From an uncultured Pseudomonadota bacterium (GTDB lineage Bacteria; Pseudomonadota; Gammaproteobacteria; CAJXQU01), in NCBI GenBank assembly GCA_913058255.1, contig CAJXQU010000002.1, positions 248,001 to 312,000 on the forward strand: a stretch of 64,000 nt of DNA, written 5' to 3'. This document shows, one piece after another, positions 1 to 64,000 of this stretch (position 1 is the first letter of the stretch; every line of letters begins with the position of its first letter). A program made the position numbers and the translations under genes. The notes below the pieces were generated by a model, which was given only the letters and a program-made list of their open reading frames with translations, did no database searches and was not told the DNA's origin.

Positions 1-2
1 CA

Positions 3-2240
3 AAATTTGCCGACGAAGATTCAGATCACATTTGGTTTATAAACCTTTGGAAATTCTACCATGAGCAAATGCAGCATTTGTCGCAAAATAAAATGCGTAA
101 ATTATGTAGAACAAATTTTCTAAATTTCATGCATCTACGAGAATGGATGGAGATTCATAGTCAACTAAAAGGCCTGACCGCAGACTTGGGCTTTAGTGCC
201 AACAATGAACCCGCAGAACATGATGCTATTCACCGTTCATTACTGAGTGGATTGCTAGGTAATATAGGTTTTTTGACGGATCGAAAAGAATATACCGGAG
301 CACGAGGCGTAAAGTTTTTTATCTTTCCGGGATCGGGTCAATTTAAAAAGACACCCAAGTGGTTGATGTCCACCGAGCTAGTTGAGACAACAAAATTATA
401 TGGTCGGACTAATGCGAAAATTGAACCTGAGTGGATCATAAAAATTGCTGGAGATTTAGTTAAAAAAAGTTACTCCGATCCACATTGGTCAAAAAAATCT
501 GGACAGGTGAGAGCATTAGAAAAAATTGTTCTCTATGGACTCACCTTATCGGCCGATCGTAGCGTAAATTATGGGCCAATTGATCCTGCTGACTCTCGCC
601 GTTTGTTTATTCAAGGCGCGTTAGTTACTGGGCAAACTCATGCACGTCTTGCATTCTTACAGCATAACCAAAAATTACTTGCTGAGATTGAATCGATGGA
701 ACATCGATCACGTCGGCTCGATATTTTGATCGATGATCAGGTTCGTTTTGACTTCTACGACGAAAAAATACCCGCTCATATTAATAATATTCGAGGTCTG
801 GAAAAATGGTACAAAGATAGTTCAAAACAAGATTCTGATTTCTTATTTTTTGATCGGGATTTTTTGATTCGAGAAGATGCCAATGAAGTTTGTGATCAAG
901 CTTTACCTGAAGAGTTATCAGTAGCGGGAATGAACCTACCATTAACGTATCATTTTGAGCCAGGGGCAAAAGATGATGGTGTCACCTTATCTGTACCAAT
1001 GGCTGTTTTAAATCAATTACAACAGGATCGTTTTGATTGGGTAGTACCTGGTTTAATCAAAGAAAAAGTGACTGAACTGATTCGATCACTACCGAAACAA
1101 TTACGTAGAAATTTCGTTCCCGCACCTAATTATGCAGAAGCTTGTTGTGAGTCGCTTGAGTATGCTGAAGGAAATTTATTTGAAATGATTTCAGCACATC
1201 TGAAAAAGATGACAGGTATAGAAATTCCTATCGATGTCTGGGATCAAAAAAAACTAGCGGATCACTTACAAATAAACTTCAAAGTTATCGATGCTCATGG
1301 CAAGGTAAGTTCGGAAGGACGTAACCTGAAAGGGTTACAAGGTAAATTAGGAGATGAGGTTGAACAAACATTTTCAGCAGAAACCACTTGGGCTATTGAA
1401 CGTAGTAATATACGTAAGTGGGATTTTGGTGAGCTGCCCGAGATAGTAGAGACAGTTAAGCATGGCATGCCTCTGCGCGGTTATCCAGCTTTGGTTGATG
1501 ACGGTGATTCAGTTTCAATAAAGGTTCAAGATACACAAGCAAAAGCCTTAAAATTTCATCAAGATGGGTTAATTAGGTTGATCCGTTTGTCGCTACCTGA
1601 ACAGATGAAATACTTAAATAAAAATCTGCCTGATTTAGAAAAAATATATATACTTTTTTCTTCCGCAGGAAAAAAAGATGAACTTAAAGAAGATCTTGTA
1701 AAGGCGATCATTCAACGTGTATTTATAACAAGTCAAAATATTTTTTATTCTGAACAGGCTTTTCTTAAGCAGCTCGAACAGGGGAGGGGAGAAATTATTC
1801 CCATCGCCACAGAGCTCTCTAAAAAACTTATGAATGCACTTCAACAATTTCATGCCATTAAAAAACGCTTATCTGGAAAGACACCTCTTACATGGTTAAA
1901 CCTAGTTCAAGAAATTCAACTTCAACTGGATAACTTGATCTATCCTGGATTTATTAGTAAAACGCCAGATGAGTGGTTACAGCAATTACCAAAATATCTG
2001 CAAGCTATCGATAAAAGGTTGGATAAATTTGATCGTGATCCTGCTAAAGATAAACAATTATCAGCTAAAGTAAATTCATTCTGGCGGCGCTACATAGAAG
2101 TAGGATCGAAAACTTCGGATCTCTTATATTTTCGTTGGATGATAGAAGAGCTACGAATTTCTATTTTTGCTCAAGAGCTAGGCACAAAACACCCCGTTTC
2201 TGAAAAAAGATTAGAGAAAATTTGGAATGATATTAAATAA
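3..2240 (+). CDS. hrpA: ATP-dependent RNA helicase HrpA, C-terminal part (truncated by window start)
   Basis: The reading frame is open from base 3, with no stop before the first ATG at 69, so the gene enters from outside the window. The residues encoded before that ATG continue the HrpA-type sequence (a DE-SD stretch, NLW, then EQ) into the LCR-NFLN and REW-EIHSQL segments that follow the DEAH helicase core in HrpA. The roughly 745 residues visible correspond to the part after the helicase motors, with the DUF3418-type C-terminal region. HrpA is a cytoplasmic DEAH-box helicase of about 1,300 residues, linked in E. coli to mRNA processing and rescue of stalled ribosomes. No helicase motif is visible here because those lie upstream. 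The 3' end overlaps the next gene by 14 bases. Confidence 0.85.
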   Translation, partial: KFADEDSDHIWFINLWKFYHEQMQHLSQNKMRKLCRTNFLNFMHLREWMEIHSQLKGLTADLGFSANNEPAEHDAIHRSLLSGLLGNIGFLTDRKEYTGARGVKFFIFPGSGQFKKTPKWLMSTELVETTKLYGRTNAKIEPEWIIKIAGDLVKKSYSDPHWSKKSGQVRALEKIVLYGLTLSADRSVNYGPIDPADSRRLFIQGALVTGQTHARLAFLQHNQKLLAEIESMEHRSRRLDILIDDQVRFDFYDEKIPAHINNIRGLEKWYKDSSKQDSDFLFFDRDFLIREDANEVCDQALPEELSVAGMNLPLTYHFEPGAKDDGVTLSVPMAVLNQLQQDRFDWVVPGLIKEKVTELIRSLPKQLRRNFVPAPNYAEACCESLEYAEGNLFEMISAHLKKMTGIEIPIDVWDQKKLADHLQINFKVIDAHGKVSSEGRNLKGLQGKLGDEVEQTFSAETTWAIERSNIRKWDFGELPEIVETVKHGMPLRGYPALVDDGDSVSIKVQDTQAKALKFHQDGLIRLIRLSLPEQMKYLNKNLPDLEKIYILFSSAGKKDELKEDLVKAIIQRVFITSQNIFYSEQAFLKQLEQGRGEIIPIATELSKKLMNALQQFHAIKKRLSGKTPLTWLNLVQEIQLQLDNLIYPGFISKTPDEWLQQLPKYLQAIDKRLDKFDRDPAKDKQLSAKVNSFWRRYIEVGSKTSDLLYFRWMIEELRISIFAQELGTKHPVSEKRLEKIWNDIK

Positions 2241-3753
2241 CAATAACAACTTTAAAACACTTATATTTATTTTTGTTTTTTCTACTCTCAGCCTAATTAA
2301 ACCTGCTGAAGCTGGAATATTTAAAATATTATTAAATGCGGGGCAAGAAGCGGCTGAAGTAGGTAGTAAAGCTGGACGAAAACTCGATACACATCTTCCC
2401 GCATTATCTCATTTACCTGATGAAGTTGGTGTGTCAAAAGTAGGGTTGGAAGTAGACAGTACAGGTTCTCTATCTCTGCTTGCTGAGAGTGGCCAAAAAT
2501 GGCCATTCAGCCAAGGTGACGATATTACTCAGATCATTGCCGATATTAAAAAAACAAACAACTTATCTTCAGGTAAAAAAACTAACGAATTAAAATTTTA
2601 CCTCTCAAGTACAGAACTTTTTAATTCATTTGATAACCCTTTACTTAAAAAAATTGATAATTTAAACCTAACTCACGGAGGAAAGGCCTACCCACTTAGT
2701 TCAGCAACTAATAAGATTGATACTGGTTGGCAGATTCAAGCCCGTGAAAACCTGTACGTCGATATAAAATCACATGTTGATCTAAAGGAAAGTCTATTTA
2801 GAGTTAACCAACCCATCAACTTAGCAAATATGCGTTTAGTTTCTTTTTCGACTGGTACGGAAGGATTTCCATCCAAGATTCAGGTTGCTAGTAAAACAGA
2901 GCTTCCTGATGTGACGATGATTCATCCAGATTATTTGGAAAACAGTCTTAACATTCTCAAACACCAAAGCTTAGTTATCACAGGGAAAAGGGTTGGTGAT
3001 TTTCTTAAGATTAAAGATCCAAAAGGAAAAGAGTCTGCAATTAATCTTAAGACCTTACAAAATGAAGCTGCTAAAAATGATGTTAATCTATTGATTATTG
3101 AATCCACTTCATCTGCTCAGCCCGGCTCAAAGTTATTACCTTGGAATAAATCTGTAAAACAAAAGCAATTACAACAGGCATTTTCCTCTGAAACCTATGG
3201 CGATTTTTTAAGTTCATTTACTAGCAATAAAACTCCCATTTCTCTTATTGCCGAGCAAACTGATAATAATTTTGTCAGCTTTCGAGCACTTCCCAAAAAA
3301 GGGAGTGTCGTATCAAATAGAAAATATAATATTGATGAAGAGGTTTCTGGAATAGAGATTGCGACACATATTACTTTACATGCAGCAAGACTATATACTA
3401 AAAGTGAGGATTATGAGAACGAGCTCGGTCGTCGAATTGTGTCTAGTATTCCTTCTTGGGTTCACACGATATTATTAATAAATATTGTCTCTGGCCTTTT
3501 AGTTCATGTCTTTTCATATTCACTCTGGGGACGTTTATGGCGGCCCGAAGAGAAAGATGATTTTGACTCTTGGTTAAAATATGCACTGCACTGCTTTGTT
3601 TATTTTTCCTTATACATTATCGTCTTTCTAGGTTTGTTTGGAGCAATATTCTTATTAGTACGAGCTCTTATTTGGATTTATAACTTCCTTTTAGGCATTT
3701 TTTATATCCTAACTTGGCCATTTCGATTTATTATTGCTCTTTTTTCACGTTAA
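2227..3753 (+). CDS. Unrecognised secreted/membrane protein, signal peptide plus C-terminal membrane segments
   Basis: I do not recognise a family. The 508-residue product starts with an Asn-rich stretch, then a hydrophobic signal-like segment ending near residue 29 (KPAEA-G). A soluble, Lys/Ser/Asn-rich region of about 370 residues follows. From about residue 408 there are two or three hydrophobic stretches separated by a charged loop (RPEEKDDFD), so the bulk of the protein is probably periplasmic and anchored at its C-terminus. No catalytic motif stands out. The ATG lies inside the last codons of hrpA (14-base overlap), which suggests translational coupling. Its 3' end overlaps the convergent acyltransferase gene by 23 bases. 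Function unknown. Confidence 0.7.
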   Translation: MILNNNNNFKTLIFIFVFSTLSLIKPAEAGIFKILLNAGQEAAEVGSKAGRKLDTHLPALSHLPDEVGVSKVGLEVDSTGSLSLLAESGQKWPFSQGDDITQIIADIKKTNNLSSGKKTNELKFYLSSTELFNSFDNPLLKKIDNLNLTHGGKAYPLSSATNKIDTGWQIQARENLYVDIKSHVDLKESLFRVNQPINLANMRLVSFSTGTEGFPSKIQVASKTELPDVTMIHPDYLENSLNILKHQSLVITGKRVGDFLKIKDPKGKESAINLKTLQNEAAKNDVNLLIIESTSSAQPGSKLLPWNKSVKQKQLQQAFSSETYGDFLSSFTSNKTPISLIAEQTDNNFVSFRALPKKGSVVSNRKYNIDEEVSGIEIATHITLHAARLYTKSEDYENELGRRIVSSIPSWVHTILLINIVSGLLVHVFSYSLWGRLWRPEEKDDFDSWLKYALHCFVYFSLYIIVFLGLFGAIFLLVRALIWIYNFLLGIFYILTWPFRFIIALFSR

Positions 3754-4546
3754 GTGGTAACTGATCACTTTTCAAACGAAAGTAGTTAACTAAATCGAGA
3801 TCATTTTGAATATATTTTGTTTGCTCTGGAGTGATAATAGAGCCGATGTGAACTCTTATGTTTTTATCCTGTTTATTGAGTAACTCTGCACCGTAACGAA
3901 AAGCATGCAGTTTAGGCCCTAACAAATAAAACCAGTAGCTATTTCTACCTTCTATATGAATGGGCAGTACCAAAGCGTTAGTAGCTCGCGCTAAGTGAGC
4001 AATTTGCAAATCCCAGTTAGGATCTGCGACACAGGCTTTTTTAAATTGTAAATGTGCAACATTGCCTGCAGGAAATGTTATCAAGCACTTTCCAGCTTGC
4101 AACCAACGGTATATATCCCTCATCACCTTATGATTAGATTTCTTTGCTTGATTATCCTTGAATGGTATGACGCCAAATAAATGTTCAGAAATAGTCGTTA
4201 TTCGCTGTAAAAATATATTAGCCATCACTTTTACATGAGTATGATGTTTTGAAAAATGATTTAATAAAATTAAAGCTTCAAGGGCTCCAAATGGATGATT
4301 GGAGACGATAATAAGTGGCTCCTTCTTAGGGAGCGTCATCATTGGATTAACTATTTCGTAATTAATATTTAATTTTTCAAGTACCGTAGAAGTAAAATTT
4401 TCGCTCGTCGTTTCTGATTCTATTTCTTGATATAAGTTTGAAAGCTTTTTAAGGCCTAGAATATATTCTATAGGCAACCAGATCTTACGATTAAGGCGTT
4501 CATGTTTTACCGTTTTGAAAAGAGAACTGAGGCTGAATGGATCCAT
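3731..4546 (-). CDS. Lysophospholipid acyltransferase-superfamily protein
   Basis: The 271-residue product carries the block-I motif of glycerolipid acyltransferases as NHPFGALE around residues 82-89, a variant of NH-x4-D with Glu in place of Asp. A second block, FPAGNV, lies near residue 158 and resembles the FPAG of hemolysin-like acyltransferases. Members transfer acyl chains onto lysophospholipids or ornithine at the inner membrane; the substrate here cannot be told. There is no long hydrophobic segment, so it is probably a peripheral membrane enzyme. It converges on the upstream gene with a 23-base overlap and is followed by no other gene on its strand, so it is probably monocistronic. 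Confidence 0.65.
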   Translation of the reverse strand: MDPFSLSSLFKTVKHERLNRKIWLPIEYILGLKKLSNLYQEIESETTSENFTSTVLEKLNINYEIVNPMMTLPKKEPLIIVSNHPFGALEALILLNHFSKHHTHVKVMANIFLQRITTISEHLFGVIPFKDNQAKKSNHKVMRDIYRWLQAGKCLITFPAGNVAHLQFKKACVADPNWDLQIAHLARATNALVLPIHIEGRNSYWFYLLGPKLHAFRYGAELLNKQDKNIRVHIGSIITPEQTKYIQNDLDLVNYFRLKSDQLPLNVKKEQ

Positions 4547-4590
4547 TTAATTATATTTAATAAAAACTTGAACGATAAAGTCTAGAAACA

Positions 4591-4620
4591 AAAATGCCTA
4601 GAATTATATCTAGGCATTTT
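4591..4620 (-). terminator. Rho-independent terminator after the CBS-domain gene
   Basis: A perfect 11-bp inverted repeat (4591-4601 with 4610-4620) has an 8-base AT-rich loop. On the minus strand it is followed by a T-rich run. It lies about 85 bases downstream of the CBS-domain gene, whose transcripts it would end. Confidence 0.75.
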
Positions 4621-4704
4621 CAATCGGTAACTAAACTACCCATAATATTTATAGCTTTAAAATATGATGAAGCTTTCTTATGATGTTAAGAGTGCTAAAG
4701 AATA

Positions 4705-5124
4705 TTAATGTTTTTTATTTGCTTCTGGCGCTGACATAACTTCCAAAGCCATTAGAACATCTCTACGACTGATAGCTCCGACTAATCGATTTTCCTCGAC
4801 CACAGGGTAACGTCGAAATGCTGATTTGAGAAAAAACTCTGCCACTTCAATAATGGGAGTATCAACATCAATGGTCTCTACGGATGTCGCCATGTACTCT
4901 TCCACACGCCCACCACTTTCACCATGATAGCCCGCATTAAGTGCCACTTTCATACAATCTTTTTCAGATAAAAATCCAACAAGATTACCATGATCATCTG
5001 CCACGGGGGCACCTGACATTTTATGCTCTATAAGTATGTGTATCGCTCTTAAAACATCCATATCAGGGGCAAATGTTATTGTTGATCTCCCCATGTACTC
5101 TTTAACTTTAACTGTAGCAAACAT
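4705..5124 (-). CDS. Tandem CBS-domain protein
   Basis: The 139-residue protein is made of two CBS domains and nothing else. The first spans about residues 8-62, with the MSGAPV-D--GNLVGFLSE pattern. The second spans about 78-130, with RRYPVVE--RLVGAISRRDVL. Paired CBS domains form a Bateman module that binds adenine nucleotides or similar ligands. With no fused effector domain, a partner protein probably reads the signal. A good Shine-Dalgarno (GGAGGAAA) sits ahead of the ATG. The gene follows nqrM on the same strand after a 111-base gap, so it could be an extra downstream member of the nqr transcript or have its own promoter. Confidence 0.8.
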   Translation of the reverse strand: MFATVKVKEYMGRSTITFAPDMDVLRAIHILIEHKMSGAPVADDHGNLVGFLSEKDCMKVALNAGYHGESGGRVEEYMATSVETIDVDTPIIEVAEFFLKSAFRRYPVVEENRLVGAISRRDVLMALEVMSAPEANKKH

Positions 5125-5235
5125 GATCTGATTTCCTCCGGTATGTTCATCAGAACGAATTACTTTCTAGACAGACCCTTCTTCAGTTCTTTCAGTATTG
5201 ACGTAATTCTGCTTAGATAAAAATAATTCTCTTAA

Positions 5236-5421
5236 TTATGTATTTTTCTTCTTTTCACACTTCTCTTTTTCTTGTTTTGAGCAAGAACAATTACTAGACA
5301 AACCAACTTGATTAAGCCCACCACAACTACCCTTGATCGCAGGTCGACCCGCAATAACACCGACTGCCATGCCTGTTAATGCTATGCCCATAACTATAAA
5401 GGTAATAATAAAAATAGTCAT
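5236..5421 (-). CDS. nqrM: Na+-NQR maturation protein NqrM
   Basis: This 61-residue protein has one N-terminal membrane helix (about residues 3-25), then a CGGLNQVG segment and a Cys-rich tail (CSC and a further Cys near residue 55). That is the layout of NqrM (DUF539), which is needed to assemble the Na+-translocating NADH:quinone reductase, probably by delivering iron to the intramembrane Fe site between NqrD and NqrE. Its position 3 bases after nqrF is the usual one. The tail is Lys-rich and the Cys spacing is slightly unusual, but synteny makes the call firm. Confidence 0.88.
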   Translation of the reverse strand: MTIFIITFIVMGIALTGMAVGVIAGRPAIKGSCGGLNQVGLSSNCSCSKQEKEKCEKKKNT

Positions 5422-5424
5422 CGT

Positions 5425-6645
5425 TTAACCACCAAAGTCATCAAGGAAGATATGATCACGTTCAACACCGAGATCTTCTAACATGCTGATAACAGCAGAG
5501 TTCATCATAGGAGGTCCACACATGTAGTACTCACAATCTTCTGGAGAGGGGTGATCTTTGAGGTAGTTTTCCTTCAGGACATTATGGATAAAGCCTGTAT
5601 AACCTTCCCAGTTGTCTTCAGGCATTGCATCAGATAATGCGACGTGCCATTTAAAATTGTCATTGTTGGCTTGTAGTGTGTCGAAATCCTCAACATAGAA
5701 CATTTCACGCAGGCTTCGTGCGCCATACCAGAACGTCATTTTACGTTGAGAGTTTAAACGTGAAAGTTGATCAAAAATATGTGAGCGCATTGGGGCCATA
5801 CCAGCACCACCACCGATAAAGACCATTTCTTTGTCAGTATCTTTCGCAAAAAAGTCACCGAATGGACCTGCAATCGTGACCTTATCACCTGGTTTTAGAT
5901 TGTAGATGAATGAAGACATTTTACCGGCTGGAACATCGTCGCTGGCACCGGGTGGTGGTGAAGCAATACGTACGTTGAGCATGATAATGCCTTTCTCTAA
6001 TGGGTAGTTGGCCATTGAGTAAGCACGGGTGACTTCTTCTTCAACGATAGACTCGTAACGCCAGAGATCAAAACGATCCCAGTCTTCACGATATTCACCT
6101 TCTATATCAAAGTTTTTATATTCTATCTGATGAGGAGGGCACTCAATTTGAATGTAACCACCCGCTTGAAAATCGACATTTTCACCTTCAGGCAGTTCAA
6201 GTACTAGCTCTTTAATGAATGTCGCCATACTGTTATTTGATTTAACCGTACACTGCCATTTCTTCACACCAAAAACTTCTTCTGGTACTTGGATGGTCAT
6301 ATCTTGTTTAACCGCAACCTGGCATGAAAGCCGATCACCGTCACACGCTTCTCGCTTAGTAATGTGCGATTCTTCTGTTGGAAGGATAGAACCACCACCT
6401 TCGAAGATTTTCACCTTACATTGCCCACAGGTACCACCGCCGCCACAAGCAGAAGGAACAAATAGATCGGCATCAGCCAAGGCACCCAGTAACTTACTGC
6501 CCGCAGGAGCATGAACCGTTTTCTCACCATTAATGAGGATAGCAATGTCACCGCTGGGAACTAGTTTTGACTTGGCTCCTATAATCAAAAATACCAAGGC
6601 CATAATAATGACCGTGAATAATAAAACGCCTAATAGTATTTCCAT
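5425..6645 (-). CDS. nqrF: Na+-translocating NADH:quinone reductase subunit F
   Basis: NqrF is the NADH-oxidising subunit. It passes electrons from NADH through FAD and a 2Fe-2S cluster into the rest of the pump. The 406 residues show an N-terminal membrane helix (about 3-23) and a ferredoxin domain with cluster cysteines C67, C73, C76 and C108. An FAD-binding RAYS motif lies at about 207-210, and an NAD(P)-binding GGGAGMAP stretch near 278-285. The C-terminus ends in the typical DDFGG. Length matches the family (about 407). The start overlaps the nqrE stop by one base, consistent with coupled translation in the operon. Confidence 0.97.
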
Positions 6646-7253
6646 TAAAGTTGAATCCCCGAAAATGCCATGAAGCCAAGCGCCATAAGGCCAGCAGTTA
6701 TAAAGGTAATACCTAAGCCTTGTAGCCCATCAGGTACATCAGAATATTTTAGTTTTTCACGGATACCAGCAATTGCAGTGATCGCTAAGGCCCAACCGAG
6801 ACCACTACCAACACCGTAGACAGTACTTTCAGCAAAGTTATAATTTCTTTCGACCATGAATAAGGTGCCGCCCATAATGGCGCAGTTCACCGTGATCAAT
6901 GGTAGGAAGATACCCAACGCGTTATACAGAGCAGGGGTGAAGCGATCCATGGCCATTTCTAAGATTTGAACCATCGCCGCGATAACACCGATATAACTGA
7001 TCAAGCCTAAGAAACTTAAATCAACATTAGGCATGCCAGCCCAAGCTAAAGCACCTTCTTTCAACAACAATTGATAGATCAAGTTATTAGCAGGAACGGT
7101 AATCGCCTGCACGAGAATAACCGCAATACCGAGGCCTAGTGCCGTTTCTATTTTTTTCGAAACCGCAAGGAAAGTACACATGCCCAAGAAGAATGATAAG
7201 GCAAGATTTTCGATAAAAATCGCTTTTACAAACAGGCTGAGGTAATGCTCCAT
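6645..7253 (-). CDS. nqrE: Na+-translocating NADH:quinone reductase subunit E
   Basis: NqrE is an integral membrane subunit. With NqrD it forms the inverted-repeat membrane pair that coordinates the intramembrane iron centre of the pump. The 202-residue product has six hydrophobic segments and the typical start [19 protein letters not shown]. The conserved Cys of the NCAIMGG motif is present near residue 120. Length matches the family (198-202). The first base of its ATG is shared with the end of nqrD, and the stop overlaps the start of nqrF. Confidence 0.97.
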
Positions 7254-7915
7254 TAGAGAACCTCCGTGCGATGAACCTGGTGGATCTGATAATCAGGAGA
7301 CTCAACTTGCTCTGTCTTCCAGCTCCGAACCGCCCAAATAATAAGGCCAATAACAAAGAAGGCACTTGGCGGTAATAACATCAAACCATTCGGTAGATAC
7401 CAACCTCCTTCGCTGACTGTCGTCAAAATCGTATAGCCAAATAACTTACCAGCACCTAGTAATTCTCTAAAGAAGCCGACAACCATTAACAACAAACTAT
7501 AACCTAAACCATTACCGATACCATCCAAGAAACTCAAGAACGGAGGATTCTTCATGGCATACGCTTCAGCACGGCCTAGAACAATGCAGTTAGTAATGAT
7601 CAAACCAACGAATACAGACAATTGTTTACTAGCCTCAAAAGCAAATGCTTTTAAGATTTGATCAACCACGATGACCAAAGATGCAATAATCGTCATCTGA
7701 ACAATAATCCGAATGCTCGATGGAATATGATTCCTGATCAGACTGATGCAAGCATTAGAGCAGGCTACCACCGACGTTAATGCGATACTCATGATCAGTG
7801 CCGTCATCATGTTAGAAGTTACAGCTAGAGCCGAACAAACACCCAAAACCTGTAAGGTAATTGGATTATTGTCGATTAAGGGATCCAATACATTGGACTT
7901 TGCTTCGCTAGTCAT
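7253..7915 (-). CDS. nqrD: Na+-translocating NADH:quinone reductase subunit D
   Basis: NqrD is the membrane partner of NqrE. The 220-residue product has six predicted helices, the conserved [10 protein letters not shown] segment near the N-terminus and a [11 protein letters not shown] motif near residue 107 that carries the iron-ligating Cys. A cytoplasmic C-terminal tail follows the last helix. It starts 3 bases after nqrC ends and overlaps nqrE by one base. Typical family length is about 210. Confidence 0.97.
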
Positions 7916-7918
7916 GCT

Positions 7919-8746
7919 TTATCCTTTAGTACGTAATTTAGTCAAATAAGGGCCAAAACCGCCTTCGCCCAACCAGTAGTTCACCATGTTAGAAACACCT
8001 TTACTGGTTAGTGTTGCGCCTGAAAGTCCATCAACTTGATGATTTTCAGCAGCATTTCCTGCGGCAACCTGACCACGAACGATTTCAAAACGAAGGTCAC
8101 CTTGATCATCAAAGATTGTTTTACCGACCCATTTCGCTTGCCAGTTAGGGTTATCAACTTCGCCACCTAAGCCAGGTGTTTCTGCATGCTGGTAAAACTT
8201 AATACCTTTGACAGTGTTGCCATCATTCTCTAATGATAGGAAGCCATATAAAGTTGACCACAAGCCATAGCCATGAACAGGTAATACAATCTGTTTAATT
8301 TGATCACCGTCTTTTAATAGATAGATCTTGGCATATTTTGCTCGATGGCCAATACCGGCAATGTCTTGTTCTCCAGTCAGGTTAATACTCTGAGCGGGAT
8401 CAGAAGAAGCTTTACGTTGATCATAAGTAGCAGAATCAACATCATCAACATATTCACCTGTTTCAAGATCAACAATTTTGATCTCGAATTGCTTAAACAG
8501 CTCGTCGATATCATTACCGTTGGACTTTAAGTCAGCCACGGCAAGAATGTTTTTCTTAATATCTGCCTTTTTATTACTTAACTGCATCGGCTTTAAAATA
8601 ACCGCAGCGGCAGAAACAAGAATAGAACAGACAAAACACAATACCACCGCGATGATGATGGTCTTTTTAGTGCTATCGTTTGGTAAATTGAGGACTGATG
8701 CGAAGAGTCCAGTCGATTTTTTTTCTAGATTATCGGTATCAGACAT
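7919..8746 (-). CDS. nqrC: Na+-translocating NADH:quinone reductase subunit C
   Basis: NqrC is anchored by one N-terminal helix (about residues 28-52) and has a periplasmic FMN domain. FMN is attached covalently to a Thr by the flavin transferase ApbE. The target motif is visible as DGLSGAT, with the acceptor Thr near residue 245. The 275-residue length fits the family. The N-terminal 25 residues (polar, KKST) are cytoplasmic. The start overlaps the nqrB stop by 8 bases. No apbE lies in this window although NqrB and NqrC both need it. Confidence 0.97.
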   Translation of the reverse strand: MSDTDNLEKKSTGLFASVLNLPNDSTKKTIIIAVVLCFVCSILVSAAAVILKPMQLSNKKADIKKNILAVADLKSNGNDIDELFKQFEIKIVDLETGEYVDDVDSATYDQRKASSDPAQSINLTGEQDIAGIGHRAKYAKIYLLKDGDQIKQIVLPVHGYGLWSTLYGFLSLENDGNTVKGIKFYQHAETPGLGGEVDNPNWQAKWVGKTIFDDQGDLRFEIVRGQVAAGNAAENHQVDGLSGATLTSKGVSNMVNYWLGEGGFGPYLTKLRTKG

Positions 8747-9950
8747 TGCGCTTCACCCTTCGTTTGACATTGGCGCGGACAACAAAAAAGTCGATCAGCG
8801 GAGCAAAGATATTGGCAAAAAGTATCGCAAGCATCATGCCTTCAGGGAAAGCAGGGTTCACAACACGAATCATCACCACCATAAAACCGATCAGCAGGCC
8901 GTAAATCCATCGACCTGTATCTGTCATCGCAGCGGTAACGGGATCTGTCGCCATAAAAATCATGCCGAAAGCAAAACCACCTAGCGTTAAATGCCAGTAC
9001 CAAGGCAGGGCAAACATATAGTTTGTATCGCTGCCGATACCATTAAACATAAGCACCGTTAGGATCATCCCAAAAAGCACACCAAGCATGATTCGATAAG
9101 AAGCCACCCGTGTATAAACTAAGAAAGCAGCGCCTAACAAACAGGCAAAAGCAGAAGTCTCGCCGATTGAGCCAGCCATACCACCAAAGAAAGTCTGCTG
9201 TAGTGTGAAGCCTGCACTCTGAATAGCTTCTAAGCCTCCAGATGCTGCCAACGCTAATGGCGTTGCACTAGTGAAACCATCAACAACATTCCAAATCGTG
9301 TCTCCAGACATCTGTGCAGGGTAAGCAAAAAACAAAAATGCACGTCCCGTTAGAGCGGGGTTTAGAAAGTTTTTACCCGTTCCACCAAAGACTTCTTTAC
9401 CGATGACAACACCAAAGGATATGCCTAAGGCAACCTGCCAGAGAGGAATCGTAGGAGGTAAAATTAAAGAGTAGAGCATTGAAGTAACGAGGAAACCTTC
9501 ATTCACTTCATGGTTTCTTACCGCTGCAAACCAAACTTCCCATAAACCACCCGCGAGTAGCGTGGTGACATAGATCGGTAGAAAATATAACAAACCATGT
9601 GCGAGATTCGCAAACAAGCTATCTGGGTTGAAGCCGATACCTAAACCAACGAGTAACGAACCACGCCAACCTTCAGCTTCGGTCATGGCTAAAGAAGCCA
9701 TAGCGGTATTTGCTTGGTTACCCGTGTTCCATAGCATCATCAGAATAACAGGCAGTGTCGCAACGACGACATAACTCATCACTCTTTTAAGATCGATACC
9801 ATCACGAACATGCGGTGCATGGCGTGTTACATCTTTGGGTGAGTAAAGAAAAGTATCGACCATTTCAAAGACCGCAAAATACCTTTCGTAAGGACCACCT
9901 TTCTCGAAAGAAGGCTCTATTTTATCAAGGAAGCGACGTAAACCTTTCAT
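8739..9950 (-). CDS. nqrB: Na+-translocating NADH:quinone reductase subunit B
   Basis: NqrB is the large membrane subunit that carries covalent FMN and riboflavin and forms much of the ion path. The 403 residues start MKGLRRFLDKIEP as in the family and have about ten hydrophobic helices. The FNPD, NHEVNEGFL and GGTGKNFLNPALTGRAF family segments are present. The flavinylation site reads DGFTSAT with the acceptor Thr at residue 230, slightly different from the usual DGFSGAT. It starts 2 bases after nqrA ends. Confidence 0.97.
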   Translation of the reverse strand: MKGLRRFLDKIEPSFEKGGPYERYFAVFEMVDTFLYSPKDVTRHAPHVRDGIDLKRVMSYVVVATLPVILMMLWNTGNQANTAMASLAMTEAEGWRGSLLVGLGIGFNPDSLFANLAHGLLYFLPIYVTTLLAGGLWEVWFAAVRNHEVNEGFLVTSMLYSLILPPTIPLWQVALGISFGVVIGKEVFGGTGKNFLNPALTGRAFLFFAYPAQMSGDTIWNVVDGFTSATPLALAASGGLEAIQSAGFTLQQTFFGGMAGSIGETSAFACLLGAAFLVYTRVASYRIMLGVLFGMILTVLMFNGIGSDTNYMFALPWYWHLTLGGFAFGMIFMATDPVTAAMTDTGRWIYGLLIGFMVVMIRVVNPAFPEGMMLAILFANIFAPLIDFFVVRANVKRRVKRNV

Positions 9951-9952
9951 GC

Positions 9953-11302
<1,350 letters not shown>

Positions 11303-11375
11303 CTATAGAGTCATACTATGTGTATTCACAGAATGACAATAACTCCTATTTCCAAGTTGAAATTTGTTTGGTCGA

Positions 11376-11381
11376 ATTATA
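11376..11381 (-). promoter_or_regulatory. Candidate -10 element for the nqr operon
   Basis: On the minus strand this reads a perfect TATAAT, 77 bases ahead of nqrA. The hexamer at the proper distance upstream matches the -35 consensus poorly, so only the -10 part is supported. Because it depends on six bases, it may be chance. Confidence 0.3.
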
Positions 11382-11487
11382 GAGCTTGTTCGTTCAGGAT
11401 AACAGCGCAACATCACCTTAATTTAGCCCCCCATTTACTACAAAGAATTTCATATCATTAATTGATTTTTTCGTTTTTGTAACTCGA

Positions 11488-11507
11488 CTGCGACAATCTG
11501 CCACATT
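11488..11507 (+). promoter_or_regulatory. Tandem 10-bp direct repeat ahead of the copper-type receptor
   Basis: Two adjacent decamers, CTGCGACAAT and CTGCCACATT, match at eight of ten positions. They sit about 20 bases upstream of a TATAAT at 11529-11534, near or over the -35 region of the receptor gene at 11574. One-turn-spaced direct repeats are typical sites for OmpR-type response regulators. The binding protein is not known, and the metal link is inferred from the downstream gene. Confidence 0.35.
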
Positions 11508-11528
11508 CCGTGCTCACTCTCATCTATT

Positions 11529-11534
11529 TATAAT
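11529..11534 (+). promoter_or_regulatory. Candidate -10 element for the TonB-dependent receptor
   Basis: A perfect TATAAT lies 39 bases ahead of the receptor ATG. The -35 hexamer 17 bases upstream (TTCCGT) is weak, as expected for an activator-dependent promoter. The direct repeat at 11488-11507 would overlap it. Confidence 0.4.
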
Positions 11535-11573
11535 CGGCAGTAATACAAAAAAAATTAGGATGTTTTAACGAAA

Positions 11574-13709
11574 ATGAACAACAAATGTAAAATCACCGTA
11601 AAAAGTATAGCATCGATTTTAAGTCTGGCTTTTTCTTCTCAGAGCTATGCAGAACACGCTGAACTACCTAGCATTAATGTGACAGGCACACAAAGTGAAT
11701 TTTCTTCTTCTGTCATTCAGCCTGACTTCATCAACGCTCCGCAAGGTGATATTGCTAAACTACTTCCTTATGTCCCCGGCGCTAATGTGAACTCAAATGG
11801 TGCACTTACAGGGATCGCTCAATACCGTGGCATGTATGGTGACCGAGTCAATATCATGATTGACGGTATCAAGATAAGTTCTGGTGGGCCGAATGCTATG
11901 GACCCCGCGCTATCCTACATTCCTAAATCTCGCTTACAGTCCTTAGAAGTTATTCGAGGAATTGCGCCCGTTCGGTCAGGTAACGAGACCATCGGTGGTA
12001 GCATGATGACACGTTCAATACATAGCGAGTTTGGTGATGATGATAACGTTGAGTTTCATGGACAAGTCGCAGTAGGCGGGCAAACAGCCGACACAAGTTA
12101 TGACGTCTCAACGTTATTGTCTATCACAAATCAAAATCATCGATTTCAGCTAGCAGCTAGCCGAGAAGAGGGGGACGATACCCGTTTTGATGGTGGAGAC
12201 ATTCACCCAAGTGAACATGAGAGAAATGTTTATGATTTAGGCTATGGGTATCAACAAGACGATCATGAAATAGCTGTCAACTATGAGCGGCGAGACTCCA
12301 ATGCCACCGGTACGCCAGCACTACCTATGGATATCGTTTTCGTCAATGCTGACATCGCTAGTGCTAAATACAAAGGTGTTTGGAACAAGGCTGAAATCAA
12401 TAGTAAGGTCTACTACACTCAGGTGGATCACAAAATGTCGAATTTCGAACTACGTGATGCACCGACCATGACCATGATGAACGGCATGACCATGCCTATG
12501 CGTCGCTTTGCCTTAACTGATAGCGAAGATTATGGTTATGGCTTTGATGCAGCCGTTAGTTTTGCAGGTGGAACCTTGAAACTTGGAACTGACGGTCATT
12601 TTGCAGAACACAACGCCGATATCTTCAATCCAATGGACAGCCGTTTTCTGGTCAAAAATTTTCACGAAGTAGAGCGTGATGTATTTGGATTTTATGGAGA
12701 ATGGGACAAATCTATTTCAAATATTTGGGATCTACAGCTAGGCATGCGTTATACACGCATAGAAATGGATGCCGGAGAAGTTTCAGCAGGCGGTTTCCCA
12801 ATGGCCATGCTACAAATGCAAGCAAACACACTAGCAACAAACTTCAATGCTAGCGCTCGTGAGCAGACAGATAATAATATTGACCTGGTCGTTAAGTTGA
12901 CGAAACATATCAACAATAGCACTGACCTAGAAGTCGGAATTGCTCGCAAAACGCGTTCACCTTCGTATCAAGAACGCTACCTATGGTTACCACTGGAATC
13001 AACAGCTGGACTGGCCGATGGAAATAACTATGTAGGTAATGTTGATCTAAAACCTGAAGTTGCTTATCAATTTGAATTGGGTATCGATCAACACACTGAC
13101 CAATACTACCTCTCACCACGAGCTTTCTATCATCATGTTGATGATTATATTCAAGGTGTCGATCATACTTCTGGCGGCGCATCGAGAATGTTCCATAACA
13201 TGCTAACGGGCATGTTGGGATCCAACTCAAAACTCTTACAGTTTGCCAATGTTGACGCACGGCTTTATGGGATCGATCTGAACTGGGGTGTTTTCATCAA
13301 TCCACAATGGCGGCTTAATGGTGTGTTGAGTTATGTCGAAGGCAAACGTCGGGATACTGAAGACTATCTATATAGAATCTCACCGATAACCACGACACTT
13401 GGTTTAACCCATCAGCGTAACGATTGGTCCGCAACCTTAGAAACGGTTGCAGCAAGTGCCAAAAGTCATGTTTCATCAGTAACGAATGAGCAGAAAACAG
13501 GTGGTTATGCCTTATTAAACCTCTATGCCCAATATCAATCTCACCACTCAGGATTTAGCCTTACAGCCGGAATAGACAACCTGCTTGATAAAACCTACAC
13601 CTCACATTTGTCTGGCTACAACCGGGTGAGCAATAGCGATGTTGATAAAGGGCAGAGAGTGCCAGGGGCAGGGATTAGTGCTTACGTAAGCATCAATTAC
13701 GAATGGTAA
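11574..13709 (+). CDS. TonB-dependent outer-membrane receptor, probably copper (OprC/NosA-like)
   Basis: This 711-residue outer-membrane receptor has a signal peptide (cleavage near residue 26, SYA-EHAE), a plug domain (about 30-150; GDIAKLLPYVPGANV, RGMYGDRVNIMIDG) and a beta-barrel ending in an aromatic residue (INYEW). Loop regions are rich in Met: TMTMMNGMTMPMRR at about 298-311, MAMLQMQ near 418, and HNMLTGMLG near 542. The segment SPSYQERYLWLPLE and the following GNVDLKPE resemble OprC/NosA copper receptors. Met-rich loops also favour Cu. Import would need TonB-ExbB-ExbD, and such an operon lies at 44.1-47.3 kb. Substrate assignment is inference from similarity and Met content; a cobalamin or siderophore role is less likely. 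Confidence 0.8.
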   Translation: MNNKCKITVKSIASILSLAFSSQSYAEHAELPSINVTGTQSEFSSSVIQPDFINAPQGDIAKLLPYVPGANVNSNGALTGIAQYRGMYGDRVNIMIDGIKISSGGPNAMDPALSYIPKSRLQSLEVIRGIAPVRSGNETIGGSMMTRSIHSEFGDDDNVEFHGQVAVGGQTADTSYDVSTLLSITNQNHRFQLAASREEGDDTRFDGGDIHPSEHERNVYDLGYGYQQDDHEIAVNYERRDSNATGTPALPMDIVFVNADIASAKYKGVWNKAEINSKVYYTQVDHKMSNFELRDAPTMTMMNGMTMPMRRFALTDSEDYGYGFDAAVSFAGGTLKLGTDGHFAEHNADIFNPMDSRFLVKNFHEVERDVFGFYGEWDKSISNIWDLQLGMRYTRIEMDAGEVSAGGFPMAMLQMQANTLATNFNASAREQTDNNIDLVVKLTKHINNSTDLEVGIARKTRSPSYQERYLWLPLESTAGLADGNNYVGNVDLKPEVAYQFELGIDQHTDQYYLSPRAFYHHVDDYIQGVDHTSGGASRMFHNMLTGMLGSNSKLLQFANVDARLYGIDLNWGVFINPQWRLNGVLSYVEGKRRDTEDYLYRISPITTTLGLTHQRNDWSATLETVAASAKSHVSSVTNEQKTGGYALLNLYAQYQSHHSGFSLTAGIDNLLDKTYTSHLSGYNRVSNSDVDKGQRVPGAGISAYVSINYEW

Positions 13710-13864
13710 CTTAAGCTTTGTCAACACACGTTATCGCCATCTCAATATACTTTGGAAAGCTTTCATAATTTGAATGCTTATAAGCTCTTAAAGATAAAGT
13801 TCTTGATCAGAAATTACCGACGATAATGTCTTTCTAATTTTAGGAAAGCATTTAATTTAAGCAT
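13710..13864. other. Gene-free start of the 13.71-14.19 kb gap
   Basis: The 478-base gap between the receptor gene and the ComEA-like gene contains the candidate small RNA described separately. In the first 155 bases I see no gene and no convincing terminator for the receptor transcript, only AT-rich sequence. Confidence 0.5.
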
Positions 13865-13886
13865 AAAAAAAGCGACATATCGTCGC
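13865..13886 (-). terminator. Rho-independent terminator of the candidate small RNA
   Basis: A 5-bp GC-rich stem (13872-13876 with 13882-13886) with a 5-base loop is followed on the minus strand by seven T. The gene immediately downstream is convergent, so it must end a minus-strand transcript. Confidence 0.65.
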
Positions 13887-14040
13887 CTGAATTTTTATCT
13901 CCTCTACTTCCATGCAGAGGTTTGAAGTCTTTTTACTTCTTATCTTTGGGGAATTGTTGTCCCTAAATCAACGTCACATCCGTGTGAGGTATAACTAATA
14001 CTATTCTGTTCCCCATCGGCCGTCAACCATCTGTCACAAC
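13865..14040 (-). ncRNA. Candidate CsrB/RsmY-type small RNA (CsrA-sequestering)
   Basis: Read on the minus strand, this segment holds five GGA motifs in about 150 bases. One is in the loop of a 7-bp hairpin (13901-13920, loop ATGGAA), one is the CGGA tetraloop of a 5-bp hairpin (13974-13987), and one sits in GGGACA just inside a GGG/CCC pairing (13948-13963). The other two are in single-stranded GAGGAG and GGGGAAC. The RNA ends at a GCGAC/GTCGC hairpin followed by seven U (13865-13886). GGA in hairpin loops plus a terminal terminator is the signature of RNAs that titrate CsrA/RsmA. The 5' end is a guess: no clear GacA upstream box was seen. A comEA 3' untranslated region is the main alternative. 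Confidence 0.45.
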
Positions 14041-14146
14041 AAATATATTTCCATAAATTAATATTTAAAACAATAGGATAGCGTGTTTATCTTTAGTGTA
14101 ATCAATGATGAATAACGTTTGTTTTCATTTTAATACGGTGTAAATC

Positions 14147-14174
14147 AACCATTCTCCCCTAAAGAAGAATGGTT
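14147..14174 (-). terminator. Hairpin after the ComEA-like gene
   Basis: A 9-bp perfect inverted repeat (14147-14155 with 14166-14174), loop 10 bases, lies 13 bases past the stop codon. There is no U-run on either strand, so it may act as a transcript-stabilising 3' hairpin or a weak terminator. Confidence 0.35.
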
Positions 14175-14187
14175 AACTGAACGGCTG

Positions 14188-14448
14188 CTACTGACCAATC
14201 ACCACAAATTGGCGGTTACTTTCAAGTGTCTTTTCACCGATCCCATTGACTAGCACTAAGTCCTCTATTGATTTGAATGCACCATGATTATTACGGTACG
14301 CAACAATCGCTGCCGCCTTAGCGTCACCCACACCTTTCATATTAGTGGCTATAGTGGTTGCATCAGCGGTATTTATATCGATAGTCTCTGCTGCAAAAGC
14401 GAGTGAAGATAAGGTTAGGAAAAGTGCTGCTGTGATGTGTTTTAACAT
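14188..14448 (-). CDS. Secreted helix-hairpin-helix protein, ComEA-like
   Basis: The 86-residue product has a clear signal peptide (about residues 1-19, ending AFA-AE). It is followed by a short domain starting IDINTADA and containing two helix-hairpin-helix motifs (KGVGDAKAAAIVAYR and VNGIGEKTLE). This is the ComEA-type periplasmic DNA-binding module. In naturally competent gammaproteobacteria ComEA binds incoming DNA in the periplasm and ratchets uptake; many genomes also carry single-copy homologues of unproven role. It stands alone with no other competence gene nearby. A good Shine-Dalgarno (GGAGG) precedes the ATG. Confidence 0.85.
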   Translation of the reverse strand: MLKHITAALFLTLSSLAFAAETIDINTADATTIATNMKGVGDAKAAAIVAYRNNHGAFKSIEDLVLVNGIGEKTLESNRQFVVIGQ

Positions 14449-14741
14449 TGTAAAACCTCCATGTATTGATGAGTTAAGTTTGAATCATCAGTAAGTGCGA
14501 AACTCCCTTCGACTTACCGATAACTTCAGGCTACCGTAAGATCATTTCTTAAATCAATATGAAAAATAGGTATGTATCAATTCGTTGCAGTTGATTAAGG
14601 TTTTTGACAATTAGATCATCGTCGTTAGATCTTTAAAGTACTTAATAATCTGTGTAATTTCTCCTTAATAACGAATCACAAGTGGCCAATAAAACTTAAT
14701 TTTATGGCATACTTTGCTCTATAAAAATTTAGGAAGTGACT

Positions 14742-16049
14742 ATGAAGGTAGTAATGATCGGCGCCGGTTACGTTGGCTTAGTTTCAGGGACATGTTTTGC
14801 CGAGTTTGGCGTCAATGTTACGTGTGTTGATGTCGATGAGGCTAAAATCAAAAAGCTAGAAAATGGACTAATTCCTATCTATGAACCAGGGCTAACGGAA
14901 CTGGTAAAAAAAAATGTTGCTGAAGGACGTTTACATTTTTCAACCGAACTCAAAGATAATGTAGGCAAGGCTGATCTAGTTTTCATTGCGGTAGGAACAC
15001 CAACACGGCGCGGAGATGGTCATGCCGATTTGAAATATGTTTATGCTGCGGCCGAAGAGATTGCTAAGCACTTACAGGATTACACCGTTATTGTTGATAA
15101 ATCGACTGTACCAGTAGGAACAGCACGCAATGTCGAACGGATCATACGTGAGACTAATCCTAATGCTGACTTTGATGTCGCTTCGAATCCAGAGTTTCTA
15201 CGCGAAGGAGCCGCCTTGTCTGACTTTATGCGGCCTGATCGGGTAGTGATTGGTGTTGAGAGTGATCGTGCCGAAAAGCTATTGCGTGAACTCTATCGTC
15301 CGATCAACCTGATTGAAGCACCCATCATGAAAACAGATTTAGAAAGCGCTGAACTCATCAAATATGCTTCTAATGCATTTCTAGCGACTAAGATCAGCTT
15401 TATTAATGAGATTTCTTCTTTGTGTGAAGCTGTCGGTGCAGACGTTCATGCCGTTGCGAAAGGTATGGGACTAGATGGTCGAATTGGTCGAAAATTCCTA
15501 CATGCAGGGCCAGGCTATGGTGGATCTTGTTTCCCTAAAGATACTCAAGCTTTGGTTAGGATTGCACAGGAACATGGTGTCTCATCTAGAATTGTCGAGT
15601 CTGTTATCGAAGTTAATGCGGCACAAAAAGCCAGGATGATCAAAAAAATTCGCAACGCTTTAGGTGGTAGTGAAGCGGGCAAGACGATTGCTGTTTTAGG
15701 ATTGACTTTCAAGCCAGAAACTGACGATATGCGTGATGCGCCAGCACTCGCTATTCTGCCTGCACTTATCGACAAAGGCGCCACAATCAAGGCTCATGAT
15801 CCACAAGGCATGGAAGAAGCCAAAGAACTTCTTCCTGCGAGCGTTAGCTACCATGATGATATCAATGCAACAGTAGAAAATGCCGATGCTGTGGTCTTGA
15901 TGACGGAATGGAATAATTATCGTGGATTGAACCTCAAAAATATCCGTCAACAAATGGCAGGCAATGCCTTTATTGATTTACGGAACGTCTACGAGCCTGA
16001 GCAAATGGAAAAAGCTGGGTTTGACTACCACTGTGTAGGACGTGCTTAA
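14742..16049 (+). CDS. ugd: UDP-glucose 6-dehydrogenase
   Basis: It oxidises UDP-glucose to UDP-glucuronate with two NAD+, supplying an acidic sugar for polysaccharide. The 435-residue protein opens with the Rossmann motif MIGAGYVGLVSG. It has the family blocks VGTPTRRGDGHADL, STVPVGT, NPEFLREG-A, and the catalytic-Cys segment GPGYGGSCFPKD near residue 260. The C-terminal half has LTFKP-TDDMRDAPA. I chose the ATG at 14742 rather than an in-frame GTG at 14736, since AGGAAG at 14731-14736 is a well-placed ribosome site for the ATG. It is monocistronic and ends in a strong bidirectional terminator. It lies 15 kb from the exopolysaccharide locus it might serve. Confidence 0.95.
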   Translation: MKVVMIGAGYVGLVSGTCFAEFGVNVTCVDVDEAKIKKLENGLIPIYEPGLTELVKKNVAEGRLHFSTELKDNVGKADLVFIAVGTPTRRGDGHADLKYVYAAAEEIAKHLQDYTVIVDKSTVPVGTARNVERIIRETNPNADFDVASNPEFLREGAALSDFMRPDRVVIGVESDRAEKLLRELYRPINLIEAPIMKTDLESAELIKYASNAFLATKISFINEISSLCEAVGADVHAVAKGMGLDGRIGRKFLHAGPGYGGSCFPKDTQALVRIAQEHGVSSRIVESVIEVNAAQKARMIKKIRNALGGSEAGKTIAVLGLTFKPETDDMRDAPALAILPALIDKGATIKAHDPQGMEEAKELLPASVSYHDDINATVENADAVVLMTEWNNYRGLNLKNIRQQMAGNAFIDLRNVYEPEQMEKAGFDYHCVGRA

Positions 16050-16094
16050 TCGCCAATAGTGCAGAGCTCTCTAAGTATCCAACGTTAAAAATAA

Positions 16095-16124
16095 ACTCCC
16101 TTACCTCAATAAGAGTAAGGGAGT
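16095..16124. terminator. Bidirectional terminator between ugd and the UspA gene
   Basis: A 10-bp perfect inverted repeat (16095-16104 with 16115-16124) with a 10-base loop has T-rich flanks on both strands. The stem includes the UspA stop codon at 16101-16103. It would serve both converging genes. Confidence 0.8.
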
Positions 16125-16958
16125 GTTTGTATTCAGTAACATTTTCACGGTGAAGCTACCAAGGATCAGATCATGGATTCTGGTGTGGCTAAATGCGCCC
16201 ATAATCGTCATGTCGATTTGATTCTCAAGTTGATATGCACATAGTTTTTCGTCTGCTTTACCATCCAAATAAACGGAAATTATCTCAATACCACCTGCTG
16301 TTCGTAATTTATCAGCCGCTTTATCAAGTCGGCCATTGTTGCTGCCGACGTAAACAAGATGACACTTTAAGCCCTTATACAGCGGGCTGTTAGCAACAAT
16401 ATCTATCGCTTTATCAGAACCTTCACTACCATCGTACGCAATCATTATTTGATCCGGTGCTTTGAATCCTTCATATGCGACTAAGATAGGCCGATGCAGC
16501 GAACGGATCACCGACTGTAGTTTAGAACCAATTTGATCTGACTGCCCTTCATGATCCTTGCCACGCGCACCGATCACCATTACGCGAATATCATCTTCAA
16601 ACTCAACCAGCGCATCGATCAATGTCCCGTGCTGTAGACAGGTTTCAGGCTCAGTTACGCCACCTTTGATGACGCGCTCTTTAGCCGCTTGTAGTAAAGC
16701 CTTGCCTTGCTTAATACGCACTTTGCCTTCTTGCTGTTCTTGTTCGGCGATTTCTTCTAACAGGTGATCACGTCCGTCGATGCCTAAGTTTCCAGAGAGA
16801 TCGGAAGAGGCTGCCGTCTCATGATGATGGTTAATTATATTCAGCAATTTTAGCGGAGCGTCAACACGCTGTGCTATCCAAGCAGCATAATCACTGACCG
16901 CCTCGCTCAATTTTGAATCATCGATGCAAGCCAACACTTTTTGTTGTTTATTATTCAT
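16101..16958 (-). CDS. Tandem universal stress protein (UspA family)
   Basis: The 285-residue product has two UspA folds in tandem. The first spans residues 8-150, starting VLACIDDSKLSEAV and ending with a VIGARG--EGQSDQIGS type ATP loop. The second spans residues 158-285, starting QIMIAYDGSEGSDKA and ending with MGAFSHTRIHDLILGS. The second repeat keeps a G-x2-x9-GS-like nucleotide loop; the first is similar but less regular. Its ATG overlaps the stop of the SulP transporter gene (shared base 16958), so the two are translationally coupled. It may regulate that transporter. UspA-SulP partnership is known from several bacteria; the specific function here is inference. Confidence 0.85.
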   Translation of the reverse strand: MNNKQQKVLACIDDSKLSEAVSDYAAWIAQRVDAPLKLLNIINHHHETAASSDLSGNLGIDGRDHLLEEIAEQEQQEGKVRIKQGKALLQAAKERVIKGGVTEPETCLQHGTLIDALVEFEDDIRVMVIGARGKDHEGQSDQIGSKLQSVIRSLHRPILVAYEGFKAPDQIMIAYDGSEGSDKAIDIVANSPLYKGLKCHLVYVGSNNGRLDKAADKLRTAGGIEIISVYLDGKADEKLCAYQLENQIDMTIMGAFSHTRIHDLILGSFTVKMLLNTNTPLLLLR

Positions 16959-18451
16959 TAATGGCCACCCATAATTTTATCAATCTCTTCTGGTTTATCA
17001 TGAATTCCAAAGCGATCGATAATCGTCGAGGTCGCTTCATTTTGTCCGATCAATTCAACTTCAGCACCTTCACGGCGAAACTTTATAACAGCCTTATCAA
17101 GCGCACCGACAGCGGTGATATCCCAAAAATGGGCCCGATGTAGATCAATAACCACTTTTTCCACTGCTTCTTTGAAGTCAAAATTATCAATAAACTTATC
17201 TGCTGAGTTAAAAAATACCTGCCCGACAACGTGATAGGTGCGTGTATCGTTTTCTTCATCAAACTCAGATTCGACATACATAAAATGGCTGAGTTTATTG
17301 GCAAAAAATAAGGAGCCTAGTAACACGCCGACAAACACGCCGTAGGCTAAATTATGTGTCCAAACGACGACGATCACCGTGGAAATCATGATCATATTAG
17401 TAGAGAGTGGGTGCGATTTTAAATCACGAATAGACCCCCAGCTGAATGTTCCAATGGAAACCATGATCATGACTGCGACCAATGCCGCCATAGGAATTAG
17501 TTTGATCCAGTCACTAAGGAAAACCACCATAATCAATAGAAAAACACCTGCCACTAATGTCGATAAACGGCCACGACCACCAGACTTCACATTGATAACC
17601 GATTGGCCGATCATCGCGCAACCCGCCATACCTCCGAGTAATCCGGCACCGACATTTGCGATACCTTGGGCCTTACACTCACGATTTTTATCACTATCAG
17701 TGTCAGTCAACTCATCTACAATCGTCGCTGTCATTAGAGATTCCAGCAGCCCGACTATGGCTAAAGGCACGGCATACGGCAAGATAATCGATAGGGTCTC
17801 AAAATTCAGCGGCACTTTAGGCCATAAAAAGATCGGCAATGTGTCAGGCAGCTCACCCATGTCACCAACGGTTCGAATGTCTATCTTAAAATACATTGCG
17901 ATGGCAGTTAGCGCTAGAATACAAATCAATGGTGATGGAATCGATGTACCTATTTTAGGAATTAAAGGAAATAAATAAATGATGCCTAAACCTGCTGCGG
18001 TCATCGCATAAACATGCCATGTAACATTGGTTAATTCAGGTAGCTGTGCCATGAAAATTAAAATTGCTAAGGCATTCACAAACCCAGTCACCACTGAGCG
18101 CGAGACAAAACTCATCAAACTACCCAGTTTGAGATAACCAAAAACGACTTGTATCACTCCGGTTAATAAGGTCGCTGCAAGTAAATACTGCAAACCGTGC
18201 TCTTTAACCAACATCACCATCAATAAAGCCATGGCACCCGTCGCAGCACTTATCATACCGGGACGGCCTCCGATAATAGCCGTGATCACAGCAATACAAA
18301 AAGAAGCGTAAAGGCCTATTTTTGGATCAACGCCTGCGATAATAGAGAAAGCAATGGCTTCAGGGATTAACGCTAGAGCAACCACCGTACCGGCCAGTAA
18401 ATCACCACGTATATTACCAAGCCAGTCTTGTTTCTTTGAAAGTAAGAGCAT
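16958..18451 (-). CDS. SulP-family anion permease with STAS domain, BicA-like
   Basis: The 497-residue protein is an inner-membrane SulP transporter with a C-terminal cytoplasmic STAS domain (about residues 405-497). Its N-terminal signature ([24 protein letters not shown], then [17 protein letters not shown]) is closest to the BicA subgroup, which includes Na+-dependent bicarbonate transporters of cyanobacteria and marine proteobacteria. Bicarbonate is thus the likely substrate, with sulfate or another anion possible. A Na+-coupled symporter would fit the Na+-NQR pump in the same window. It is coupled to the downstream UspA gene. Confidence 0.85.
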
Positions 18452-18558
18452 TTATTTCCTGTTAGTTTAGGAAGCCGTCAGTCATGAATTATGTACGACT
18501 AGAATATTAGTTAGAAAGATCCGCCTAGTGTGATATACAAGCCTAATCGGTGCAATGC

Positions 18559-19722
18559 CTATTTAGAAAAATCTGGGTAGAGACTGCCTTGTTCGATCAA
18601 CAGACTGATCAGCTCAAACCCAGCGAATACATTTTGCAAATTATTCAGATCAAACTCGGCGCGAGCACAAAGAGCTTCTGCTAATAGGGATGTTTCCACA
18701 CCGCACTCAAACACTTCACCATCAACAAACAAGCGGGTTAGCTCGCTATCTTTAATAAAGGCGAATCGTGATCCTTCACTGCGCACTACGATACCGCCTT
18801 CAGCTTTATGTTTGATCAAGTCATCGATCGAACATTGTAATCCTGTTGGGGCGTGATCGTTTGAATACTTCGATTCGGTTACGAGCTTTCCGAACCAGCT
18901 ATCGATCAATTCAGGCTTTTCATAACACTGTTGAATAATTGACTTAATCTTGTCTAAGGCTTGGGGTGTAATTTCCCCCGGGTTATTTTGTAGCACCAGA
19001 TCAGGATCTGCATAACGCTCTTCACTGCTTAACTGATCAGAAATAGTGTCACTAAAACCCGTTAACAACTCAGCAAAAGAAGGGGCACGGAAACCAACAG
19101 AATAAGTCATGCAGCCATCTCCAATGGCCACACCGTTATGTCCCACTTGTGGTGGAAGGTAAAGCATATCGCCAGGTTCTAAAATCCAGCTTGGCTCACC
19201 ACTTTGCCACTGCTCCAGTAACATAACCGGTACGTCAGGTTGCCGTGGCGAATCCTGATCGAAAATGCCACCGACTTCCCATCGGCGTTGGCCCTCAGCC
19301 TGAATCAAAAACACATCATAGTTATCATAATGCGGACCAACGCCACCCCCATCATTTGCATAACTGATCATCAAATCGTCTATTCGCCAATTAGGGATAA
19401 AATCAAACTGTCGAATAAAATCAGCCGCTTGTGGGACCCAGTGATCAACCGCTTGTACCAACAAGGTCCAATGCGACTCTGGTAACGAAGAGAATGTTTC
19501 ATCATCAAAAGGGCCATGTTGTATATCCCAAGTGCTGGCATTTTGATCGTGAATGATCAAACGTGACTCAACGCCTTCTTCACAAGCGAGGCCAGCAAGC
19601 TCATCCGCTGCGATGGGTGCGTTCAGATCAGGAAAAGCCTGACGGATCAGTAGTGGTTTTTTTTGCCAATACTCCAATAAAAAAGACTCAGCAGACAATC
19701 CACCTAAGGGAATTTTTTTCAT
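18559..19722 (-). CDS. roxA: 50S ribosomal protein L16 arginine 3-hydroxylase (cupin family)
   Basis: This 387-residue JmjC-like cupin dioxygenase corresponds to YcfD/RoxA, which hydroxylates an Arg of ribosomal protein uL16 using Fe(II) and 2-oxoglutarate. The metal triad is visible as H131 and D133 (PHYDNYDVF) and H195 (PPQVGHNG). These match the E. coli positions 125, 127 and 187. The N-terminal FL-EYWQKKPLLIRQAF segment and the C-terminal winged-helix dimer region are present. It lies as a single gene, followed on the same strand by sulP after 107 bases. Confidence 0.92.
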   Translation of the reverse strand: MKKIPLGGLSAESFLLEYWQKKPLLIRQAFPDLNAPIAADELAGLACEEGVESRLIIHDQNASTWDIQHGPFDDETFSSLPESHWTLLVQAVDHWVPQAADFIRQFDFIPNWRIDDLMISYANDGGGVGPHYDNYDVFLIQAEGQRRWEVGGIFDQDSPRQPDVPVMLLEQWQSGEPSWILEPGDMLYLPPQVGHNGVAIGDGCMTYSVGFRAPSFAELLTGFSDTISDQLSSEERYADPDLVLQNNPGEITPQALDKIKSIIQQCYEKPELIDSWFGKLVTESKYSNDHAPTGLQCSIDDLIKHKAEGGIVVRSEGSRFAFIKDSELTRLFVDGEVFECGVETSLLAEALCARAEFDLNNLQNVFAGFELISLLIEQGSLYPDFSK

Positions 19723-19789
19723 ATTTTATGTTCTTAATAATTGAGTAGTTATTTTTATCGTTCCTGCGAAAATAGTCGAAATAATAATC

Positions 19790-20605
19790 TTACTTAACTA
19801 GAGCTGCTTGTTGTACGGCTTCAAATTTTTTCCCTTCGCTAGCGATCAGCTCCATTTCGTAGAGTGCCTTACCCGCATTTCCGGGCATCAGAGCCTGTAT
19901 TAGCTTCGGGTATTTATGACCAGAAACCTGTTCAACGATATCGACTATTCCTGTTGTGCAATTTTTAAAAAATAAATGATACAGCTTTGGATTGCTCGCA
20001 ATACGATTAGTTTTGTTGATGATCAATTGAAATATTTTTTGTATTTCCTGTGAGTTTATTTTCGTTGGATAAAGAAATAATTTTTCATCTCTACTCTTTC
20101 TAAGTCCAATCAAATCGTCTTCTGTTGCAAATAAATAGATCAGCTCAAACTGTCCAAACAAACCACCGAGTAAAGAATACTTCTCACCTTTTTCGCGTCT
20201 TGCTTCGATAGAAAAACCAAATTTCTGTTTGTTATTTAGCTCAAACATTAAAAACACATGGGCGATCTCATTGATGGCCGAAAAATGCGAAACTGCAACC
20301 TGCATTGATTCCAAGTTACTAAGATCAAATTGAAAATTTTTATAATTATTCTTCTTATTAGAATTTGAATTTAAATTTAAAACAATACCTTCCGACAAAA
20401 CCCAGTCAAAATCTCGCATATTTTCTATGGAGACGCGATTGTTTTCGTCTATAGAAATAGAGCTTGTTTTTTGCTGCCCAACTTCCCATAAACGATCATT
20501 GCTCGGTGATTTTAGTGTGTAACATGCCACCATGATCAGAGTTAAGACGATGAGAAAATATAAAAAATATTTACTGATAGATAAGATAAGGAATAGTACT
20601 TTCAT
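19790..20605 (-). CDS. DUF4105 (Lnb N-terminal-like) membrane-anchored protein
   Basis: The 271-residue protein has an N-terminal hydrophobic segment (about residues 8-30) and then a periplasmic domain. Its strongest feature is the DUF4105/Lnb_N-type motif FKNCTTGIVDIVE near residue 215, with the Asn-Cys-Thr conserved in that family. The rest of the family pattern (HVFLMFELN near 117, LFATEDDLIGLR near 155) also fits. This fold is related to NlpC/P60 cysteine peptidases, so a thiol hydrolase role is plausible but unproven. The ATG lies 23 bases downstream of the metallopeptidase stop on the same strand, suggesting co-transcription. Confidence 0.65.
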   Translation of the reverse strand: MKVLFLILSISKYFLYFLIVLTLIMVACYTLKSPSNDRLWEVGQQKTSSISIDENNRVSIENMRDFDWVLSEGIVLNLNSNSNKKNNYKNFQFDLSNLESMQVAVSHFSAINEIAHVFLMFELNNKQKFGFSIEARREKGEKYSLLGGLFGQFELIYLFATEDDLIGLRKSRDEKLFLYPTKINSQEIQKIFQLIINKTNRIASNPKLYHLFFKNCTTGIVDIVEQVSGHKYPKLIQALMPGNAGKALYEMELIASEGKKFEAVQQAALVK

Positions 20606-20628
20606 TTAAAATCTCTTAGCACGACAAA

Positions 20629-21312
20629 TTAACGCCGTAATAATGTTATCCAGCGACCTAAGTTCAGTAAGCTAGAAAGCGATGCTGCAACATAGGTCCA
20701 AGCCGCTGCTTTGAGTACGCTATTAACAGCAGCCTCATCTTGCATCTCTATGTAACCCGTTTTCAAAATCGGCAAGGCTTTTCCGAAACTTGCATCCAGT
20801 TCGACAGGCAATGTCACCAAATGTACTAATGCTGCACTGGCCATGCTAACAACGCCGATAGTCAGCATGATCAAACCAGAAGAGGGTGCCCGTGTGACAA
20901 GCATGATCAAGGGGATAATTAACATGGCACCAGCACCTAATTTTTGTGCCAGTTGAGCGATAACAACTAATCGGGTTCGTAATGAAAATTTAGATTCTTG
21001 ATGGTGATGTTGAATCGCATGACCCACTTCGTGTGCCGCTACTGCAACAGCCGTTAATGATTTCTGTTTAAAATTATCAGGACTCAAGCGCACCGTTCTT
21101 GATGTTGGATCATAATGATCGCCACCAGGTTTGGTTTCTTCGACACCAACATCCTTCATATCAAAGCGATCGAGTAAGTGTCGGGCAAGCTCGCCACCCG
21201 TTCCTTTGATCCGATCAAGCGGTGTTGCATGTTTTTTAAAGGTATAGCGTGCCCACTGTTGCGGGCCCATCAACAAGGCAAAGAGAATAAGAAAAAGGAG
21301 GGCAAAGAACAT
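20629..21312 (-). CDS. Zinc metallopeptidase, YugP family
   Basis: The 227-residue membrane metallopeptidase has an N-terminal hydrophobic helix and the zinc motif HEVGHAIQHH near residue 95. Two or three further hydrophobic segments follow (about 120-170 and the C-terminal part). The LLDR-D--DV--E--GGDHYDP-SRTVRLS block ahead of the zinc motif is typical of YugP (Zn_peptidase_2). Substrates are not known for most members. It is probably in a two-gene unit with the downstream DUF4105 gene. Confidence 0.85.
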   Translation of the reverse strand: MFFALLFLILFALLMGPQQWARYTFKKHATPLDRIKGTGGELARHLLDRFDMKDVGVEETKPGGDHYDPTSRTVRLSPDNFKQKSLTAVAVAAHEVGHAIQHHHQESKFSLRTRLVVIAQLAQKLGAGAMLIIPLIMLVTRAPSSGLIMLTIGVVSMASAALVHLVTLPVELDASFGKALPILKTGYIEMQDEAAVNSVLKAAAWTYVAASLSSLLNLGRWITLLRR

Positions 21313-21545
21313 CTATTTCCAGTGATTATAGTTTGAGAGCTAGCGAGTTTTAAACATATTTAACGAAAAGTGCTCTACGAAAGCAAGTCATTCAGAAATT
21401 GACTCTATGGAAAATAAAACCAACGAATCCAATTTAAGTTTAGCTAACAAACGCTGAACAACTTGAGTCACCAAAAGTGACTAAGTTTGTCTACCCTTCA
21501 ATTAAATGAGAATATGTTCAACTTGATCAGCTTGGTTTAGAAAAA

Positions 21546-21971
21546 ATGTTCAACGCAATTCTACTCAATAGCCTTCTCGTCGCAGCAGCTATTTTAATCC
21601 ATTATGAAATACTCTACCGACTTTCAAGCCTACTCGAATCATTAACCATACAGCCACGCTTTCGTATCGTTATCGGCGTTTTGGGAGCCATGTTTGCTCA
21701 TGTCGTTGAGATCTGGCTGTTTGCCATTGGCTATTTCTACATGCTTAAGACCGAGCAATATGGCAGCCTTACGGGCAATTTTAATAACACATTGATGGAC
21801 TGTAGCTATTTCTCACTCACCACTTACACATCATTAGGCTTCGGCGACATCGAACCATTTGGCTATATTCGATTTTTAGCAGGCCTAGAATCATTGGTCG
21901 GTTTAGTCCTCATCGGCTGGACGGCTTCATTCATGTACATAAAAATGCAAAAGTTTTGGGATCAAAAATAA
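21546..21971 (+). CDS. Two-helix potassium channel-like protein
   Basis: The 141-residue protein has an N-terminal hydrophobic helix, a second near residues 40-65, a pore-like segment and a final helix near 110-135. The pore signature is TTYTSLGFGD at about residues 95-104, which resembles the K+-channel filter TVGYGD with Leu-Gly-Phe-Gly. It belongs to the Ion_trans_2 superfamily by this pattern. There is no ligand-binding or RCK domain. The stop overlaps the start of the next gene by one base, so the pair is translationally coupled. Confidence 0.75.
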   Translation: MFNAILLNSLLVAAAILIHYEILYRLSSLLESLTIQPRFRIVIGVLGAMFAHVVEIWLFAIGYFYMLKTEQYGSLTGNFNNTLMDCSYFSLTTYTSLGFGDIEPFGYIRFLAGLESLVGLVLIGWTASFMYIKMQKFWDQK

Positions 21972-22693
21972 TGACAAACATCAGCCATAGAAATTACCTG
22001 ATAGGTCTGGGAGTTTTGTTCAGTATAGAGTGGTTGATCATGGCCATAAAGCCTTGGCATTTCAAAGACTGGTTGCTGGAAAATGTACTGGTCGTAGCCG
22101 CTGTTATCTTTATCATCACTACCTTCAAACGATTTCCCTTATCACGCATCTCATACACACTCATTTTTATATTCCTCTGCCTACACGCTGTCGGTGCCCA
22201 CTACACTTACGCAGAAGTACCTTACAATGAATGGAGCAAAGCTCTCTTCGGTTCATCGATTAATGAAATGATGGGCTGGGAAAGAAACCACTTTGATCGG
22301 TTGGTTCATTTTTCTTATGGATTGTTACTGGCTTATCCGATTAGAGAGGTTTTTATTCGCGTCGTTAATGTCAAAGGCTTCTGGGGCTATTTTTTACCGC
22401 TTGATCTAACCATGTCAACCTCAATGCTCTACGAGCTAGTAGAGTGGGGCGTCGCTGTCATTTTCGGTGGAGATTTAGGCATGGCCTATCTCGGCACACA
22501 AGGCGATATTTGGGATGCACATAAAGACATGGGCTTGGCCAGTTGTGGCGCCTTGATCGCCATGTTTACCACCGCAGCAATCAATAGCGTACTACAACGG
22601 GACTTTGCACAAGAATGGGCAGAAAGCTTAAGCGTAAAACATAAAGATCCTCTTGGTGAAGACGAGATAGTGCGGATGTTAGAGGATGACTAA
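21971..22693 (+). CDS. DUF2238 (YjdF-like) integral membrane protein
   Basis: This 240-residue protein has six or so hydrophobic segments. Conserved features of DUF2238 are visible: GAHYTYAEVP near residue 60, RNHFDRLVHFSYGLL near 100, EL-EWG near 150, and GTQGDIWDAHKDM near 175. The function is unknown. The many His, Asp and Glu at membrane edges would suit metal or quinone binding, which is speculation. I take the ATG at 21971 (TAATG overlap with the channel gene) over an in-frame TTG at 21956, which would add five residues. Confidence 0.8.
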   Translation: MTNISHRNYLIGLGVLFSIEWLIMAIKPWHFKDWLLENVLVVAAVIFIITTFKRFPLSRISYTLIFIFLCLHAVGAHYTYAEVPYNEWSKALFGSSINEMMGWERNHFDRLVHFSYGLLLAYPIREVFIRVVNVKGFWGYFLPLDLTMSTSMLYELVEWGVAVIFGGDLGMAYLGTQGDIWDAHKDMGLASCGALIAMFTTAAINSVLQRDFAQEWAESLSVKHKDPLGEDEIVRMLEDD

Positions 22694-22933
22694 AACTTAA
22701 AATAAACTGTTCTAAACCATCCTGTATTTAGACTTGGACGCAAATCGTTTATTTGACCTTGAGCATAAACTTGTTTTCCTTTATCGCAGATTCAGTGGTT
22801 GCTAAATAGACTTGCCTTCAAGGTTCCTACTTTTCGATTGATATCCTTGAGCCACACTCCTACACAGCTCAAAATTTCAGGAAACAACTCGGCTGGTTTA
22901 TACTGGCAGGCCGTTTTCTCATTGGAAAGTTAC

Positions 22934-23989
22934 TTGAATTCTCCCATCACTGCCGAATCGTTAGACTGGCCTGTATCTGCAACACCTCCATTGACTCATG
23001 CCAATATTCGTACGCTGGCGGACGACTTTCAAGTTGATGAAGAACCACCTTGTTTACCGTCAGGTGAAGGGGAGCATATTTGGCTTCAGATCCGGAAAAG
23101 GGAAATGACAACGGCGGACGCAGCGAGGTTGTTATCCAAAGTTTCGGGGTTACATCCACGGCATATTAGTTTTGCTGGCCAAAAGGATCGTAATGCGGTA
23201 ACGACTCAATGGTTTAGCGTACATTTTCCGGGGAAGCAAGACATTGATTTCTCATCAATATGGAACGACAATTTTGAATGTCTCTATAAGAAGCGACATG
23301 ATCGTAAGCTCAAGCGGGGCGGGTTAAAAGGCAACGCCTTCAAGCTGGTGCTGCGTCAGTGTCAAGGTGATAAGCAAGCGGTCACGCAACGTTTGCAGGA
23401 AATTGCCACCGGTGGTGTACCTGATTATTTTGGAGAACAACGTTTTGGACGTGGAGGAAGTAATCTTAAGCTGTTTGATCAGCTACTGTCTGGAAGGATA
23501 CCTCGCGGACGTGAAAAAAAGGCCATGCTGATTTCTAGTGCACGTAGCTGGTTGTTTAATCAGGTGCTTGCTCGACGCGTGAAAGATGCGACTTGGAATC
23601 AAATACTGCCGGGGGAAGCTGTCGTATTAGCGGGGTGTCGAAGTTTATTTTCAGCCGAAATCGTCGATGAGACGATCCGTCAACGTGTAGTAAAAGCCGA
23701 TATCCACCCATCAGGTCCATTGCCCGGCGATGATGGTTTTGAAGTTTTAAATGATGCTTTGCTTCTTGAGCAGTCCGTATTGAATGAGTACTCGGATTTG
23801 ATTGAAGCCTTATGCAAACAAAGAGTAAAAGGCGCGCGACGGCCTTTACGGATTGTTCCCGAAGATCTTGACTGGCAATGGCAGGATGATGAGACGCTGA
23901 TGCTGTCATTCAAGCTATCACCGGGAGCCTATGCAACCGCAGTTATACGTGAACTGGCTGCATATAAAGATCTCAGAGCAAGAGGTTAA
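22934..23989 (+). CDS. truD: tRNA pseudouridine(13) synthase TruD
   Basis: TruD makes pseudouridine at position 13 of tRNA-Glu. The catalytic Asp lies in FAGQKD (residue 85 from this start; E. coli D80). Other family blocks are VDE--P--PSGEGEHIW, KLKRGGLKGNAF, VPDYFGEQRFGR and the C-terminal LSFKLSPGAYAT. There is no ATG or GTG ahead of these. I propose the TTG at 22934, which has GGAAAG 4 bases upstream and gives 351 residues, close to the E. coli length of 349. An upstream in-frame TTG at 22799 would add 45 residues of unrelated sequence. The start is therefore uncertain. Confidence 0.88.
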   Translation: MNSPITAESLDWPVSATPPLTHANIRTLADDFQVDEEPPCLPSGEGEHIWLQIRKREMTTADAARLLSKVSGLHPRHISFAGQKDRNAVTTQWFSVHFPGKQDIDFSSIWNDNFECLYKKRHDRKLKRGGLKGNAFKLVLRQCQGDKQAVTQRLQEIATGGVPDYFGEQRFGRGGSNLKLFDQLLSGRIPRGREKKAMLISSARSWLFNQVLARRVKDATWNQILPGEAVVLAGCRSLFSAEIVDETIRQRVVKADIHPSGPLPGDDGFEVLNDALLLEQSVLNEYSDLIEALCKQRVKGARRPLRIVPEDLDWQWQDDETLMLSFKLSPGAYATAVIRELAAYKDLRARG

Positions 23990-24064
23990 AGCGACAAAGG
24001 CAAAGAGCTAGTCAGCCTATTGCCGCACATTATTTTTAAATGAGCCTGCTCCCTAAAATAAAAA

Positions 24065-24086
24065 AAGCCCCTATAAATAGAGGCTT
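24065..24086 (-). terminator. Rho-independent terminator after the PEP-CTERM gene
   Basis: On the minus strand an 8-10 bp stem (AAGCCTCTAT with ATAGGGGCTT, one G-U pair) is followed by a run of T. It lies 28 bases past the PEP-CTERM stop codon. Confidence 0.8.
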
Positions 24087-24113
24087 CCAGTAAAGCATAA
24101 GGTGCTTTAAGTG

Positions 24114-24692
24114 TTATACGTTTTTCTTTCTTCTAGAAAAACCTATCCCCACTAACCCTAAACCTAGTAAAGCAATCGTCGATGGTTCTGGTACAGAAGA
24201 AACTGTCACATTGATGTTATCAATGCCAGCATCATCTGTAGAATTAAAATACACACTAGTGAGGTTAGTCCAACCTAAATTAGTCGAAGTAGCTGTTGTT
24301 AGACCTTTTAAGCTACTTGTTACAGTTCCTCCGCCTAATAAAGTACCAGTAATGAGTGCATCAATAGGGTTATTACCAATAAAACTAGGGCCTATTAATA
24401 GGCTCAATAAATCAAAAGTTCCTGATAAGTTTGATGTAAGTGTAACGGTGTTTGATTCGGCAAAACCAAACCAGTCAGAACTATTCCCAATCATCGAAAA
24501 TAGAGCTAATTCATCAAAAACAGCTGACTGATCATTGAATGGGGTTAAAGTAAAGCCACTTTCGGTATACGGTGTGCTTGGTGAAACATTGACTAGAGAG
24601 TACTTAGGCGCAACACCTTCAAAATCTATTACCGCAGCATTGGCTACTCCAGTAAAAATATAACAAGCTAACAAACAAATAATTTTTTTCAT
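24114..24692 (-). CDS. PEP-CTERM sorting-signal exported protein
   Basis: The 192-residue protein has a signal peptide (about residues 1-19, CYIFTGVANA-AV). A mature domain of Ser/Thr/Gly/Asn-rich beta-type sequence follows, including IDFEGVAPKY and a GFAESNTVTLTS segment. The C-terminal sorting tag is VPEPSTIALLGLGLVGIGFSRRKK: the PEP motif, a hydrophobic helix and a basic tail. Such tags are cut by exosortase, and the product is displayed outside or in the exopolysaccharide matrix. I start at 24692, since GGAGAAGAG serves as ribosome site; the ATG at 24704 would lie upstream of it. The exosortase gene lies at 42.3 kb. Confidence 0.9.
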   Translation of the reverse strand: MKKIICLLACYIFTGVANAAVIDFEGVAPKYSLVNVSPSTPYTESGFTLTPFNDQSAVFDELALFSMIGNSSDWFGFAESNTVTLTSNLSGTFDLLSLLIGPSFIGNNPIDALITGTLLGGGTVTSSLKGLTTATSTNLGWTNLTSVYFNSTDDAGIDNINVTVSSVPEPSTIALLGLGLVGIGFSRRKKNV

Positions 24693-24704
24693 TCTCTTCT
24701 CCAT

Positions 24705-25183
24705 GAGTAATTTAAAGTCATACGGTTTCCATCCTGTACAGATCCTTGAGAGTAAAGTTGAAACTTTATATACAGAATCTGATAATGACAGTCGTCATCT
24801 AAACATATCCCTCATTCATCAGTCCATAAACCAATTGTAAAAAATCAACTCATCATAATATTAAGTTCCAATTCATCCATAAATTATTTAGTCATTAGTA
24901 ATAGAACGGTGTTGTTCTCATGGCTTTCTCTACATTCAGAACTATTCGTTGTCGATACTTTCCACGTGAGAAATCCAGAGAATTAACGATCGAAGATATC
25001 AACAGACGTCGCTTTCCAAGCAATAAATTAGATGCTTTTTGCTGGCTTTTTATACCTTGTTTATACCCCCCTTAAGTAAAGACCCAAACTTAGGAATAAA
25101 ACAGGATCCGCTTTATCGGCATTACGTTGTACAATAGCGCGGATAAATAAACTCGATTAATTGATTGGAATACAACGAAACAG
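24705..25183. other. Gene-free stretch upstream of gltX
   Basis: This 479-base gap must hold promoters for the PEP-CTERM gene and gltX. I see no tRNA, repeat or sigma-54 site. A 51-codon open frame (24920-25075, plus strand) encodes an Arg-rich then aromatic peptide (RTIRCRYFPRE, DINRRRFPSNKLDAF). It lacks a clear ribosome binding site, so I do not call it a gene. Confidence 0.4.
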
Positions 25184-26617
25184 ATGACCGTTAGAACTCG
25201 CTTTGCTCCCAGCCCAACGGGCTATCTACATGTAGGTGGTGCTAGAACGGCACTTTTCTCTTGGCTTTATGCGCGTAAACATGAAGGTACTTTTGTTTTG
25301 CGGATCGAAGACACCGATCTTGAACGCTCAACACAAGAATCTGTCGATGCGATTTTTGCTGGAATGACATGGTTGGGACTTGATCATGATGAAGGGCCAT
25401 TTTTTCAGACAAAACGGTTTGATAAATACAACGCTGCCATTGATGAGCTAATGGAGAAAGGTCAGGCCTATCTCTGCAACTGCTCGCGTGAGCGTTTGGA
25501 TGCTTTACGTGAAGAGCAAATGACAAATAAGATTAAGCCGCGCTATGATCGCCATTGTTATGGAAAGAACCTTGACCCGAGTCAGCCACATGTGGTGCGT
25601 TTTCTGAACCCTGAAGCGGGTGAAGTGGAAATTAATGACATCGTTCGTGGCAAGGTGTTTATTAGTAATGCGGAGTTAGATGATTTGATCATCCGTCGTA
25701 CCGATGGATCGCCGACTTATAACCTGACCGTGGTTGTCGATGACACGGAGATGAAAATGTCGCATGTGATCCGTGGAGATGACCATCTCAACAACACACC
25801 GCGCCAGATCAATATGATGAAGGCTTTGGGCTTGGATGTCCCGCAGTTCGCACATTTGCCGATGATCTTGGGTGATGATGGCTCGCGTTTGTCGAAGCGA
25901 CATGGTGCCGTTAGCGTGATGCAATATCGTGACAATGGATTTTTACCTGAAGCCTTGTTGAACTATCTGGTTCGTTTAGGCTGGTCTCATGGTGATCAAG
26001 AATTATTCACGATCGAAGAAATGATCACCTTGTTTGATCTAAAAGATGTGAACAAATCCGCTGCCAGTTTTGATACAGACAAATTACGTTGGATTAATCA
26101 ACAGTATATTCAAAAGCTTTCTGTCGAAGCGTTGGCTGAACGTTTCACGGAATATCAAACGTATATGCAAGCACCGATCACAAGCGAAAATGCTGACGGC
26201 ACAGACGTGCGTTTAGTGCTTGCCGAAGCTCTGCAAGAACGTGTTTTAACATTGCAAGAAATGCAGGAAGAAGCTGATCGTATGGTTAGCGGTACCTGGA
26301 CCGCAGAAGGCTTTGAAGAAAAAGCAGCGAAAAAAGCATTACGCCCCGTCGCACAAGAACCGTTACAAAAAATGGCCGAAAGATTAGCTGCACAAACTGA
26401 CTGGTCGAAAGAAGCCTTACACACAGCAGTCAATGAAGTTGCTGAAGCTTTAGAGGTCGGCATGGGTAAAGTGGGGCAACCGTTGCGCGTTGCTTTGGTC
26501 GGTCAATCTTCATCACCGAGTATTGATATGACGTTGCAGATCGTCGGCAAAAAGGCCAGCTTGGAACGGATTAAATTAGCGTTAACATATATCGATGCTC
26601 GCATCGCGAATGGATAG
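25184..26617 (+). CDS. gltX: Glutamate--tRNA ligase
   Basis: This class I synthetase charges tRNA-Glu. The 477 residues show the HIGH-type motif as [13 protein letters not shown] near residue 10, and KMSKS as RLSKRHG near residue 236. A Cys-Asn-Cys pair near residue 98 with a later DRHC is a partial version of the zinc site. The anticodon-binding helical domain follows. It lies 7 bases upstream of glnS, so both Glu and Gln enzymes come from one probable operon. GlnS presence implies GltX need not mischarge tRNA-Gln. A tRNA-Glu gene lies 3 kb downstream. Confidence 0.97.
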
Positions 26618-26624
26618 TTGAACA

Positions 26625-28313
26625 ATGAGTGAAGAAATAAACAAACCCAATAATTTTATCCGCAACCTTATTGATGCCGATTTAGACAAAGGCAAGAACG
26701 AAGGTCGAGTTCATACGCGTTTTCCGCCAGAGCCGAATGGCTACTTGCACATTGGTCATGCAAAATCGATCTGTTTGAATTTTGGTCTAGCGCGGGATTA
26801 TAAAGGCCAATGTAATTTGCGTTTTGACGACACAAATCCTCAGAAAGAAGACGAAGAATTTGTGGATGCGATCAAAGAAGATGTGCAGTGGCTAGGTTTT
26901 GATTGGGGTGAACAACCATTTTTCGCATCTGATTATTTTGATCGTTTATACGACTTCGCAGTCCAACTGATCAAACAAGGCGATGCTTATGTGTGTGATC
27001 TCAACGCAGAAGAAACCCGTGAATATCGCGGCACATTAACCGAGCCCGGCAAAAACAGCCCGCACAGAGATCGGACAGTCGAAGAGAACTTAGTGCTATT
27101 TGATGGTATGCGAGCAGGCCAATTTCCTGATGGCGCAAAATTACTTCGTGCTAAGATCAACATGGCTTCGCCGAATATCAACCTGCGTGATCCCGCTATC
27201 TATCGCATTCGCCAAGGCGTTATCCATCATCAAACCGGCGACAAGTGGTGCATTTACCCAATGTATGACTATACGCATTGTTTGTCTGATGCCATCGAAG
27301 GTGTTACGCACTCAGTTTGCACCCTAGAGTTCGAAGATCATCGTCCGCTTTATAATTGGTTTCTTGAAACCTTAAAAACTGAACATCATCCACAACAGAT
27401 CGAGTTTTCTCGTTTGAATCTGCAATACGCGATCACCAGTAAGCGAAAATTAACGCAACTGGTAGAGCAGGGTGCGGTTGATGGCTGGGATGATCCTAGA
27501 ATGTCGACGATTTCAGGTATGCGTCGCCGTGGTTATCCTGCCGCTTCCATTCGTGAGTTTTGTGAGCGCATTGGCGTGACTAAAGCCGATAACTCAATCG
27601 AAATGAGTACGCTAGAAAGTTGTATTCGAGATAACCTCAACGAAAATTCACCAAGAGCAATGGCGGTTTTAGATCCTTTAAAAATCGTCATTACCAACTA
27701 TCCAGAAGGGCAAACAGAAGATCTCACCGCACCGAATCACCCGCAACAAGAAGCAATGGGGACACGCAACATTCCTTTCGGGCGCGAGATCTATATCGAC
27801 AGAGCTGATTTTAAAGAAGAAGCGAATAACAAGTTTAAACGTCTGGTAAAAGACAAAGAAGTTCGCTTACGAAATGCCTACGTGATCCGTTGTGATGACG
27901 TGATCAAAAATGCTGATGGTGAGATTATCGAATTGCGCTGCTCTTATGATGACGCAACGCTTGGTGCTGCGCCTGAAGGCCGTAAAGTCAAAGGTGTTAT
28001 CCACTGGGTATCTGCTGAACATGGCGTAAAGGCCGAAGTGCGGTTGTATGATCGACTCTTCAATCATCCGCAACCGGACAGTGATAAAACAGTCGATGAT
28101 TTTATGGTGCATCTCAACCCAGACTCTTTAGCGACACGCACTGAATGTGTGCTCGAGCCTAGCTTGTTAACGGCTGAAGCTGGCAAGGTATATCAGTTTG
28201 AAAGGGAAGGGTACTTTTGTGCTGATGCAAAACTCAGTAGCGAGTCGAAGCTGGTATTTAACCGCACCATCACCCTACGTGACACCTGGGCGAAGATCGA
28301 ACAACAAAGTTAA
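26625..28313 (+). CDS. glnS: Glutamine--tRNA ligase
   Basis: This class I synthetase charges tRNA-Gln directly. The 562-residue length matches E. coli GlnS (554). The HIGH-type motif is [15 protein letters not shown] (about residues 37-51), and the KMSKS-like motif is ITSKRKL near residue 273. The segment [24 protein letters not shown] is a GlnS hallmark, as is RGYP-ASIREFC--IGVTK. The two-lobed beta-barrel anticodon domain (about residues 345-550) is complete. It sits 7 bases downstream of gltX. Confidence 0.97.
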
Positions 28314-28339
28314 GCTTAGACAAGGGAGGGTCTCGTCAG

Positions 28340-29449
28340 ATGAAACATCTATTACTGTCTGTCATTTTATTCTGCAGCTCAGCTGCCGCAGCAGCCAATC
28401 AACAAGTAACGCAGATCATTCAACAAATGAGCGACGAACAAAAAGCCGCTCAGTTGATTCTTGTTTATTACACCACGCCCGAATTTGTCTTGAAACATGA
28501 ATTCGGCGGTGTCTTGATCATGCAAAATATGCTTAAAGACGCAAGCAAATTAAAAGCTGGCCTAAAAAAAATGCAGGCCAAATCAAAGATTGATCTTCTC
28601 GTCAGTATTGATCAAGAGGGCGGCAAGGTGAACCGTATGAAACGCCTGCCTAATTGGAAGAACACCCCGTCAGCACAAACCATGAGCAACTGGTCAAACA
28701 AACGTATTACCCAACATGCAAGCAAAATGGCCGTCGATTTAAAAGAGCTCGGCATCAACCTCAACCTCGCTCCCGTGCTAGACCCAAGCCTAGATCACAC
28801 TGGCGAAAAGGCATTCATGCATAAAAACAAACGCTCCTTCGGCACAGGCATCGAGCAGATCGTACCCAAAGCAGGTGCTTATATAAAAGGTTTCACATCA
28901 CAAGGCATCGGTAGCATTAGCAAGCATTTCCCAGGTTATGACGTCCAAACTAACTCTGATCACGACGTTGCTGTCAGCAAAGCCTCACTCAAATCAGTCT
29001 ACAAAAACATTCAACCATTTGAGCAACTGGCCAACCAAGCCACCGGCGTAATGATCTCTAGCATCCATTATCAACAATTTAGTGATGCGCCAGCGGTCAT
29101 GTCAAAACAAATGGTCTCGTTAGCAAGAGAATCACACCCAAATGGAATTTTGATGACTGACGATCTTTGGGGAGAAGCATTACGATCATGGGTCAAAGCC
29201 AAAGGTAACAAATCAACCAACAAACAAGTCTTAGCCCTCACTAAAGGTGCGTTAGAGGCCGGAAACGACATGTTAATGATCACCTATCCAGAAAAAGCGG
29301 TGCTCATGATAAAAGCAATATCAAAGTGGATGAAAGCCGATGAAAACATGCGGAAAAGAGTAAATGATTCCGTATTTCAGATCCTGATCAACAAACAAAA
29401 CTTAGGCTTACTAGCAACCAAGAAACTCGCAACAAAAGAAATACACTAA
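28340..29449 (+). CDS. Secreted glycoside hydrolase family 3 enzyme (beta-N-acetylhexosaminidase-like)
   Basis: The 369-residue protein has a signal peptide (about residues 1-20) and a single GH3 N-terminal (beta/alpha)8 domain. Family blocks are SIDQEGGKVNRMKRLP near residue 90, LNLAPVLD near 140, and KHFPGY near 195. The likely nucleophile is the Asp in MTDDLWGEAL near 273. Cytoplasmic NagZ carries KHFPGHG-x4-DSH. Here the corresponding stretch is KHFPGYDVQTNSDH, so the general-acid His is kept but its flanking residues differ. A periplasmic or secreted hexosaminidase acting on peptidoglycan or a polysaccharide is plausible. It sits 26 bases after glnS, in the same orientation. Confidence 0.82.
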   Translation: MKHLLLSVILFCSSAAAAANQQVTQIIQQMSDEQKAAQLILVYYTTPEFVLKHEFGGVLIMQNMLKDASKLKAGLKKMQAKSKIDLLVSIDQEGGKVNRMKRLPNWKNTPSAQTMSNWSNKRITQHASKMAVDLKELGINLNLAPVLDPSLDHTGEKAFMHKNKRSFGTGIEQIVPKAGAYIKGFTSQGIGSISKHFPGYDVQTNSDHDVAVSKASLKSVYKNIQPFEQLANQATGVMISSIHYQQFSDAPAVMSKQMVSLARESHPNGILMTDDLWGEALRSWVKAKGNKSTNKQVLALTKGALEAGNDMLMITYPEKAVLMIKAISKWMKADENMRKRVNDSVFQILINKQNLGLLATKKLATKEIH

Positions 29450-29464
29450 AAAACAAAAATTACC

Positions 29465-29493
29465 TTGACGAGCAGGGCCTCCTAGCGTAAATT
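29465..29493 (+). promoter_or_regulatory. Promoter of the tRNA-Ala/tRNA-Glu unit
   Basis: TTGACG (29465-29470) and TAAATT (29488-29493) are separated by 17 bases. The downstream GC-rich TGCGTCC resembles the discriminator of stringently controlled stable-RNA promoters. The first tRNA begins 18 bases after the -10 element. Confidence 0.65.
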
Positions 29494-29510
29494 TGCGTCC
29501 TCAAATCAGG

Positions 29511-29586
<76 letters not shown>

Positions 29587-29631
29587 TTAAGTTGGTATAG
29601 CTTAACAAAATCTGATTGAAGACAGTTTACT

Positions 29632-29707
29632 GTCCCCATCGTCTAGAGGCCTAGGACACTGCCCTTTCACGGCGGCAACAGGGGTTCGAATCCCCTTGGG
29701 GACGCCA
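29632..29707 (+). tRNA. tRNA-Glu (anticodon TTC)
   Basis: The 76-base cloverleaf has acceptor stem GTCCCCA with TGGGGAC, an anticodon loop with TTC (CCCTTTCACGG) and T loop GGTTCGAATCC. The 3' CCA is encoded. It lies 45 bases after tRNA-Ala and probably shares its transcript. Confidence 0.97.
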
Positions 29708-29716
29708 TATTCTTAA

Positions 29717-29742
29717 CCTCGGTTATGGAAACATAACCGAGG
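29717..29742 (+). terminator. Terminator hairpin after tRNA-Glu
   Basis: A perfect 11-bp stem (29717-29727 with 29732-29742) closes a GAAA tetraloop 9 bases after the tRNA. The following T-run is interrupted, but the hairpin is very stable. Confidence 0.7.
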
Positions 29743-30434
29743 ATTGAGTTTTAAAGTCCACTTCAAGTTATACTCCCTTAACAAAATATCATGCTGAAAT
29801 ACGCAATAGTCATAACAGATTAGTTTTCCGAGCTGAATATCCTTAAAGCAACAAGTAAGCCTCATTATTAGTTCAGTTCATAAATCTTAAACGCCATATT
29901 CCATCGAGAATCACGGCATCAAAAAGCTTAAACAAAGAGATCATAACCAAGTTAACGATCTTAAAAACGCATAACGGTATTGAATAACAACCAAAAACCA
30001 TCTCTAACAGCCAACTAAGTCAATAAATAGAAAGGAAGAGCATGCAACAAGAGAGATAAATCATTACAATGTGAACAAGACCGCATCAAAGAAAACGCTG
30101 TAGGCAGAGTAGGGACTGTCGTGTAATTCAATCATGTTATTAGATCGAACAAAACACGTACTTGTTCTCTATTTATCAAAGAGTAACGACACAAAGCTAT
30201 ACTTATAGTTTAGGTACACGTAGTCTTGTTAACTGCCATATATTGAATTAGCTTTAGGGAGAAGCTTTCATTTAGGGTAGAAAGTAGTGTGAAGATTTTT
30301 CAAAATAACCATGCTAACTTCTAATACTAGATCCTGCATTTTTTAACATCGGCATATAGGCTGGTCAAAAGAATTAATAGATGTATCTGAAAGGCGTCTC
30401 TGTTCGTTTAAAACAAATTCTAAAATATAACTAT
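29743..30434. other. Gene-free AT-rich stretch ahead of the exopolysaccharide locus
   Basis: About 690 bases without a supported gene. I looked for a JUMPstart/ops element, a sigma-54 site, an integrase remnant and a copy of the tRNA-Glu 3' end, and saw none. Promoters of the polysaccharide locus probably lie in the last 200 bases. Base composition shifts to AT-rich here. Confidence 0.4.
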
Positions 30435-32675
30435 ATGATAAAAATATACTTACCTATAAATATGAGTGTTAACTCAATATACATAACCATATTTCTAGTA
30501 TTATGTGTATTTGCAACTGAAATTCAAGCAAAAACACTATCATATAAAACTAAAAACTTTCCCAGCTGCAATACACTTTGGAATAAAGAGTTTTTATCCT
30601 TTTCACACTATAATGATTGGAAGGTTGAGTACTCTGGTGGAGTTAATGGAAGTTTAGTTAATAATTCATCTTTAAATATAGAAAGTAATGTACTTTCATT
30701 GATTTTTAAAACTGATAAAAACTATCCTAAAAGCCCTCAAATAGTAATAAGCTCTGAAACGATTTCAAAAATAAAATATTATAATTTGAAAGCAACCTCT
30801 TTGATATACGAGTCTCAAGAGAACGGTAAAATACGAATTATACTGAAAGACAAAAATGGAAGAGCATTTTATAATAGATCCCCACTATCATTAACAAACA
30901 CCTTAGCAACAGAAACTAAAAGCACATACCATTTAGACAACATTATATATCATGGAAATGCTGACGATCTGAAACAACCATTTGTACCACTTCCACCATT
31001 TACAGTTGATCACATTAGAGTTGCTCTCCCTCAAGGAAGGATTTCTCAAGGTATTGTTAAGCTTTCACAGCTTAGGCTTTTTCTTCAAGATGAAAGTAGT
31101 CTAACTAAAAAAGTTCAATCAACTTACACAGACTGGTTTCTAAAAAACTGTAATGTATCAAATCATGGTGAGTTATTAGTTGATCTGGAGACACCAGACC
31201 AATTCATGCCGATAAAGCTTGGAAATGTTGTGCCTTTAAAGGTTAGTACTAATAATTCAAACATAATTACAAAGCTAACTCTATCTGTGAATCGTTATTC
31301 TTCAACTGACGGTCTGTCTAAAGATATTACTCAAATACAAAGCTCAGCGCATAATTCTATTCGAACATATAAACATAAATTTGATATACCAGGTTTATAC
31401 TCTGTAGTAGTTAGTGCGTTTGGAGCAGATCAACAACTGTTAGCAAGATCAGCCCAAGAGGTTTTAGTTTGGGAACCTGTTGGTAACTTACATATTGATC
31501 ATAAACCTAATTTTTTTGGAATGATGTATCTGGATAGGTTTTCGAAAACAAGAAATCAAGACCTTCAAGTAATGGCTAGCGCAGGCGTAAAAGTTATAAG
31601 GTTTCCTTTTCGCTGGTCTGAAATTGAGACAAAAAGGGGTAGTGTAAATTGGACCAACTATGACACATTAATGAAAGATCTAAAAACAAATAATTTTATC
31701 GCACAACCAATGTTTTTTTATACTCCATCTTGGGCATCAAAAAAACTATATAGTGTGCAAAAGATTGAACTTGCAAAGGATAGAGAGCAATGGATTGCAC
31801 CAAAGAATAATGAGGTTGTATCATCATTTATAGGCAAAGCAGCAAGAAGGTATAGTGAGCAAAATGTTGTCTGGGAATTTTATAATGAACCAACAGAGCG
31901 TAAAAACTGGATCGGTGGCAATGCACAAGATTATGTTAATCATCTAAAAGCAATAAATCCTTCTATAAAATCTAATGCTCCAAGTTCAAGTATTATTACA
32001 GCAGGAATTGGTGTAGAACAAGCAGAAGATCAAAGTTTCGCGCCATTTTTAGCTCAGAAGATTGAAGGGATTGTAGATGGATTTTCAGTGCATTCTTACG
32101 GAGGTTATCTGTCAGCTGCATCAAGTATAGTTAGTACAAAAGCATTATTTCCACAGAAGAGTAGTTTGAAAGTATGGCTAAATGAAACAGGATATCTTGT
32201 CGACCCTAAAGATCCTTTAGGAGAGATGAAAAGATCTTCAGAGCTAGTAAAGACAGCTGTTATTTCAAGATATATGGATATAGAAAATTTTAGTTGGTTT
32301 ATTTTTAGAAATTACTCTAGTGCTGCAAATAGTTCATATGATAATTATTCACTTGTCGGTTCTGATGGTTTACTTCGTTCCCCCATACTAGCCTATGCAA
32401 ACACGGTTAAATGGCTTTCAGGAACAAAGCCTGTTCGTAAAGTTAAATTGTATAATAATATTATAGTGCATGAGTTTATAAATAATAAGTCACAATCAGT
32501 ATTGGTTTCATGGTTAGACGATGAATATACTACAGCCAAATTCAATATACATGATGTAGTTAGTAAAGTAGGTAGCGTTAAGGCTTATGATGTTTATGGA
32601 GGAGAAGTAAGCCTTTCGAGAGAAGGTGAAGTCTTGACACAAAAACATTCTCCAATATTTATTATTTATAGATAA
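30435..32675 (+). CDS. Secreted clan GH-A glycosidase in the exopolysaccharide locus
   Basis: The 746-residue product has a signal peptide ending near EIQA-KT, an N-terminal beta-rich region (about 30-330) and a TIM-barrel. The barrel shows clan GH-A features: RFPFRWSEIE, then WEFYNEPTE with the general-acid Glu near residue 478, and VWLNETG with the likely nucleophile Glu near 580. Family GH39 or GH5-like is my best guess; the exact family cannot be set by eye. Extracellular glycosidases in such loci trim or release the polysaccharide. Three in-frame ATGs (30381, 30435, 30462) are possible, none with a good ribosome site. I use 30435; the signal peptide best fits 30435 or 30462. Confidence 0.7.
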   Translation: MIKIYLPINMSVNSIYITIFLVLCVFATEIQAKTLSYKTKNFPSCNTLWNKEFLSFSHYNDWKVEYSGGVNGSLVNNSSLNIESNVLSLIFKTDKNYPKSPQIVISSETISKIKYYNLKATSLIYESQENGKIRIILKDKNGRAFYNRSPLSLTNTLATETKSTYHLDNIIYHGNADDLKQPFVPLPPFTVDHIRVALPQGRISQGIVKLSQLRLFLQDESSLTKKVQSTYTDWFLKNCNVSNHGELLVDLETPDQFMPIKLGNVVPLKVSTNNSNIITKLTLSVNRYSSTDGLSKDITQIQSSAHNSIRTYKHKFDIPGLYSVVVSAFGADQQLLARSAQEVLVWEPVGNLHIDHKPNFFGMMYLDRFSKTRNQDLQVMASAGVKVIRFPFRWSEIETKRGSVNWTNYDTLMKDLKTNNFIAQPMFFYTPSWASKKLYSVQKIELAKDREQWIAPKNNEVVSSFIGKAARRYSEQNVVWEFYNEPTERKNWIGGNAQDYVNHLKAINPSIKSNAPSSSIITAGIGVEQAEDQSFAPFLAQKIEGIVDGFSVHSYGGYLSAASSIVSTKALFPQKSSLKVWLNETGYLVDPKDPLGEMKRSSELVKTAVISRYMDIENFSWFIFRNYSSAANSSYDNYSLVGSDGLLRSPILAYANTVKWLSGTKPVRKVKLYNNIIVHEFINNKSQSVLVSWLDDEYTTAKFNIHDVVSKVGSVKAYDVYGGEVSLSREGEVLTQKHSPIFIIYR

Positions 32676-32703
32676 CAAGCTCACAAGGTCAATGTTTTAA
32701 ATT

Positions 32704-34014
32704 ATGTTTGTTCTAATTAGAAAATTACTCATTGCGAACCAAAAAAAAATAAAGCAGTTATCTACTTTAGTAATTGTAAATGTTTTTATCTCTGCACTTG
32801 GATTTATCACTCAAGTAAAGATTGCAAATGTTTTAGGTAAAGAATCCTTTGGTCTAATTAGTTTCGGAATAGCCATAGCTACTTATGGTGCTGTGTTTAT
32901 TCGGTTTGGTTTAGATAAAACACTAGTAAGGGATTTAATACACTACCCGACAAGATTTTCCGGAACAGTAAAGTCAAGTTTACAAATTAGGCTTACCTTT
33001 CTTTTATTATTTATAGTCGGTGTTTTGACATGGAAGTTATCTACTTCCTCAAATAATGATATCTCATGGGGAGTTTTCCTAATCATTTCAGCTAATGTTT
33101 TAATGACTCTAGATTTACAGGCTATCTATGATAGTTGGGATAAAATGACAAGGCATGCAATGTATCATTTAGTTCAAAAAGTTTTATATTTCATATTGGT
33201 ATGGGTAGTTATATTATTCGATAGTAGTTTTTTATCTGTTTCTCTAATTGGCACCATGACGCTAATAGCTGTACTTACCTATTTAGCTCTTCAATACTCT
33301 TGGGCCATACCTAGAATTCCTACTGATAAAGTTAAAACCAACCACAGGCTATTGACTATCAATATGATTAGAGGAAATACTCTAATATGGATGTCTGGTG
33401 TTATTGGTCTATCATTCGGAACCTTAAATCAAATAATATTAAAATATTACCATGGAGCATCCGAGCTAGGTGGTTATTCAGTTGCATGGATGATTGTAAC
33501 TATGGCAACTATATTACTCAGCCAAGTTTCTAGAATAGGTTTTCCCGCTACTGCTCGAATGACAACTGGAGAATCAACTCAGCATGAAAAATTCAATTTC
33601 CTTATTAAATATTCTAGCTTTATGTTATGTATAACATCACCGATTTCTTTTGTAGCATTTGTATATCCTGAATGGATACTTTCAACATTCTTTAATCCAG
33701 AGTTTCGTGATGCTGCATCAGCCTTAAAAATAATGGGTTTATATATCCCTGTCTTCTCTATCGGTCTTGTAGCTACACAATATACGGTATCTATTAAACA
33801 AGAAAAAGCTTATTTTTATTCTAACTTATTAGGTGGAGTTGTTAGTTTAACTCTTTGCTTAATTCTCATACCTACTTATGGGTCGGTAGGTGCTATTTGG
33901 GCACTACTTCTTTCACACGGTCTAGCTCTTGCTGGTTGTGTATTAATAACAGTTCTAGATGTATTGAAAACAGAAAAAACTATAACAGATAGAAGCCATG
34001 AAACCACAACCTAA
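32704..34014 (+). CDS. Polysaccharide flippase (Wzx-like)
   Basis: The 436-residue protein is hydrophobic throughout, with about 12 membrane helices. It starts with the Wzx/MATE-type region (NVFISALGFITQVKIANVLGKESFGLISFG). Flippases of this type move undecaprenyl-linked repeat units across the inner membrane. The gene starts 28 bases after the glycosidase and overlaps the next gene by 17 bases. With the polymerase downstream it indicates a Wzx/Wzy assembly route. Confidence 0.85.
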   Translation: MFVLIRKLLIANQKKIKQLSTLVIVNVFISALGFITQVKIANVLGKESFGLISFGIAIATYGAVFIRFGLDKTLVRDLIHYPTRFSGTVKSSLQIRLTFLLLFIVGVLTWKLSTSSNNDISWGVFLIISANVLMTLDLQAIYDSWDKMTRHAMYHLVQKVLYFILVWVVILFDSSFLSVSLIGTMTLIAVLTYLALQYSWAIPRIPTDKVKTNHRLLTINMIRGNTLIWMSGVIGLSFGTLNQIILKYYHGASELGGYSVAWMIVTMATILLSQVSRIGFPATARMTTGESTQHEKFNFLIKYSSFMLCITSPISFVAFVYPEWILSTFFNPEFRDAASALKIMGLYIPVFSIGLVATQYTVSIKQEKAYFYSNLLGGVVSLTLCLILIPTYGSVGAIWALLLSHGLALAGCVLITVLDVLKTEKTITDRSHETTT

Positions 34015-34972
34015 TATTAGCATCGTAATACCTCTCTATAATAAAGAGAAATATTTGGCTCGTACTTTAGAGTCTGTACTTAGTCAATCCTATCAAGATT
34101 TTGAAGTCATTATTATTAATGATGGTTCAACAGACCAAGGAGCAAGTATTGCTGCAGAGAAGTTTCCATCATCAAAAATACGTTTGATCAATCAAGAGAA
34201 CACAGGTGTTTCATCTGCTAGAAACAATGGGGCTCTTCATTCATCAGGTGAGCTTATCATATTTTTAGATGCCGATGACTATTGGGATAGTTCATTTTTG
34301 GAAATTATGGTTGAAGGCATTGGTCAGCACAATTGGGCTATGTGTGCAGAATCACATCAAAAAGGAGAGTCTGTAACTTTAAGAGGTTTCGACAATGTAA
34401 AATCAGGTATGTTTAATGTTAGTGATTTTTTTACATTATTCTTGAATAACCAAACGGGTTGTCCTGGAACTATTGTTATGAAAAGGAAATTTTATAACAA
34501 GTATGGTGGTTTTCTTATAGGCCTTAAGAATGGTGAAGATGTTGAAATGTGGCTTCGTTTAGCAGTAAATGATTCGAAAATACAATACTGTTCAGATAAA
34601 CTAGTTCACTATAGTTACGCGATACCAGAAGGGGCTACTATGAGTAATAGATGTGAAGATTCTTTAATTTCTTTTTGGATTGCTATGGAGAAGAATCACC
34701 CTACTAGTATGAAAAATAAATGCAATAAACCTTTTTTGATGTGTTTTAATCACTTTGCAAATAGGGCATATCGTTTTTACACACGTTCTGGTTACAGAAA
34801 AACTGCAAACTACTTAGCAAATTCAGATCATTACGTACCAACAACCATTAATAGCTTAGTTAGTAAATCACCATTTTTTATTGAAAAGGTAGTATTCACT
34901 TTACTAAGACTAATAACCTTAAGAATCTCGCTTGTAAAAAAAAATATTACAGGTTTGATTAATAAACAATGA
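33998..34972 (+). CDS. Glycosyltransferase family 2
   Basis: The 324-residue protein opens with the GT-A fold signature ISIVIPLYNKEKYLARTLESVLSQSYQDFE (in two parts), then NDGSTDQG and FLDADDYW, the DxD-type metal site near residue 92. A GEDVEMWLRLA segment near 185 is the usual second acidic motif. Cytoplasmic, it would add one sugar to the lipid-linked unit. It overlaps wzx by 17 bases and the polymerase by 4 (ATGA). Confidence 0.9.
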   Translation: MKPQPNISIVIPLYNKEKYLARTLESVLSQSYQDFEVIIINDGSTDQGASIAAEKFPSSKIRLINQENTGVSSARNNGALHSSGELIIFLDADDYWDSSFLEIMVEGIGQHNWAMCAESHQKGESVTLRGFDNVKSGMFNVSDFFTLFLNNQTGCPGTIVMKRKFYNKYGGFLIGLKNGEDVEMWLRLAVNDSKIQYCSDKLVHYSYAIPEGATMSNRCEDSLISFWIAMEKNHPTSMKNKCNKPFLMCFNHFANRAYRFYTRSGYRKTANYLANSDHYVPTTINSLVSKSPFFIEKVVFTLLRLITLRISLVKKNITGLINKQ

Positions 34973-36342
34973 CTTCTTATACCCTCGGATTTTCTTTAGT
35001 TATTTTTGGTATAACTACTTTATTTACATTTCCCACATGGAAAAAATCATTTAATAAACTCAAAGGGAATGAACGGTTAACTGTGATTGCTTGGGTGTTA
35101 ATATTCGTTGGACAAGGGCAAATGTTTGCGCAAAAAGAAGCTGCTGTTGGTATCTCTACATTAGGCACAGGAGCTTACTATCAAGTCACTTGGATGGCAC
35201 TTGGCTCACTGTTTATGTTAATCGCTTTGATTTCAGGGAAGGTAAATACAAAACATTGTTCTATAGCGATAATAGGCCTACTTCTGTATGGGGTTGTTGG
35301 GTTAGGAGGCTCTGCTTTTTCACCATCACCTAGCTTAAGCATCTATAAATCATTGCAAATTATTATGGATGTAGCTCTTCTAGTTACCGCTCTTTCATTT
35401 ATAAAAAATCCAAGATTACTAATAAATTTGTCATATTTTCTACTTATACTTATTCTCGTAAGTTCCGCTATGGGTGGTTTTTTATGGCCTGAGTTAAATT
35501 TCCAAAATATTTATGGAGCCTATACAGGTGTACTTCACAGCCATTACCCTCAGGTTCATGCAAACGAATTGGGTTTATTAGCTGCAATAATTTTAATAGC
35601 ATCAGTTCGCCGTACTTTTGAGAAAGGTTTAAAGTACCAAAGGTATTACTGGGGTAGTGTTGCCATATTAGCCATTACAGTGCTCTACCATGCTCAAGCA
35701 CGAACTTCTCTTGCATCAGCAACGATAGCAATATTTATTATGGCTATATTCATACCAAGAATGCGTCCTTTCACAGTACTACTAACTATAGGACTTGGTA
35801 GTTTTTTAACACTGCAGTGGCTCAATGGAGGTATTAATCTTAATATTGAAGGGTCAACTGTGGAAACATATCTACGAAGAGGCGCTTCAGATGAACAAAT
35901 ATCGTCACTATCGGGACGCACCGAGCTTTGGAGGATAGGCTGGAAGATGTTTATTGATTCACCAGTCTTTGGACACGGAATGGATGCGGGCGTACGTTAT
36001 GGTGGACGACTATATGGATTGCCTGCAGGTACGAATATGCATAGCTCTCATTTTCAAATATTAGCTAACATGGGTTTTCTTGGCTACCTATCATGGCTAA
36101 TATTTGTTTTAGCTGTAACCGCTTCTTTATGGAAAGGAGTTTGGAACTCACCTAATAGCCTTCGTAGCGAGGAAGGGAGATTTCGTCTCGAATTGATACT
36201 AGTTGCTTCTGTAATATTATTTAGAACTTTTCTAGGCCACGTCCTTGTCACAAATAGTTTTAGCTTATTAGTATTTATAGCATTGTTTGTGTCTATTTTA
36301 GCTTCGCGAAATGTGCAAAAATCTTCAAAGCTAGTAATTTAA
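34969..36342 (+). CDS. O-antigen polymerase/ligase-like membrane protein (Wzy)
   Basis: The 457 residues have ten or more membrane helices and a long periplasmic loop before the last helices. The loop carries the Wzy_C pattern: SGRTELWRIGWKMF, FGHGMDAG, then HSSHFQILANMGFLGYLSWL near residues 350-375. Such proteins polymerise repeat units or ligate them to lipid A. With a Wzx beside it, polymerase is more likely. It begins 4 bases inside the previous gene. Confidence 0.85.
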   Translation: MTSYTLGFSLVIFGITTLFTFPTWKKSFNKLKGNERLTVIAWVLIFVGQGQMFAQKEAAVGISTLGTGAYYQVTWMALGSLFMLIALISGKVNTKHCSIAIIGLLLYGVVGLGGSAFSPSPSLSIYKSLQIIMDVALLVTALSFIKNPRLLINLSYFLLILILVSSAMGGFLWPELNFQNIYGAYTGVLHSHYPQVHANELGLLAAIILIASVRRTFEKGLKYQRYYWGSVAILAITVLYHAQARTSLASATIAIFIMAIFIPRMRPFTVLLTIGLGSFLTLQWLNGGINLNIEGSTVETYLRRGASDEQISSLSGRTELWRIGWKMFIDSPVFGHGMDAGVRYGGRLYGLPAGTNMHSSHFQILANMGFLGYLSWLIFVLAVTASLWKGVWNSPNSLRSEEGRFRLELILVASVILFRTFLGHVLVTNSFSLLVFIALFVSILASRNVQKSSKLVI

Positions 36343-36399
36343 AATCATGATATCTATGAAAAAACTTGGAAACATGAAGATTTTTAATGAGGGTTTACA

Positions 36400-37131
36400 G
36401 TGAATAGTGAAGAGCAAGCTCAAGTTTTACTTAAAAAGAGTGCCAGGAAAGCTTCTCCAGGTGGTAAGGCGAAGTTACTTAACATCCCAAGAAACTGGTT
36501 GCATCAAGCATTTTTTTATATGGATAAAGGTGAGCGCTTTGTTAGAGTTTTTGTCTTATTGTTAGAAACAATCTTAGTTTATTTGCTAGCGTCTTTTGTA
36601 TTTTCAACAGTTAACATAACTCTACTCCTCACCATAGCTTTTTTGTTTGTTTATACATGGAACTGGGCAACTAATGGACTTTTTTGGGCTTTGATTATTT
36701 TTACATTTCCAAAGCTGAAAAATCCAGGGGCTGAAAAAACAGTTCACTATCTCAACCAAATGCGTATACGTCTAGCCAAAGACGATTGTATTACAGGTAT
36801 AGCAATTTATGGTAGCGTTACAAGAGAAAAGTGGCATAGTAGAAGTGATATTGATATTAGGTTTTTGAGGAAACAGGGTTTTTTATATACGATCCTAGCT
36901 TCATGGGTAACAATGAAAGAACGTTTCAGGGCATTTTTAAGTAAACAACCTATGGATCTATTCTTAGCTGACAATACTGACTTTTTAAAAAAAATGAGAT
37001 CTGACGAGATACCACTTCTTCTTCTTTGTCAGGATAAAAACCTTCAGACTATGTATCCAAACTGTAAAGAAAGAAGCATTACAATTCGCGATCTATTAGG
37101 TAAACAAGCTAATGTTTCTATATTAGATTAA
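36400..37131 (+). CDS. Membrane-anchored nucleotidyltransferase-domain protein
   Basis: This 243-residue protein begins at GTG with GAGGG upstream. Two hydrophobic helices (about 45-70 and 70-105) precede a cytoplasmic domain. That domain has the polymerase-beta-type signature AIYGS near 138, then SDIDIRF near 149-155. The third acidic residue may be the Asp in MDLFLAD near 188. This is the minimal nucleotidyltransferase fold (GS-x-DxD) found in MNT and kanamycin nucleotidyltransferases. A membrane-tethered version inside a polysaccharide locus is unusual, and its substrate is unknown. It lies between wzy and a GT4 gene, 2 bases from the latter. Confidence 0.6.
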   Translation: MNSEEQAQVLLKKSARKASPGGKAKLLNIPRNWLHQAFFYMDKGERFVRVFVLLLETILVYLLASFVFSTVNITLLLTIAFLFVYTWNWATNGLFWALIIFTFPKLKNPGAEKTVHYLNQMRIRLAKDDCITGIAIYGSVTREKWHSRSDIDIRFLRKQGFLYTILASWVTMKERFRAFLSKQPMDLFLADNTDFLKKMRSDEIPLLLLCQDKNLQTMYPNCKERSITIRDLLGKQANVSILD

Positions 37132-37133
37132 AT

Positions 37134-38258
37134 ATGAAAATATTAAGTCTTCACTGGGGATTTTCACATGGTGGCGTTGCTACTTATGCTGAAAATATTG
37201 AACCCATAGGTTCACTACCTTCTGTAAAATTACGCTCACTTTGTGTCTTGCCAAACTTTCGTGATATCAACCAGAAATCACTCGACTCTCTAGATAAATC
37301 TATAATTCAAATTAACAAACTTTCGTCACTAAGCTGGACTTTTGAAGTGCGAAAATATATTGCTAAAGAGCAGCCTGATATTATTTTCACGCATGGTTTC
37401 AATGCCCACTTTGTAAGTCTTTTGACAACAATACTATTGCCTCTCAAAGTAAAACGGATAGTGTCATATCACGGTGATTATTTTCCTAATACAACAAAAC
37501 AGCGCTTTATGGCTCCAATATACAACGGATTTACTAATTGGTTTTTACGTAAAAAAGCAGATGGTATTATCTGTGTTGCTCACCATACAGTTCAAAAACT
37601 TTTAAAAAAAAACATTCCGGACTATAAGTTCGCTGTAGTACATAATGGAATTCCCTCTTATAAATCATTAGAAGATACGAGAGAGACTCTTAGATCAGAA
37701 TGGGGATATGACGAAAGCCATATAATTATATGTATTGCATCTCGTCATGAAAAAATCAAAGGCTTGGAATACCTTATAGAAGCTTTTTCAATAGTTTCAC
37801 CAAAATTTTCTGAGTTAAGGCTGGTCATGATTGGTGAAGGGACTCAAACACATGCTCTTAAGACACTTGTCGCTTTAAAAAAATTAGAGTCCAGAATACA
37901 GTTTGTAGGGCAACGAAGTGATGTAGCGGACTGTCTATCAGCAACTGATATTTTTGCACTCCCTTCATTATCAGAAGCACACTCTATTGGCTTACTTGAA
38001 GCAATGCGAGCTGGAAAAGCGATTATTGCAACTGAGATAGAAGGTAATATAGAAACAGTAAGTGATAACAAGGAGGCATTAATAGTTCCAGTTAAAGATG
38101 CTTCTTCATTATCGGTTGCTATAGAGAAATTACTAAAGGATACAGATTTACGAGCACGTCTTGGAAAAGCTGCATCAAAACGTTTTAATTCAGAGTTTAC
38201 AGTGGAAATGATGCGATCAAAAACAACACAATTGTTGAAAGACTTTAGTAATAGGTAA
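37134..38258 (+). CDS. Glycosyltransferase family 4
   Basis: The 374-residue GT-B enzyme has a first domain with HGFNAH and SYHGDYFP motifs, and a C-terminal Rossmann domain with the donor-site E-x7-E pattern (EAHSIGLLE near residue 283). CIASRHEKIKG marks the domain junction. Retaining nucleotide-sugar glycosyltransferases of this type act on the lipid-linked intermediate. It starts 2 bases after the nucleotidyltransferase gene, so the two are probably translationally linked. Confidence 0.88.
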   Translation: MKILSLHWGFSHGGVATYAENIEPIGSLPSVKLRSLCVLPNFRDINQKSLDSLDKSIIQINKLSSLSWTFEVRKYIAKEQPDIIFTHGFNAHFVSLLTTILLPLKVKRIVSYHGDYFPNTTKQRFMAPIYNGFTNWFLRKKADGIICVAHHTVQKLLKKNIPDYKFAVVHNGIPSYKSLEDTRETLRSEWGYDESHIIICIASRHEKIKGLEYLIEAFSIVSPKFSELRLVMIGEGTQTHALKTLVALKKLESRIQFVGQRSDVADCLSATDIFALPSLSEAHSIGLLEAMRAGKAIIATEIEGNIETVSDNKEALIVPVKDASSLSVAIEKLLKDTDLRARLGKAASKRFNSEFTVEMMRSKTTQLLKDFSNR

Positions 38259-38261
38259 TAT

Positions 38262-39401
38262 ATGAAGATTAGTTTTTGTATTTATAATTTTGTTGATGAA
38301 AAACTACCATTGCAACCTTGGCTTACAATTAGGATATTAGCAGAAGGGTTGGTTAAAAGAGGACACCATGTTTCGATCATTACTGATGTTCAAAACCCTT
38401 CAGAATTAAACGGAGTGTCTTTAGTTACTGTTGCCTCTCTTCGAGGGACAAATTCATTAGAGGTTCAGGAAGTCTTAAAAAAAATCAATCCTGATGCTTT
38501 AGTTTTTTTACCTACTCCATTAAGCCTAGCAACTACATCATGGTTAAATACGATTGATTGCAGAAAAATAGGATTCGCATCCTATCCTTTTTATAACTTT
38601 AAAGAACTTTACATCGCAATAAAAAAACTAGCATGGTCTGACGTGCAGCAATATTTGAGACATATCCTAATCCCCAAAATGGTATGGAAGGCATTCTCTA
38701 AAAGAAGAGTTGATGTCCTTATTTCACAATCTAGTACAACAACTAACCGACTTCAAGAAATATTAGGTAATTCAACGAAATGCTTATTCATTCCACCAGG
38801 GATAGATAAAGAAGCTTGGCCTCTGGTTTTAAATAAAAAAGACTTAAATAAGAAAAGTATTAACCTTCTTTATTTAGGCTCAGCTATCCCTATCCGTGGT
38901 TTCGACTTAGCGCTTGAATCATTAGTTTTTTTAATTGATGAAAAAGTCAATTTGAGAATTCTCGCTCGTGCTGCAAACGAAACAACTTTGAAACCTATGC
39001 TAGATAAGGTTAAAAAACTGGGCTTACAAGAGCACGTAGAGCTTGTTGGTGGCTGGATAGAAAGAAATCAGTTAGTTACTGAGATACACAATGCAGACGC
39101 TGTCTTACAACCTTTTTTACTAGTCCCTTCTGAACTACCAGTTACTGCTATGGAGGTGATCTCATGTGGTACTCCTGTCATTGGTAGTAAAATTGATGGA
39201 ATGCCTTCTACCATTGGACCTGCAGGAACGGTCACAAAACATGGCTGTCCTAAAGCTCTCGCGGAAACAATTAAAGAGTTTTTATATTCTTCTTCTTTAC
39301 GTTCAGACTGGAGTGAAGGATGTCTATCCCAACGTGCACAAATGCAGAGCTGGGACTCAATTATTCAACAGTGGGAGAATGTTTTAGAAAATGGAAGTTG
39401 A
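38262..39401 (+). CDS. Glycosyltransferase family 4-like protein
   Basis: The 379-residue protein has GT-B form: an N-terminal domain (KISFCIYNF, LAEGLVKRGHHVSIIT) and a C-terminal domain with LYLGSAIPIRGFD near 205. The donor region reads SELPVTAMEVISCGTPVIGS, a variant with six residues between the two Glu rather than the usual seven. Its last 11 bases overlap the thymidylate-kinase-like gene. Sugar specificity cannot be told. Confidence 0.8.
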   Translation: MKISFCIYNFVDEKLPLQPWLTIRILAEGLVKRGHHVSIITDVQNPSELNGVSLVTVASLRGTNSLEVQEVLKKINPDALVFLPTPLSLATTSWLNTIDCRKIGFASYPFYNFKELYIAIKKLAWSDVQQYLRHILIPKMVWKAFSKRRVDVLISQSSTTTNRLQEILGNSTKCLFIPPGIDKEAWPLVLNKKDLNKKSINLLYLGSAIPIRGFDLALESLVFLIDEKVNLRILARAANETTLKPMLDKVKKLGLQEHVELVGGWIERNQLVTEIHNADAVLQPFLLVPSELPVTAMEVISCGTPVIGSKIDGMPSTIGPAGTVTKHGCPKALAETIKEFLYSSSLRSDWSEGCLSQRAQMQSWDSIIQQWENVLENGS

Positions 39402-40062
39402 AATCGAACGCTTACCATCACTTATTTCGATAGTAGGGGTTGATGGTAGTGGAAAAACAACTCTTACAAATTGGTTAGCTGAAGAGTTAGTAAGTAGGAA
39501 TATAAAACCACAACTAGTTTGGTCTAGATTTAGAAATTATCTGTCTAAGCCAATGTTAGCCATGACTAGAGTTAGCGGACATAATCGTTATAAAACAATC
39601 GACGGAGTTCGTTTTGGGTTTCATGATTTTGATAAGTTAGTCTGTTACCGTGAAGTTTTTGCATTGCTTCAAGCCATTGATGTCAATATAGGTGCTTACA
39701 AACATATACACAGCAAGAGGCAACAAGCAGATTTATTAATCTGCGAGAGGTGCCCATGGGATACGCTAGTTGATGTAGCAACTGATACTGGATTGTATAC
39801 TTTATACTCTTCATGGTTAGGCAAACAGTATGTTCGTTCAATGAAAGGGGACAACACCTGTGTTATATGGTTATCAAGAAGTTTAGATAAGATTTTAGAA
39901 ACAAGGGCTGAACTTAAACACGATAATAAGTTACCCGCGCGTATCGATGGTTATAGGGAGCTATCAAAACTCAACTCTTGGAAGGTAATTGATAATAACG
40001 GTTCTTTAGAAAGTACGAAAAAGCAAATTCTTCAAGCACTAAACATTGATTATGTTACCTAA
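39391..40062 (+). CDS. Thymidylate-kinase-like P-loop protein
   Basis: The 223-residue protein has a Walker A motif GVDGSGKTTL at residues 16-25. A CERCPWDTLVD segment near 126 replaces the DRY-type motif of thymidylate kinase. An R-rich lid follows (RAELKHDNKLPARIDGY). It is in the thymidylate kinase superfamily by pattern, but is divergent and unlikely to be the housekeeping Tmk. Such P-loop kinases turn up in polysaccharide loci with unknown role, perhaps phosphorylating a sugar or lipid. It overlaps the previous gene by 11 bases. Confidence 0.7.
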   Translation: MEVEIERLPSLISIVGVDGSGKTTLTNWLAEELVSRNIKPQLVWSRFRNYLSKPMLAMTRVSGHNRYKTIDGVRFGFHDFDKLVCYREVFALLQAIDVNIGAYKHIHSKRQQADLLICERCPWDTLVDVATDTGLYTLYSSWLGKQYVRSMKGDNTCVIWLSRSLDKILETRAELKHDNKLPARIDGYRELSKLNSWKVIDNNGSLESTKKQILQALNIDYVT

Positions 40063-40095
40063 TAGTTGAACGTTTCTAACGAAGGAAAGTATAGA

Positions 40096-40935
40096 ATGAA
40101 ACTGCCTGTATCTGTAATAATTTTAACATTCAATGAAGAGGAAAATATTGAAACTTGCCTCAACTCTGTATCTTGTTGTGATGATGTTATCGTTTTAGAT
40201 TCGCAGAGCACTGATTCCACGTGCTCAATTGCAAAGTCTAAAGGCGCTAGGGTGTTTGAACGTCCTTTTGATAACTATGCCAATCAACGTAACTATGCGC
40301 TTAATGAGATTGAGTATAAATACCCTTGGGTATTAATGCTTGATGCTGATGAAGAAGTAACACAAGAACTTCTAACCGAAATAAACAATAAACTATCGAT
40401 AGTCAAAGATGACGTCTCTCTATTTCGTTTACGACGCAAAGATTATTTTATGGGTCGTTGGTTAAAATACAGTACAAATTACTCTTCTCTATGGTTTGGT
40501 AGATTAATGAGATTAGGACATGTTTGGATCGAAAGAGAAATAAATGAAGAGTTTCATACAGATGGAAAGATTGAGCAACTCGATGGTGCAATAGTACATT
40601 ATCCATTCAACAAGGGTATTCATCAGTGGTTAGAAAAACATAATAGATATTCAACAATGGAAGCTGAGCATTTAATTAGTGAGAATCCAGACTCGTATGA
40701 AATAAAGTCCTTGTTGAGCAAAGATCCTGTTCTTCGTAGAAAAACATTAAAATCTATCGTCTATTCTTTACCCGGTAGACCTGTAATTATGTTCTTTGGT
40801 AGGTACATATTTGCAAAAGGGTTTCTTGATGGTAAAGCAGGTTTAAGTTACTCAATTCTCAAATCTATTTATGAATATATGATTAGCTGTAAAGTTCTAG
40901 AACTACAAAGAAAAAAAGATGGAATGTCTCTTTAA
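40096..40935 (+). CDS. Glycosyltransferase family 2 (WaaE/KdtX-like)
   Basis: The 279-residue GT-A enzyme has VSVIILTFNEEENIE, then VLDSQSTDSTC and MLDADEEVT, the DxD metal site near residue 90. Its NQRNYAL and the later basic region resemble the WaaE/KdtX group of beta-1,4-glucosyltransferases. I start at the ATG at 40096, with GGAAAG 7 bases upstream. An in-frame TTG at 40066 would add ten residues. The stop is adjacent to the ATG of the next gene. Confidence 0.85.
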   Translation: MKLPVSVIILTFNEEENIETCLNSVSCCDDVIVLDSQSTDSTCSIAKSKGARVFERPFDNYANQRNYALNEIEYKYPWVLMLDADEEVTQELLTEINNKLSIVKDDVSLFRLRRKDYFMGRWLKYSTNYSSLWFGRLMRLGHVWIEREINEEFHTDGKIEQLDGAIVHYPFNKGIHQWLEKHNRYSTMEAEHLISENPDSYEIKSLLSKDPVLRRKTLKSIVYSLPGRPVIMFFGRYIFAKGFLDGKAGLSYSILKSIYEYMISCKVLELQRKKDGMSL

Positions 40936-42180
40936 ATGAAAGTTTTGGTTTACGGCATTAACTATTCTCCAGAGTTGACTGGTATTGGTAAATATACAGG
41001 CGAGATGGCAGCTTGGTTTCAAAAGAAAGGTCATTCAGTAAGAATTATTACTGCTCCACCGTATTATCCACAATGGGAAGTTGATAAGAAATATAGCTCA
41101 TTCTTATATCGTCGAGAAACAATAGATGGCGTGCGAGTTTACCGCTCACCATTGTATGTTCCAAGTAAGCCAAAAACATTAAATAGACTTCTGCATTTAA
41201 TGAGTTTTTCTCTCAGCAGTTCATTGCTTTTAATCAAGCATTTGTTCTGGAAGCCTGATGTAATTATCTCAATCGAACCAACAATGTTTTGTGCGCCTAG
41301 TACTTTACTCTTTTCTAAAATTTCAAAAGCAAAAAGTGTGTTGCATATACAAGATTTTGAGTTGGATGCCATGTTAGGTCTAGGCATGGGGAAAGAGGGA
41401 GGGATATCTCGCTTTGGTTCAAAAATCGAATCTAAAATAATGTCTAAGTTTGATATGGTTTCTTCTATATCTTATAGCATGGTTCAATTAGCAAATAAGA
41501 AAATGGAAGGGGAGAACGAATCTTTATATTTCCCTAATTGGGTTGATATTGACTTTATTACACCTAACGCTAACCGAGGTTACTTTTTAAACAAGTGGGA
41601 AATTCCAGAATCTAAAAAAGTAGTGCTTTACTCTGGTAACCTTGGAAAAAAACAAGGGTTGGAAATTGTTCTGCAAGCTGCCGAAAGCATGCTTTCTCAA
41701 GAGGAAGTCTTGTTTATCATTGTCGGTACTGGAGCTGCAAAGGATGAGTTATTAAGCCAAGCAAAAAAATTAAAATTAACCAACGTTCAGTTTCATCCTT
41801 TACAAGAATATAAAGATCTACCTTCATTGATGACACTCGCAGACTTGCATCTTGTCATTCAGAAAAAGGGCGCCGCAAATGCCGTTCTCCCCTCAAAGCT
41901 AACAACTATTCTTTCTGCAGGTGGAACAGCTTTGATTACAGCAGAGAAAGATACAGAACTTGGACTTTTTTGTGAAAAAAATCCTGAGGCAGCTTATTGT
42001 GTTGAGCCAGAAGAGCTAGATATCTTTACTGAGAAGTTACGTACGATTCTGTCTTCAATAGATGTATCAACGCGTGCTCATAATAATTCTGCTCGCTCAT
42101 ATGCAATAACATATTTAGAAAAAAACAAAGTACTAGAAAAATTTGAGCAAGATATCCAAGAATTAGTCGCTGAAAGTTAA
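40936..42180 (+). CDS. Glycosyltransferase family 4, WcaI-like
   Basis: The 414-residue GT-B enzyme starts with KVLVYGINYSPELTGIGKYTGEM and has the APPYYPQW block, which is characteristic of WcaI-type fucosyl/glycosyltransferases of colanic acid loci. The C-terminal part shows VLYSGNLGKKQGLE near residue 232 and LPSKLTTILSAGG near 315. It directly abuts the GT2 stop codon. It is the last gene of the AT-rich block before the exosortase. Confidence 0.85.
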   Translation: MKVLVYGINYSPELTGIGKYTGEMAAWFQKKGHSVRIITAPPYYPQWEVDKKYSSFLYRRETIDGVRVYRSPLYVPSKPKTLNRLLHLMSFSLSSSLLLIKHLFWKPDVIISIEPTMFCAPSTLLFSKISKAKSVLHIQDFELDAMLGLGMGKEGGISRFGSKIESKIMSKFDMVSSISYSMVQLANKKMEGENESLYFPNWVDIDFITPNANRGYFLNKWEIPESKKVVLYSGNLGKKQGLEIVLQAAESMLSQEEVLFIIVGTGAAKDELLSQAKKLKLTNVQFHPLQEYKDLPSLMTLADLHLVIQKKGAANAVLPSKLTTILSAGGTALITAEKDTELGLFCEKNPEAAYCVEPEELDIFTEKLRTILSSIDVSTRAHNNSARSYAITYLEKNKVLEKFEQDIQELVAES

Positions 42181-42285
42181 GTTTAATACCATATTTAACA
42201 TTGATATAAGCCCAAATTCTCCTAATACACCGTATTTTCCTATAAGATTACTGCTTACGATAATAACAATGATCACAGCTACCTT

Positions 42286-43881
42286 ATGACCACAGAATCA
42301 AAACTGCCTGTAACCAAATTCAAACTTGATCTAACCAGTATTATTTTCATTGTTTGCTCAATAGTTCTCTTTTCTGCTCTGTATTTACAAGACTATATCA
42401 ATCTTTTTAATACTTGGAATACTAGAGAGGAATACAGTCATGGGTTCTTGATTCCTGTATTGAGTGTTTTCTTTCTTTGGCAAAATAAGAATGAATTATC
42501 GAAGATACCATTTACAGGTTCCATCTTCGGCTTATTCATTCTAGCTTTTGGGTTACTGCTTTTCTTTCTTGGTAAGTTAGCGACCTTAAACGTCATTATC
42601 CAATACTCTATGCTCGTTTCGATAACAGGACTATTGTTCAGTTTCACTGGGTTTAAAAGCCATAAATATCTATGGGTACCTTTGTTCTTTTTGATCTTCA
42701 TGATCCCTCTACCACCATTCTTATATAACAACCTCTCTCAGAAGCTTCAGCTTATTTCATCTGAGCTAGGTGTTGCGGTAACAAGAGCTTTTGGAATTAG
42801 TGTCTATTTAGAGGGCAATGTTATTGATTTAGGTACTTATAAGCTACAAGTTGTAGATGCTTGTAGTGGCCTTCGCTACCTCTTCCCTTTGATGAGCTTT
42901 GGCTTTATATGCGCCTATTTGTTTAATGCTCCATTCTGGCAGAGAGCAGCAATCTTCTTTTCAACCATACCTGTCACCGTTCTTATGAACAGCTTTCGTA
43001 TTGGTGTGATTGGCGTTTTAGTTGATCGCTGGGGTACTGAGCATGCGGAAGGCTTTCTGCATGACTTCGAAGGTTGGGTCATTTTTATGGCTTGCGTAGC
43101 AATTCTCTTTGCTGAAATGTGGTTGCTCAACAAGTTTTTCAGTAAAAAGAAAAGGCCTCTTCAAGAAGTGTTTGGTTTGGAGTTCCCTGAGACTGAGAAA
43201 CACACAGGCCCAATAAAAGTCCGAAAAATACCAAAGACATTCGTAGTTTCTCTTGTCTTACTTATGGCTGCAGCTCTAATGAGTGTCAACTTGGAAAATC
43301 GTGAAGAAATCATTCCAGAACGTACAACATTAATTAACTTTCCAGAGCGACTAGATGATTGGGGTGGTAAACACGGCCATTTGGAAGAAGTGTACCTAAA
43401 GACCCTTGGTGGTGAAGGTATGACAGATCATATTATCACGGACTATGCCAGTGATGCTGGTGACAAAATCAACTTATATGTTGCTTATTATGAGTCACAA
43501 AGAGCGGGTGGTTCTATCCACTCTCCACGTTCGTGTATTCCTGGTGGTGGTTGGATCATTAAAGGTGTTACCCAAGTCCCTCTAGAAGGCGTACTTGTCG
43601 ACGGCAAGCCTGCGATGGTTAACCGTGTTGAGATTATGAAGGGCGATTATAAACAATTGGTTTATTACTGGTTTCAGCAGCGTGGTCGTTCGATTACCAA
43701 TGAATATCAACTGAAATGGTTCTTGTTTTGGGATTCGTTAACCCAACATCGTAGTGATGGCGCCTTGTTGCGTTTGACGACTTCTATTCTGCCTAATGAA
43801 AGTTGGGAAGAGGGTGATAAGCGTTTGATCAAGTTTTCCCATGCGTTAGGTAACAAGCTTGATGGTTATATTCCTGAATAA
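42286..43881 (+). CDS. Exosortase fused to an EpsI domain
   Basis: The 531-residue protein joins an exosortase (about residues 1-295, eight or so membrane helices) to an EpsI-type periplasmic domain (about 325-531). The transpeptidase-like triad is visible: C193 (VVDACSGLRY), R238 (NSFRIG) and H259 (GFLHDFEGW). The EpsI part shows SPRSCIPGGGW. Exosortases cut PEP-CTERM-type tags at the inner membrane, and EpsI is tied to exopolysaccharide assembly. The architecture fits XrtA or the VPLPA-type XrtD; I cannot decide between them. Cargo candidates are at 24.1 kb and 47.5 kb. It follows the glycosyltransferase gene after 105 bases and is less AT-rich than that block. Confidence 0.9.
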   Translation: MTTESKLPVTKFKLDLTSIIFIVCSIVLFSALYLQDYINLFNTWNTREEYSHGFLIPVLSVFFLWQNKNELSKIPFTGSIFGLFILAFGLLLFFLGKLATLNVIIQYSMLVSITGLLFSFTGFKSHKYLWVPLFFLIFMIPLPPFLYNNLSQKLQLISSELGVAVTRAFGISVYLEGNVIDLGTYKLQVVDACSGLRYLFPLMSFGFICAYLFNAPFWQRAAIFFSTIPVTVLMNSFRIGVIGVLVDRWGTEHAEGFLHDFEGWVIFMACVAILFAEMWLLNKFFSKKKRPLQEVFGLEFPETEKHTGPIKVRKIPKTFVVSLVLLMAAALMSVNLENREEIIPERTTLINFPERLDDWGGKHGHLEEVYLKTLGGEGMTDHIITDYASDAGDKINLYVAYYESQRAGGSIHSPRSCIPGGGWIIKGVTQVPLEGVLVDGKPAMVNRVEIMKGDYKQLVYYWFQQRGRSITNEYQLKWFLFWDSLTQHRSDGALLRLTTSILPNESWEEGDKRLIKFSHALGNKLDGYIPE

Positions 43882-44101
43882 AATCCTGTTCGTTTTTTGG
43901 GTTTAACTGCTGAAAACCGTCCATTTTTATGGAATAAAACGGCACATGGTTCGCTGCTGAAACCTGTGTAGTTTTCGATCTGCTCAGATCTTTGGTATGT
44001 TAGCTATCAAAAAGGAGCTTATTCTCGCCATTTGAGCTTGAATGATGCCTTCTCTATAACTAGAAATATTCCAAGGATAGGAATTAAAAAGAGGTCATAC
44101 C

Positions 44102-44509
44102 ATGAAAAAACTCATGACGTTGTTCATGCTTATCATGTCTTGCTCTGCTGCTTTTGCGGCACAGGATAGTATCGAAATCGAACTGAATAAGCTGGAAGAC
44201 AAAGACAATAGTTGTCGTGCTTATCTGGTTTTCAAAAACCAAACGGATTCACATTTCAACGAGTTCAAACTTGATCTGGTCATGTTCGGCTCCGATGGCA
44301 TTATCAGCCGTCGCCTCGCAGTAGACTCATCTCCCTTACGTGCTAATAAGACCAGCGTTAAGCTATTTGATATTGAAGGCCAGAGTTGTGAGGCCATCAG
44401 CTTGATCTTGATCAATGATGTTTTAAGCTGTCGTGATGCTTATGAACGTGATGACTGTGTTGATCTTATCGAGGCATCCTCAAAAGGTAATGTCTCTTTT
44501 GTAAAATAA
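44102..44509 (+). CDS. Small secreted protein of the TonB operon
   Basis: The 135-residue protein has a signal peptide (about residues 1-19, AFA-AQDS) and a compact domain with four Cys near residues 38, 99, 113 and 120, which could form two disulfides. DUF-type conserved positions are not recognised with certainty. A good ribosome site (AAAGAGG) precedes the ATG. It leads the exbB-exbD-exbD-tonB gene set by 41 bases. The same gene order is known, as I recall, in other proteobacterial TonB clusters, so a role in that periplasmic machine is plausible. Confidence 0.7.
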   Translation: MKKLMTLFMLIMSCSAAFAAQDSIEIELNKLEDKDNSCRAYLVFKNQTDSHFNEFKLDLVMFGSDGIISRRLAVDSSPLRANKTSVKLFDIEGQSCEAISLILINDVLSCRDAYERDDCVDLIEASSKGNVSFVK

Positions 44510-44550
44510 TAATGAATAAGGGCTCGTTAGTAAGCCCGCAGGAATGACCT

Positions 44551-45228
44551 ATGAACGCAACTTTTGAACGAGCTACTTTTTTATTGGGTGCTGGCGGTCC
44601 AGTTCTTATTATTTTGTTGATTTTGTCGATCGTTGCATTGGCTGTCATCTTGATGAAGTTCTGGCAAATGAGAAAGCTTTCGTTAGGTGACGTAAGTTTT
44701 GTGCAACATGTTTTAGATTACTGGCGGGCAGGGCAAGTTAATGCCGCCATGGTTGAGCTTTATCGCACCTATCACCCCGCTGCACGCGTTTTAGAAATCG
44801 CTATTCGCGGCGTTGCTGAAAGGAAGGCTGATGAAGCAACCATTCGTGAAGAAGTGATGCGTGAAGGTGTGGAGCAAATAGAAAGTATGCGATCTCATCT
44901 TCGTGGCCTTGAAGTCATCGCCACCATCAGCCCACTACTGGGCTTGCTCGGAACGGTTATGGGAATGATTAATGCTTTCCAGCAAATGGAAGCTGCTGGC
45001 ACTCAAGTTAGTCCTTCGGTTCTCTCAGGTGGCGTTTGGGAAGCCTTATTGACGACTGCGGTTGGTTTAGCTATCGCTATTCCTGTGGTTGTTGCCCTTA
45101 ATTGGTTTGAGAGCAAAACGGAGAAAGCCAGACATACGATGGAAGATGCTGCGACGCGGATTTTCACTGTCCAAATGTCCTCTCTTAAAGAACGAAACGA
45201 AGTGACTGAGACTGAAGAGTTAACCTAA
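44551..45228 (+). CDS. exbB: MotA/TolQ/ExbB proton-channel family protein
   Basis: The 225-residue protein has three helices. The first is near 12-35. The core pair is in the second half: HLRGLEVIATISPLLGLLGTVMGMI near residue 130, then SGGVWEALLTTAVGLAIAIPVV near 165. These hold the conserved Thr and Gly residues of ExbB/TolQ that line the proton path. With ExbD it energises TonB. It is followed at once by exbD, the stop and next start sharing a base (TAATG). Confidence 0.92.
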   Translation: MNATFERATFLLGAGGPVLIILLILSIVALAVILMKFWQMRKLSLGDVSFVQHVLDYWRAGQVNAAMVELYRTYHPAARVLEIAIRGVAERKADEATIREEVMREGVEQIESMRSHLRGLEVIATISPLLGLLGTVMGMINAFQQMEAAGTQVSPSVLSGGVWEALLTTAVGLAIAIPVVVALNWFESKTEKARHTMEDAATRIFTVQMSSLKERNEVTETEELT

Positions 45229-45632
45229 TGCAGTTTGAACCCAATCTGCCTATCCAAGCCCGGCGTAGGGCTTTGATCGGCTTAACACCCTTGATCGACG
45301 TGGTGTTTATTCTTTTATTATTTTTTCTACTCGCGTCGAGTTTTTTGGACTGGCATACCATTAACTTAACGACTCCAGCGACCCAAGGGATAGTGAAAGG
45401 TTCTTCTGGCGGTGCTGTTTTGATCAGGCTGGGGGCTAATGGCGCGCTTGATCTGAATGGCCGACCTGTTTTGATTGATGAGCTGCCGAGTAAGTTAGCT
45501 CAATTTCTAACGAACAAACCCGAGCAAAAAATTCTAGTGAGGCCTGCAACAGGCGTACCTTTACAACCTGTTGTGCATGTTTTAGATGCCGTAAAAGAGG
45601 CGGGCGGAACGAATGTTTCGTTAACGCGTTAG
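45228..45632 (+). CDS. exbD: ExbD/TolR-family protein, first copy
   Basis: The 134-residue protein has one N-terminal helix (about 18-38), with the essential Asp of LTPLIDVVFILLLFF at its start (the D of LID). A periplasmic domain follows (VLIRLGANGALDLNG, VRPATGVPLQPVVHVLDAVKEAG). ExbD subunits line the motor channel with ExbB. It overlaps exbB by one base. Confidence 0.9.
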   Translation: MQFEPNLPIQARRRALIGLTPLIDVVFILLLFFLLASSFLDWHTINLTTPATQGIVKGSSGGAVLIRLGANGALDLNGRPVLIDELPSKLAQFLTNKPEQKILVRPATGVPLQPVVHVLDAVKEAGGTNVSLTR

Positions 45633-45655
45633 TCTCGAGCATAACGACAAGAATA

Positions 45656-46060
45656 ATGAAATTTCCTAAACCACAAAAAAAAGCCCAGGTTATTGATCCT
45701 ATTTTGCCCTTGATCAATGTCGTTTTTTTATTATTGATTTTTGTCATGATGATGTCCCGCGTCGAAAGCACTAATGATTATGAAGTATCGCCACCAGTGT
45801 CAACCAGCGAAGAGCCTGCTGGACAACGTGACAGCGTGTTGATTCTGACAGAAGATGGTCAAATCCAACTCAATAATCTTGCCTTGGATAGTCAGGCTTT
45901 GTTGCAATACGCAAGAGAACAAAAACAGAGTTTTCCTGATGAGATCGTCAAAATAAAAGCCGATGCTAATGTTGATGCGATGAAATTGATCGCTCTGATG
46001 GAAAACTTGCGAATCGGCGGTGTCAATAATCTCGTGTTGTTAACCGAGAAACGGAACTAA
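45656..46060 (+). CDS. exbD: ExbD/TolR-family protein, second copy
   Basis: The 134-residue protein repeats the ExbD layout. Its helix is near 16-38. The family motif DPILPLINVVFLLLIFVMM has Asn at the position where the first copy and most relatives have the essential Asp. The periplasmic domain (VLILTEDGQIQLN, then VKIKADANVDAMKLIALMENLRIGGVNN) is well conserved. It lies 23 bases after the first copy. Two ExbD copies in one operon is common in such clusters; the Asn substitution suggests a structural role for this one. Confidence 0.88.
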   Translation: MKFPKPQKKAQVIDPILPLINVVFLLLIFVMMMSRVESTNDYEVSPPVSTSEEPAGQRDSVLILTEDGQIQLNNLALDSQALLQYAREQKQSFPDEIVKIKADANVDAMKLIALMENLRIGGVNNLVLLTEKRN

Positions 46061-46067
46061 ACACACC

Positions 46068-47264
46068 GTGCCGCAAGCCGTCATAAAAAGCATGCGTCCT
46101 TCAACAAAAAATCATCAACGTGCATGGATGTTGGTTATCACGCTTTCGCTGTTATTACATTTTTTTCTTGTTACTTGGTTTTCTTCCAGAACACCGAAGT
46201 TTCCTGATGTAAATCCGAATGAATTTAAAGTAGGACTGATGTCATCAGAAGGCACCGGCGATACATTACAAGCCAGCCTGCCGGATATAGTCGCGGTGGC
46301 TGATGTTGAAACGGAAGAATCCGGCATTGTTTCTCAACAAGAAATTGCGAAGGATCTTTCGCAAGAGCAGATCCTTGAAATTACGGAACAAGTTCCCATC
46401 GAGCAAACTTTGATCGAGAATGTTGAACTAGCAACGGTGGTGACGCCTGAGACCAGTTTTTTACCCGATGTTTCACCTCCCGCTCTACAAAATAAAAACG
46501 AAACACCCGATCAGAAACCAGAACAATCTCAACCGGTCGAAACCGTCGCTACGCTCATGCCTGCGATGGCTTCAACAGACATTGAGACTGTTGAAACGGT
46601 CGGTGTGTCTGCTGAGATTGAAGATGTCGCACCGAGTAATGACTTTTTTAAACCCGCTGAAGTTCTGAGTGCAGACGAGCCGCTATCGACACTACCGATA
46701 GAGCAGCTTTCTGCGGTTGCTGCACCCGAGGCTATTCTGGCGAATATTTCACCGGAATTAGCCAAGCATGATGTCGAGATTTTAGAAATTAAAGCACGTG
46801 ATCTGATCATACAAAAAAGACCGGTGCCACCGAAGCCTAAACCTGTGGTGACCCAAGGAGAAAATGGGAATAGTTCTCTATCATCAGCACAAAGTCTATT
46901 GGCTAGATCGGGGCAACGATCTGTCGAATCTGCCAACTCACCATCGTCAGATCAATCAAAACTAACACCTTTAGCCATTCCAAAAGAGTATATGTTGGAA
47001 TTAAAGTCGTGGTTAAATCTGTATAAAAAGTATCCACAACAAGCCTACCGATTAAAGCAGCAAGGTGTGGTTATTGTCAGTTTGAAAGTAGAAAAAACGG
47101 GCAAGATCATTTCTTCTGAGATCAAACGAAGCTCGGGACATAAATTGCTCGATCAAGAAGTTAATAACATGATCAAAAGGGCATCTAAAATACCCGCGCT
47201 CCCCGCCGATTTTCCGCGCGACACACTTGAACTACTCATTCCTATTCGTTTTAAGGTTAGATAA
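46068..47264 (+). CDS. tonB: TonB energy-transducer protein
   Basis: The 398-residue protein has a cytoplasmic stub, one helix (about residues 22-40) and a long acidic Val/Glu/Ser-rich linker. A short proline-rich stretch (RPVPPKPKPVV) lies near residue 252. The C-terminal TonB domain (about 310-398) includes YPQQAYRLKQQGVVIVSLKVEKTGKI. At nearly 400 residues it is longer than typical TonB (about 240), all because of the linker. It carries no other domain. GTG at 46068 is used; an ATG at 46092 is an alternative start. It would drive receptors such as the copper-type one at 11.6 kb. Confidence 0.85.
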   Translation: MPQAVIKSMRPSTKNHQRAWMLVITLSLLLHFFLVTWFSSRTPKFPDVNPNEFKVGLMSSEGTGDTLQASLPDIVAVADVETEESGIVSQQEIAKDLSQEQILEITEQVPIEQTLIENVELATVVTPETSFLPDVSPPALQNKNETPDQKPEQSQPVETVATLMPAMASTDIETVETVGVSAEIEDVAPSNDFFKPAEVLSADEPLSTLPIEQLSAVAAPEAILANISPELAKHDVEILEIKARDLIIQKRPVPPKPKPVVTQGENGNSSLSSAQSLLARSGQRSVESANSPSSDQSKLTPLAIPKEYMLELKSWLNLYKKYPQQAYRLKQQGVVIVSLKVEKTGKIISSEIKRSSGHKLLDQEVNNMIKRASKIPALPADFPRDTLELLIPIRFKVR

Positions 47265-47510
47265 ACCTAGAACACCATTCGTTATTAATTAACATGCAAA
47301 AAGATTAGTTTTACTTCAACTTTATGATGTAAACACTTGATTTTTTATTTTTCTTCTTAACTTATCAAGTTATTTGTTTGTAAGTGTTCGATCTTTCTGT
47401 TATACCTGAATTGTAAACAACTGTAAAAAAGAGGTGGTTTTTATAGCTTTGAATATTGTTTATAGAAACTACTTATTTACCAATAACTTTAGTTAGGGAA
47501 GGGGAATTTC

Positions 47511-48023
47511 ATGACTATATTAAGACAAACCGCACTGTTGTTCATAATGCTTGGGCTATCAATCAGTGCAAACGGCTATGTTTTAGATTCAGCCACACTC
47601 GATCCAACTGAAATTAATGGATCTCTATCTGGCGGCTACAACATTTCAAATTTATCCGGCACATTCAGCGAAGACATTACTTTTAGTGTTGTCGGTGCTC
47701 CTGCTGTAGGGATTTCGGGGGTTGCAAATGTGATATCTATTCAATTTGCTGGATTTTTTGGCGTTGACAACTTATCAGCTAGCTTGAATGGCTCACCTCT
47801 ATCAATTTCCGCTGTCTTTTCGTTTTTGAATGTTGGCGTATTAAATACCATTTTCACTAATGGTGATTACACATTAACGTTTGCAGGAACGGCATTTTCT
47901 AATGGTGCAGCTTTATCTGGTAATGTCGCGATTAACTCTGTGCCTGTTCCGGCAGCTTTTTGGTTGTTTGGAAGTGCACTCGTTGGGCTCTTTGGTTTTA
48001 GAATGCATAGAAAGACAAGCTAG
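47511..48023 (+). CDS. VPLPA-CTERM-type exported protein
   Basis: The 170-residue protein has a signal peptide (about 1-22, SANGYV) and a Ser/Gly-rich beta-type mature part. The C-terminal tag is VPVPAAFWLFGSALVGLFGFRMHRK: a Val-Pro-Val-Pro-Ala motif, a hydrophobic helix and a basic end. This is the VPLPA form of sorting tag rather than PEP. A well-placed GGGAAGGGG lies ahead of the ATG. It is a candidate cargo of the exosortase at 42.3 kb. Confidence 0.85.
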   Translation: MTILRQTALLFIMLGLSISANGYVLDSATLDPTEINGSLSGGYNISNLSGTFSEDITFSVVGAPAVGISGVANVISIQFAGFFGVDNLSASLNGSPLSISAVFSFLNVGVLNTIFTNGDYTLTFAGTAFSNGAALSGNVAINSVPVPAAFWLFGSALVGLFGFRMHRKTS

Positions 48024-48086
48024 CATGGTTTGAAATTGTTATTTAGAGCTTGATCTAAAACACTCGAGCATCCTTTAAGTATCATT

Positions 48087-48113
48087 AAAAGCCCCTTTAT
48101 AAGGGCTTTTTTT
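48087..48113 (+). terminator. Rho-independent terminator after the VPLPA-CTERM gene
   Basis: An 8-bp stem (AAAAGCCC with GGGCTTTT, 48087-48094 and 48103-48110) with an 8-base loop runs into seven T. It lies 63 bases past the stop. Confidence 0.8.
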
Positions 48114-48251
48114 ATGGCTTATATTTTTATTTTCCTGTGGAAGGGGGAACTCATACAAGGTTGTCTTTGGAAGGGTGGCAGTAGCTAGCTAAAGCAATCA
48201 CTCAAAATGCCGATAAGAAAGGTATCACCCATAATAATAATCGTGTACACA

Positions 48252-49208
48252 ATGAAGGTACTTGTAGCAGAAGATACGAAGTCAAACCTGATGTTTCTAA
48301 AAGCATGCATTGAAAAAGCAGGCTTTGACGTCATAACGGCCAGTGATGGAATTGAGGCTATAGAACAATTTGACAAACACAACCCTGATCTTATTTTGCT
48401 TGATGTCATTATGCCTGGGCTTGATGGTATCGAAGCAGCAAAAAAAATAAGGGAACGAACGGTTGCGAATAAAGGTCATTGGGTTCCCATCATATTCATT
48501 AGCGCGATGGATAGTGATCACGATGTTGTTAGAGGCTTAGAAATTGGTGGTGATGATTATATTTGTAAACCGGTCAGCCAAGCCGTTCTAAATGCCAAGT
48601 TACACGCCATGCGTCGAATCTATGAGATACAACGAGAGTTGGATGCAGCTAATAAACAATTAAAATTGTTCGCAGAATATGATGTCCTCACGGGTTTAGC
48701 CAACCGACGTAAGTTCAATGACCAACTGGAACGAGAATGGAAACGCTCAGCTAGAACCGCAAAACCACTCTGTTTATGTATCTGTGATGTTGATTACTTT
48801 AAACAATACAATGATCATTATGGCCACCAAGGTGGTGATGATGCGCTCTGCGCTATTGCTGATTCACTATTCAAAACGATCCGTCGCCCTGGTGATCTTG
48901 TTACCCGTTATGGTGGGGAAGAGTTCGCTATTATCATGCCCGAAACCGATATTAATGGCGCTATGATTATTATTGAAAAAGCCAGAATTCATATTGAAGA
49001 ACTCAACATCCTCCATGCGGGTTCTGCCATCTCAAAGTTTTTAACTGTTAGTGCTGGTATTTCATCGGCATTACCCCGTAGGGATGACCATGATCAAGGG
49101 ATAAAAACAATGATTAGGCAGGCTGATGAAGCCCTATACACTGCTAAAGCGCAGGGTAGAAATTCTGTCGTCATTGAAGCTACATCTTTAGAAGTTACCG
49201 CAGGGTAA
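48252..49208 (+). CDS. Response regulator with GGDEF domain (diguanylate cyclase)
   Basis: The 318-residue protein joins a receiver domain to a diguanylate cyclase. The receiver has E7/D8 in VAEDT, phospho-acceptor D51 in LILLDVIMPG and Lys near 107 in DYICKPV. The cyclase domain (about residues 150-310) has GGEEF near 221 and the RPGD I-site five residues ahead, so product inhibition is expected. Phosphorylation should activate c-di-GMP synthesis, which often controls exopolysaccharide and biofilm. No partner histidine kinase lies next to it. I start at 48252 (MKVLVAED). An in-frame ATG at 48207 would add 15 hydrophobic residues; neither has a clear ribosome site. Confidence 0.88.
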   Translation: MKVLVAEDTKSNLMFLKACIEKAGFDVITASDGIEAIEQFDKHNPDLILLDVIMPGLDGIEAAKKIRERTVANKGHWVPIIFISAMDSDHDVVRGLEIGGDDYICKPVSQAVLNAKLHAMRRIYEIQRELDAANKQLKLFAEYDVLTGLANRRKFNDQLEREWKRSARTAKPLCLCICDVDYFKQYNDHYGHQGGDDALCAIADSLFKTIRRPGDLVTRYGGEEFAIIMPETDINGAMIIIEKARIHIEELNILHAGSAISKFLTVSAGISSALPRRDDHDQGIKTMIRQADEALYTAKAQGRNSVVIEATSLEVTAG

Positions 49209-49268
49209 AATACCTTCGTACTTCCTAGTCACTTTCATTTCTTTGTACACTACCTAACTTGATTCTTT

Positions 49269-49302
49269 AAAGTTCCAAATTCAGCTCTAAAAATTGAACT
49301 TT
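49269..49302 (+). terminator. Hairpin after the diguanylate cyclase gene
   Basis: AAAGTTC (49269-49275) pairs with GAACTTT (49296-49302), with a further AATT pair inside and a large loop. Only a short T-rich stretch follows, so termination is possible rather than sure. Confidence 0.35.
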
Positions 49303-49419
49303 CCTTTCTAGATTAAATCAGAGATGATACTAAATGTATTACTACCTGAAAGCATCTGATCAAGCTATTTAAACTAGTCGTAATTAACATAAGTTAACAC
49401 GACGATCTAAGGGGAAAAA

Positions 49420-50622
49420 GTGAACACAGTAAATTATAAATCCTACTCTAGGATTTTAGTTATCATTGCGTGCTTTCTAACGCTAACATTTTCAACAGAC
49501 AACCAAGTTCTAGCCGCAGATAAAACCACTGCAAAAACTCAGCAACCACCCGCAATGCCTGTCACTGTGGCTTTTCCTGAGAAGCGCACGATTACTGAGT
49601 GGAATGAATTTACTGGGCGTTTTGAGGCTTCACAACTGGTGGAAATTCGCTCGCGTGTTACAGGATACCTGCAAGAAATTCATTTCACCGATGGCCAATA
49701 TATCGAAAAAGGTGATCCCTTATTCACGCTTGATCCTCGTCCATTTGAAGTCGTTATTGAAGCGGCAAAAGCAGAGCTTTATCGTGCGGAAACACAGTAC
49801 TCCCTTGCAAAGCAAGAACTCAACCGTGCAAAACGACTGGTCGCAAAAAAAGCCATCTCTCAAGAACAAGTTGAAGAACGAAACTCCAGAGCAAGAACTT
49901 CGCAGGCCAGTATTGCTGCTGCCAAGGCAACCATACGTAGCGCCAAACTTGATCTTGAGTACTCAAAGATCACAGCCCCTATCTCTGGTCGAATTTCCAA
50001 TCGTAAAGTTGATATTGGTAACTTGATCCAATTAGGTGGTGTTCAAACACTAACAACGATCGTTGCCCTGAATCCTGTCTATTTTAATTTTGACGTCTCT
50101 GAGAGTGGCTATTTAACCTATATTCGTAGAAATCCTTCTTCTGAAAAACAATCCGTGCTTGATGAAAACATTAAGGTCGAGGTTAAACTGCTCGATGAAA
50201 AAGATTTCGTTCATAAAGGCAAATTGAACTTCGTCGATACACAGCTTGATCAAGGAACGGGAACGATTAGAGTCCGTGCGATCTTTGCAGATAACGCCAA
50301 TGGCTTGTTATTGCCCGGTGTGTTTGGACGCGCGCGCGTGGCATCCGGTGAACCCGCTCCCGTTTTACTTATTCCTGATCATGCCGTGTTTTCTGATATG
50401 GATAGCAAAATTGTCATGACCGTGAATGCTGAAGACCAAGTTGTTCCGAAGAAAGTAACACTAGGTCCTATTTATGAAGGCATGCGCATCGTACGGAGTG
50501 GTATTACAGAACAAGATCGTATCATCACAGAAGGTTTGTTAAGAGCCAGACCTGGCTCAAAAGTAGCTCCTCACGAAAAAACTGCTGAAAAAGCCGATAA
50601 AACCCAAGAGAAACAGCCGTGA
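49420..50622 (+). CDS. RND efflux periplasmic adaptor subunit
   Basis: The 400-residue membrane-fusion protein has a signal sequence ending near residue 32 and a lipoyl/barrel-sandwich region (VEIRSRVTGYLQEIHFTDGQYIEKGDPLFTLD near 75-105). Next come a coiled-coil hairpin (about 108-175) and beta-barrel and membrane-proximal domains. It links the inner-membrane pump to the outer-membrane factor. It starts at GTG with AAGGGG well placed. The 4-base overlap with the pump gene implies coupling. The trio is closest to MexE-type adaptors by order and look. Confidence 0.92.
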   Translation: MNTVNYKSYSRILVIIACFLTLTFSTDNQVLAADKTTAKTQQPPAMPVTVAFPEKRTITEWNEFTGRFEASQLVEIRSRVTGYLQEIHFTDGQYIEKGDPLFTLDPRPFEVVIEAAKAELYRAETQYSLAKQELNRAKRLVAKKAISQEQVEERNSRARTSQASIAAAKATIRSAKLDLEYSKITAPISGRISNRKVDIGNLIQLGGVQTLTTIVALNPVYFNFDVSESGYLTYIRRNPSSEKQSVLDENIKVEVKLLDEKDFVHKGKLNFVDTQLDQGTGTIRVRAIFADNANGLLLPGVFGRARVASGEPAPVLLIPDHAVFSDMDSKIVMTVNAEDQVVPKKVTLGPIYEGMRIVRSGITEQDRIITEGLLRARPGSKVAPHEKTAEKADKTQEKQP

Positions 50623-53600
50623 GAATTGCTCACTTTTTTGTAAAACGCCCGATTTTTGCAGGCGTACTATCGATATTGATTGTCGTTATTGGTGCGATCT
50701 CATATTTAAACTTGCCGATCTCACAATACCCTGAAATAGCACCACCAAGCGTGAGTGTGACAGCTGTCTATCCAGGCGCGACTGCAGAGATCGCCGCTGA
50801 TACTGTAGCTACGGCTCTTGAACAACAGATCAACGGTGTTGAAGGCATGCTGTATATGAAGTCTGAAAATACAGCTGATGGGCGGACTTCCTTGACTGTC
50901 ACGTTTGAGCAGGGAACGGATATTGATCTTGCCCAAATTTTGGTCCAAAACAGAGTTGCACTCGCTGAGCCGTTTCTGCCACAAGAGGTTCAACGACAAG
51001 GCATTAATGTTAAGAAAAACTCGCCTGATCTGATGATGGTTATCCATATACTGTCACCGGATGCAAGCCGCGATAGCTTGTATGTATCTAACTATACTCG
51101 TACTCAAGTTATTGATCGGCTCGCTCGTATTCCCGGCGTCGGTGAAACGCGTATCGTAGCAGAACGTGCCTATGCTATGAGAGTCTGGATAGATCCTGAT
51201 CGAGCATTTTCACTTGGCCTAACCGCAAGTGAAATCATCTCGGCCATACGGCGTAATAATGTCCAAATTGCAGCAGGCATCCTGAATCAAGCACCGATAG
51301 CGTCGAACGGTAGTTTTGAGTATACGGTTGCAACCCGTGGTCGATTGCTAGAGCCCAAAGAGTTCGCACAAACCATCGTTAAGCAAGGCGAGGGCGGCCG
51401 CGTCACTCGACTGCACGAAGTCGCTAGAGTTGAGCTTGCAGCTAAGAATTATACAACTAACGGTTATCTCGATGACGATCAAGCCTTACCGATCGTTATT
51501 TTTCAACGACCCGGTTCAAATGCCTTAGAAACAGCTAAGGCTTTGCGCGATGAGATGAAAGAAGTCTCAAAATCAATGCCACAAGGAATTGAATATAAGA
51601 TTATTTATGATCCAACCCAATTTATAAAGGTTACTATCGACGAGATCTATAAAACCATCTTCGAAGCCATGTTTTTAGTGGTTCTCGTCATCATCGTCTT
51701 TTTACAAAGCTGGCGTGCTTCTTTAATCCCGATTATCGCTATTCCCGTTTCACTGATTGGTACATTTGCGATCATGTCCGCTTTGGGTTCATCGCTGAAT
51801 AATTTGTCTCTGTTCGGCCTTGTTCTCGCCATCGGTATTGTGGTCGATGATGCGATCATCGTGGTTGAAAATATAGAACGTTACATACGCCTAGGTCTCA
51901 CGCCGAAAGAAGCTGCCCATAAAACCGTAGATGAAGTCGGCGGTGCATTGATCGCGATGTCGCTCGTGCTGGTTGCTGTCTTCTTACCCACAGCATTCAT
52001 CTCCGGTGTTTCAGGTGCGTTTTACAGCCAATTTGCATTAACAATAACAGCATCAACGCTGATCTCCTTAGTCGTCTCTCTCACCTTGTCACCAGCACTC
52101 GGCGCTTTACTACTCAAGCCACATGTTGCGCATGAAAAAAGGAGTCTACTCAAACGTATCCTGCATGCACCTGGCGATCTATTTAATCGTTTCTTTGACA
52201 TGCTAGCGAATGGTTATGGTGCAATAACTCGCTTGTTCGTTCGACTCGCAGTGATCATGTTGATTATCTATGGCGGTTTGATCGCACTGACAGCCCACGA
52301 ATTCCAAAAGGTTCCTACGGGCTTTATTCCAGAACTTGATCAAGGTTATTTGATAACGGTTGTCCAATTACCTCCTGGTGCAACATTGGAAAGAACGGAT
52401 AAGGTCATCAAACAGGCATCAAAAATTCTACACACGGTCGAAGGGATAAAACATACTGTACAGTTTGCCGGTCTTGATGGTGGGACGTTTACGAATGCCT
52501 CAAATGCCGGCATCATCTTTACGCCACTGTTGCCTTTTGAAGAACGCCAGGCTCTGGGTTTACCTGCGAAGAAGATCTCTCAAAATGCACAACAAGCACT
52601 CGGCCAGATAGAAGAAGCCGTTGCTTTTATGATCATGCCACCCTCTGTGCGTGGTTTAGGTCTATCCGGTGGTTGGAAACTCTATCTACAAGATCAAAAG
52701 GGTATTGGTCTTGAAGCGCTGGAAAAGCTCAGCCAAGAACTTATCGCTCAAGCCAACCAACAACCTGAGCTTTCACGTGTTTATTCTTTCTTCAACACTA
52801 AAACACCCCGTATCTATGCCGATATAGATGAAACACGTGCCGAGATGTTAAATGTCTCATTTCAAAGTGTCATTGATACCTTAGAGATTTATTTAGGATC
52901 AAGATATGTTAATGATTTCAATTTCTTAGGAAGAACATACAATGTAGTTGCTCAAGTTGATGGTTCCTTCCGAGACGAGCCTGAAGACATCAATAACCTA
53001 CGTGTTCGATCGACTAATGGCGACATGGTGCCCTTGGGTTCACTGGTGACTTTAGAAGACAAAACGGGCCCGATTCGTATCGCAAGATATAACAACTTCA
53101 CTGGCATTGATATTTCAGGCAGCACAGCTCCAGGCTACGCCACAAGTCAAGCCTTGGCTTCTGTTGAATCATTAGCTGAGAAAATTCTACCTGATGGTGT
53201 GAAAATAGAATGGACAGAGCTTGCGCTGCAAGAAAAGCTCACGGATCCAAATTCTTCATTGATCGTCTTTGGGCTTGCTGTGTTGTTTATGTTTCTTTTA
53301 CTCGCCGCACTCTATGAGAGTTGGGTATTACCATTCTCGATCATTCTCATCGTCCCAATGTGTCTCTTAGCGGCTGTGAGCGGCATTAGTATGCGTGGCA
53401 TAGACAATAACATTCTTGTACAAGTTGGTTTTGTCGTTTTAATAGGCTTGGCCGCGAAGAATGCTATTTTGATCGTAGAGTTCGCAAAACAGGGGGAAGA
53501 TTCGGGCCTGAAACGTATCGATGCAATTGTTGAAGCCGCACGTACACGATTGCGACCTATTCTGATGACCTCATTCGCCTTTATTCTAGGTGTGCTGCCA

Positions 53601-53771
53601 CTCGTTATTGCCACAGGCCCAGGTTCTGAAATGCGTCAAGCATTGGGTACAACCGTGTTTTCAGGCATGATCGGCGTTACATTTTTCGGGCTAATTTTCA
53701 CCCCTGTCTTTTACGTCTTCTGTTCTTGGGTTGCCAGCGTGTTTAGCTCATCTAAAACATCCGAAAACTAA
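50619..53771 (+). CDS. RND multidrug efflux permease (AcrB/MexF-like)
   Basis: The 1,050-residue inner-membrane pump has the hydrophobe/amphiphile RND layout: an N-terminal helix, two large periplasmic loops and two sets of six helices. Proton-relay residues are visible: Asp-Asp in IGIVVDDAIIVVENIER near residue 409, and Lys in GLAAKNAILIVEFAK near 945. The start FFVKRPIFAGVLSI is typical. It exports hydrophobic or amphipathic compounds such as drugs, using the proton gradient. It starts at GTG in a 4-base overlap with the adaptor gene. Confidence 0.96.
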   Translation: MRIAHFFVKRPIFAGVLSILIVVIGAISYLNLPISQYPEIAPPSVSVTAVYPGATAEIAADTVATALEQQINGVEGMLYMKSENTADGRTSLTVTFEQGTDIDLAQILVQNRVALAEPFLPQEVQRQGINVKKNSPDLMMVIHILSPDASRDSLYVSNYTRTQVIDRLARIPGVGETRIVAERAYAMRVWIDPDRAFSLGLTASEIISAIRRNNVQIAAGILNQAPIASNGSFEYTVATRGRLLEPKEFAQTIVKQGEGGRVTRLHEVARVELAAKNYTTNGYLDDDQALPIVIFQRPGSNALETAKALRDEMKEVSKSMPQGIEYKIIYDPTQFIKVTIDEIYKTIFEAMFLVVLVIIVFLQSWRASLIPIIAIPVSLIGTFAIMSALGSSLNNLSLFGLVLAIGIVVDDAIIVVENIERYIRLGLTPKEAAHKTVDEVGGALIAMSLVLVAVFLPTAFISGVSGAFYSQFALTITASTLISLVVSLTLSPALGALLLKPHVAHEKRSLLKRILHAPGDLFNRFFDMLANGYGAITRLFVRLAVIMLIIYGGLIALTAHEFQKVPTGFIPELDQGYLITVVQLPPGATLERTDKVIKQASKILHTVEGIKHTVQFAGLDGGTFTNASNAGIIFTPLLPFEERQALGLPAKKISQNAQQALGQIEEAVAFMIMPPSVRGLGLSGGWKLYLQDQKGIGLEALEKLSQELIAQANQQPELSRVYSFFNTKTPRIYADIDETRAEMLNVSFQSVIDTLEIYLGSRYVNDFNFLGRTYNVVAQVDGSFRDEPEDINNLRVRSTNGDMVPLGSLVTLEDKTGPIRIARYNNFTGIDISGSTAPGYATSQALASVESLAEKILPDGVKIEWTELALQEKLTDPNSSLIVFGLAVLFMFLLLAALYESWVLPFSIILIVPMCLLAAVSGISMRGIDNNILVQVGFVVLIGLAAKNAILIVEFAKQGEDSGLKRIDAIVEAARTRLRPILMTSFAFILGVLPLVIATGPGSEMRQALGTTVFSGMIGVTFFGLIFTPVFYVFCSWVASVFSSSKTSEN

Positions 53772-53796
53772 TGTTCACTTTATTATAAAATAATAT

Positions 53797-55248
53797 ATGA
53801 AACAATTGACTAGCACCGCTTTATTAAGCAAATTATTACCTGCAATGTTGGCTCTAAGTTTAGGTGCCTGTTCGACAGTAGGCCCTGAGTTTGCTGGTAC
53901 GCCAGAGCTTCCCATCAAAGAAGATCAGCCATTCCCTCATGCTCTCCACAAAAATGCCGGACAGGAAAGCATCTATCAGCAACAAGAGCCTGCTAATGCA
54001 TGGTGGCGTCAACTTAATGATGAAACATTAAATACACTCATCACAATAGCGATCGAAAAAAACACAGATTTGCGTGTTGCGCTAGCGAATATGACAGCAG
54101 CAAGAGCACTGCTCACCGAATCACAAACGGGCTTACAACCAAGCATCAATGCAACCGGATCTGTTGAAGCTTCAAGAAACTCTTATGTGCAAGGTGGGAC
54201 AGCTGATCAAGCCTTAGATGATAATATAGTCACTTCAGCAGGCCTCGGTTTGAACTGGGAACTCGATGTTTTTGGTCGTATAAAAAGAGCCATAGAAGCT
54301 GCCGAAGCAAACATCGCCTACTCAGAAGCTTTGCATGATGACGTAAAGCGAATAGTCATCGCCGATATAGCACAAGCCTACGTTGACCTACGGGGTGCAC
54401 AAGTCCGTCAGCAGGTGATTGAACGTAATATTAACAACCAAAAATCCACATTAGAACTAACAATGACTCTGTTGGAAGAAGGTTTGGTATCTGAACTCGA
54501 TACGGTTCGAGCACGTGCTCAACTACGCGCCACCGAATCCTTACTACCAACTCAAATCAGCAATGAAGTCGTCGCAGAAAATATACTAGCCTTATTATGC
54601 GGAGCAGCGCCTGGACAGCTAGGAGTCGATCTAGATCAAAGCTCAGCACTACCTGTTTTACCAGAATTTTTACCTGTCGGTGATGCCAGTGAACTGATCC
54701 GGCGGCGTCCAGACATACGACAAGCTGAGCACATGTTAGCTGGCTTGACTGCAAAAGTAGGGGTTGTCACTGCCGATCTATTTCCAACCATCAGCTTCGG
54801 AGCAGGGCTAGGCCTAAGTGCAGAAAACCCCGGTGACCTCGGCAAAACTGGCGCGTTTAATTACTCAATAGGCCCCGGCATCACATGGAACCTTTTCAAC
54901 CGCGAAGCTACCCGCGCTAGAATTAGACAAGCCGAAGCCAATGTCGATGCTCAACTAGCTAGATATGATGGCGTTGTACTAAAAGCCCTCACAGAAGTTG
55001 ATTCCGCTCTTATTAACCACATAGAAGAACACAACAAAAATATTGCTTTACAAGAAACAACCATCGCCAGCCGTGAAGCTGTAGAGCTGGTCAGAATTCG
55101 TTACAACGCCGGCGCAGAATCATTCCTCGGTGTGCTCGATGCCGAACGAACCTTGTTGGGCGCAGAACAACAACTGACGTCTTCTGATATTGAATTAGCG
55201 CAGGGTTTAGTGCGGGTCTATCGTGCGCTTGGTGGTGGTTGGGACTAA
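53797..55248 (+). CDS. Outer-membrane efflux lipoprotein (NodT family)
   Basis: The 483-residue outer-membrane factor has a lipoprotein signal with lipobox LGAC (Cys25), then TolC-like repeats. Family motifs are WW-LND-TLN near residue 68, GLNWELDVFGRI near 150, and RRRPDIRQAE near 305 in the second repeat. It forms the TolC-like channel that completes the tripartite pump. It lies 25 bases after the permease gene. Confidence 0.93.
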   Translation: MKQLTSTALLSKLLPAMLALSLGACSTVGPEFAGTPELPIKEDQPFPHALHKNAGQESIYQQQEPANAWWRQLNDETLNTLITIAIEKNTDLRVALANMTAARALLTESQTGLQPSINATGSVEASRNSYVQGGTADQALDDNIVTSAGLGLNWELDVFGRIKRAIEAAEANIAYSEALHDDVKRIVIADIAQAYVDLRGAQVRQQVIERNINNQKSTLELTMTLLEEGLVSELDTVRARAQLRATESLLPTQISNEVVAENILALLCGAAPGQLGVDLDQSSALPVLPEFLPVGDASELIRRRPDIRQAEHMLAGLTAKVGVVTADLFPTISFGAGLGLSAENPGDLGKTGAFNYSIGPGITWNLFNREATRARIRQAEANVDAQLARYDGVVLKALTEVDSALINHIEEHNKNIALQETTIASREAVELVRIRYNAGAESFLGVLDAERTLLGAEQQLTSSDIELAQGLVRVYRALGGGWD

Positions 55249-55295
55249 CATTTATTACTTTGTATAGATCGGTGACAAGGTAAAGAAGGAAGCAG

Positions 55296-56837
55296 ATGAA
55301 TAAATTATTAAAATACTTGAGCTACTTTCTAATTTTAACCGTCATTTGGATAGTGGCTTTAAAAATTACCTTTCCGTTACCTGATATATCAAAACGAATA
55401 GACAGCCTAGCACTTGCCAGTGACCCTAGCACAACGCTTGGCAAAATATTTTCTGATGCTCATACTCACCACCCTAATAAAACAGGGGTTCTTCCTCTTA
55501 TAAGTGGTAATGATGCACTTGGCAGCCGTTTGATCTTAGCGAAACAAGCCCAGAAAAGTATCGATATTCAATATTACATTTGGCATGACGATCTTTCCGG
55601 GAACCTTCTTTTAAAAGCACTATATGATGCATCGCTACGCGGCGTAAAAATCAGGCTATTGCTAGATGACAATGGCATACATGGATTAGATAATATTCTC
55701 ACATCATTAAATGCCCTCGATAATTTTGAAATTCGAATTTTTAACCCTTCGATGATTAGGAGTCCTAAAATACTCGGTTATAGTTTTGATTTTTTGCGAA
55801 TGAATCGTAGGATGCATAATAAGTCTTTTATTGTTGATGGAGCGGTCGCCATTATAGGAGGACGAAATGTTGGGGATGAGTATTTCCAAGTTGGTGAGAA
55901 ATCATTTTTTATTGATTTAGATGTTATTGGTGTGGGGAAAATAGTACCAAAAACAGCATCAGCTTTTGACGAATATTGGAATAGTCAATCCGCCTATGAA
56001 ATAGAATCATTTATTACAACCATCGGAAACTTAAAAACTTTTCTTAGCAACACATCAAAAGCTAATTCAAGTCCAGGTAACACAGCATTAAGCAAATCAA
56101 TTAATACCAGTGCTGAACGCTTAATAGCTAAAAAGATGTCATTGGAGTGGACTGACGTTGAGCTTGTGTTTGATAACCCTCTCAAAGGTTTAGGGAAAGT
56201 CCAAGAAGATCAGCTATTAATTGAACAAATGATGAGTATGATTGGTGAAGTTAAACACAAAATTGATTTGGTCTCAGCATACTTTATACCAGGAAAGAAG
56301 GGGAGTTCTTACTTTTCTAAGCTCGCTAATGATAGTAAAAAAATTCGTATCCTAACCAATGCAATGGCAACAACAGATGTATTAATGGTGCATGCTGGTT
56401 ATTCAAAATATAGGCGTGAGCTACTAAGTTCTGGCGTGGATTTATACGAATTAAAATTGAACAATGTTATTGAAAAAAAGAAAAACGATTTTTTAAGCGG
56501 ATCAAATGCCAGCCTTCATGCAAAAACTTTTGCTATAGATAACAATCGAATATTTATAGGATCGTTCAACTTTGATCCTCGCTCGGTTTTTTTGAATTGT
56601 GAAATGGGCTTTCTGATCCATAGCTCAAAATTAGCTCTACAACTTAGTGCTGCCTTCGATAAACCAATAAAAGCGAATTCTTATCAGCCTAAATTAACCC
56701 CGGGTGGTAAAATGATTTGGAATGAAATTAAAGAAGGTGATGAGTTAATCACTTATCAAGAAGAACCTGAAGCAAGCTGGTTTCAACAAATTTCAATGGT
56801 AATCATCGGGTTGTTACCAGTAGAGTGGTTGCTTTAG
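55296..56837 (+). CDS. Phospholipase D-family protein, cardiolipin synthase C-like
   Basis: The 513-residue protein has an N-terminal hydrophobic helix (about 8-26) and two PLD-family HKD motifs: MHNKSFIVDGAVAIIGG near residue 174 and LHAKTFAIDN near 408. The spacing of HxKxxxxD, the IQYYIWHDDLSG block near 90 and the RVYNP-like (IRIFNP) segment fit ClsC, which makes cardiolipin from phosphatidylglycerol and phosphatidylethanolamine. It follows the efflux operon after 47 bases with a ribosome site (AAGAAGGAAG), so it may be co-transcribed. Confidence 0.83.
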   Translation: MNKLLKYLSYFLILTVIWIVALKITFPLPDISKRIDSLALASDPSTTLGKIFSDAHTHHPNKTGVLPLISGNDALGSRLILAKQAQKSIDIQYYIWHDDLSGNLLLKALYDASLRGVKIRLLLDDNGIHGLDNILTSLNALDNFEIRIFNPSMIRSPKILGYSFDFLRMNRRMHNKSFIVDGAVAIIGGRNVGDEYFQVGEKSFFIDLDVIGVGKIVPKTASAFDEYWNSQSAYEIESFITTIGNLKTFLSNTSKANSSPGNTALSKSINTSAERLIAKKMSLEWTDVELVFDNPLKGLGKVQEDQLLIEQMMSMIGEVKHKIDLVSAYFIPGKKGSSYFSKLANDSKKIRILTNAMATTDVLMVHAGYSKYRRELLSSGVDLYELKLNNVIEKKKNDFLSGSNASLHAKTFAIDNNRIFIGSFNFDPRSVFLNCEMGFLIHSSKLALQLSAAFDKPIKANSYQPKLTPGGKMIWNEIKEGDELITYQEEPEASWFQQISMVIIGLLPVEWLL

Positions 56838-57030
56838 GACAAATGAGAACCATCAACCTCCGAAATAACCGTGTTTTGTGAAGAACCCACTAGGAACTCA
56901 CAAAGGATTGCCTTTAACTACCTGATTTGTTCATTGTCGACACTATTACGGCATATTGAATAAATAGATTTATTCCTGGGATATCCTATTTTTTCAACTC
57001 ATGAATTCATACAATGTTCAAACAAATAAA

Positions 57031-59679
57031 CTAGTCTAAAGACGCCTTAACCCAATCAACAACACTCGCTAATGCTTCGTCGAGTTTAGAAGGATCGTTA
57101 CCGCCGGCTTGCGCCATGTCTGGACGACCACCGCCTTTGCCATCAACCTGCTGGGCGACGTGATTGATCATCTTGCCTGCTTGTACACGATCAGTGCTGT
57201 CTTTGGTTACACCAGCGACCAGTTTAACCTTATCGCCTTCAACCGAGGCCAAGACAATCGCGGCCGAGCCGAGTTTGTTTTTCAGCTGATCCATCGTCTC
57301 ACGTAATGTGTTGACGTCTGCACCTTCCAGTTTCGCCGCGAGGATTTTTATGCCGGCAACATCGACAGCATCAGCAGTCAGATCAGAACCTGTCTGGCTG
57401 GCCATTTTGCCTTTTAACGCTTGAATTTCTTTCTCTTGCTGCCGATTTTTCTGTAATAACTGTTCTAGCTTATCTTCTATATTTGTTGGTGTTGCTTTGA
57501 GAATATGCGTTAGGCGTGTGAAGTTCTTTTCAGTTTCACCGATGTAATCTAGCGCTGCTTTACCTGTCAATGCTTCAATACGACGTACGCCGGATGCTAT
57601 GCCTGTTTCAGAGGTGATTTTGAATAAGCCAATATCACCCGTGCGCTTTACATGCGTACCACCGCAAAGCTCGATAGAAAACTCACCCATGTTTAACACG
57701 CGCACTTCATCCGTGTATTTTTCACCGAATAGCGCCATCGCACCGGATTTTTGTGCTTTTTCCATCGACATCACATTCGTTTCTACCGCTAGATTTGCAC
57801 AGACTTGTTCATTCACTAGGCCCTGAATCTCTATCCGTTGATCCGTCGTAACGCCTTCCGAGTGAGAGAAATCAAAACGTAGCCGTTCAGCCGAAACTAA
57901 GGAGCCTTTTTGCAAAACATGCTCGCCCAAAACCTTACGTAGCACGGCATGCAACAAATGTGTTGCTGAGTGATTCTGCTCGGTGGATTGACGTGTCGCT
58001 GCGTCGACATTGGCTTGTAACGTGTCGCCTTGCTTGATGCTACCAATTTTTAATGTTCCAAAATGTAGGTGCACATCATTGTGCTTTTTAGTGTCTTCTA
58101 CAGCAAAGCTGCCATCAGAGCCGAGTAGGGTGCCTGTATCGCCCGCTTGGCCACCTGACTCTGCGTAGAAAGGTGATTGATCAGTGATGATGACTGCGGT
58201 TTGTCCTGTGCTAACCTCAGCAACTTCTTTGCTCTCTACAAACAGTCCAGTAACCTTGATCTGATTGCTTAAACCATCGTAACCCGTAAATATGAAGTTA
58301 CGATTTTCTGTATCCATCGCAGCTGTCAAATCCGCACCACCCGCAGCTTTATTTGCAAAATTTGATGCACCAGAAGCCAACTCTTTTTGCTTCGCCATCG
58401 CCGCATCAAAACCAGCCATGTCCAACACTAGACTTTTTTCACGGGCAATATCCGCAGTCAAATCAACAGGGAATCCGAAGGTGTCATAAAGCTTGAAAAT
58501 CACGTCACCGGGAATGTTTTTATCTTTTATGTTTGTTAAGGATTGCTCAAGAATTTTTAAACCTTGAGTCAGCGTTTCTTTGAAACGTTCCTCTTCTTTC
58601 TTCAGAACCTTTTCGACATTCGCTTGTGCTTTAACTAGCTCAGGAAACGCTGTTCCCATTTCATCAACCAATGGTTGTACGAGCTTATAAAAGAACGCGC
58701 CGTCCATGCCGATCTTGTTACCATGTCGAACAGCGCGACGAATAATTCTGCGCAATACGTAACCACGACCTTCGTTTGAAGGTACGACACCATCGGTAAT
58801 AATAAAGGCGCAGGAGCGAATGTGATCAGCGACCACACGTTGTGACATCAACTCATGCTCGGGTGCACAGTTAGCAAGTTTACAAATTGGCTTAATGAGG
58901 TTTTGGAACAAGTCAATTTCATAGTTGTTATGAAGATGCTGCATGACTGCTGCGATGCGTTCCAAGCCCATGCCTGTATCAACTGAAGGTTTGGGTAATG
59001 GATTTAAGTTACCGTCTTCATCACGATCAAACTGGGTAAAAACGAGGTTCCAAATTTCGATATAACGATCACCGTCTTCCTCTGGCGTTCCAGGAGGTCC
59101 GCCCGCAACATCTTCGCCGTGATCATAAAAAATCTCAGTACAAGGTCCGCATGGTCCGGTTGGCCCCATGCTCCAAAAATTATCTTTTTCGCCACAACGT
59201 GACATACGTTTTGGATCAAAGCCAATATCTTTTTGCCAGATCTCAGCCGCTTCATCATCTTCTGTATAAACAGTGACCCAAAGTTTTTCTTCGGGCAACC
59301 CTAAAGTTTTAGTAAGAAAATCCCAAGCGAATTTGATAGCTTCATGTTTGAAATAATCACCGAAACTAAAGTTGCCAAGCATTTCAAAAAAAGTGTGATG
59401 CCTTGCAGTGTAGCCAACGTTTTCTAGATCATTATGCTTACCACCAGCACGCACGCAACGCTGGCTAGAAACGGCTCGGCTATAAGAACGTTTATCTTTA
59501 CCAGTAAACACATCTTTAAACTGCACCATGCCTGCATTAGTGAACAATAGAGTGGCATCGTTATGTGGAACCAGAGGACTACTGGCAATAACTTCATGCC
59601 CTTGTTGATTGAAATAATCCAGAAAAGCTTGGCGGATTTCTGCGGTACTAGTGGGAAGGTTCGAAGTTGTTTTAGTCAT
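57031..59679 (-). CDS. alaS: Alanine--tRNA ligase
   Basis: This class II synthetase of 882 residues attaches Ala to tRNA-Ala. The class II core (about 1-240; [39 protein letters not shown]) is complete. So are the tRNA-binding region, the editing domain ([13 protein letters not shown] and [13 protein letters not shown]) and the C-Ala domain with the final [11 protein letters not shown] motif. It overlaps the recX stop by one base and would be the last gene of the pncC-thpR-recA-recX run. A tRNA-Ala gene lies at 29.5 kb. Confidence 0.98.
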
Positions 59680-60146
59680 TATAATTCATCGTTATAGCTA
59701 GTATGTTGGCTGGTTTCCTGACGAATTTGTTCGTTGGTAAAGCCTCTATATTGTAAAAAACGCGCTTGTTTTGCGCGTAGTTGGTAATCTTTGGGTAGTT
59801 GTCTACCGAATTTTTTTTCTCGAACTTGAGTGATCATTTCTCGCCAGATGGGATCATGCGTATCGACGTATTCTTCTTGCAAGATCGCGCTAACACCACG
59901 TTCCTGTAATTCGTTGAGAATTCTAATTGGCCCTTGGCCTTTCTTACGACGCATATTGACAAAGGCTTCGGTAAAACGTTCGTCACTTTGTAGATCTTGT
60001 GATGTCAGGCGATCAACCACTTGTTCGGCGATATCGGCTTCGATCTCTTTTGCTTGTAACTTTGAGATCAACTCTTTACGCGTATGCTCGCGACGGGCTA
60101 AGAGGTTCATAGCCTTGTAGCGAGCATTTGCGATTTCATCAGTCAA
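59679..60146 (-). CDS. recX: Regulatory protein RecX
   Basis: RecX binds RecA filaments and lowers RecA activity. The 155-residue length fits the family. It shows three RecX-type helical repeats: [13 protein letters not shown], then [16 protein letters not shown], and [13 protein letters not shown]. The C-terminal end is [10 protein letters not shown]. It lies 22 bases downstream of recA and runs into alaS with a one-base overlap. This recA-recX-alaS order is common in gammaproteobacteria. Confidence 0.95.
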
Positions 60147-60168
60147 ACTTGAAACCTAACCGTTCAGC

Positions 60169-61212
60169 CTAAGCTTCGAGTTCTTCTGTATCAGCGTCAT
60201 CATCGGCGACTTTCTCGCTAGGCTTTGGCAGCAGTTTTTCTCTGATAGCAACTTCAATCTTTTCAGCGGTTTCTGGGTTTTCTTTTAAGTAATTCCGAAC
60301 ATTTTCTTTACCTTGGCCAATGCGATCACCACCATAGCTATACCACGATCCCGCTTTATCGATAAGTTCACATTTTACACCAAGGTCGATAATTTCACTT
60401 TCGCGTGAAACACCTTCGCCATAAAGGATATCGAAGTAAGCTTCTTTGAATGGCGGAGCAACTTTATTCTTAACCACTTTAACGCGTGTTTCATTACCGA
60501 CAATCTCATCTTGTTTCTTGATCGCACCGATACGACGAATATCCAAACGTACTGATGAATAGAATTTAAGTGCATTACCACCTGTCGTCGTTTCAGGGCT
60601 GCCGAACATAACACCGATTTTCATACGAATTTGGTTGATGAAGATAACCAGCGTATTTGAACGTTTAATATTACCCGTTAACTTACGCAGGGCTTGAGAC
60701 ATTAGGCGTGCTTGCAGACCAACATGATGATCACCCATATCGCCTTCGATTTCAGCTTTCGGTGTTAATGCTGCGACCGAGTCAATAACCACAATTCCTA
60801 CCGCGCTAGAGCGAACGAGCATGTCAGTGATTTCTAACGCTTGCTCACCAGTGTCTGGCTGTGAAACTAACAGATCACTAATATTAACGCCGATTTTTTC
60901 TGCATAAACGGGATCCATCGCATGCTCAGCATCAACGAAAGCAGCTGTACCACCTGCTTTTTGAATCTCTGCAACTGCATGTAATGCCAATGTTGTTTTA
61001 CCTGATGATTCAGGACCGTAGATTTCAACGACACGACCGCGTGGTAAACCGCCAACACCCAAGGCAATATCGAGTGCTAATGAACCACTAGAAATAGCTT
61101 CTACATTGATGGATTGGCCATCTCCAAGGCGCATAACAGAACCTTTACCGAATTGTTTTTCAATCTGGCTAAGTGCTGCGTTAAGGGCCTTTTCTTTTTG
61201 ATCATCCATCAA
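60169..61212 (-). CDS. recA: Recombinase RecA
   Basis: RecA forms filaments on single-stranded DNA, drives strand exchange and triggers LexA cleavage. The 347-residue protein has Walker [10 protein letters not shown] near residue 67, the EHAMDP and [11 protein letters not shown] (Walker B) segments, and the L1/L2 DNA-binding loops ([12 protein letters not shown] and [13 protein letters not shown]). The C-terminus is acidic ([11 protein letters not shown]). I did not see a convincing LexA box (CTGT-N8-ACAG) ahead of it or ahead of pncC. The ribosome site is GGAG. Confidence 0.98.
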
Positions 61213-61251
61213 TTATTTCTCCAAATTAGGTCAGTACAAATTAGTCGCGCA

Positions 61252-61764
61252 TTATCCCACAAAATCCCATGTCTGAATAACCCTGTATTCGCTCTCTCCT
61301 GACACGACGATAGATTCAACGAGAGAGAAACCTCTGACCAACCAAGGAATATGTTTAAAGCTTAGGTGGTTGATCGGTTTTTTAACGCCGCGCATTAAGG
61401 TGATATGTAATTGAAAATCTGTTTGCTCCGCTGAGTAGCCAAAAGGCTCAAGTATCTCATTCAACTTACTCACTAACACATTGAGTTGTTCAGGAATATT
61501 ACTCGATCCCATACAGGTTAACTCTGAGGTTTTCCACCATTCACGCGAGTCTAATTTTAGATCAAAAGGTGCTATGTTTATTTGTTTCGCCGCCTGTTCT
61601 AAAGCCTCAATCTGATCAACAGGCACTTCCCCAAGAAAAACTAACGTCGCATGGAAATTGCTGGCTTTAACTTTCTGTCCGCCAGCCGGTATTTGTGCTG
61701 CTATCTTGGCAATTTGTTGGCGGACAAGATCATCCGGCATAAGTGCAAAAAATAATCTGGACAT
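61252..61764 (-). CDS. thpR: RNA 2',3'-cyclic phosphodiesterase ThpR
   Basis: The 170-residue protein is a 2H phosphodiesterase. Its two H-x-T-x motifs are visible: FHATLVFLG near residue 42 and LHITLMRG near 125. ThpR (formerly LigT) opens 2',3'-cyclic phosphates on RNA ends. It starts with MSRLFFALMPDD, as in the family. It lies one base after pncC and 39 bases before recA, all on one strand. Confidence 0.92.
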   Translation of the reverse strand: MSRLFFALMPDDLVRQQIAKIAAQIPAGGQKVKASNFHATLVFLGEVPVDQIEALEQAAKQINIAPFDLKLDSREWWKTSELTCMGSSNIPEQLNVLVSKLNEILEPFGYSAEQTDFQLHITLMRGVKKPINHLSFKHIPWLVRGFSLVESIVVSGESEYRVIQTWDFVG

Positions 61765-61765
61765 A

Positions 61766-62257
61766 TTATTTACTGAGTTCCAATAAACCTTCCAAGGCAG
61801 TCACGACGGCTTGTTCTCGGACCTTCGCTCGATCGCCCTTGAAAAGATGTTGCCTGCTGACAATAGAATCCTGATCGGCCCAAGCAAACCAAACCGTACC
61901 GACAGGCTTGCCGTGAGTTTCATCATCGGAACCACCGGGGCCAGCAATGCCTGTAATCGCTACACTTAGATCAGCATGACTGTTGTTCAAAGCGCCAACC
62001 ACCATTTCACGTGCAGTCTCTTCACTAACAGCTCCAAATTGATCGAGGGTGCTTAGTTTGACCCCAAGCATTTCATGCTTAGCAATGTTGGAGTAGGTCA
62101 CAAAACCTCGATCGAACCAAGCAGAACTCCCCGGGATCGCTGTGATCGCTTCAGAAACCCAGCCTCCAGTGCAAGATTCAGCTGTTACGATCATGATTTT
62201 TTGAGGTTTTAGCTGGTCAGCTAACAGGGTTGATTTCTGTTTAATGATTGTCGTCAT
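61766..62257 (-). CDS. pncC: Nicotinamide-nucleotide amidohydrolase PncC (CinA C-terminal domain)
   Basis: It deamidates nicotinamide mononucleotide to nicotinate mononucleotide in NAD recycling. The 163 residues form only the CinA C-terminal domain. Signatures are TAESCTGGWVSEAIT-IPGSS near residue 26 and AVTGIAGPGGSDDETHGKPVGTV-like (here AITGIAGPGG) near 100. The Ser near residue 28 is in the family's active-site position. It heads a tightly packed run with thpR and recA and is divergent from yjgA. Confidence 0.93.
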   Translation of the reverse strand: MTTIIKQKSTLLADQLKPQKIMIVTAESCTGGWVSEAITAIPGSSAWFDRGFVTYSNIAKHEMLGVKLSTLDQFGAVSEETAREMVVGALNNSHADLSVAITGIAGPGGSDDETHGKPVGTVWFAWADQDSIVSRQHLFKGDRAKVREQAVVTALEGLLELSK

Positions 62258-62359
62258 TTATACGGATATGTTTATGCGTTATTATGGAGAAAGAATCATT
62301 GGTAAAACATCATACCAATAAAACAACCAAGTCATACATTCACAAGTTGTAAAAAATAC

Positions 62360-62875
62360 ATGATAGATACAAATACAAACGACCATTACGAAGACGACGA
62401 AGAGTTCGTCATAAGCAAATCGCAGATCAAGCGAGAGATGAATGCACTTCAAGATCTAGGTAAGGCATTAGTTAAACTTACGCCGAACCAATTGAAGAAA
62501 ATGCCCATTACAGAAGATCTGCTTGTCAGCGTGACCGAAGCTAAAAAATACAAAATGAAAGCTTTGAAACGACAACTTCAACGAATTGGCGTTTTGATGC
62601 GCACGGAAGATGCTGAAGCAATCCAAAAAGCATTAGATAGATTGCATAAGCCGGAAAAACAACAGGTCAAAAAACTCCACAAGATTGAAAAGTGGCGGGA
62701 TGACTTGGTTGCTGGTGAAGCGAGTGTGCTGGATGACATTGTTGAACAATTCCCAGAGCTTGATCATCAATACGTGAATCAAATGATTCGTAATGCGAAA
62801 AAAGAAAAGGCAAGTAACAAGTCTCCTAAATCTGCTCGGGCATTGTTTCAGTATCTAGAAGGCTTGAACCGTTAA
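62360..62875 (+). CDS. yjgA: Ribosome-associated protein YjgA/DarP (DUF615)
   Basis: The 171-residue, Lys-rich protein is the DUF615 family member DarP, which helps assemble the 50S ribosomal subunit. Recognisable blocks are SKSQIKREMNALQDLGKALVKL near residue 20, IQKALDRLH near 90, LHKIEKWRDDLV near 110 and FPELDHQY-NQMIRNAKKEK near 130. It is small and helical. It lies divergent from pncC and 2 bases before the DUF3750 gene. Confidence 0.93.
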   Translation: MIDTNTNDHYEDDEEFVISKSQIKREMNALQDLGKALVKLTPNQLKKMPITEDLLVSVTEAKKYKMKALKRQLQRIGVLMRTEDAEAIQKALDRLHKPEKQQVKKLHKIEKWRDDLVAGEASVLDDIVEQFPELDHQYVNQMIRNAKKEKASNKSPKSARALFQYLEGLNR

Positions 62876-62877
62876 GC

Positions 62878-63618
62878 ATGTCGCGTAAGAAAAAGTGGCT
62901 GTTATTCTTTATCTTATTATTTTCAGGCCCCATGTATGCGGCTTTTTCCGGTGCTGTTTCTTACAGTAAAGATTGGCGTACAGCTGATCGAAACAGCACA
63001 GCGATAGCGCCATTAGCAGCTGAACATCCTGACGCAATCATTCAGGTTTACTCTGCTCGAGCGTTTAACTGGCGTGGTATCTTCGGCGTACACACCTGGA
63101 TTTCGACTAAAGAAAAGAACGCCAAACAGTACAAAGTACATCAAGTTGTTGGCTGGAATTTATCCCGAAATGTATCTGTCGTCGTCTCTAAATCTGATCA
63201 GCCGGATCGATCTTGGTATGGACATGAACCTGTCATTATTGCCGACATTCGTGGCACGCCCGCTGAGCAGCTTATTCCCAAGATCCAAATCGCCGTTAAT
63301 CGCTATCCATATGACTTTACTTATCATGTCTGGCCAGGCCCTAATAGTAATACCTTTACAGCTTTTGTCGCGCGTGAAGTGCCTGAATTAAACCTTCAAT
63401 TACCGTCCACTGCAATAGGTAAGGATTTCTTACCGAATAATAGTTTAATTGAACAGACGCCCAGTGGAACGGGTTATCAAATATCTTTGCTCGGAGTTGT
63501 TGGTGTCGCTGCAGCCAAAATAGAAGGCCTAGAACTGAATATTTTAGGACTTAACTTTGGTGTCGATTTTGATCAGAAAGCGATTATTTTACCGGGGTTA
63601 GATCGCGTCGGAGGCTGA
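62878..63618 (+). CDS. DUF3750 secreted/membrane protein
   Basis: The 246-residue protein has an N-terminal hydrophobic segment (about 7-25) and a single periplasmic domain. Features of DUF3750 are visible: AIIQVYSARAFNWRGIFGVHTWIS near residue 50, and WPGPNSNTFTAFVAREVPELNL near 155. The His and Asn of this latter region resemble an NlpC-like fold and could mark an active site; that is inference. It follows yjgA at once and is probably co-transcribed. Confidence 0.85.
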   Translation: MSRKKKWLLFFILLFSGPMYAAFSGAVSYSKDWRTADRNSTAIAPLAAEHPDAIIQVYSARAFNWRGIFGVHTWISTKEKNAKQYKVHQVVGWNLSRNVSVVVSKSDQPDRSWYGHEPVIIADIRGTPAEQLIPKIQIAVNRYPYDFTYHVWPGPNSNTFTAFVAREVPELNLQLPSTAIGKDFLPNNSLIEQTPSGTGYQISLLGVVGVAAAKIEGLELNILGLNFGVDFDQKAIILPGLDRVGG

Positions 63619-63660
63619 TGTTTTTATGCCTATCATCTCCAAAGCAAACACTCTATTAAT

Positions 63661-63999
63661 TTAATCCTCTGAGTGGATCCGAGCACTGGCTTTTTTCTCT
63701 TTACGTTCAGCCAGTGATACACCCAGATGGTCTTCATTACGCAGCTTAGATAACTGTATTTGTTTTTGACGTTCTGCGAAACGTTCTCTGCGTTCTTCGC
63801 TCATGTTGTCATAACAGAGTGGGCAGGAGATACCTTCTTGATACTTTTCCGATGCACGTTGCTCTTCAGACAAAGGCCAACGGCAGGCGAAACATTGTTC
63901 ATACCTGCCTTCTTCAAGGTTGTGATCAACAGACACACGGCCATCAAAGACGAAACATTCACCTTCCCAGAGACTTTCTTCCTGAGGAACGTCTTCTAA
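63661..63999 (-). CDS. trhO: tRNA uridine(34) hydroxylase TrhO, C-terminal part (truncated by window end)
   Basis: The minus-strand frame is open from the window edge (63999) to a stop at 63661. It encodes [26 protein letters not shown], in two parts either side of the first in-frame GTG, so the gene begins outside the window. The C-terminal zinc-type segment has CFACRWP and CPLCYDNM, two Cys pairs. This matches the C-terminal region of TrhO/YceA (UPF0176 rhodanese family), which hydroxylates U34 of tRNAs toward 5-hydroxyuridine. The rhodanese domain lies upstream, outside the window. An internal GTG at 63936 is not the real start. Confidence 0.88.
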
Positions 64000-64000
64000 G

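Follow-up and report, generated by a model that had tools for sequence, protein, structure and literature searches.

A candidate CsrA-titrating small RNA of the RsmY/RsmZ kind in an uncultured gammaproteobacterial lineage

The question raised by this locus is whether a stretch of DNA with no evident protein product encodes instead a small RNA that titrates CsrA (RsmA). The window, by which we mean the whole stretch of 64,000 nucleotides that was analyzed, has a gap where comEA, whose 3' end is at 14188 on the minus strand, meets a convergent TonB-dependent receptor gene (plus strand, ending at 13709). Within this gap, the region of interest shares the strand of comEA and follows it at a distance of 160-320 bases. 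As the original prediction held, it appears to be free of protein-coding genes: no open reading frame of at least 60 aa overlaps it, so no plausible gene occurs there. The reading that we favor on sequence grounds, with a probability of roughly 0.8, is a stand-alone RNA of ~120 nt that would act in trans as an RsmY/RsmZ-like CsrA sponge, with a sigma-70-type promoter of its own (14026-13998, minus strand).

Position and anatomy of the locus

The features assigned to the locus are as follows.

13868..13992, minus strand: predicted small RNA gene, ~120-125 nt (fold z -3.5 and a homologue at G001:C18)
13998..14026, minus strand: conserved promoter, TTGACG - 17 nt - TAGTAT (consensus scan and alignment with G001)
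13970..13989, minus strand: hairpin 1, ACCUCACACGGAUGUGACGU, with GGA at 13981 (two compensatory pairs relative to G001; GGA unpaired, 0.98)
13946..13972, minus strand: second site, AGGGA, with GGA at 13962 (the predicted fold pairs AGGGA with UCCC)
13924..13939, minus strand: GGA-free spacer stem, GAAGU/ACUUC (kept in G001)
13901..13920, minus strand: hairpin 3, CCUCUGC-AUGGAA-GUAGAGG, with loop GGA at 13911 (one compensatory pair; GGA unpaired, 1.0)
13866..13888, minus strand: intrinsic terminator, AGGCGAC-GAUAU-GUCGCUU plus U run, stem 13888-13870 (kept in G001)

The 5' end of the RNA, at ~13991, is inferred from the promoter, and the 3' end falls at ~13,868, in the T run past the terminator. 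On the minus strand of 14035..13867, GGA occurs at window positions 14012, 13981, 13962, 13911 and 13902. All five of the motifs originally counted are therefore present. However, because the conserved promoter places the start near 13,991, the GGA at 14012 lies in the promoter spacer and is likely untranscribed, which leaves probably four in the RNA; for the same reason, the proposed transcript of near 170 bases shortens to ~120 nt. A promoter-like TTTAAA/TATATT farther upstream (14069-14042) was dropped, being without conservation. Folding recovers both of the GGA-bearing hairpin loops that had been described, AUGGAA on a 7-bp stem and CGGA on a 5-bp stem (UCACA/UGUGA), the latter loop becoming ACGGAU if the closing A-U pair opens, and the terminator stem with its U run is likewise found. 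The extra GGA at 13902 forms the 3' foot of the hairpin 3 stem. The convergent TonB-dependent receptor gene (window 11574-13709), whose nearest model is the copper receptor at 180 bits, under the cut-off of 472, possibly shares the terminator of the small RNA gene.

The GGA count is no evidence in itself, since five motifs are what base composition predicts (dinucleotide shuffles contain 5.0 on average; p = 0.64); the presence of three ANGGA motifs in the 169-nt region is not significant either (p = 0.23). The unusual part is the presentation of ANGGA in hairpin loops. Two ANGGA loops on stable hairpin stems give p = 0.0025 against shuffles, and p = 0.0003 for the revised transcript of ~125 nt. 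The same arrangement occurs in 3 of 6384 scanned segments of the 64 kb, and these 3 overlap, all at the small RNA locus. As the ANGGA-loop statistics were picked after the motif had been seen, we weigh them as moderate evidence. The folding energy corresponds to a z of -3.1 for the 169-nt region, -3.5 for the revised 125-nt transcript, and -4.8 for the copy in the congener described below.

A diverged homologue in a congener

The deciding evidence is a diverged copy in a congener. A covariance model built from the window sequence alone (R1) was searched over 274 genomes of the class and returned one convincing match, G001:C18:48693-48881 on the minus strand of a congener (48.6 bits, E 2.5e-10). 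DNA BLAST against 143 relatives, including two congeners, found short chance matches only and missed this homologue. E-values from the home-made covariance models are rough, as evidenced by one spurious-looking R1 match that reached E 4.9e-6; this match, in G193, extends over the end of a coding frame and has no ANGGA loops. Two lines of evidence outside the model point to the place found in G001. It came up independently as a weak full-length match to the RsmZ family, and a sequence-only local alignment of the window and G001 copies scores 277, against a null distribution with mean 162, sd 14 and max 215 (144 unrelated sequences). Neither G002, the third genome of the genus and a fragmented one (480 contigs, 93% complete), nor 369 genomes of the class yielded a further homologue. 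Candidates set aside include R2 matches in other families (G327, G074 and others), in which the architecture is absent, a pattern match in G002:C143 that by eye apparently lies inside a coding frame, and an 87% match at G000:C2:118001 in the window's own genome, which is an AT-rich stretch beside a moeA-like gene and no second copy.

The homologue comparison, which comprises two sequences only, reveals a conserved block that starts at the promoter. Both copies have a promoter of the form TTGACR-N17-TARTAT (TTGACA - 17 nt - TAATAT in G001), and upstream of it the two copies have no 8-mer in common over 300 bases. Both also have a hairpin with an ACGGAU loop, on the stem UCACA/UGUGA in the window's genome (G000) and UUGCA/UGCAA in G001 (closing A-U counted), and a second kept hairpin with the loop AUGGAA or AGGGAAA and a GGA at its 3' foot; the spacer stem and terminator are likewise common to both. 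Every one of the 26 modelled pairs is present in both copies; four differ on both sides (compensatory) and four on one side. The alignment behind this count follows a structure taken from the window copy, which inflates the paired fraction. The loop motif remains constant, as ANGGA, while the stems change. The expectation that the GGA hairpins would covary and keep their loops in a relative is thus borne out for these two sequences, with two compensatory pairs in hairpin 1, one in hairpin 3, variable linkers, and both ANGGA loops retained in G001. When the partners are slid by 1-3 columns as a control, pairing falls to 37-52%, and a shuffle control of the pair count gives 43/500, which is weak with two sequences. 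MAFFT, run without structure, aligned hairpin 1 and the terminator identically. The G001 copy has, in addition, AAGGA in a further hairpin loop opposite the AGGGA of the window copy.

This pattern of conservation bears on whether CsrA binding is the primary role of the RNA or is secondary to base pairing, as in an Hfq- or ProQ-type small RNA that also carries CsrA sites. McaS of E. coli has few CsrA sites, in hairpin loops, and the window copy could be viewed as McaS-like, with only two loops exposed, A/U-rich linkers left unpaired and a U-rich tail. It is the paired and ANGGA elements that are kept between G000 and G001, however, whereas the linkers differ in both length and sequence. Short stretches apart (GATAA and TTCAGGCG, close to the terminator), no long conserved unpaired seed is evident, and, unlike McaS, the RNA has no indicated base-pairing function; nor does it match McaS. 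We consider the base-pairing explanation unlikely.

Known RNA families and genomic context

At gathering thresholds, the only Rfam matches in the window are two tRNAs. The Rfam CsrB/RsmY models, proposed originally as a check, give the window copy no backing, as no Csr or Rsm family matches it even at E up to 10; CsrB (RF00018), CsrC (RF00084) and RsmY (RF00195) match neither copy at that level. When the G001 copy is compared with 4227 Rfam families, in contrast, the lowest E-value belongs to PrrB/RsmZ (RF00166), at 0.074 and 16.9 bits, far under the gathering score of 44; this match is full length and on the right strand. The TwoAYGGAY motif (RF01731; threshold 43 bits) has no match in G000, G001 or G002. 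Further weak matches to RsmZ, found in G000 and G002, were rejected as gene 3' ends and ordinary terminators, and matches to AaHKsRNA82, AgrB and sau-59 are sub-threshold.

In architecture, the RNA resembles RsmZ/PrrB and RsmY/RsmX of Pseudomonas, which share with it a size near 120 nt, a promoter of their own, an end terminator, and several copies of ANGGA spread over hairpin loops and linkers. It differs from them in having fewer exposed sites and no GacA box found upstream, and from RsmZ/PrrB in sequence, the G001 copy scoring below the gathering threshold and the window copy being unmatched. GGA-loop hairpins also bind CsrA in CsrB and CsrC of the enterobacteria (binding here is predicted), although those RNAs are much longer and have many more sites. 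The hairpin 1 loop, ACGGAU, conforms to the AYGGAY of the TwoAYGGAY motif, but the second loop, AUGGAA or AGGGAAA, does not. The sequence type of the small RNA is most likely lineage-specific and undescribed.

With two sequences only and no Rfam Csr family over threshold, one could instead suppose that the small RNA is conserved in the genus for some unrelated function and bears its GGA loops by chance. We find this quite improbable, as the ANGGA loops are kept on compensated stems, and the three ANGGA hairpin loops of the G001 copy were matched by 0 of 3000 shuffles.

In G001, the small RNA gene is flanked by an NtrC-type regulator and an AAA/APH protein. These flanks differ from those in the window, which argues against a UTR. 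The comEA gene of G001 retains its ugd neighbor, followed by a Y1-type transposase, and the small RNA is absent there. Absence beside comEA, together with presence elsewhere in the same genome, implies an independent gene that changes position. That there is no separate RNA, only the comEA 3' region or, on the other strand, the 3' UTR/terminator of the TonB-receptor gene, is very improbable despite the location 160-320 bases past comEA on its strand and a terminator stem usable on both strands, because comEA of G001 lacks the element, which occurs elsewhere with its own promoter, and because folding favors the minus strand (z -3.1, vs -2.2 for the plus), which carries the U run. The Y1_Tnp transposase beside comEA in G001 is, by appearance, of the REP-associated type, and is flanked by AAAGGGTAACGTCCCCTTTATT repeats resembling its REP elements (L033 660-720, 1400-1450).

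CsrA-sponge RNAs act in trans, and the stand-alone RNA proposed here would, by inference, do the same. The window also contains an exopolysaccharide cluster (34969-49208) of the exosortase (EpsH) type, with an O-antigen (Wzy-type) ligase-like protein, glycosyltransferases and a GGDEF response regulator. The original prediction had linked the RNA to these exopolysaccharide and c-di-GMP genes. That link is unsupported, since the homologue has different neighbors and such RNAs act in trans; position in the window is no reason to name the exopolysaccharide or GGDEF genes as targets.

Proposed function and the Csr system of the host

Transcription from the 14026-13998 promoter would yield an RNA of ~120 nt, whose ACGGAU and AUGGAA loops would bind CsrA dimers, with two probable further sites, AGGGA and the GGA at 13902. 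Sequestration of CsrA would then relieve the mRNAs that it represses. Each RNA may hold one to two dimers; only two predicted sites in the window copy are well exposed, so titration capacity would be low. Sequestration of RsmA requires several GGA motifs (PMC2375449). The SELEX consensus for CsrA, RUACARGGAUGU, shows no variation in its ACA and GGA, and its six-base loop is closed by pairing of AC with GU (PMC7652899); hairpin 1, CACACGGAUGUG, has the ACA, GGA and UGU of this consensus. The features of the class found here include what appears to be a stand-alone non-coding gene with a kept promoter and terminator.

G000, G001 and G002 each have a single canonical CsrA, with L4 and R44. Together with a diverged homologue at an unrelated site in G001, the presence of CsrA supports, at the level of sequence, the prediction of a CsrA/RsmA-titrating small RNA. 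No gacA/uvrY was found beside uvrC, and the closest GacA-like regulator (G000:C2, ~158257) is 42% identical to E. coli UvrY. On the UvrY/SirA/GacA equivalog model, the best regulator scores 203 bits, below the cut-off of 280, whereas E. coli UvrY scores 451. The GacA-like regulator adjoins a HisKA_3 kinase with a LapD/MoxY periplasmic sensor domain, not a BarA-type hybrid kinase. This pair (L052 1501-3530) is kept in all three genus genomes and is a possible stand-in for GacS/GacA. A search for the GacA box (TGTAAG-N6-CTTACA), which is typical of the class but not required, found none upstream of either copy. As G000 is a draft assembly, 96% complete, the absence of GacA is provisional, and a diverged GacA in this genome is possible. 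We tentatively raise, as somewhat less than an even prospect, that the RNA represents a Csr small-RNA family whose host lineage kept CsrA and lost GacS/GacA (BarA/UvrY), with titration driven by another regulator or by a constitutive promoter.

RNAs that regulate RsmA have already been predicted computationally in species without GacA (PMC5568370), so the small RNA described here adds a member to a known kind. CsrA-sponge RNAs diverge fast enough for library models to miss them; this one was spotted by eye in raw sequence, with later confirmation from a covariance search that found its counterpart in a congener. An uncharacterized gammaproteobacterial lineage thereby gains a candidate RNA controlling CsrA, and with it a test case for CsrA titration where a clear GacA ortholog and GacA box were not found.
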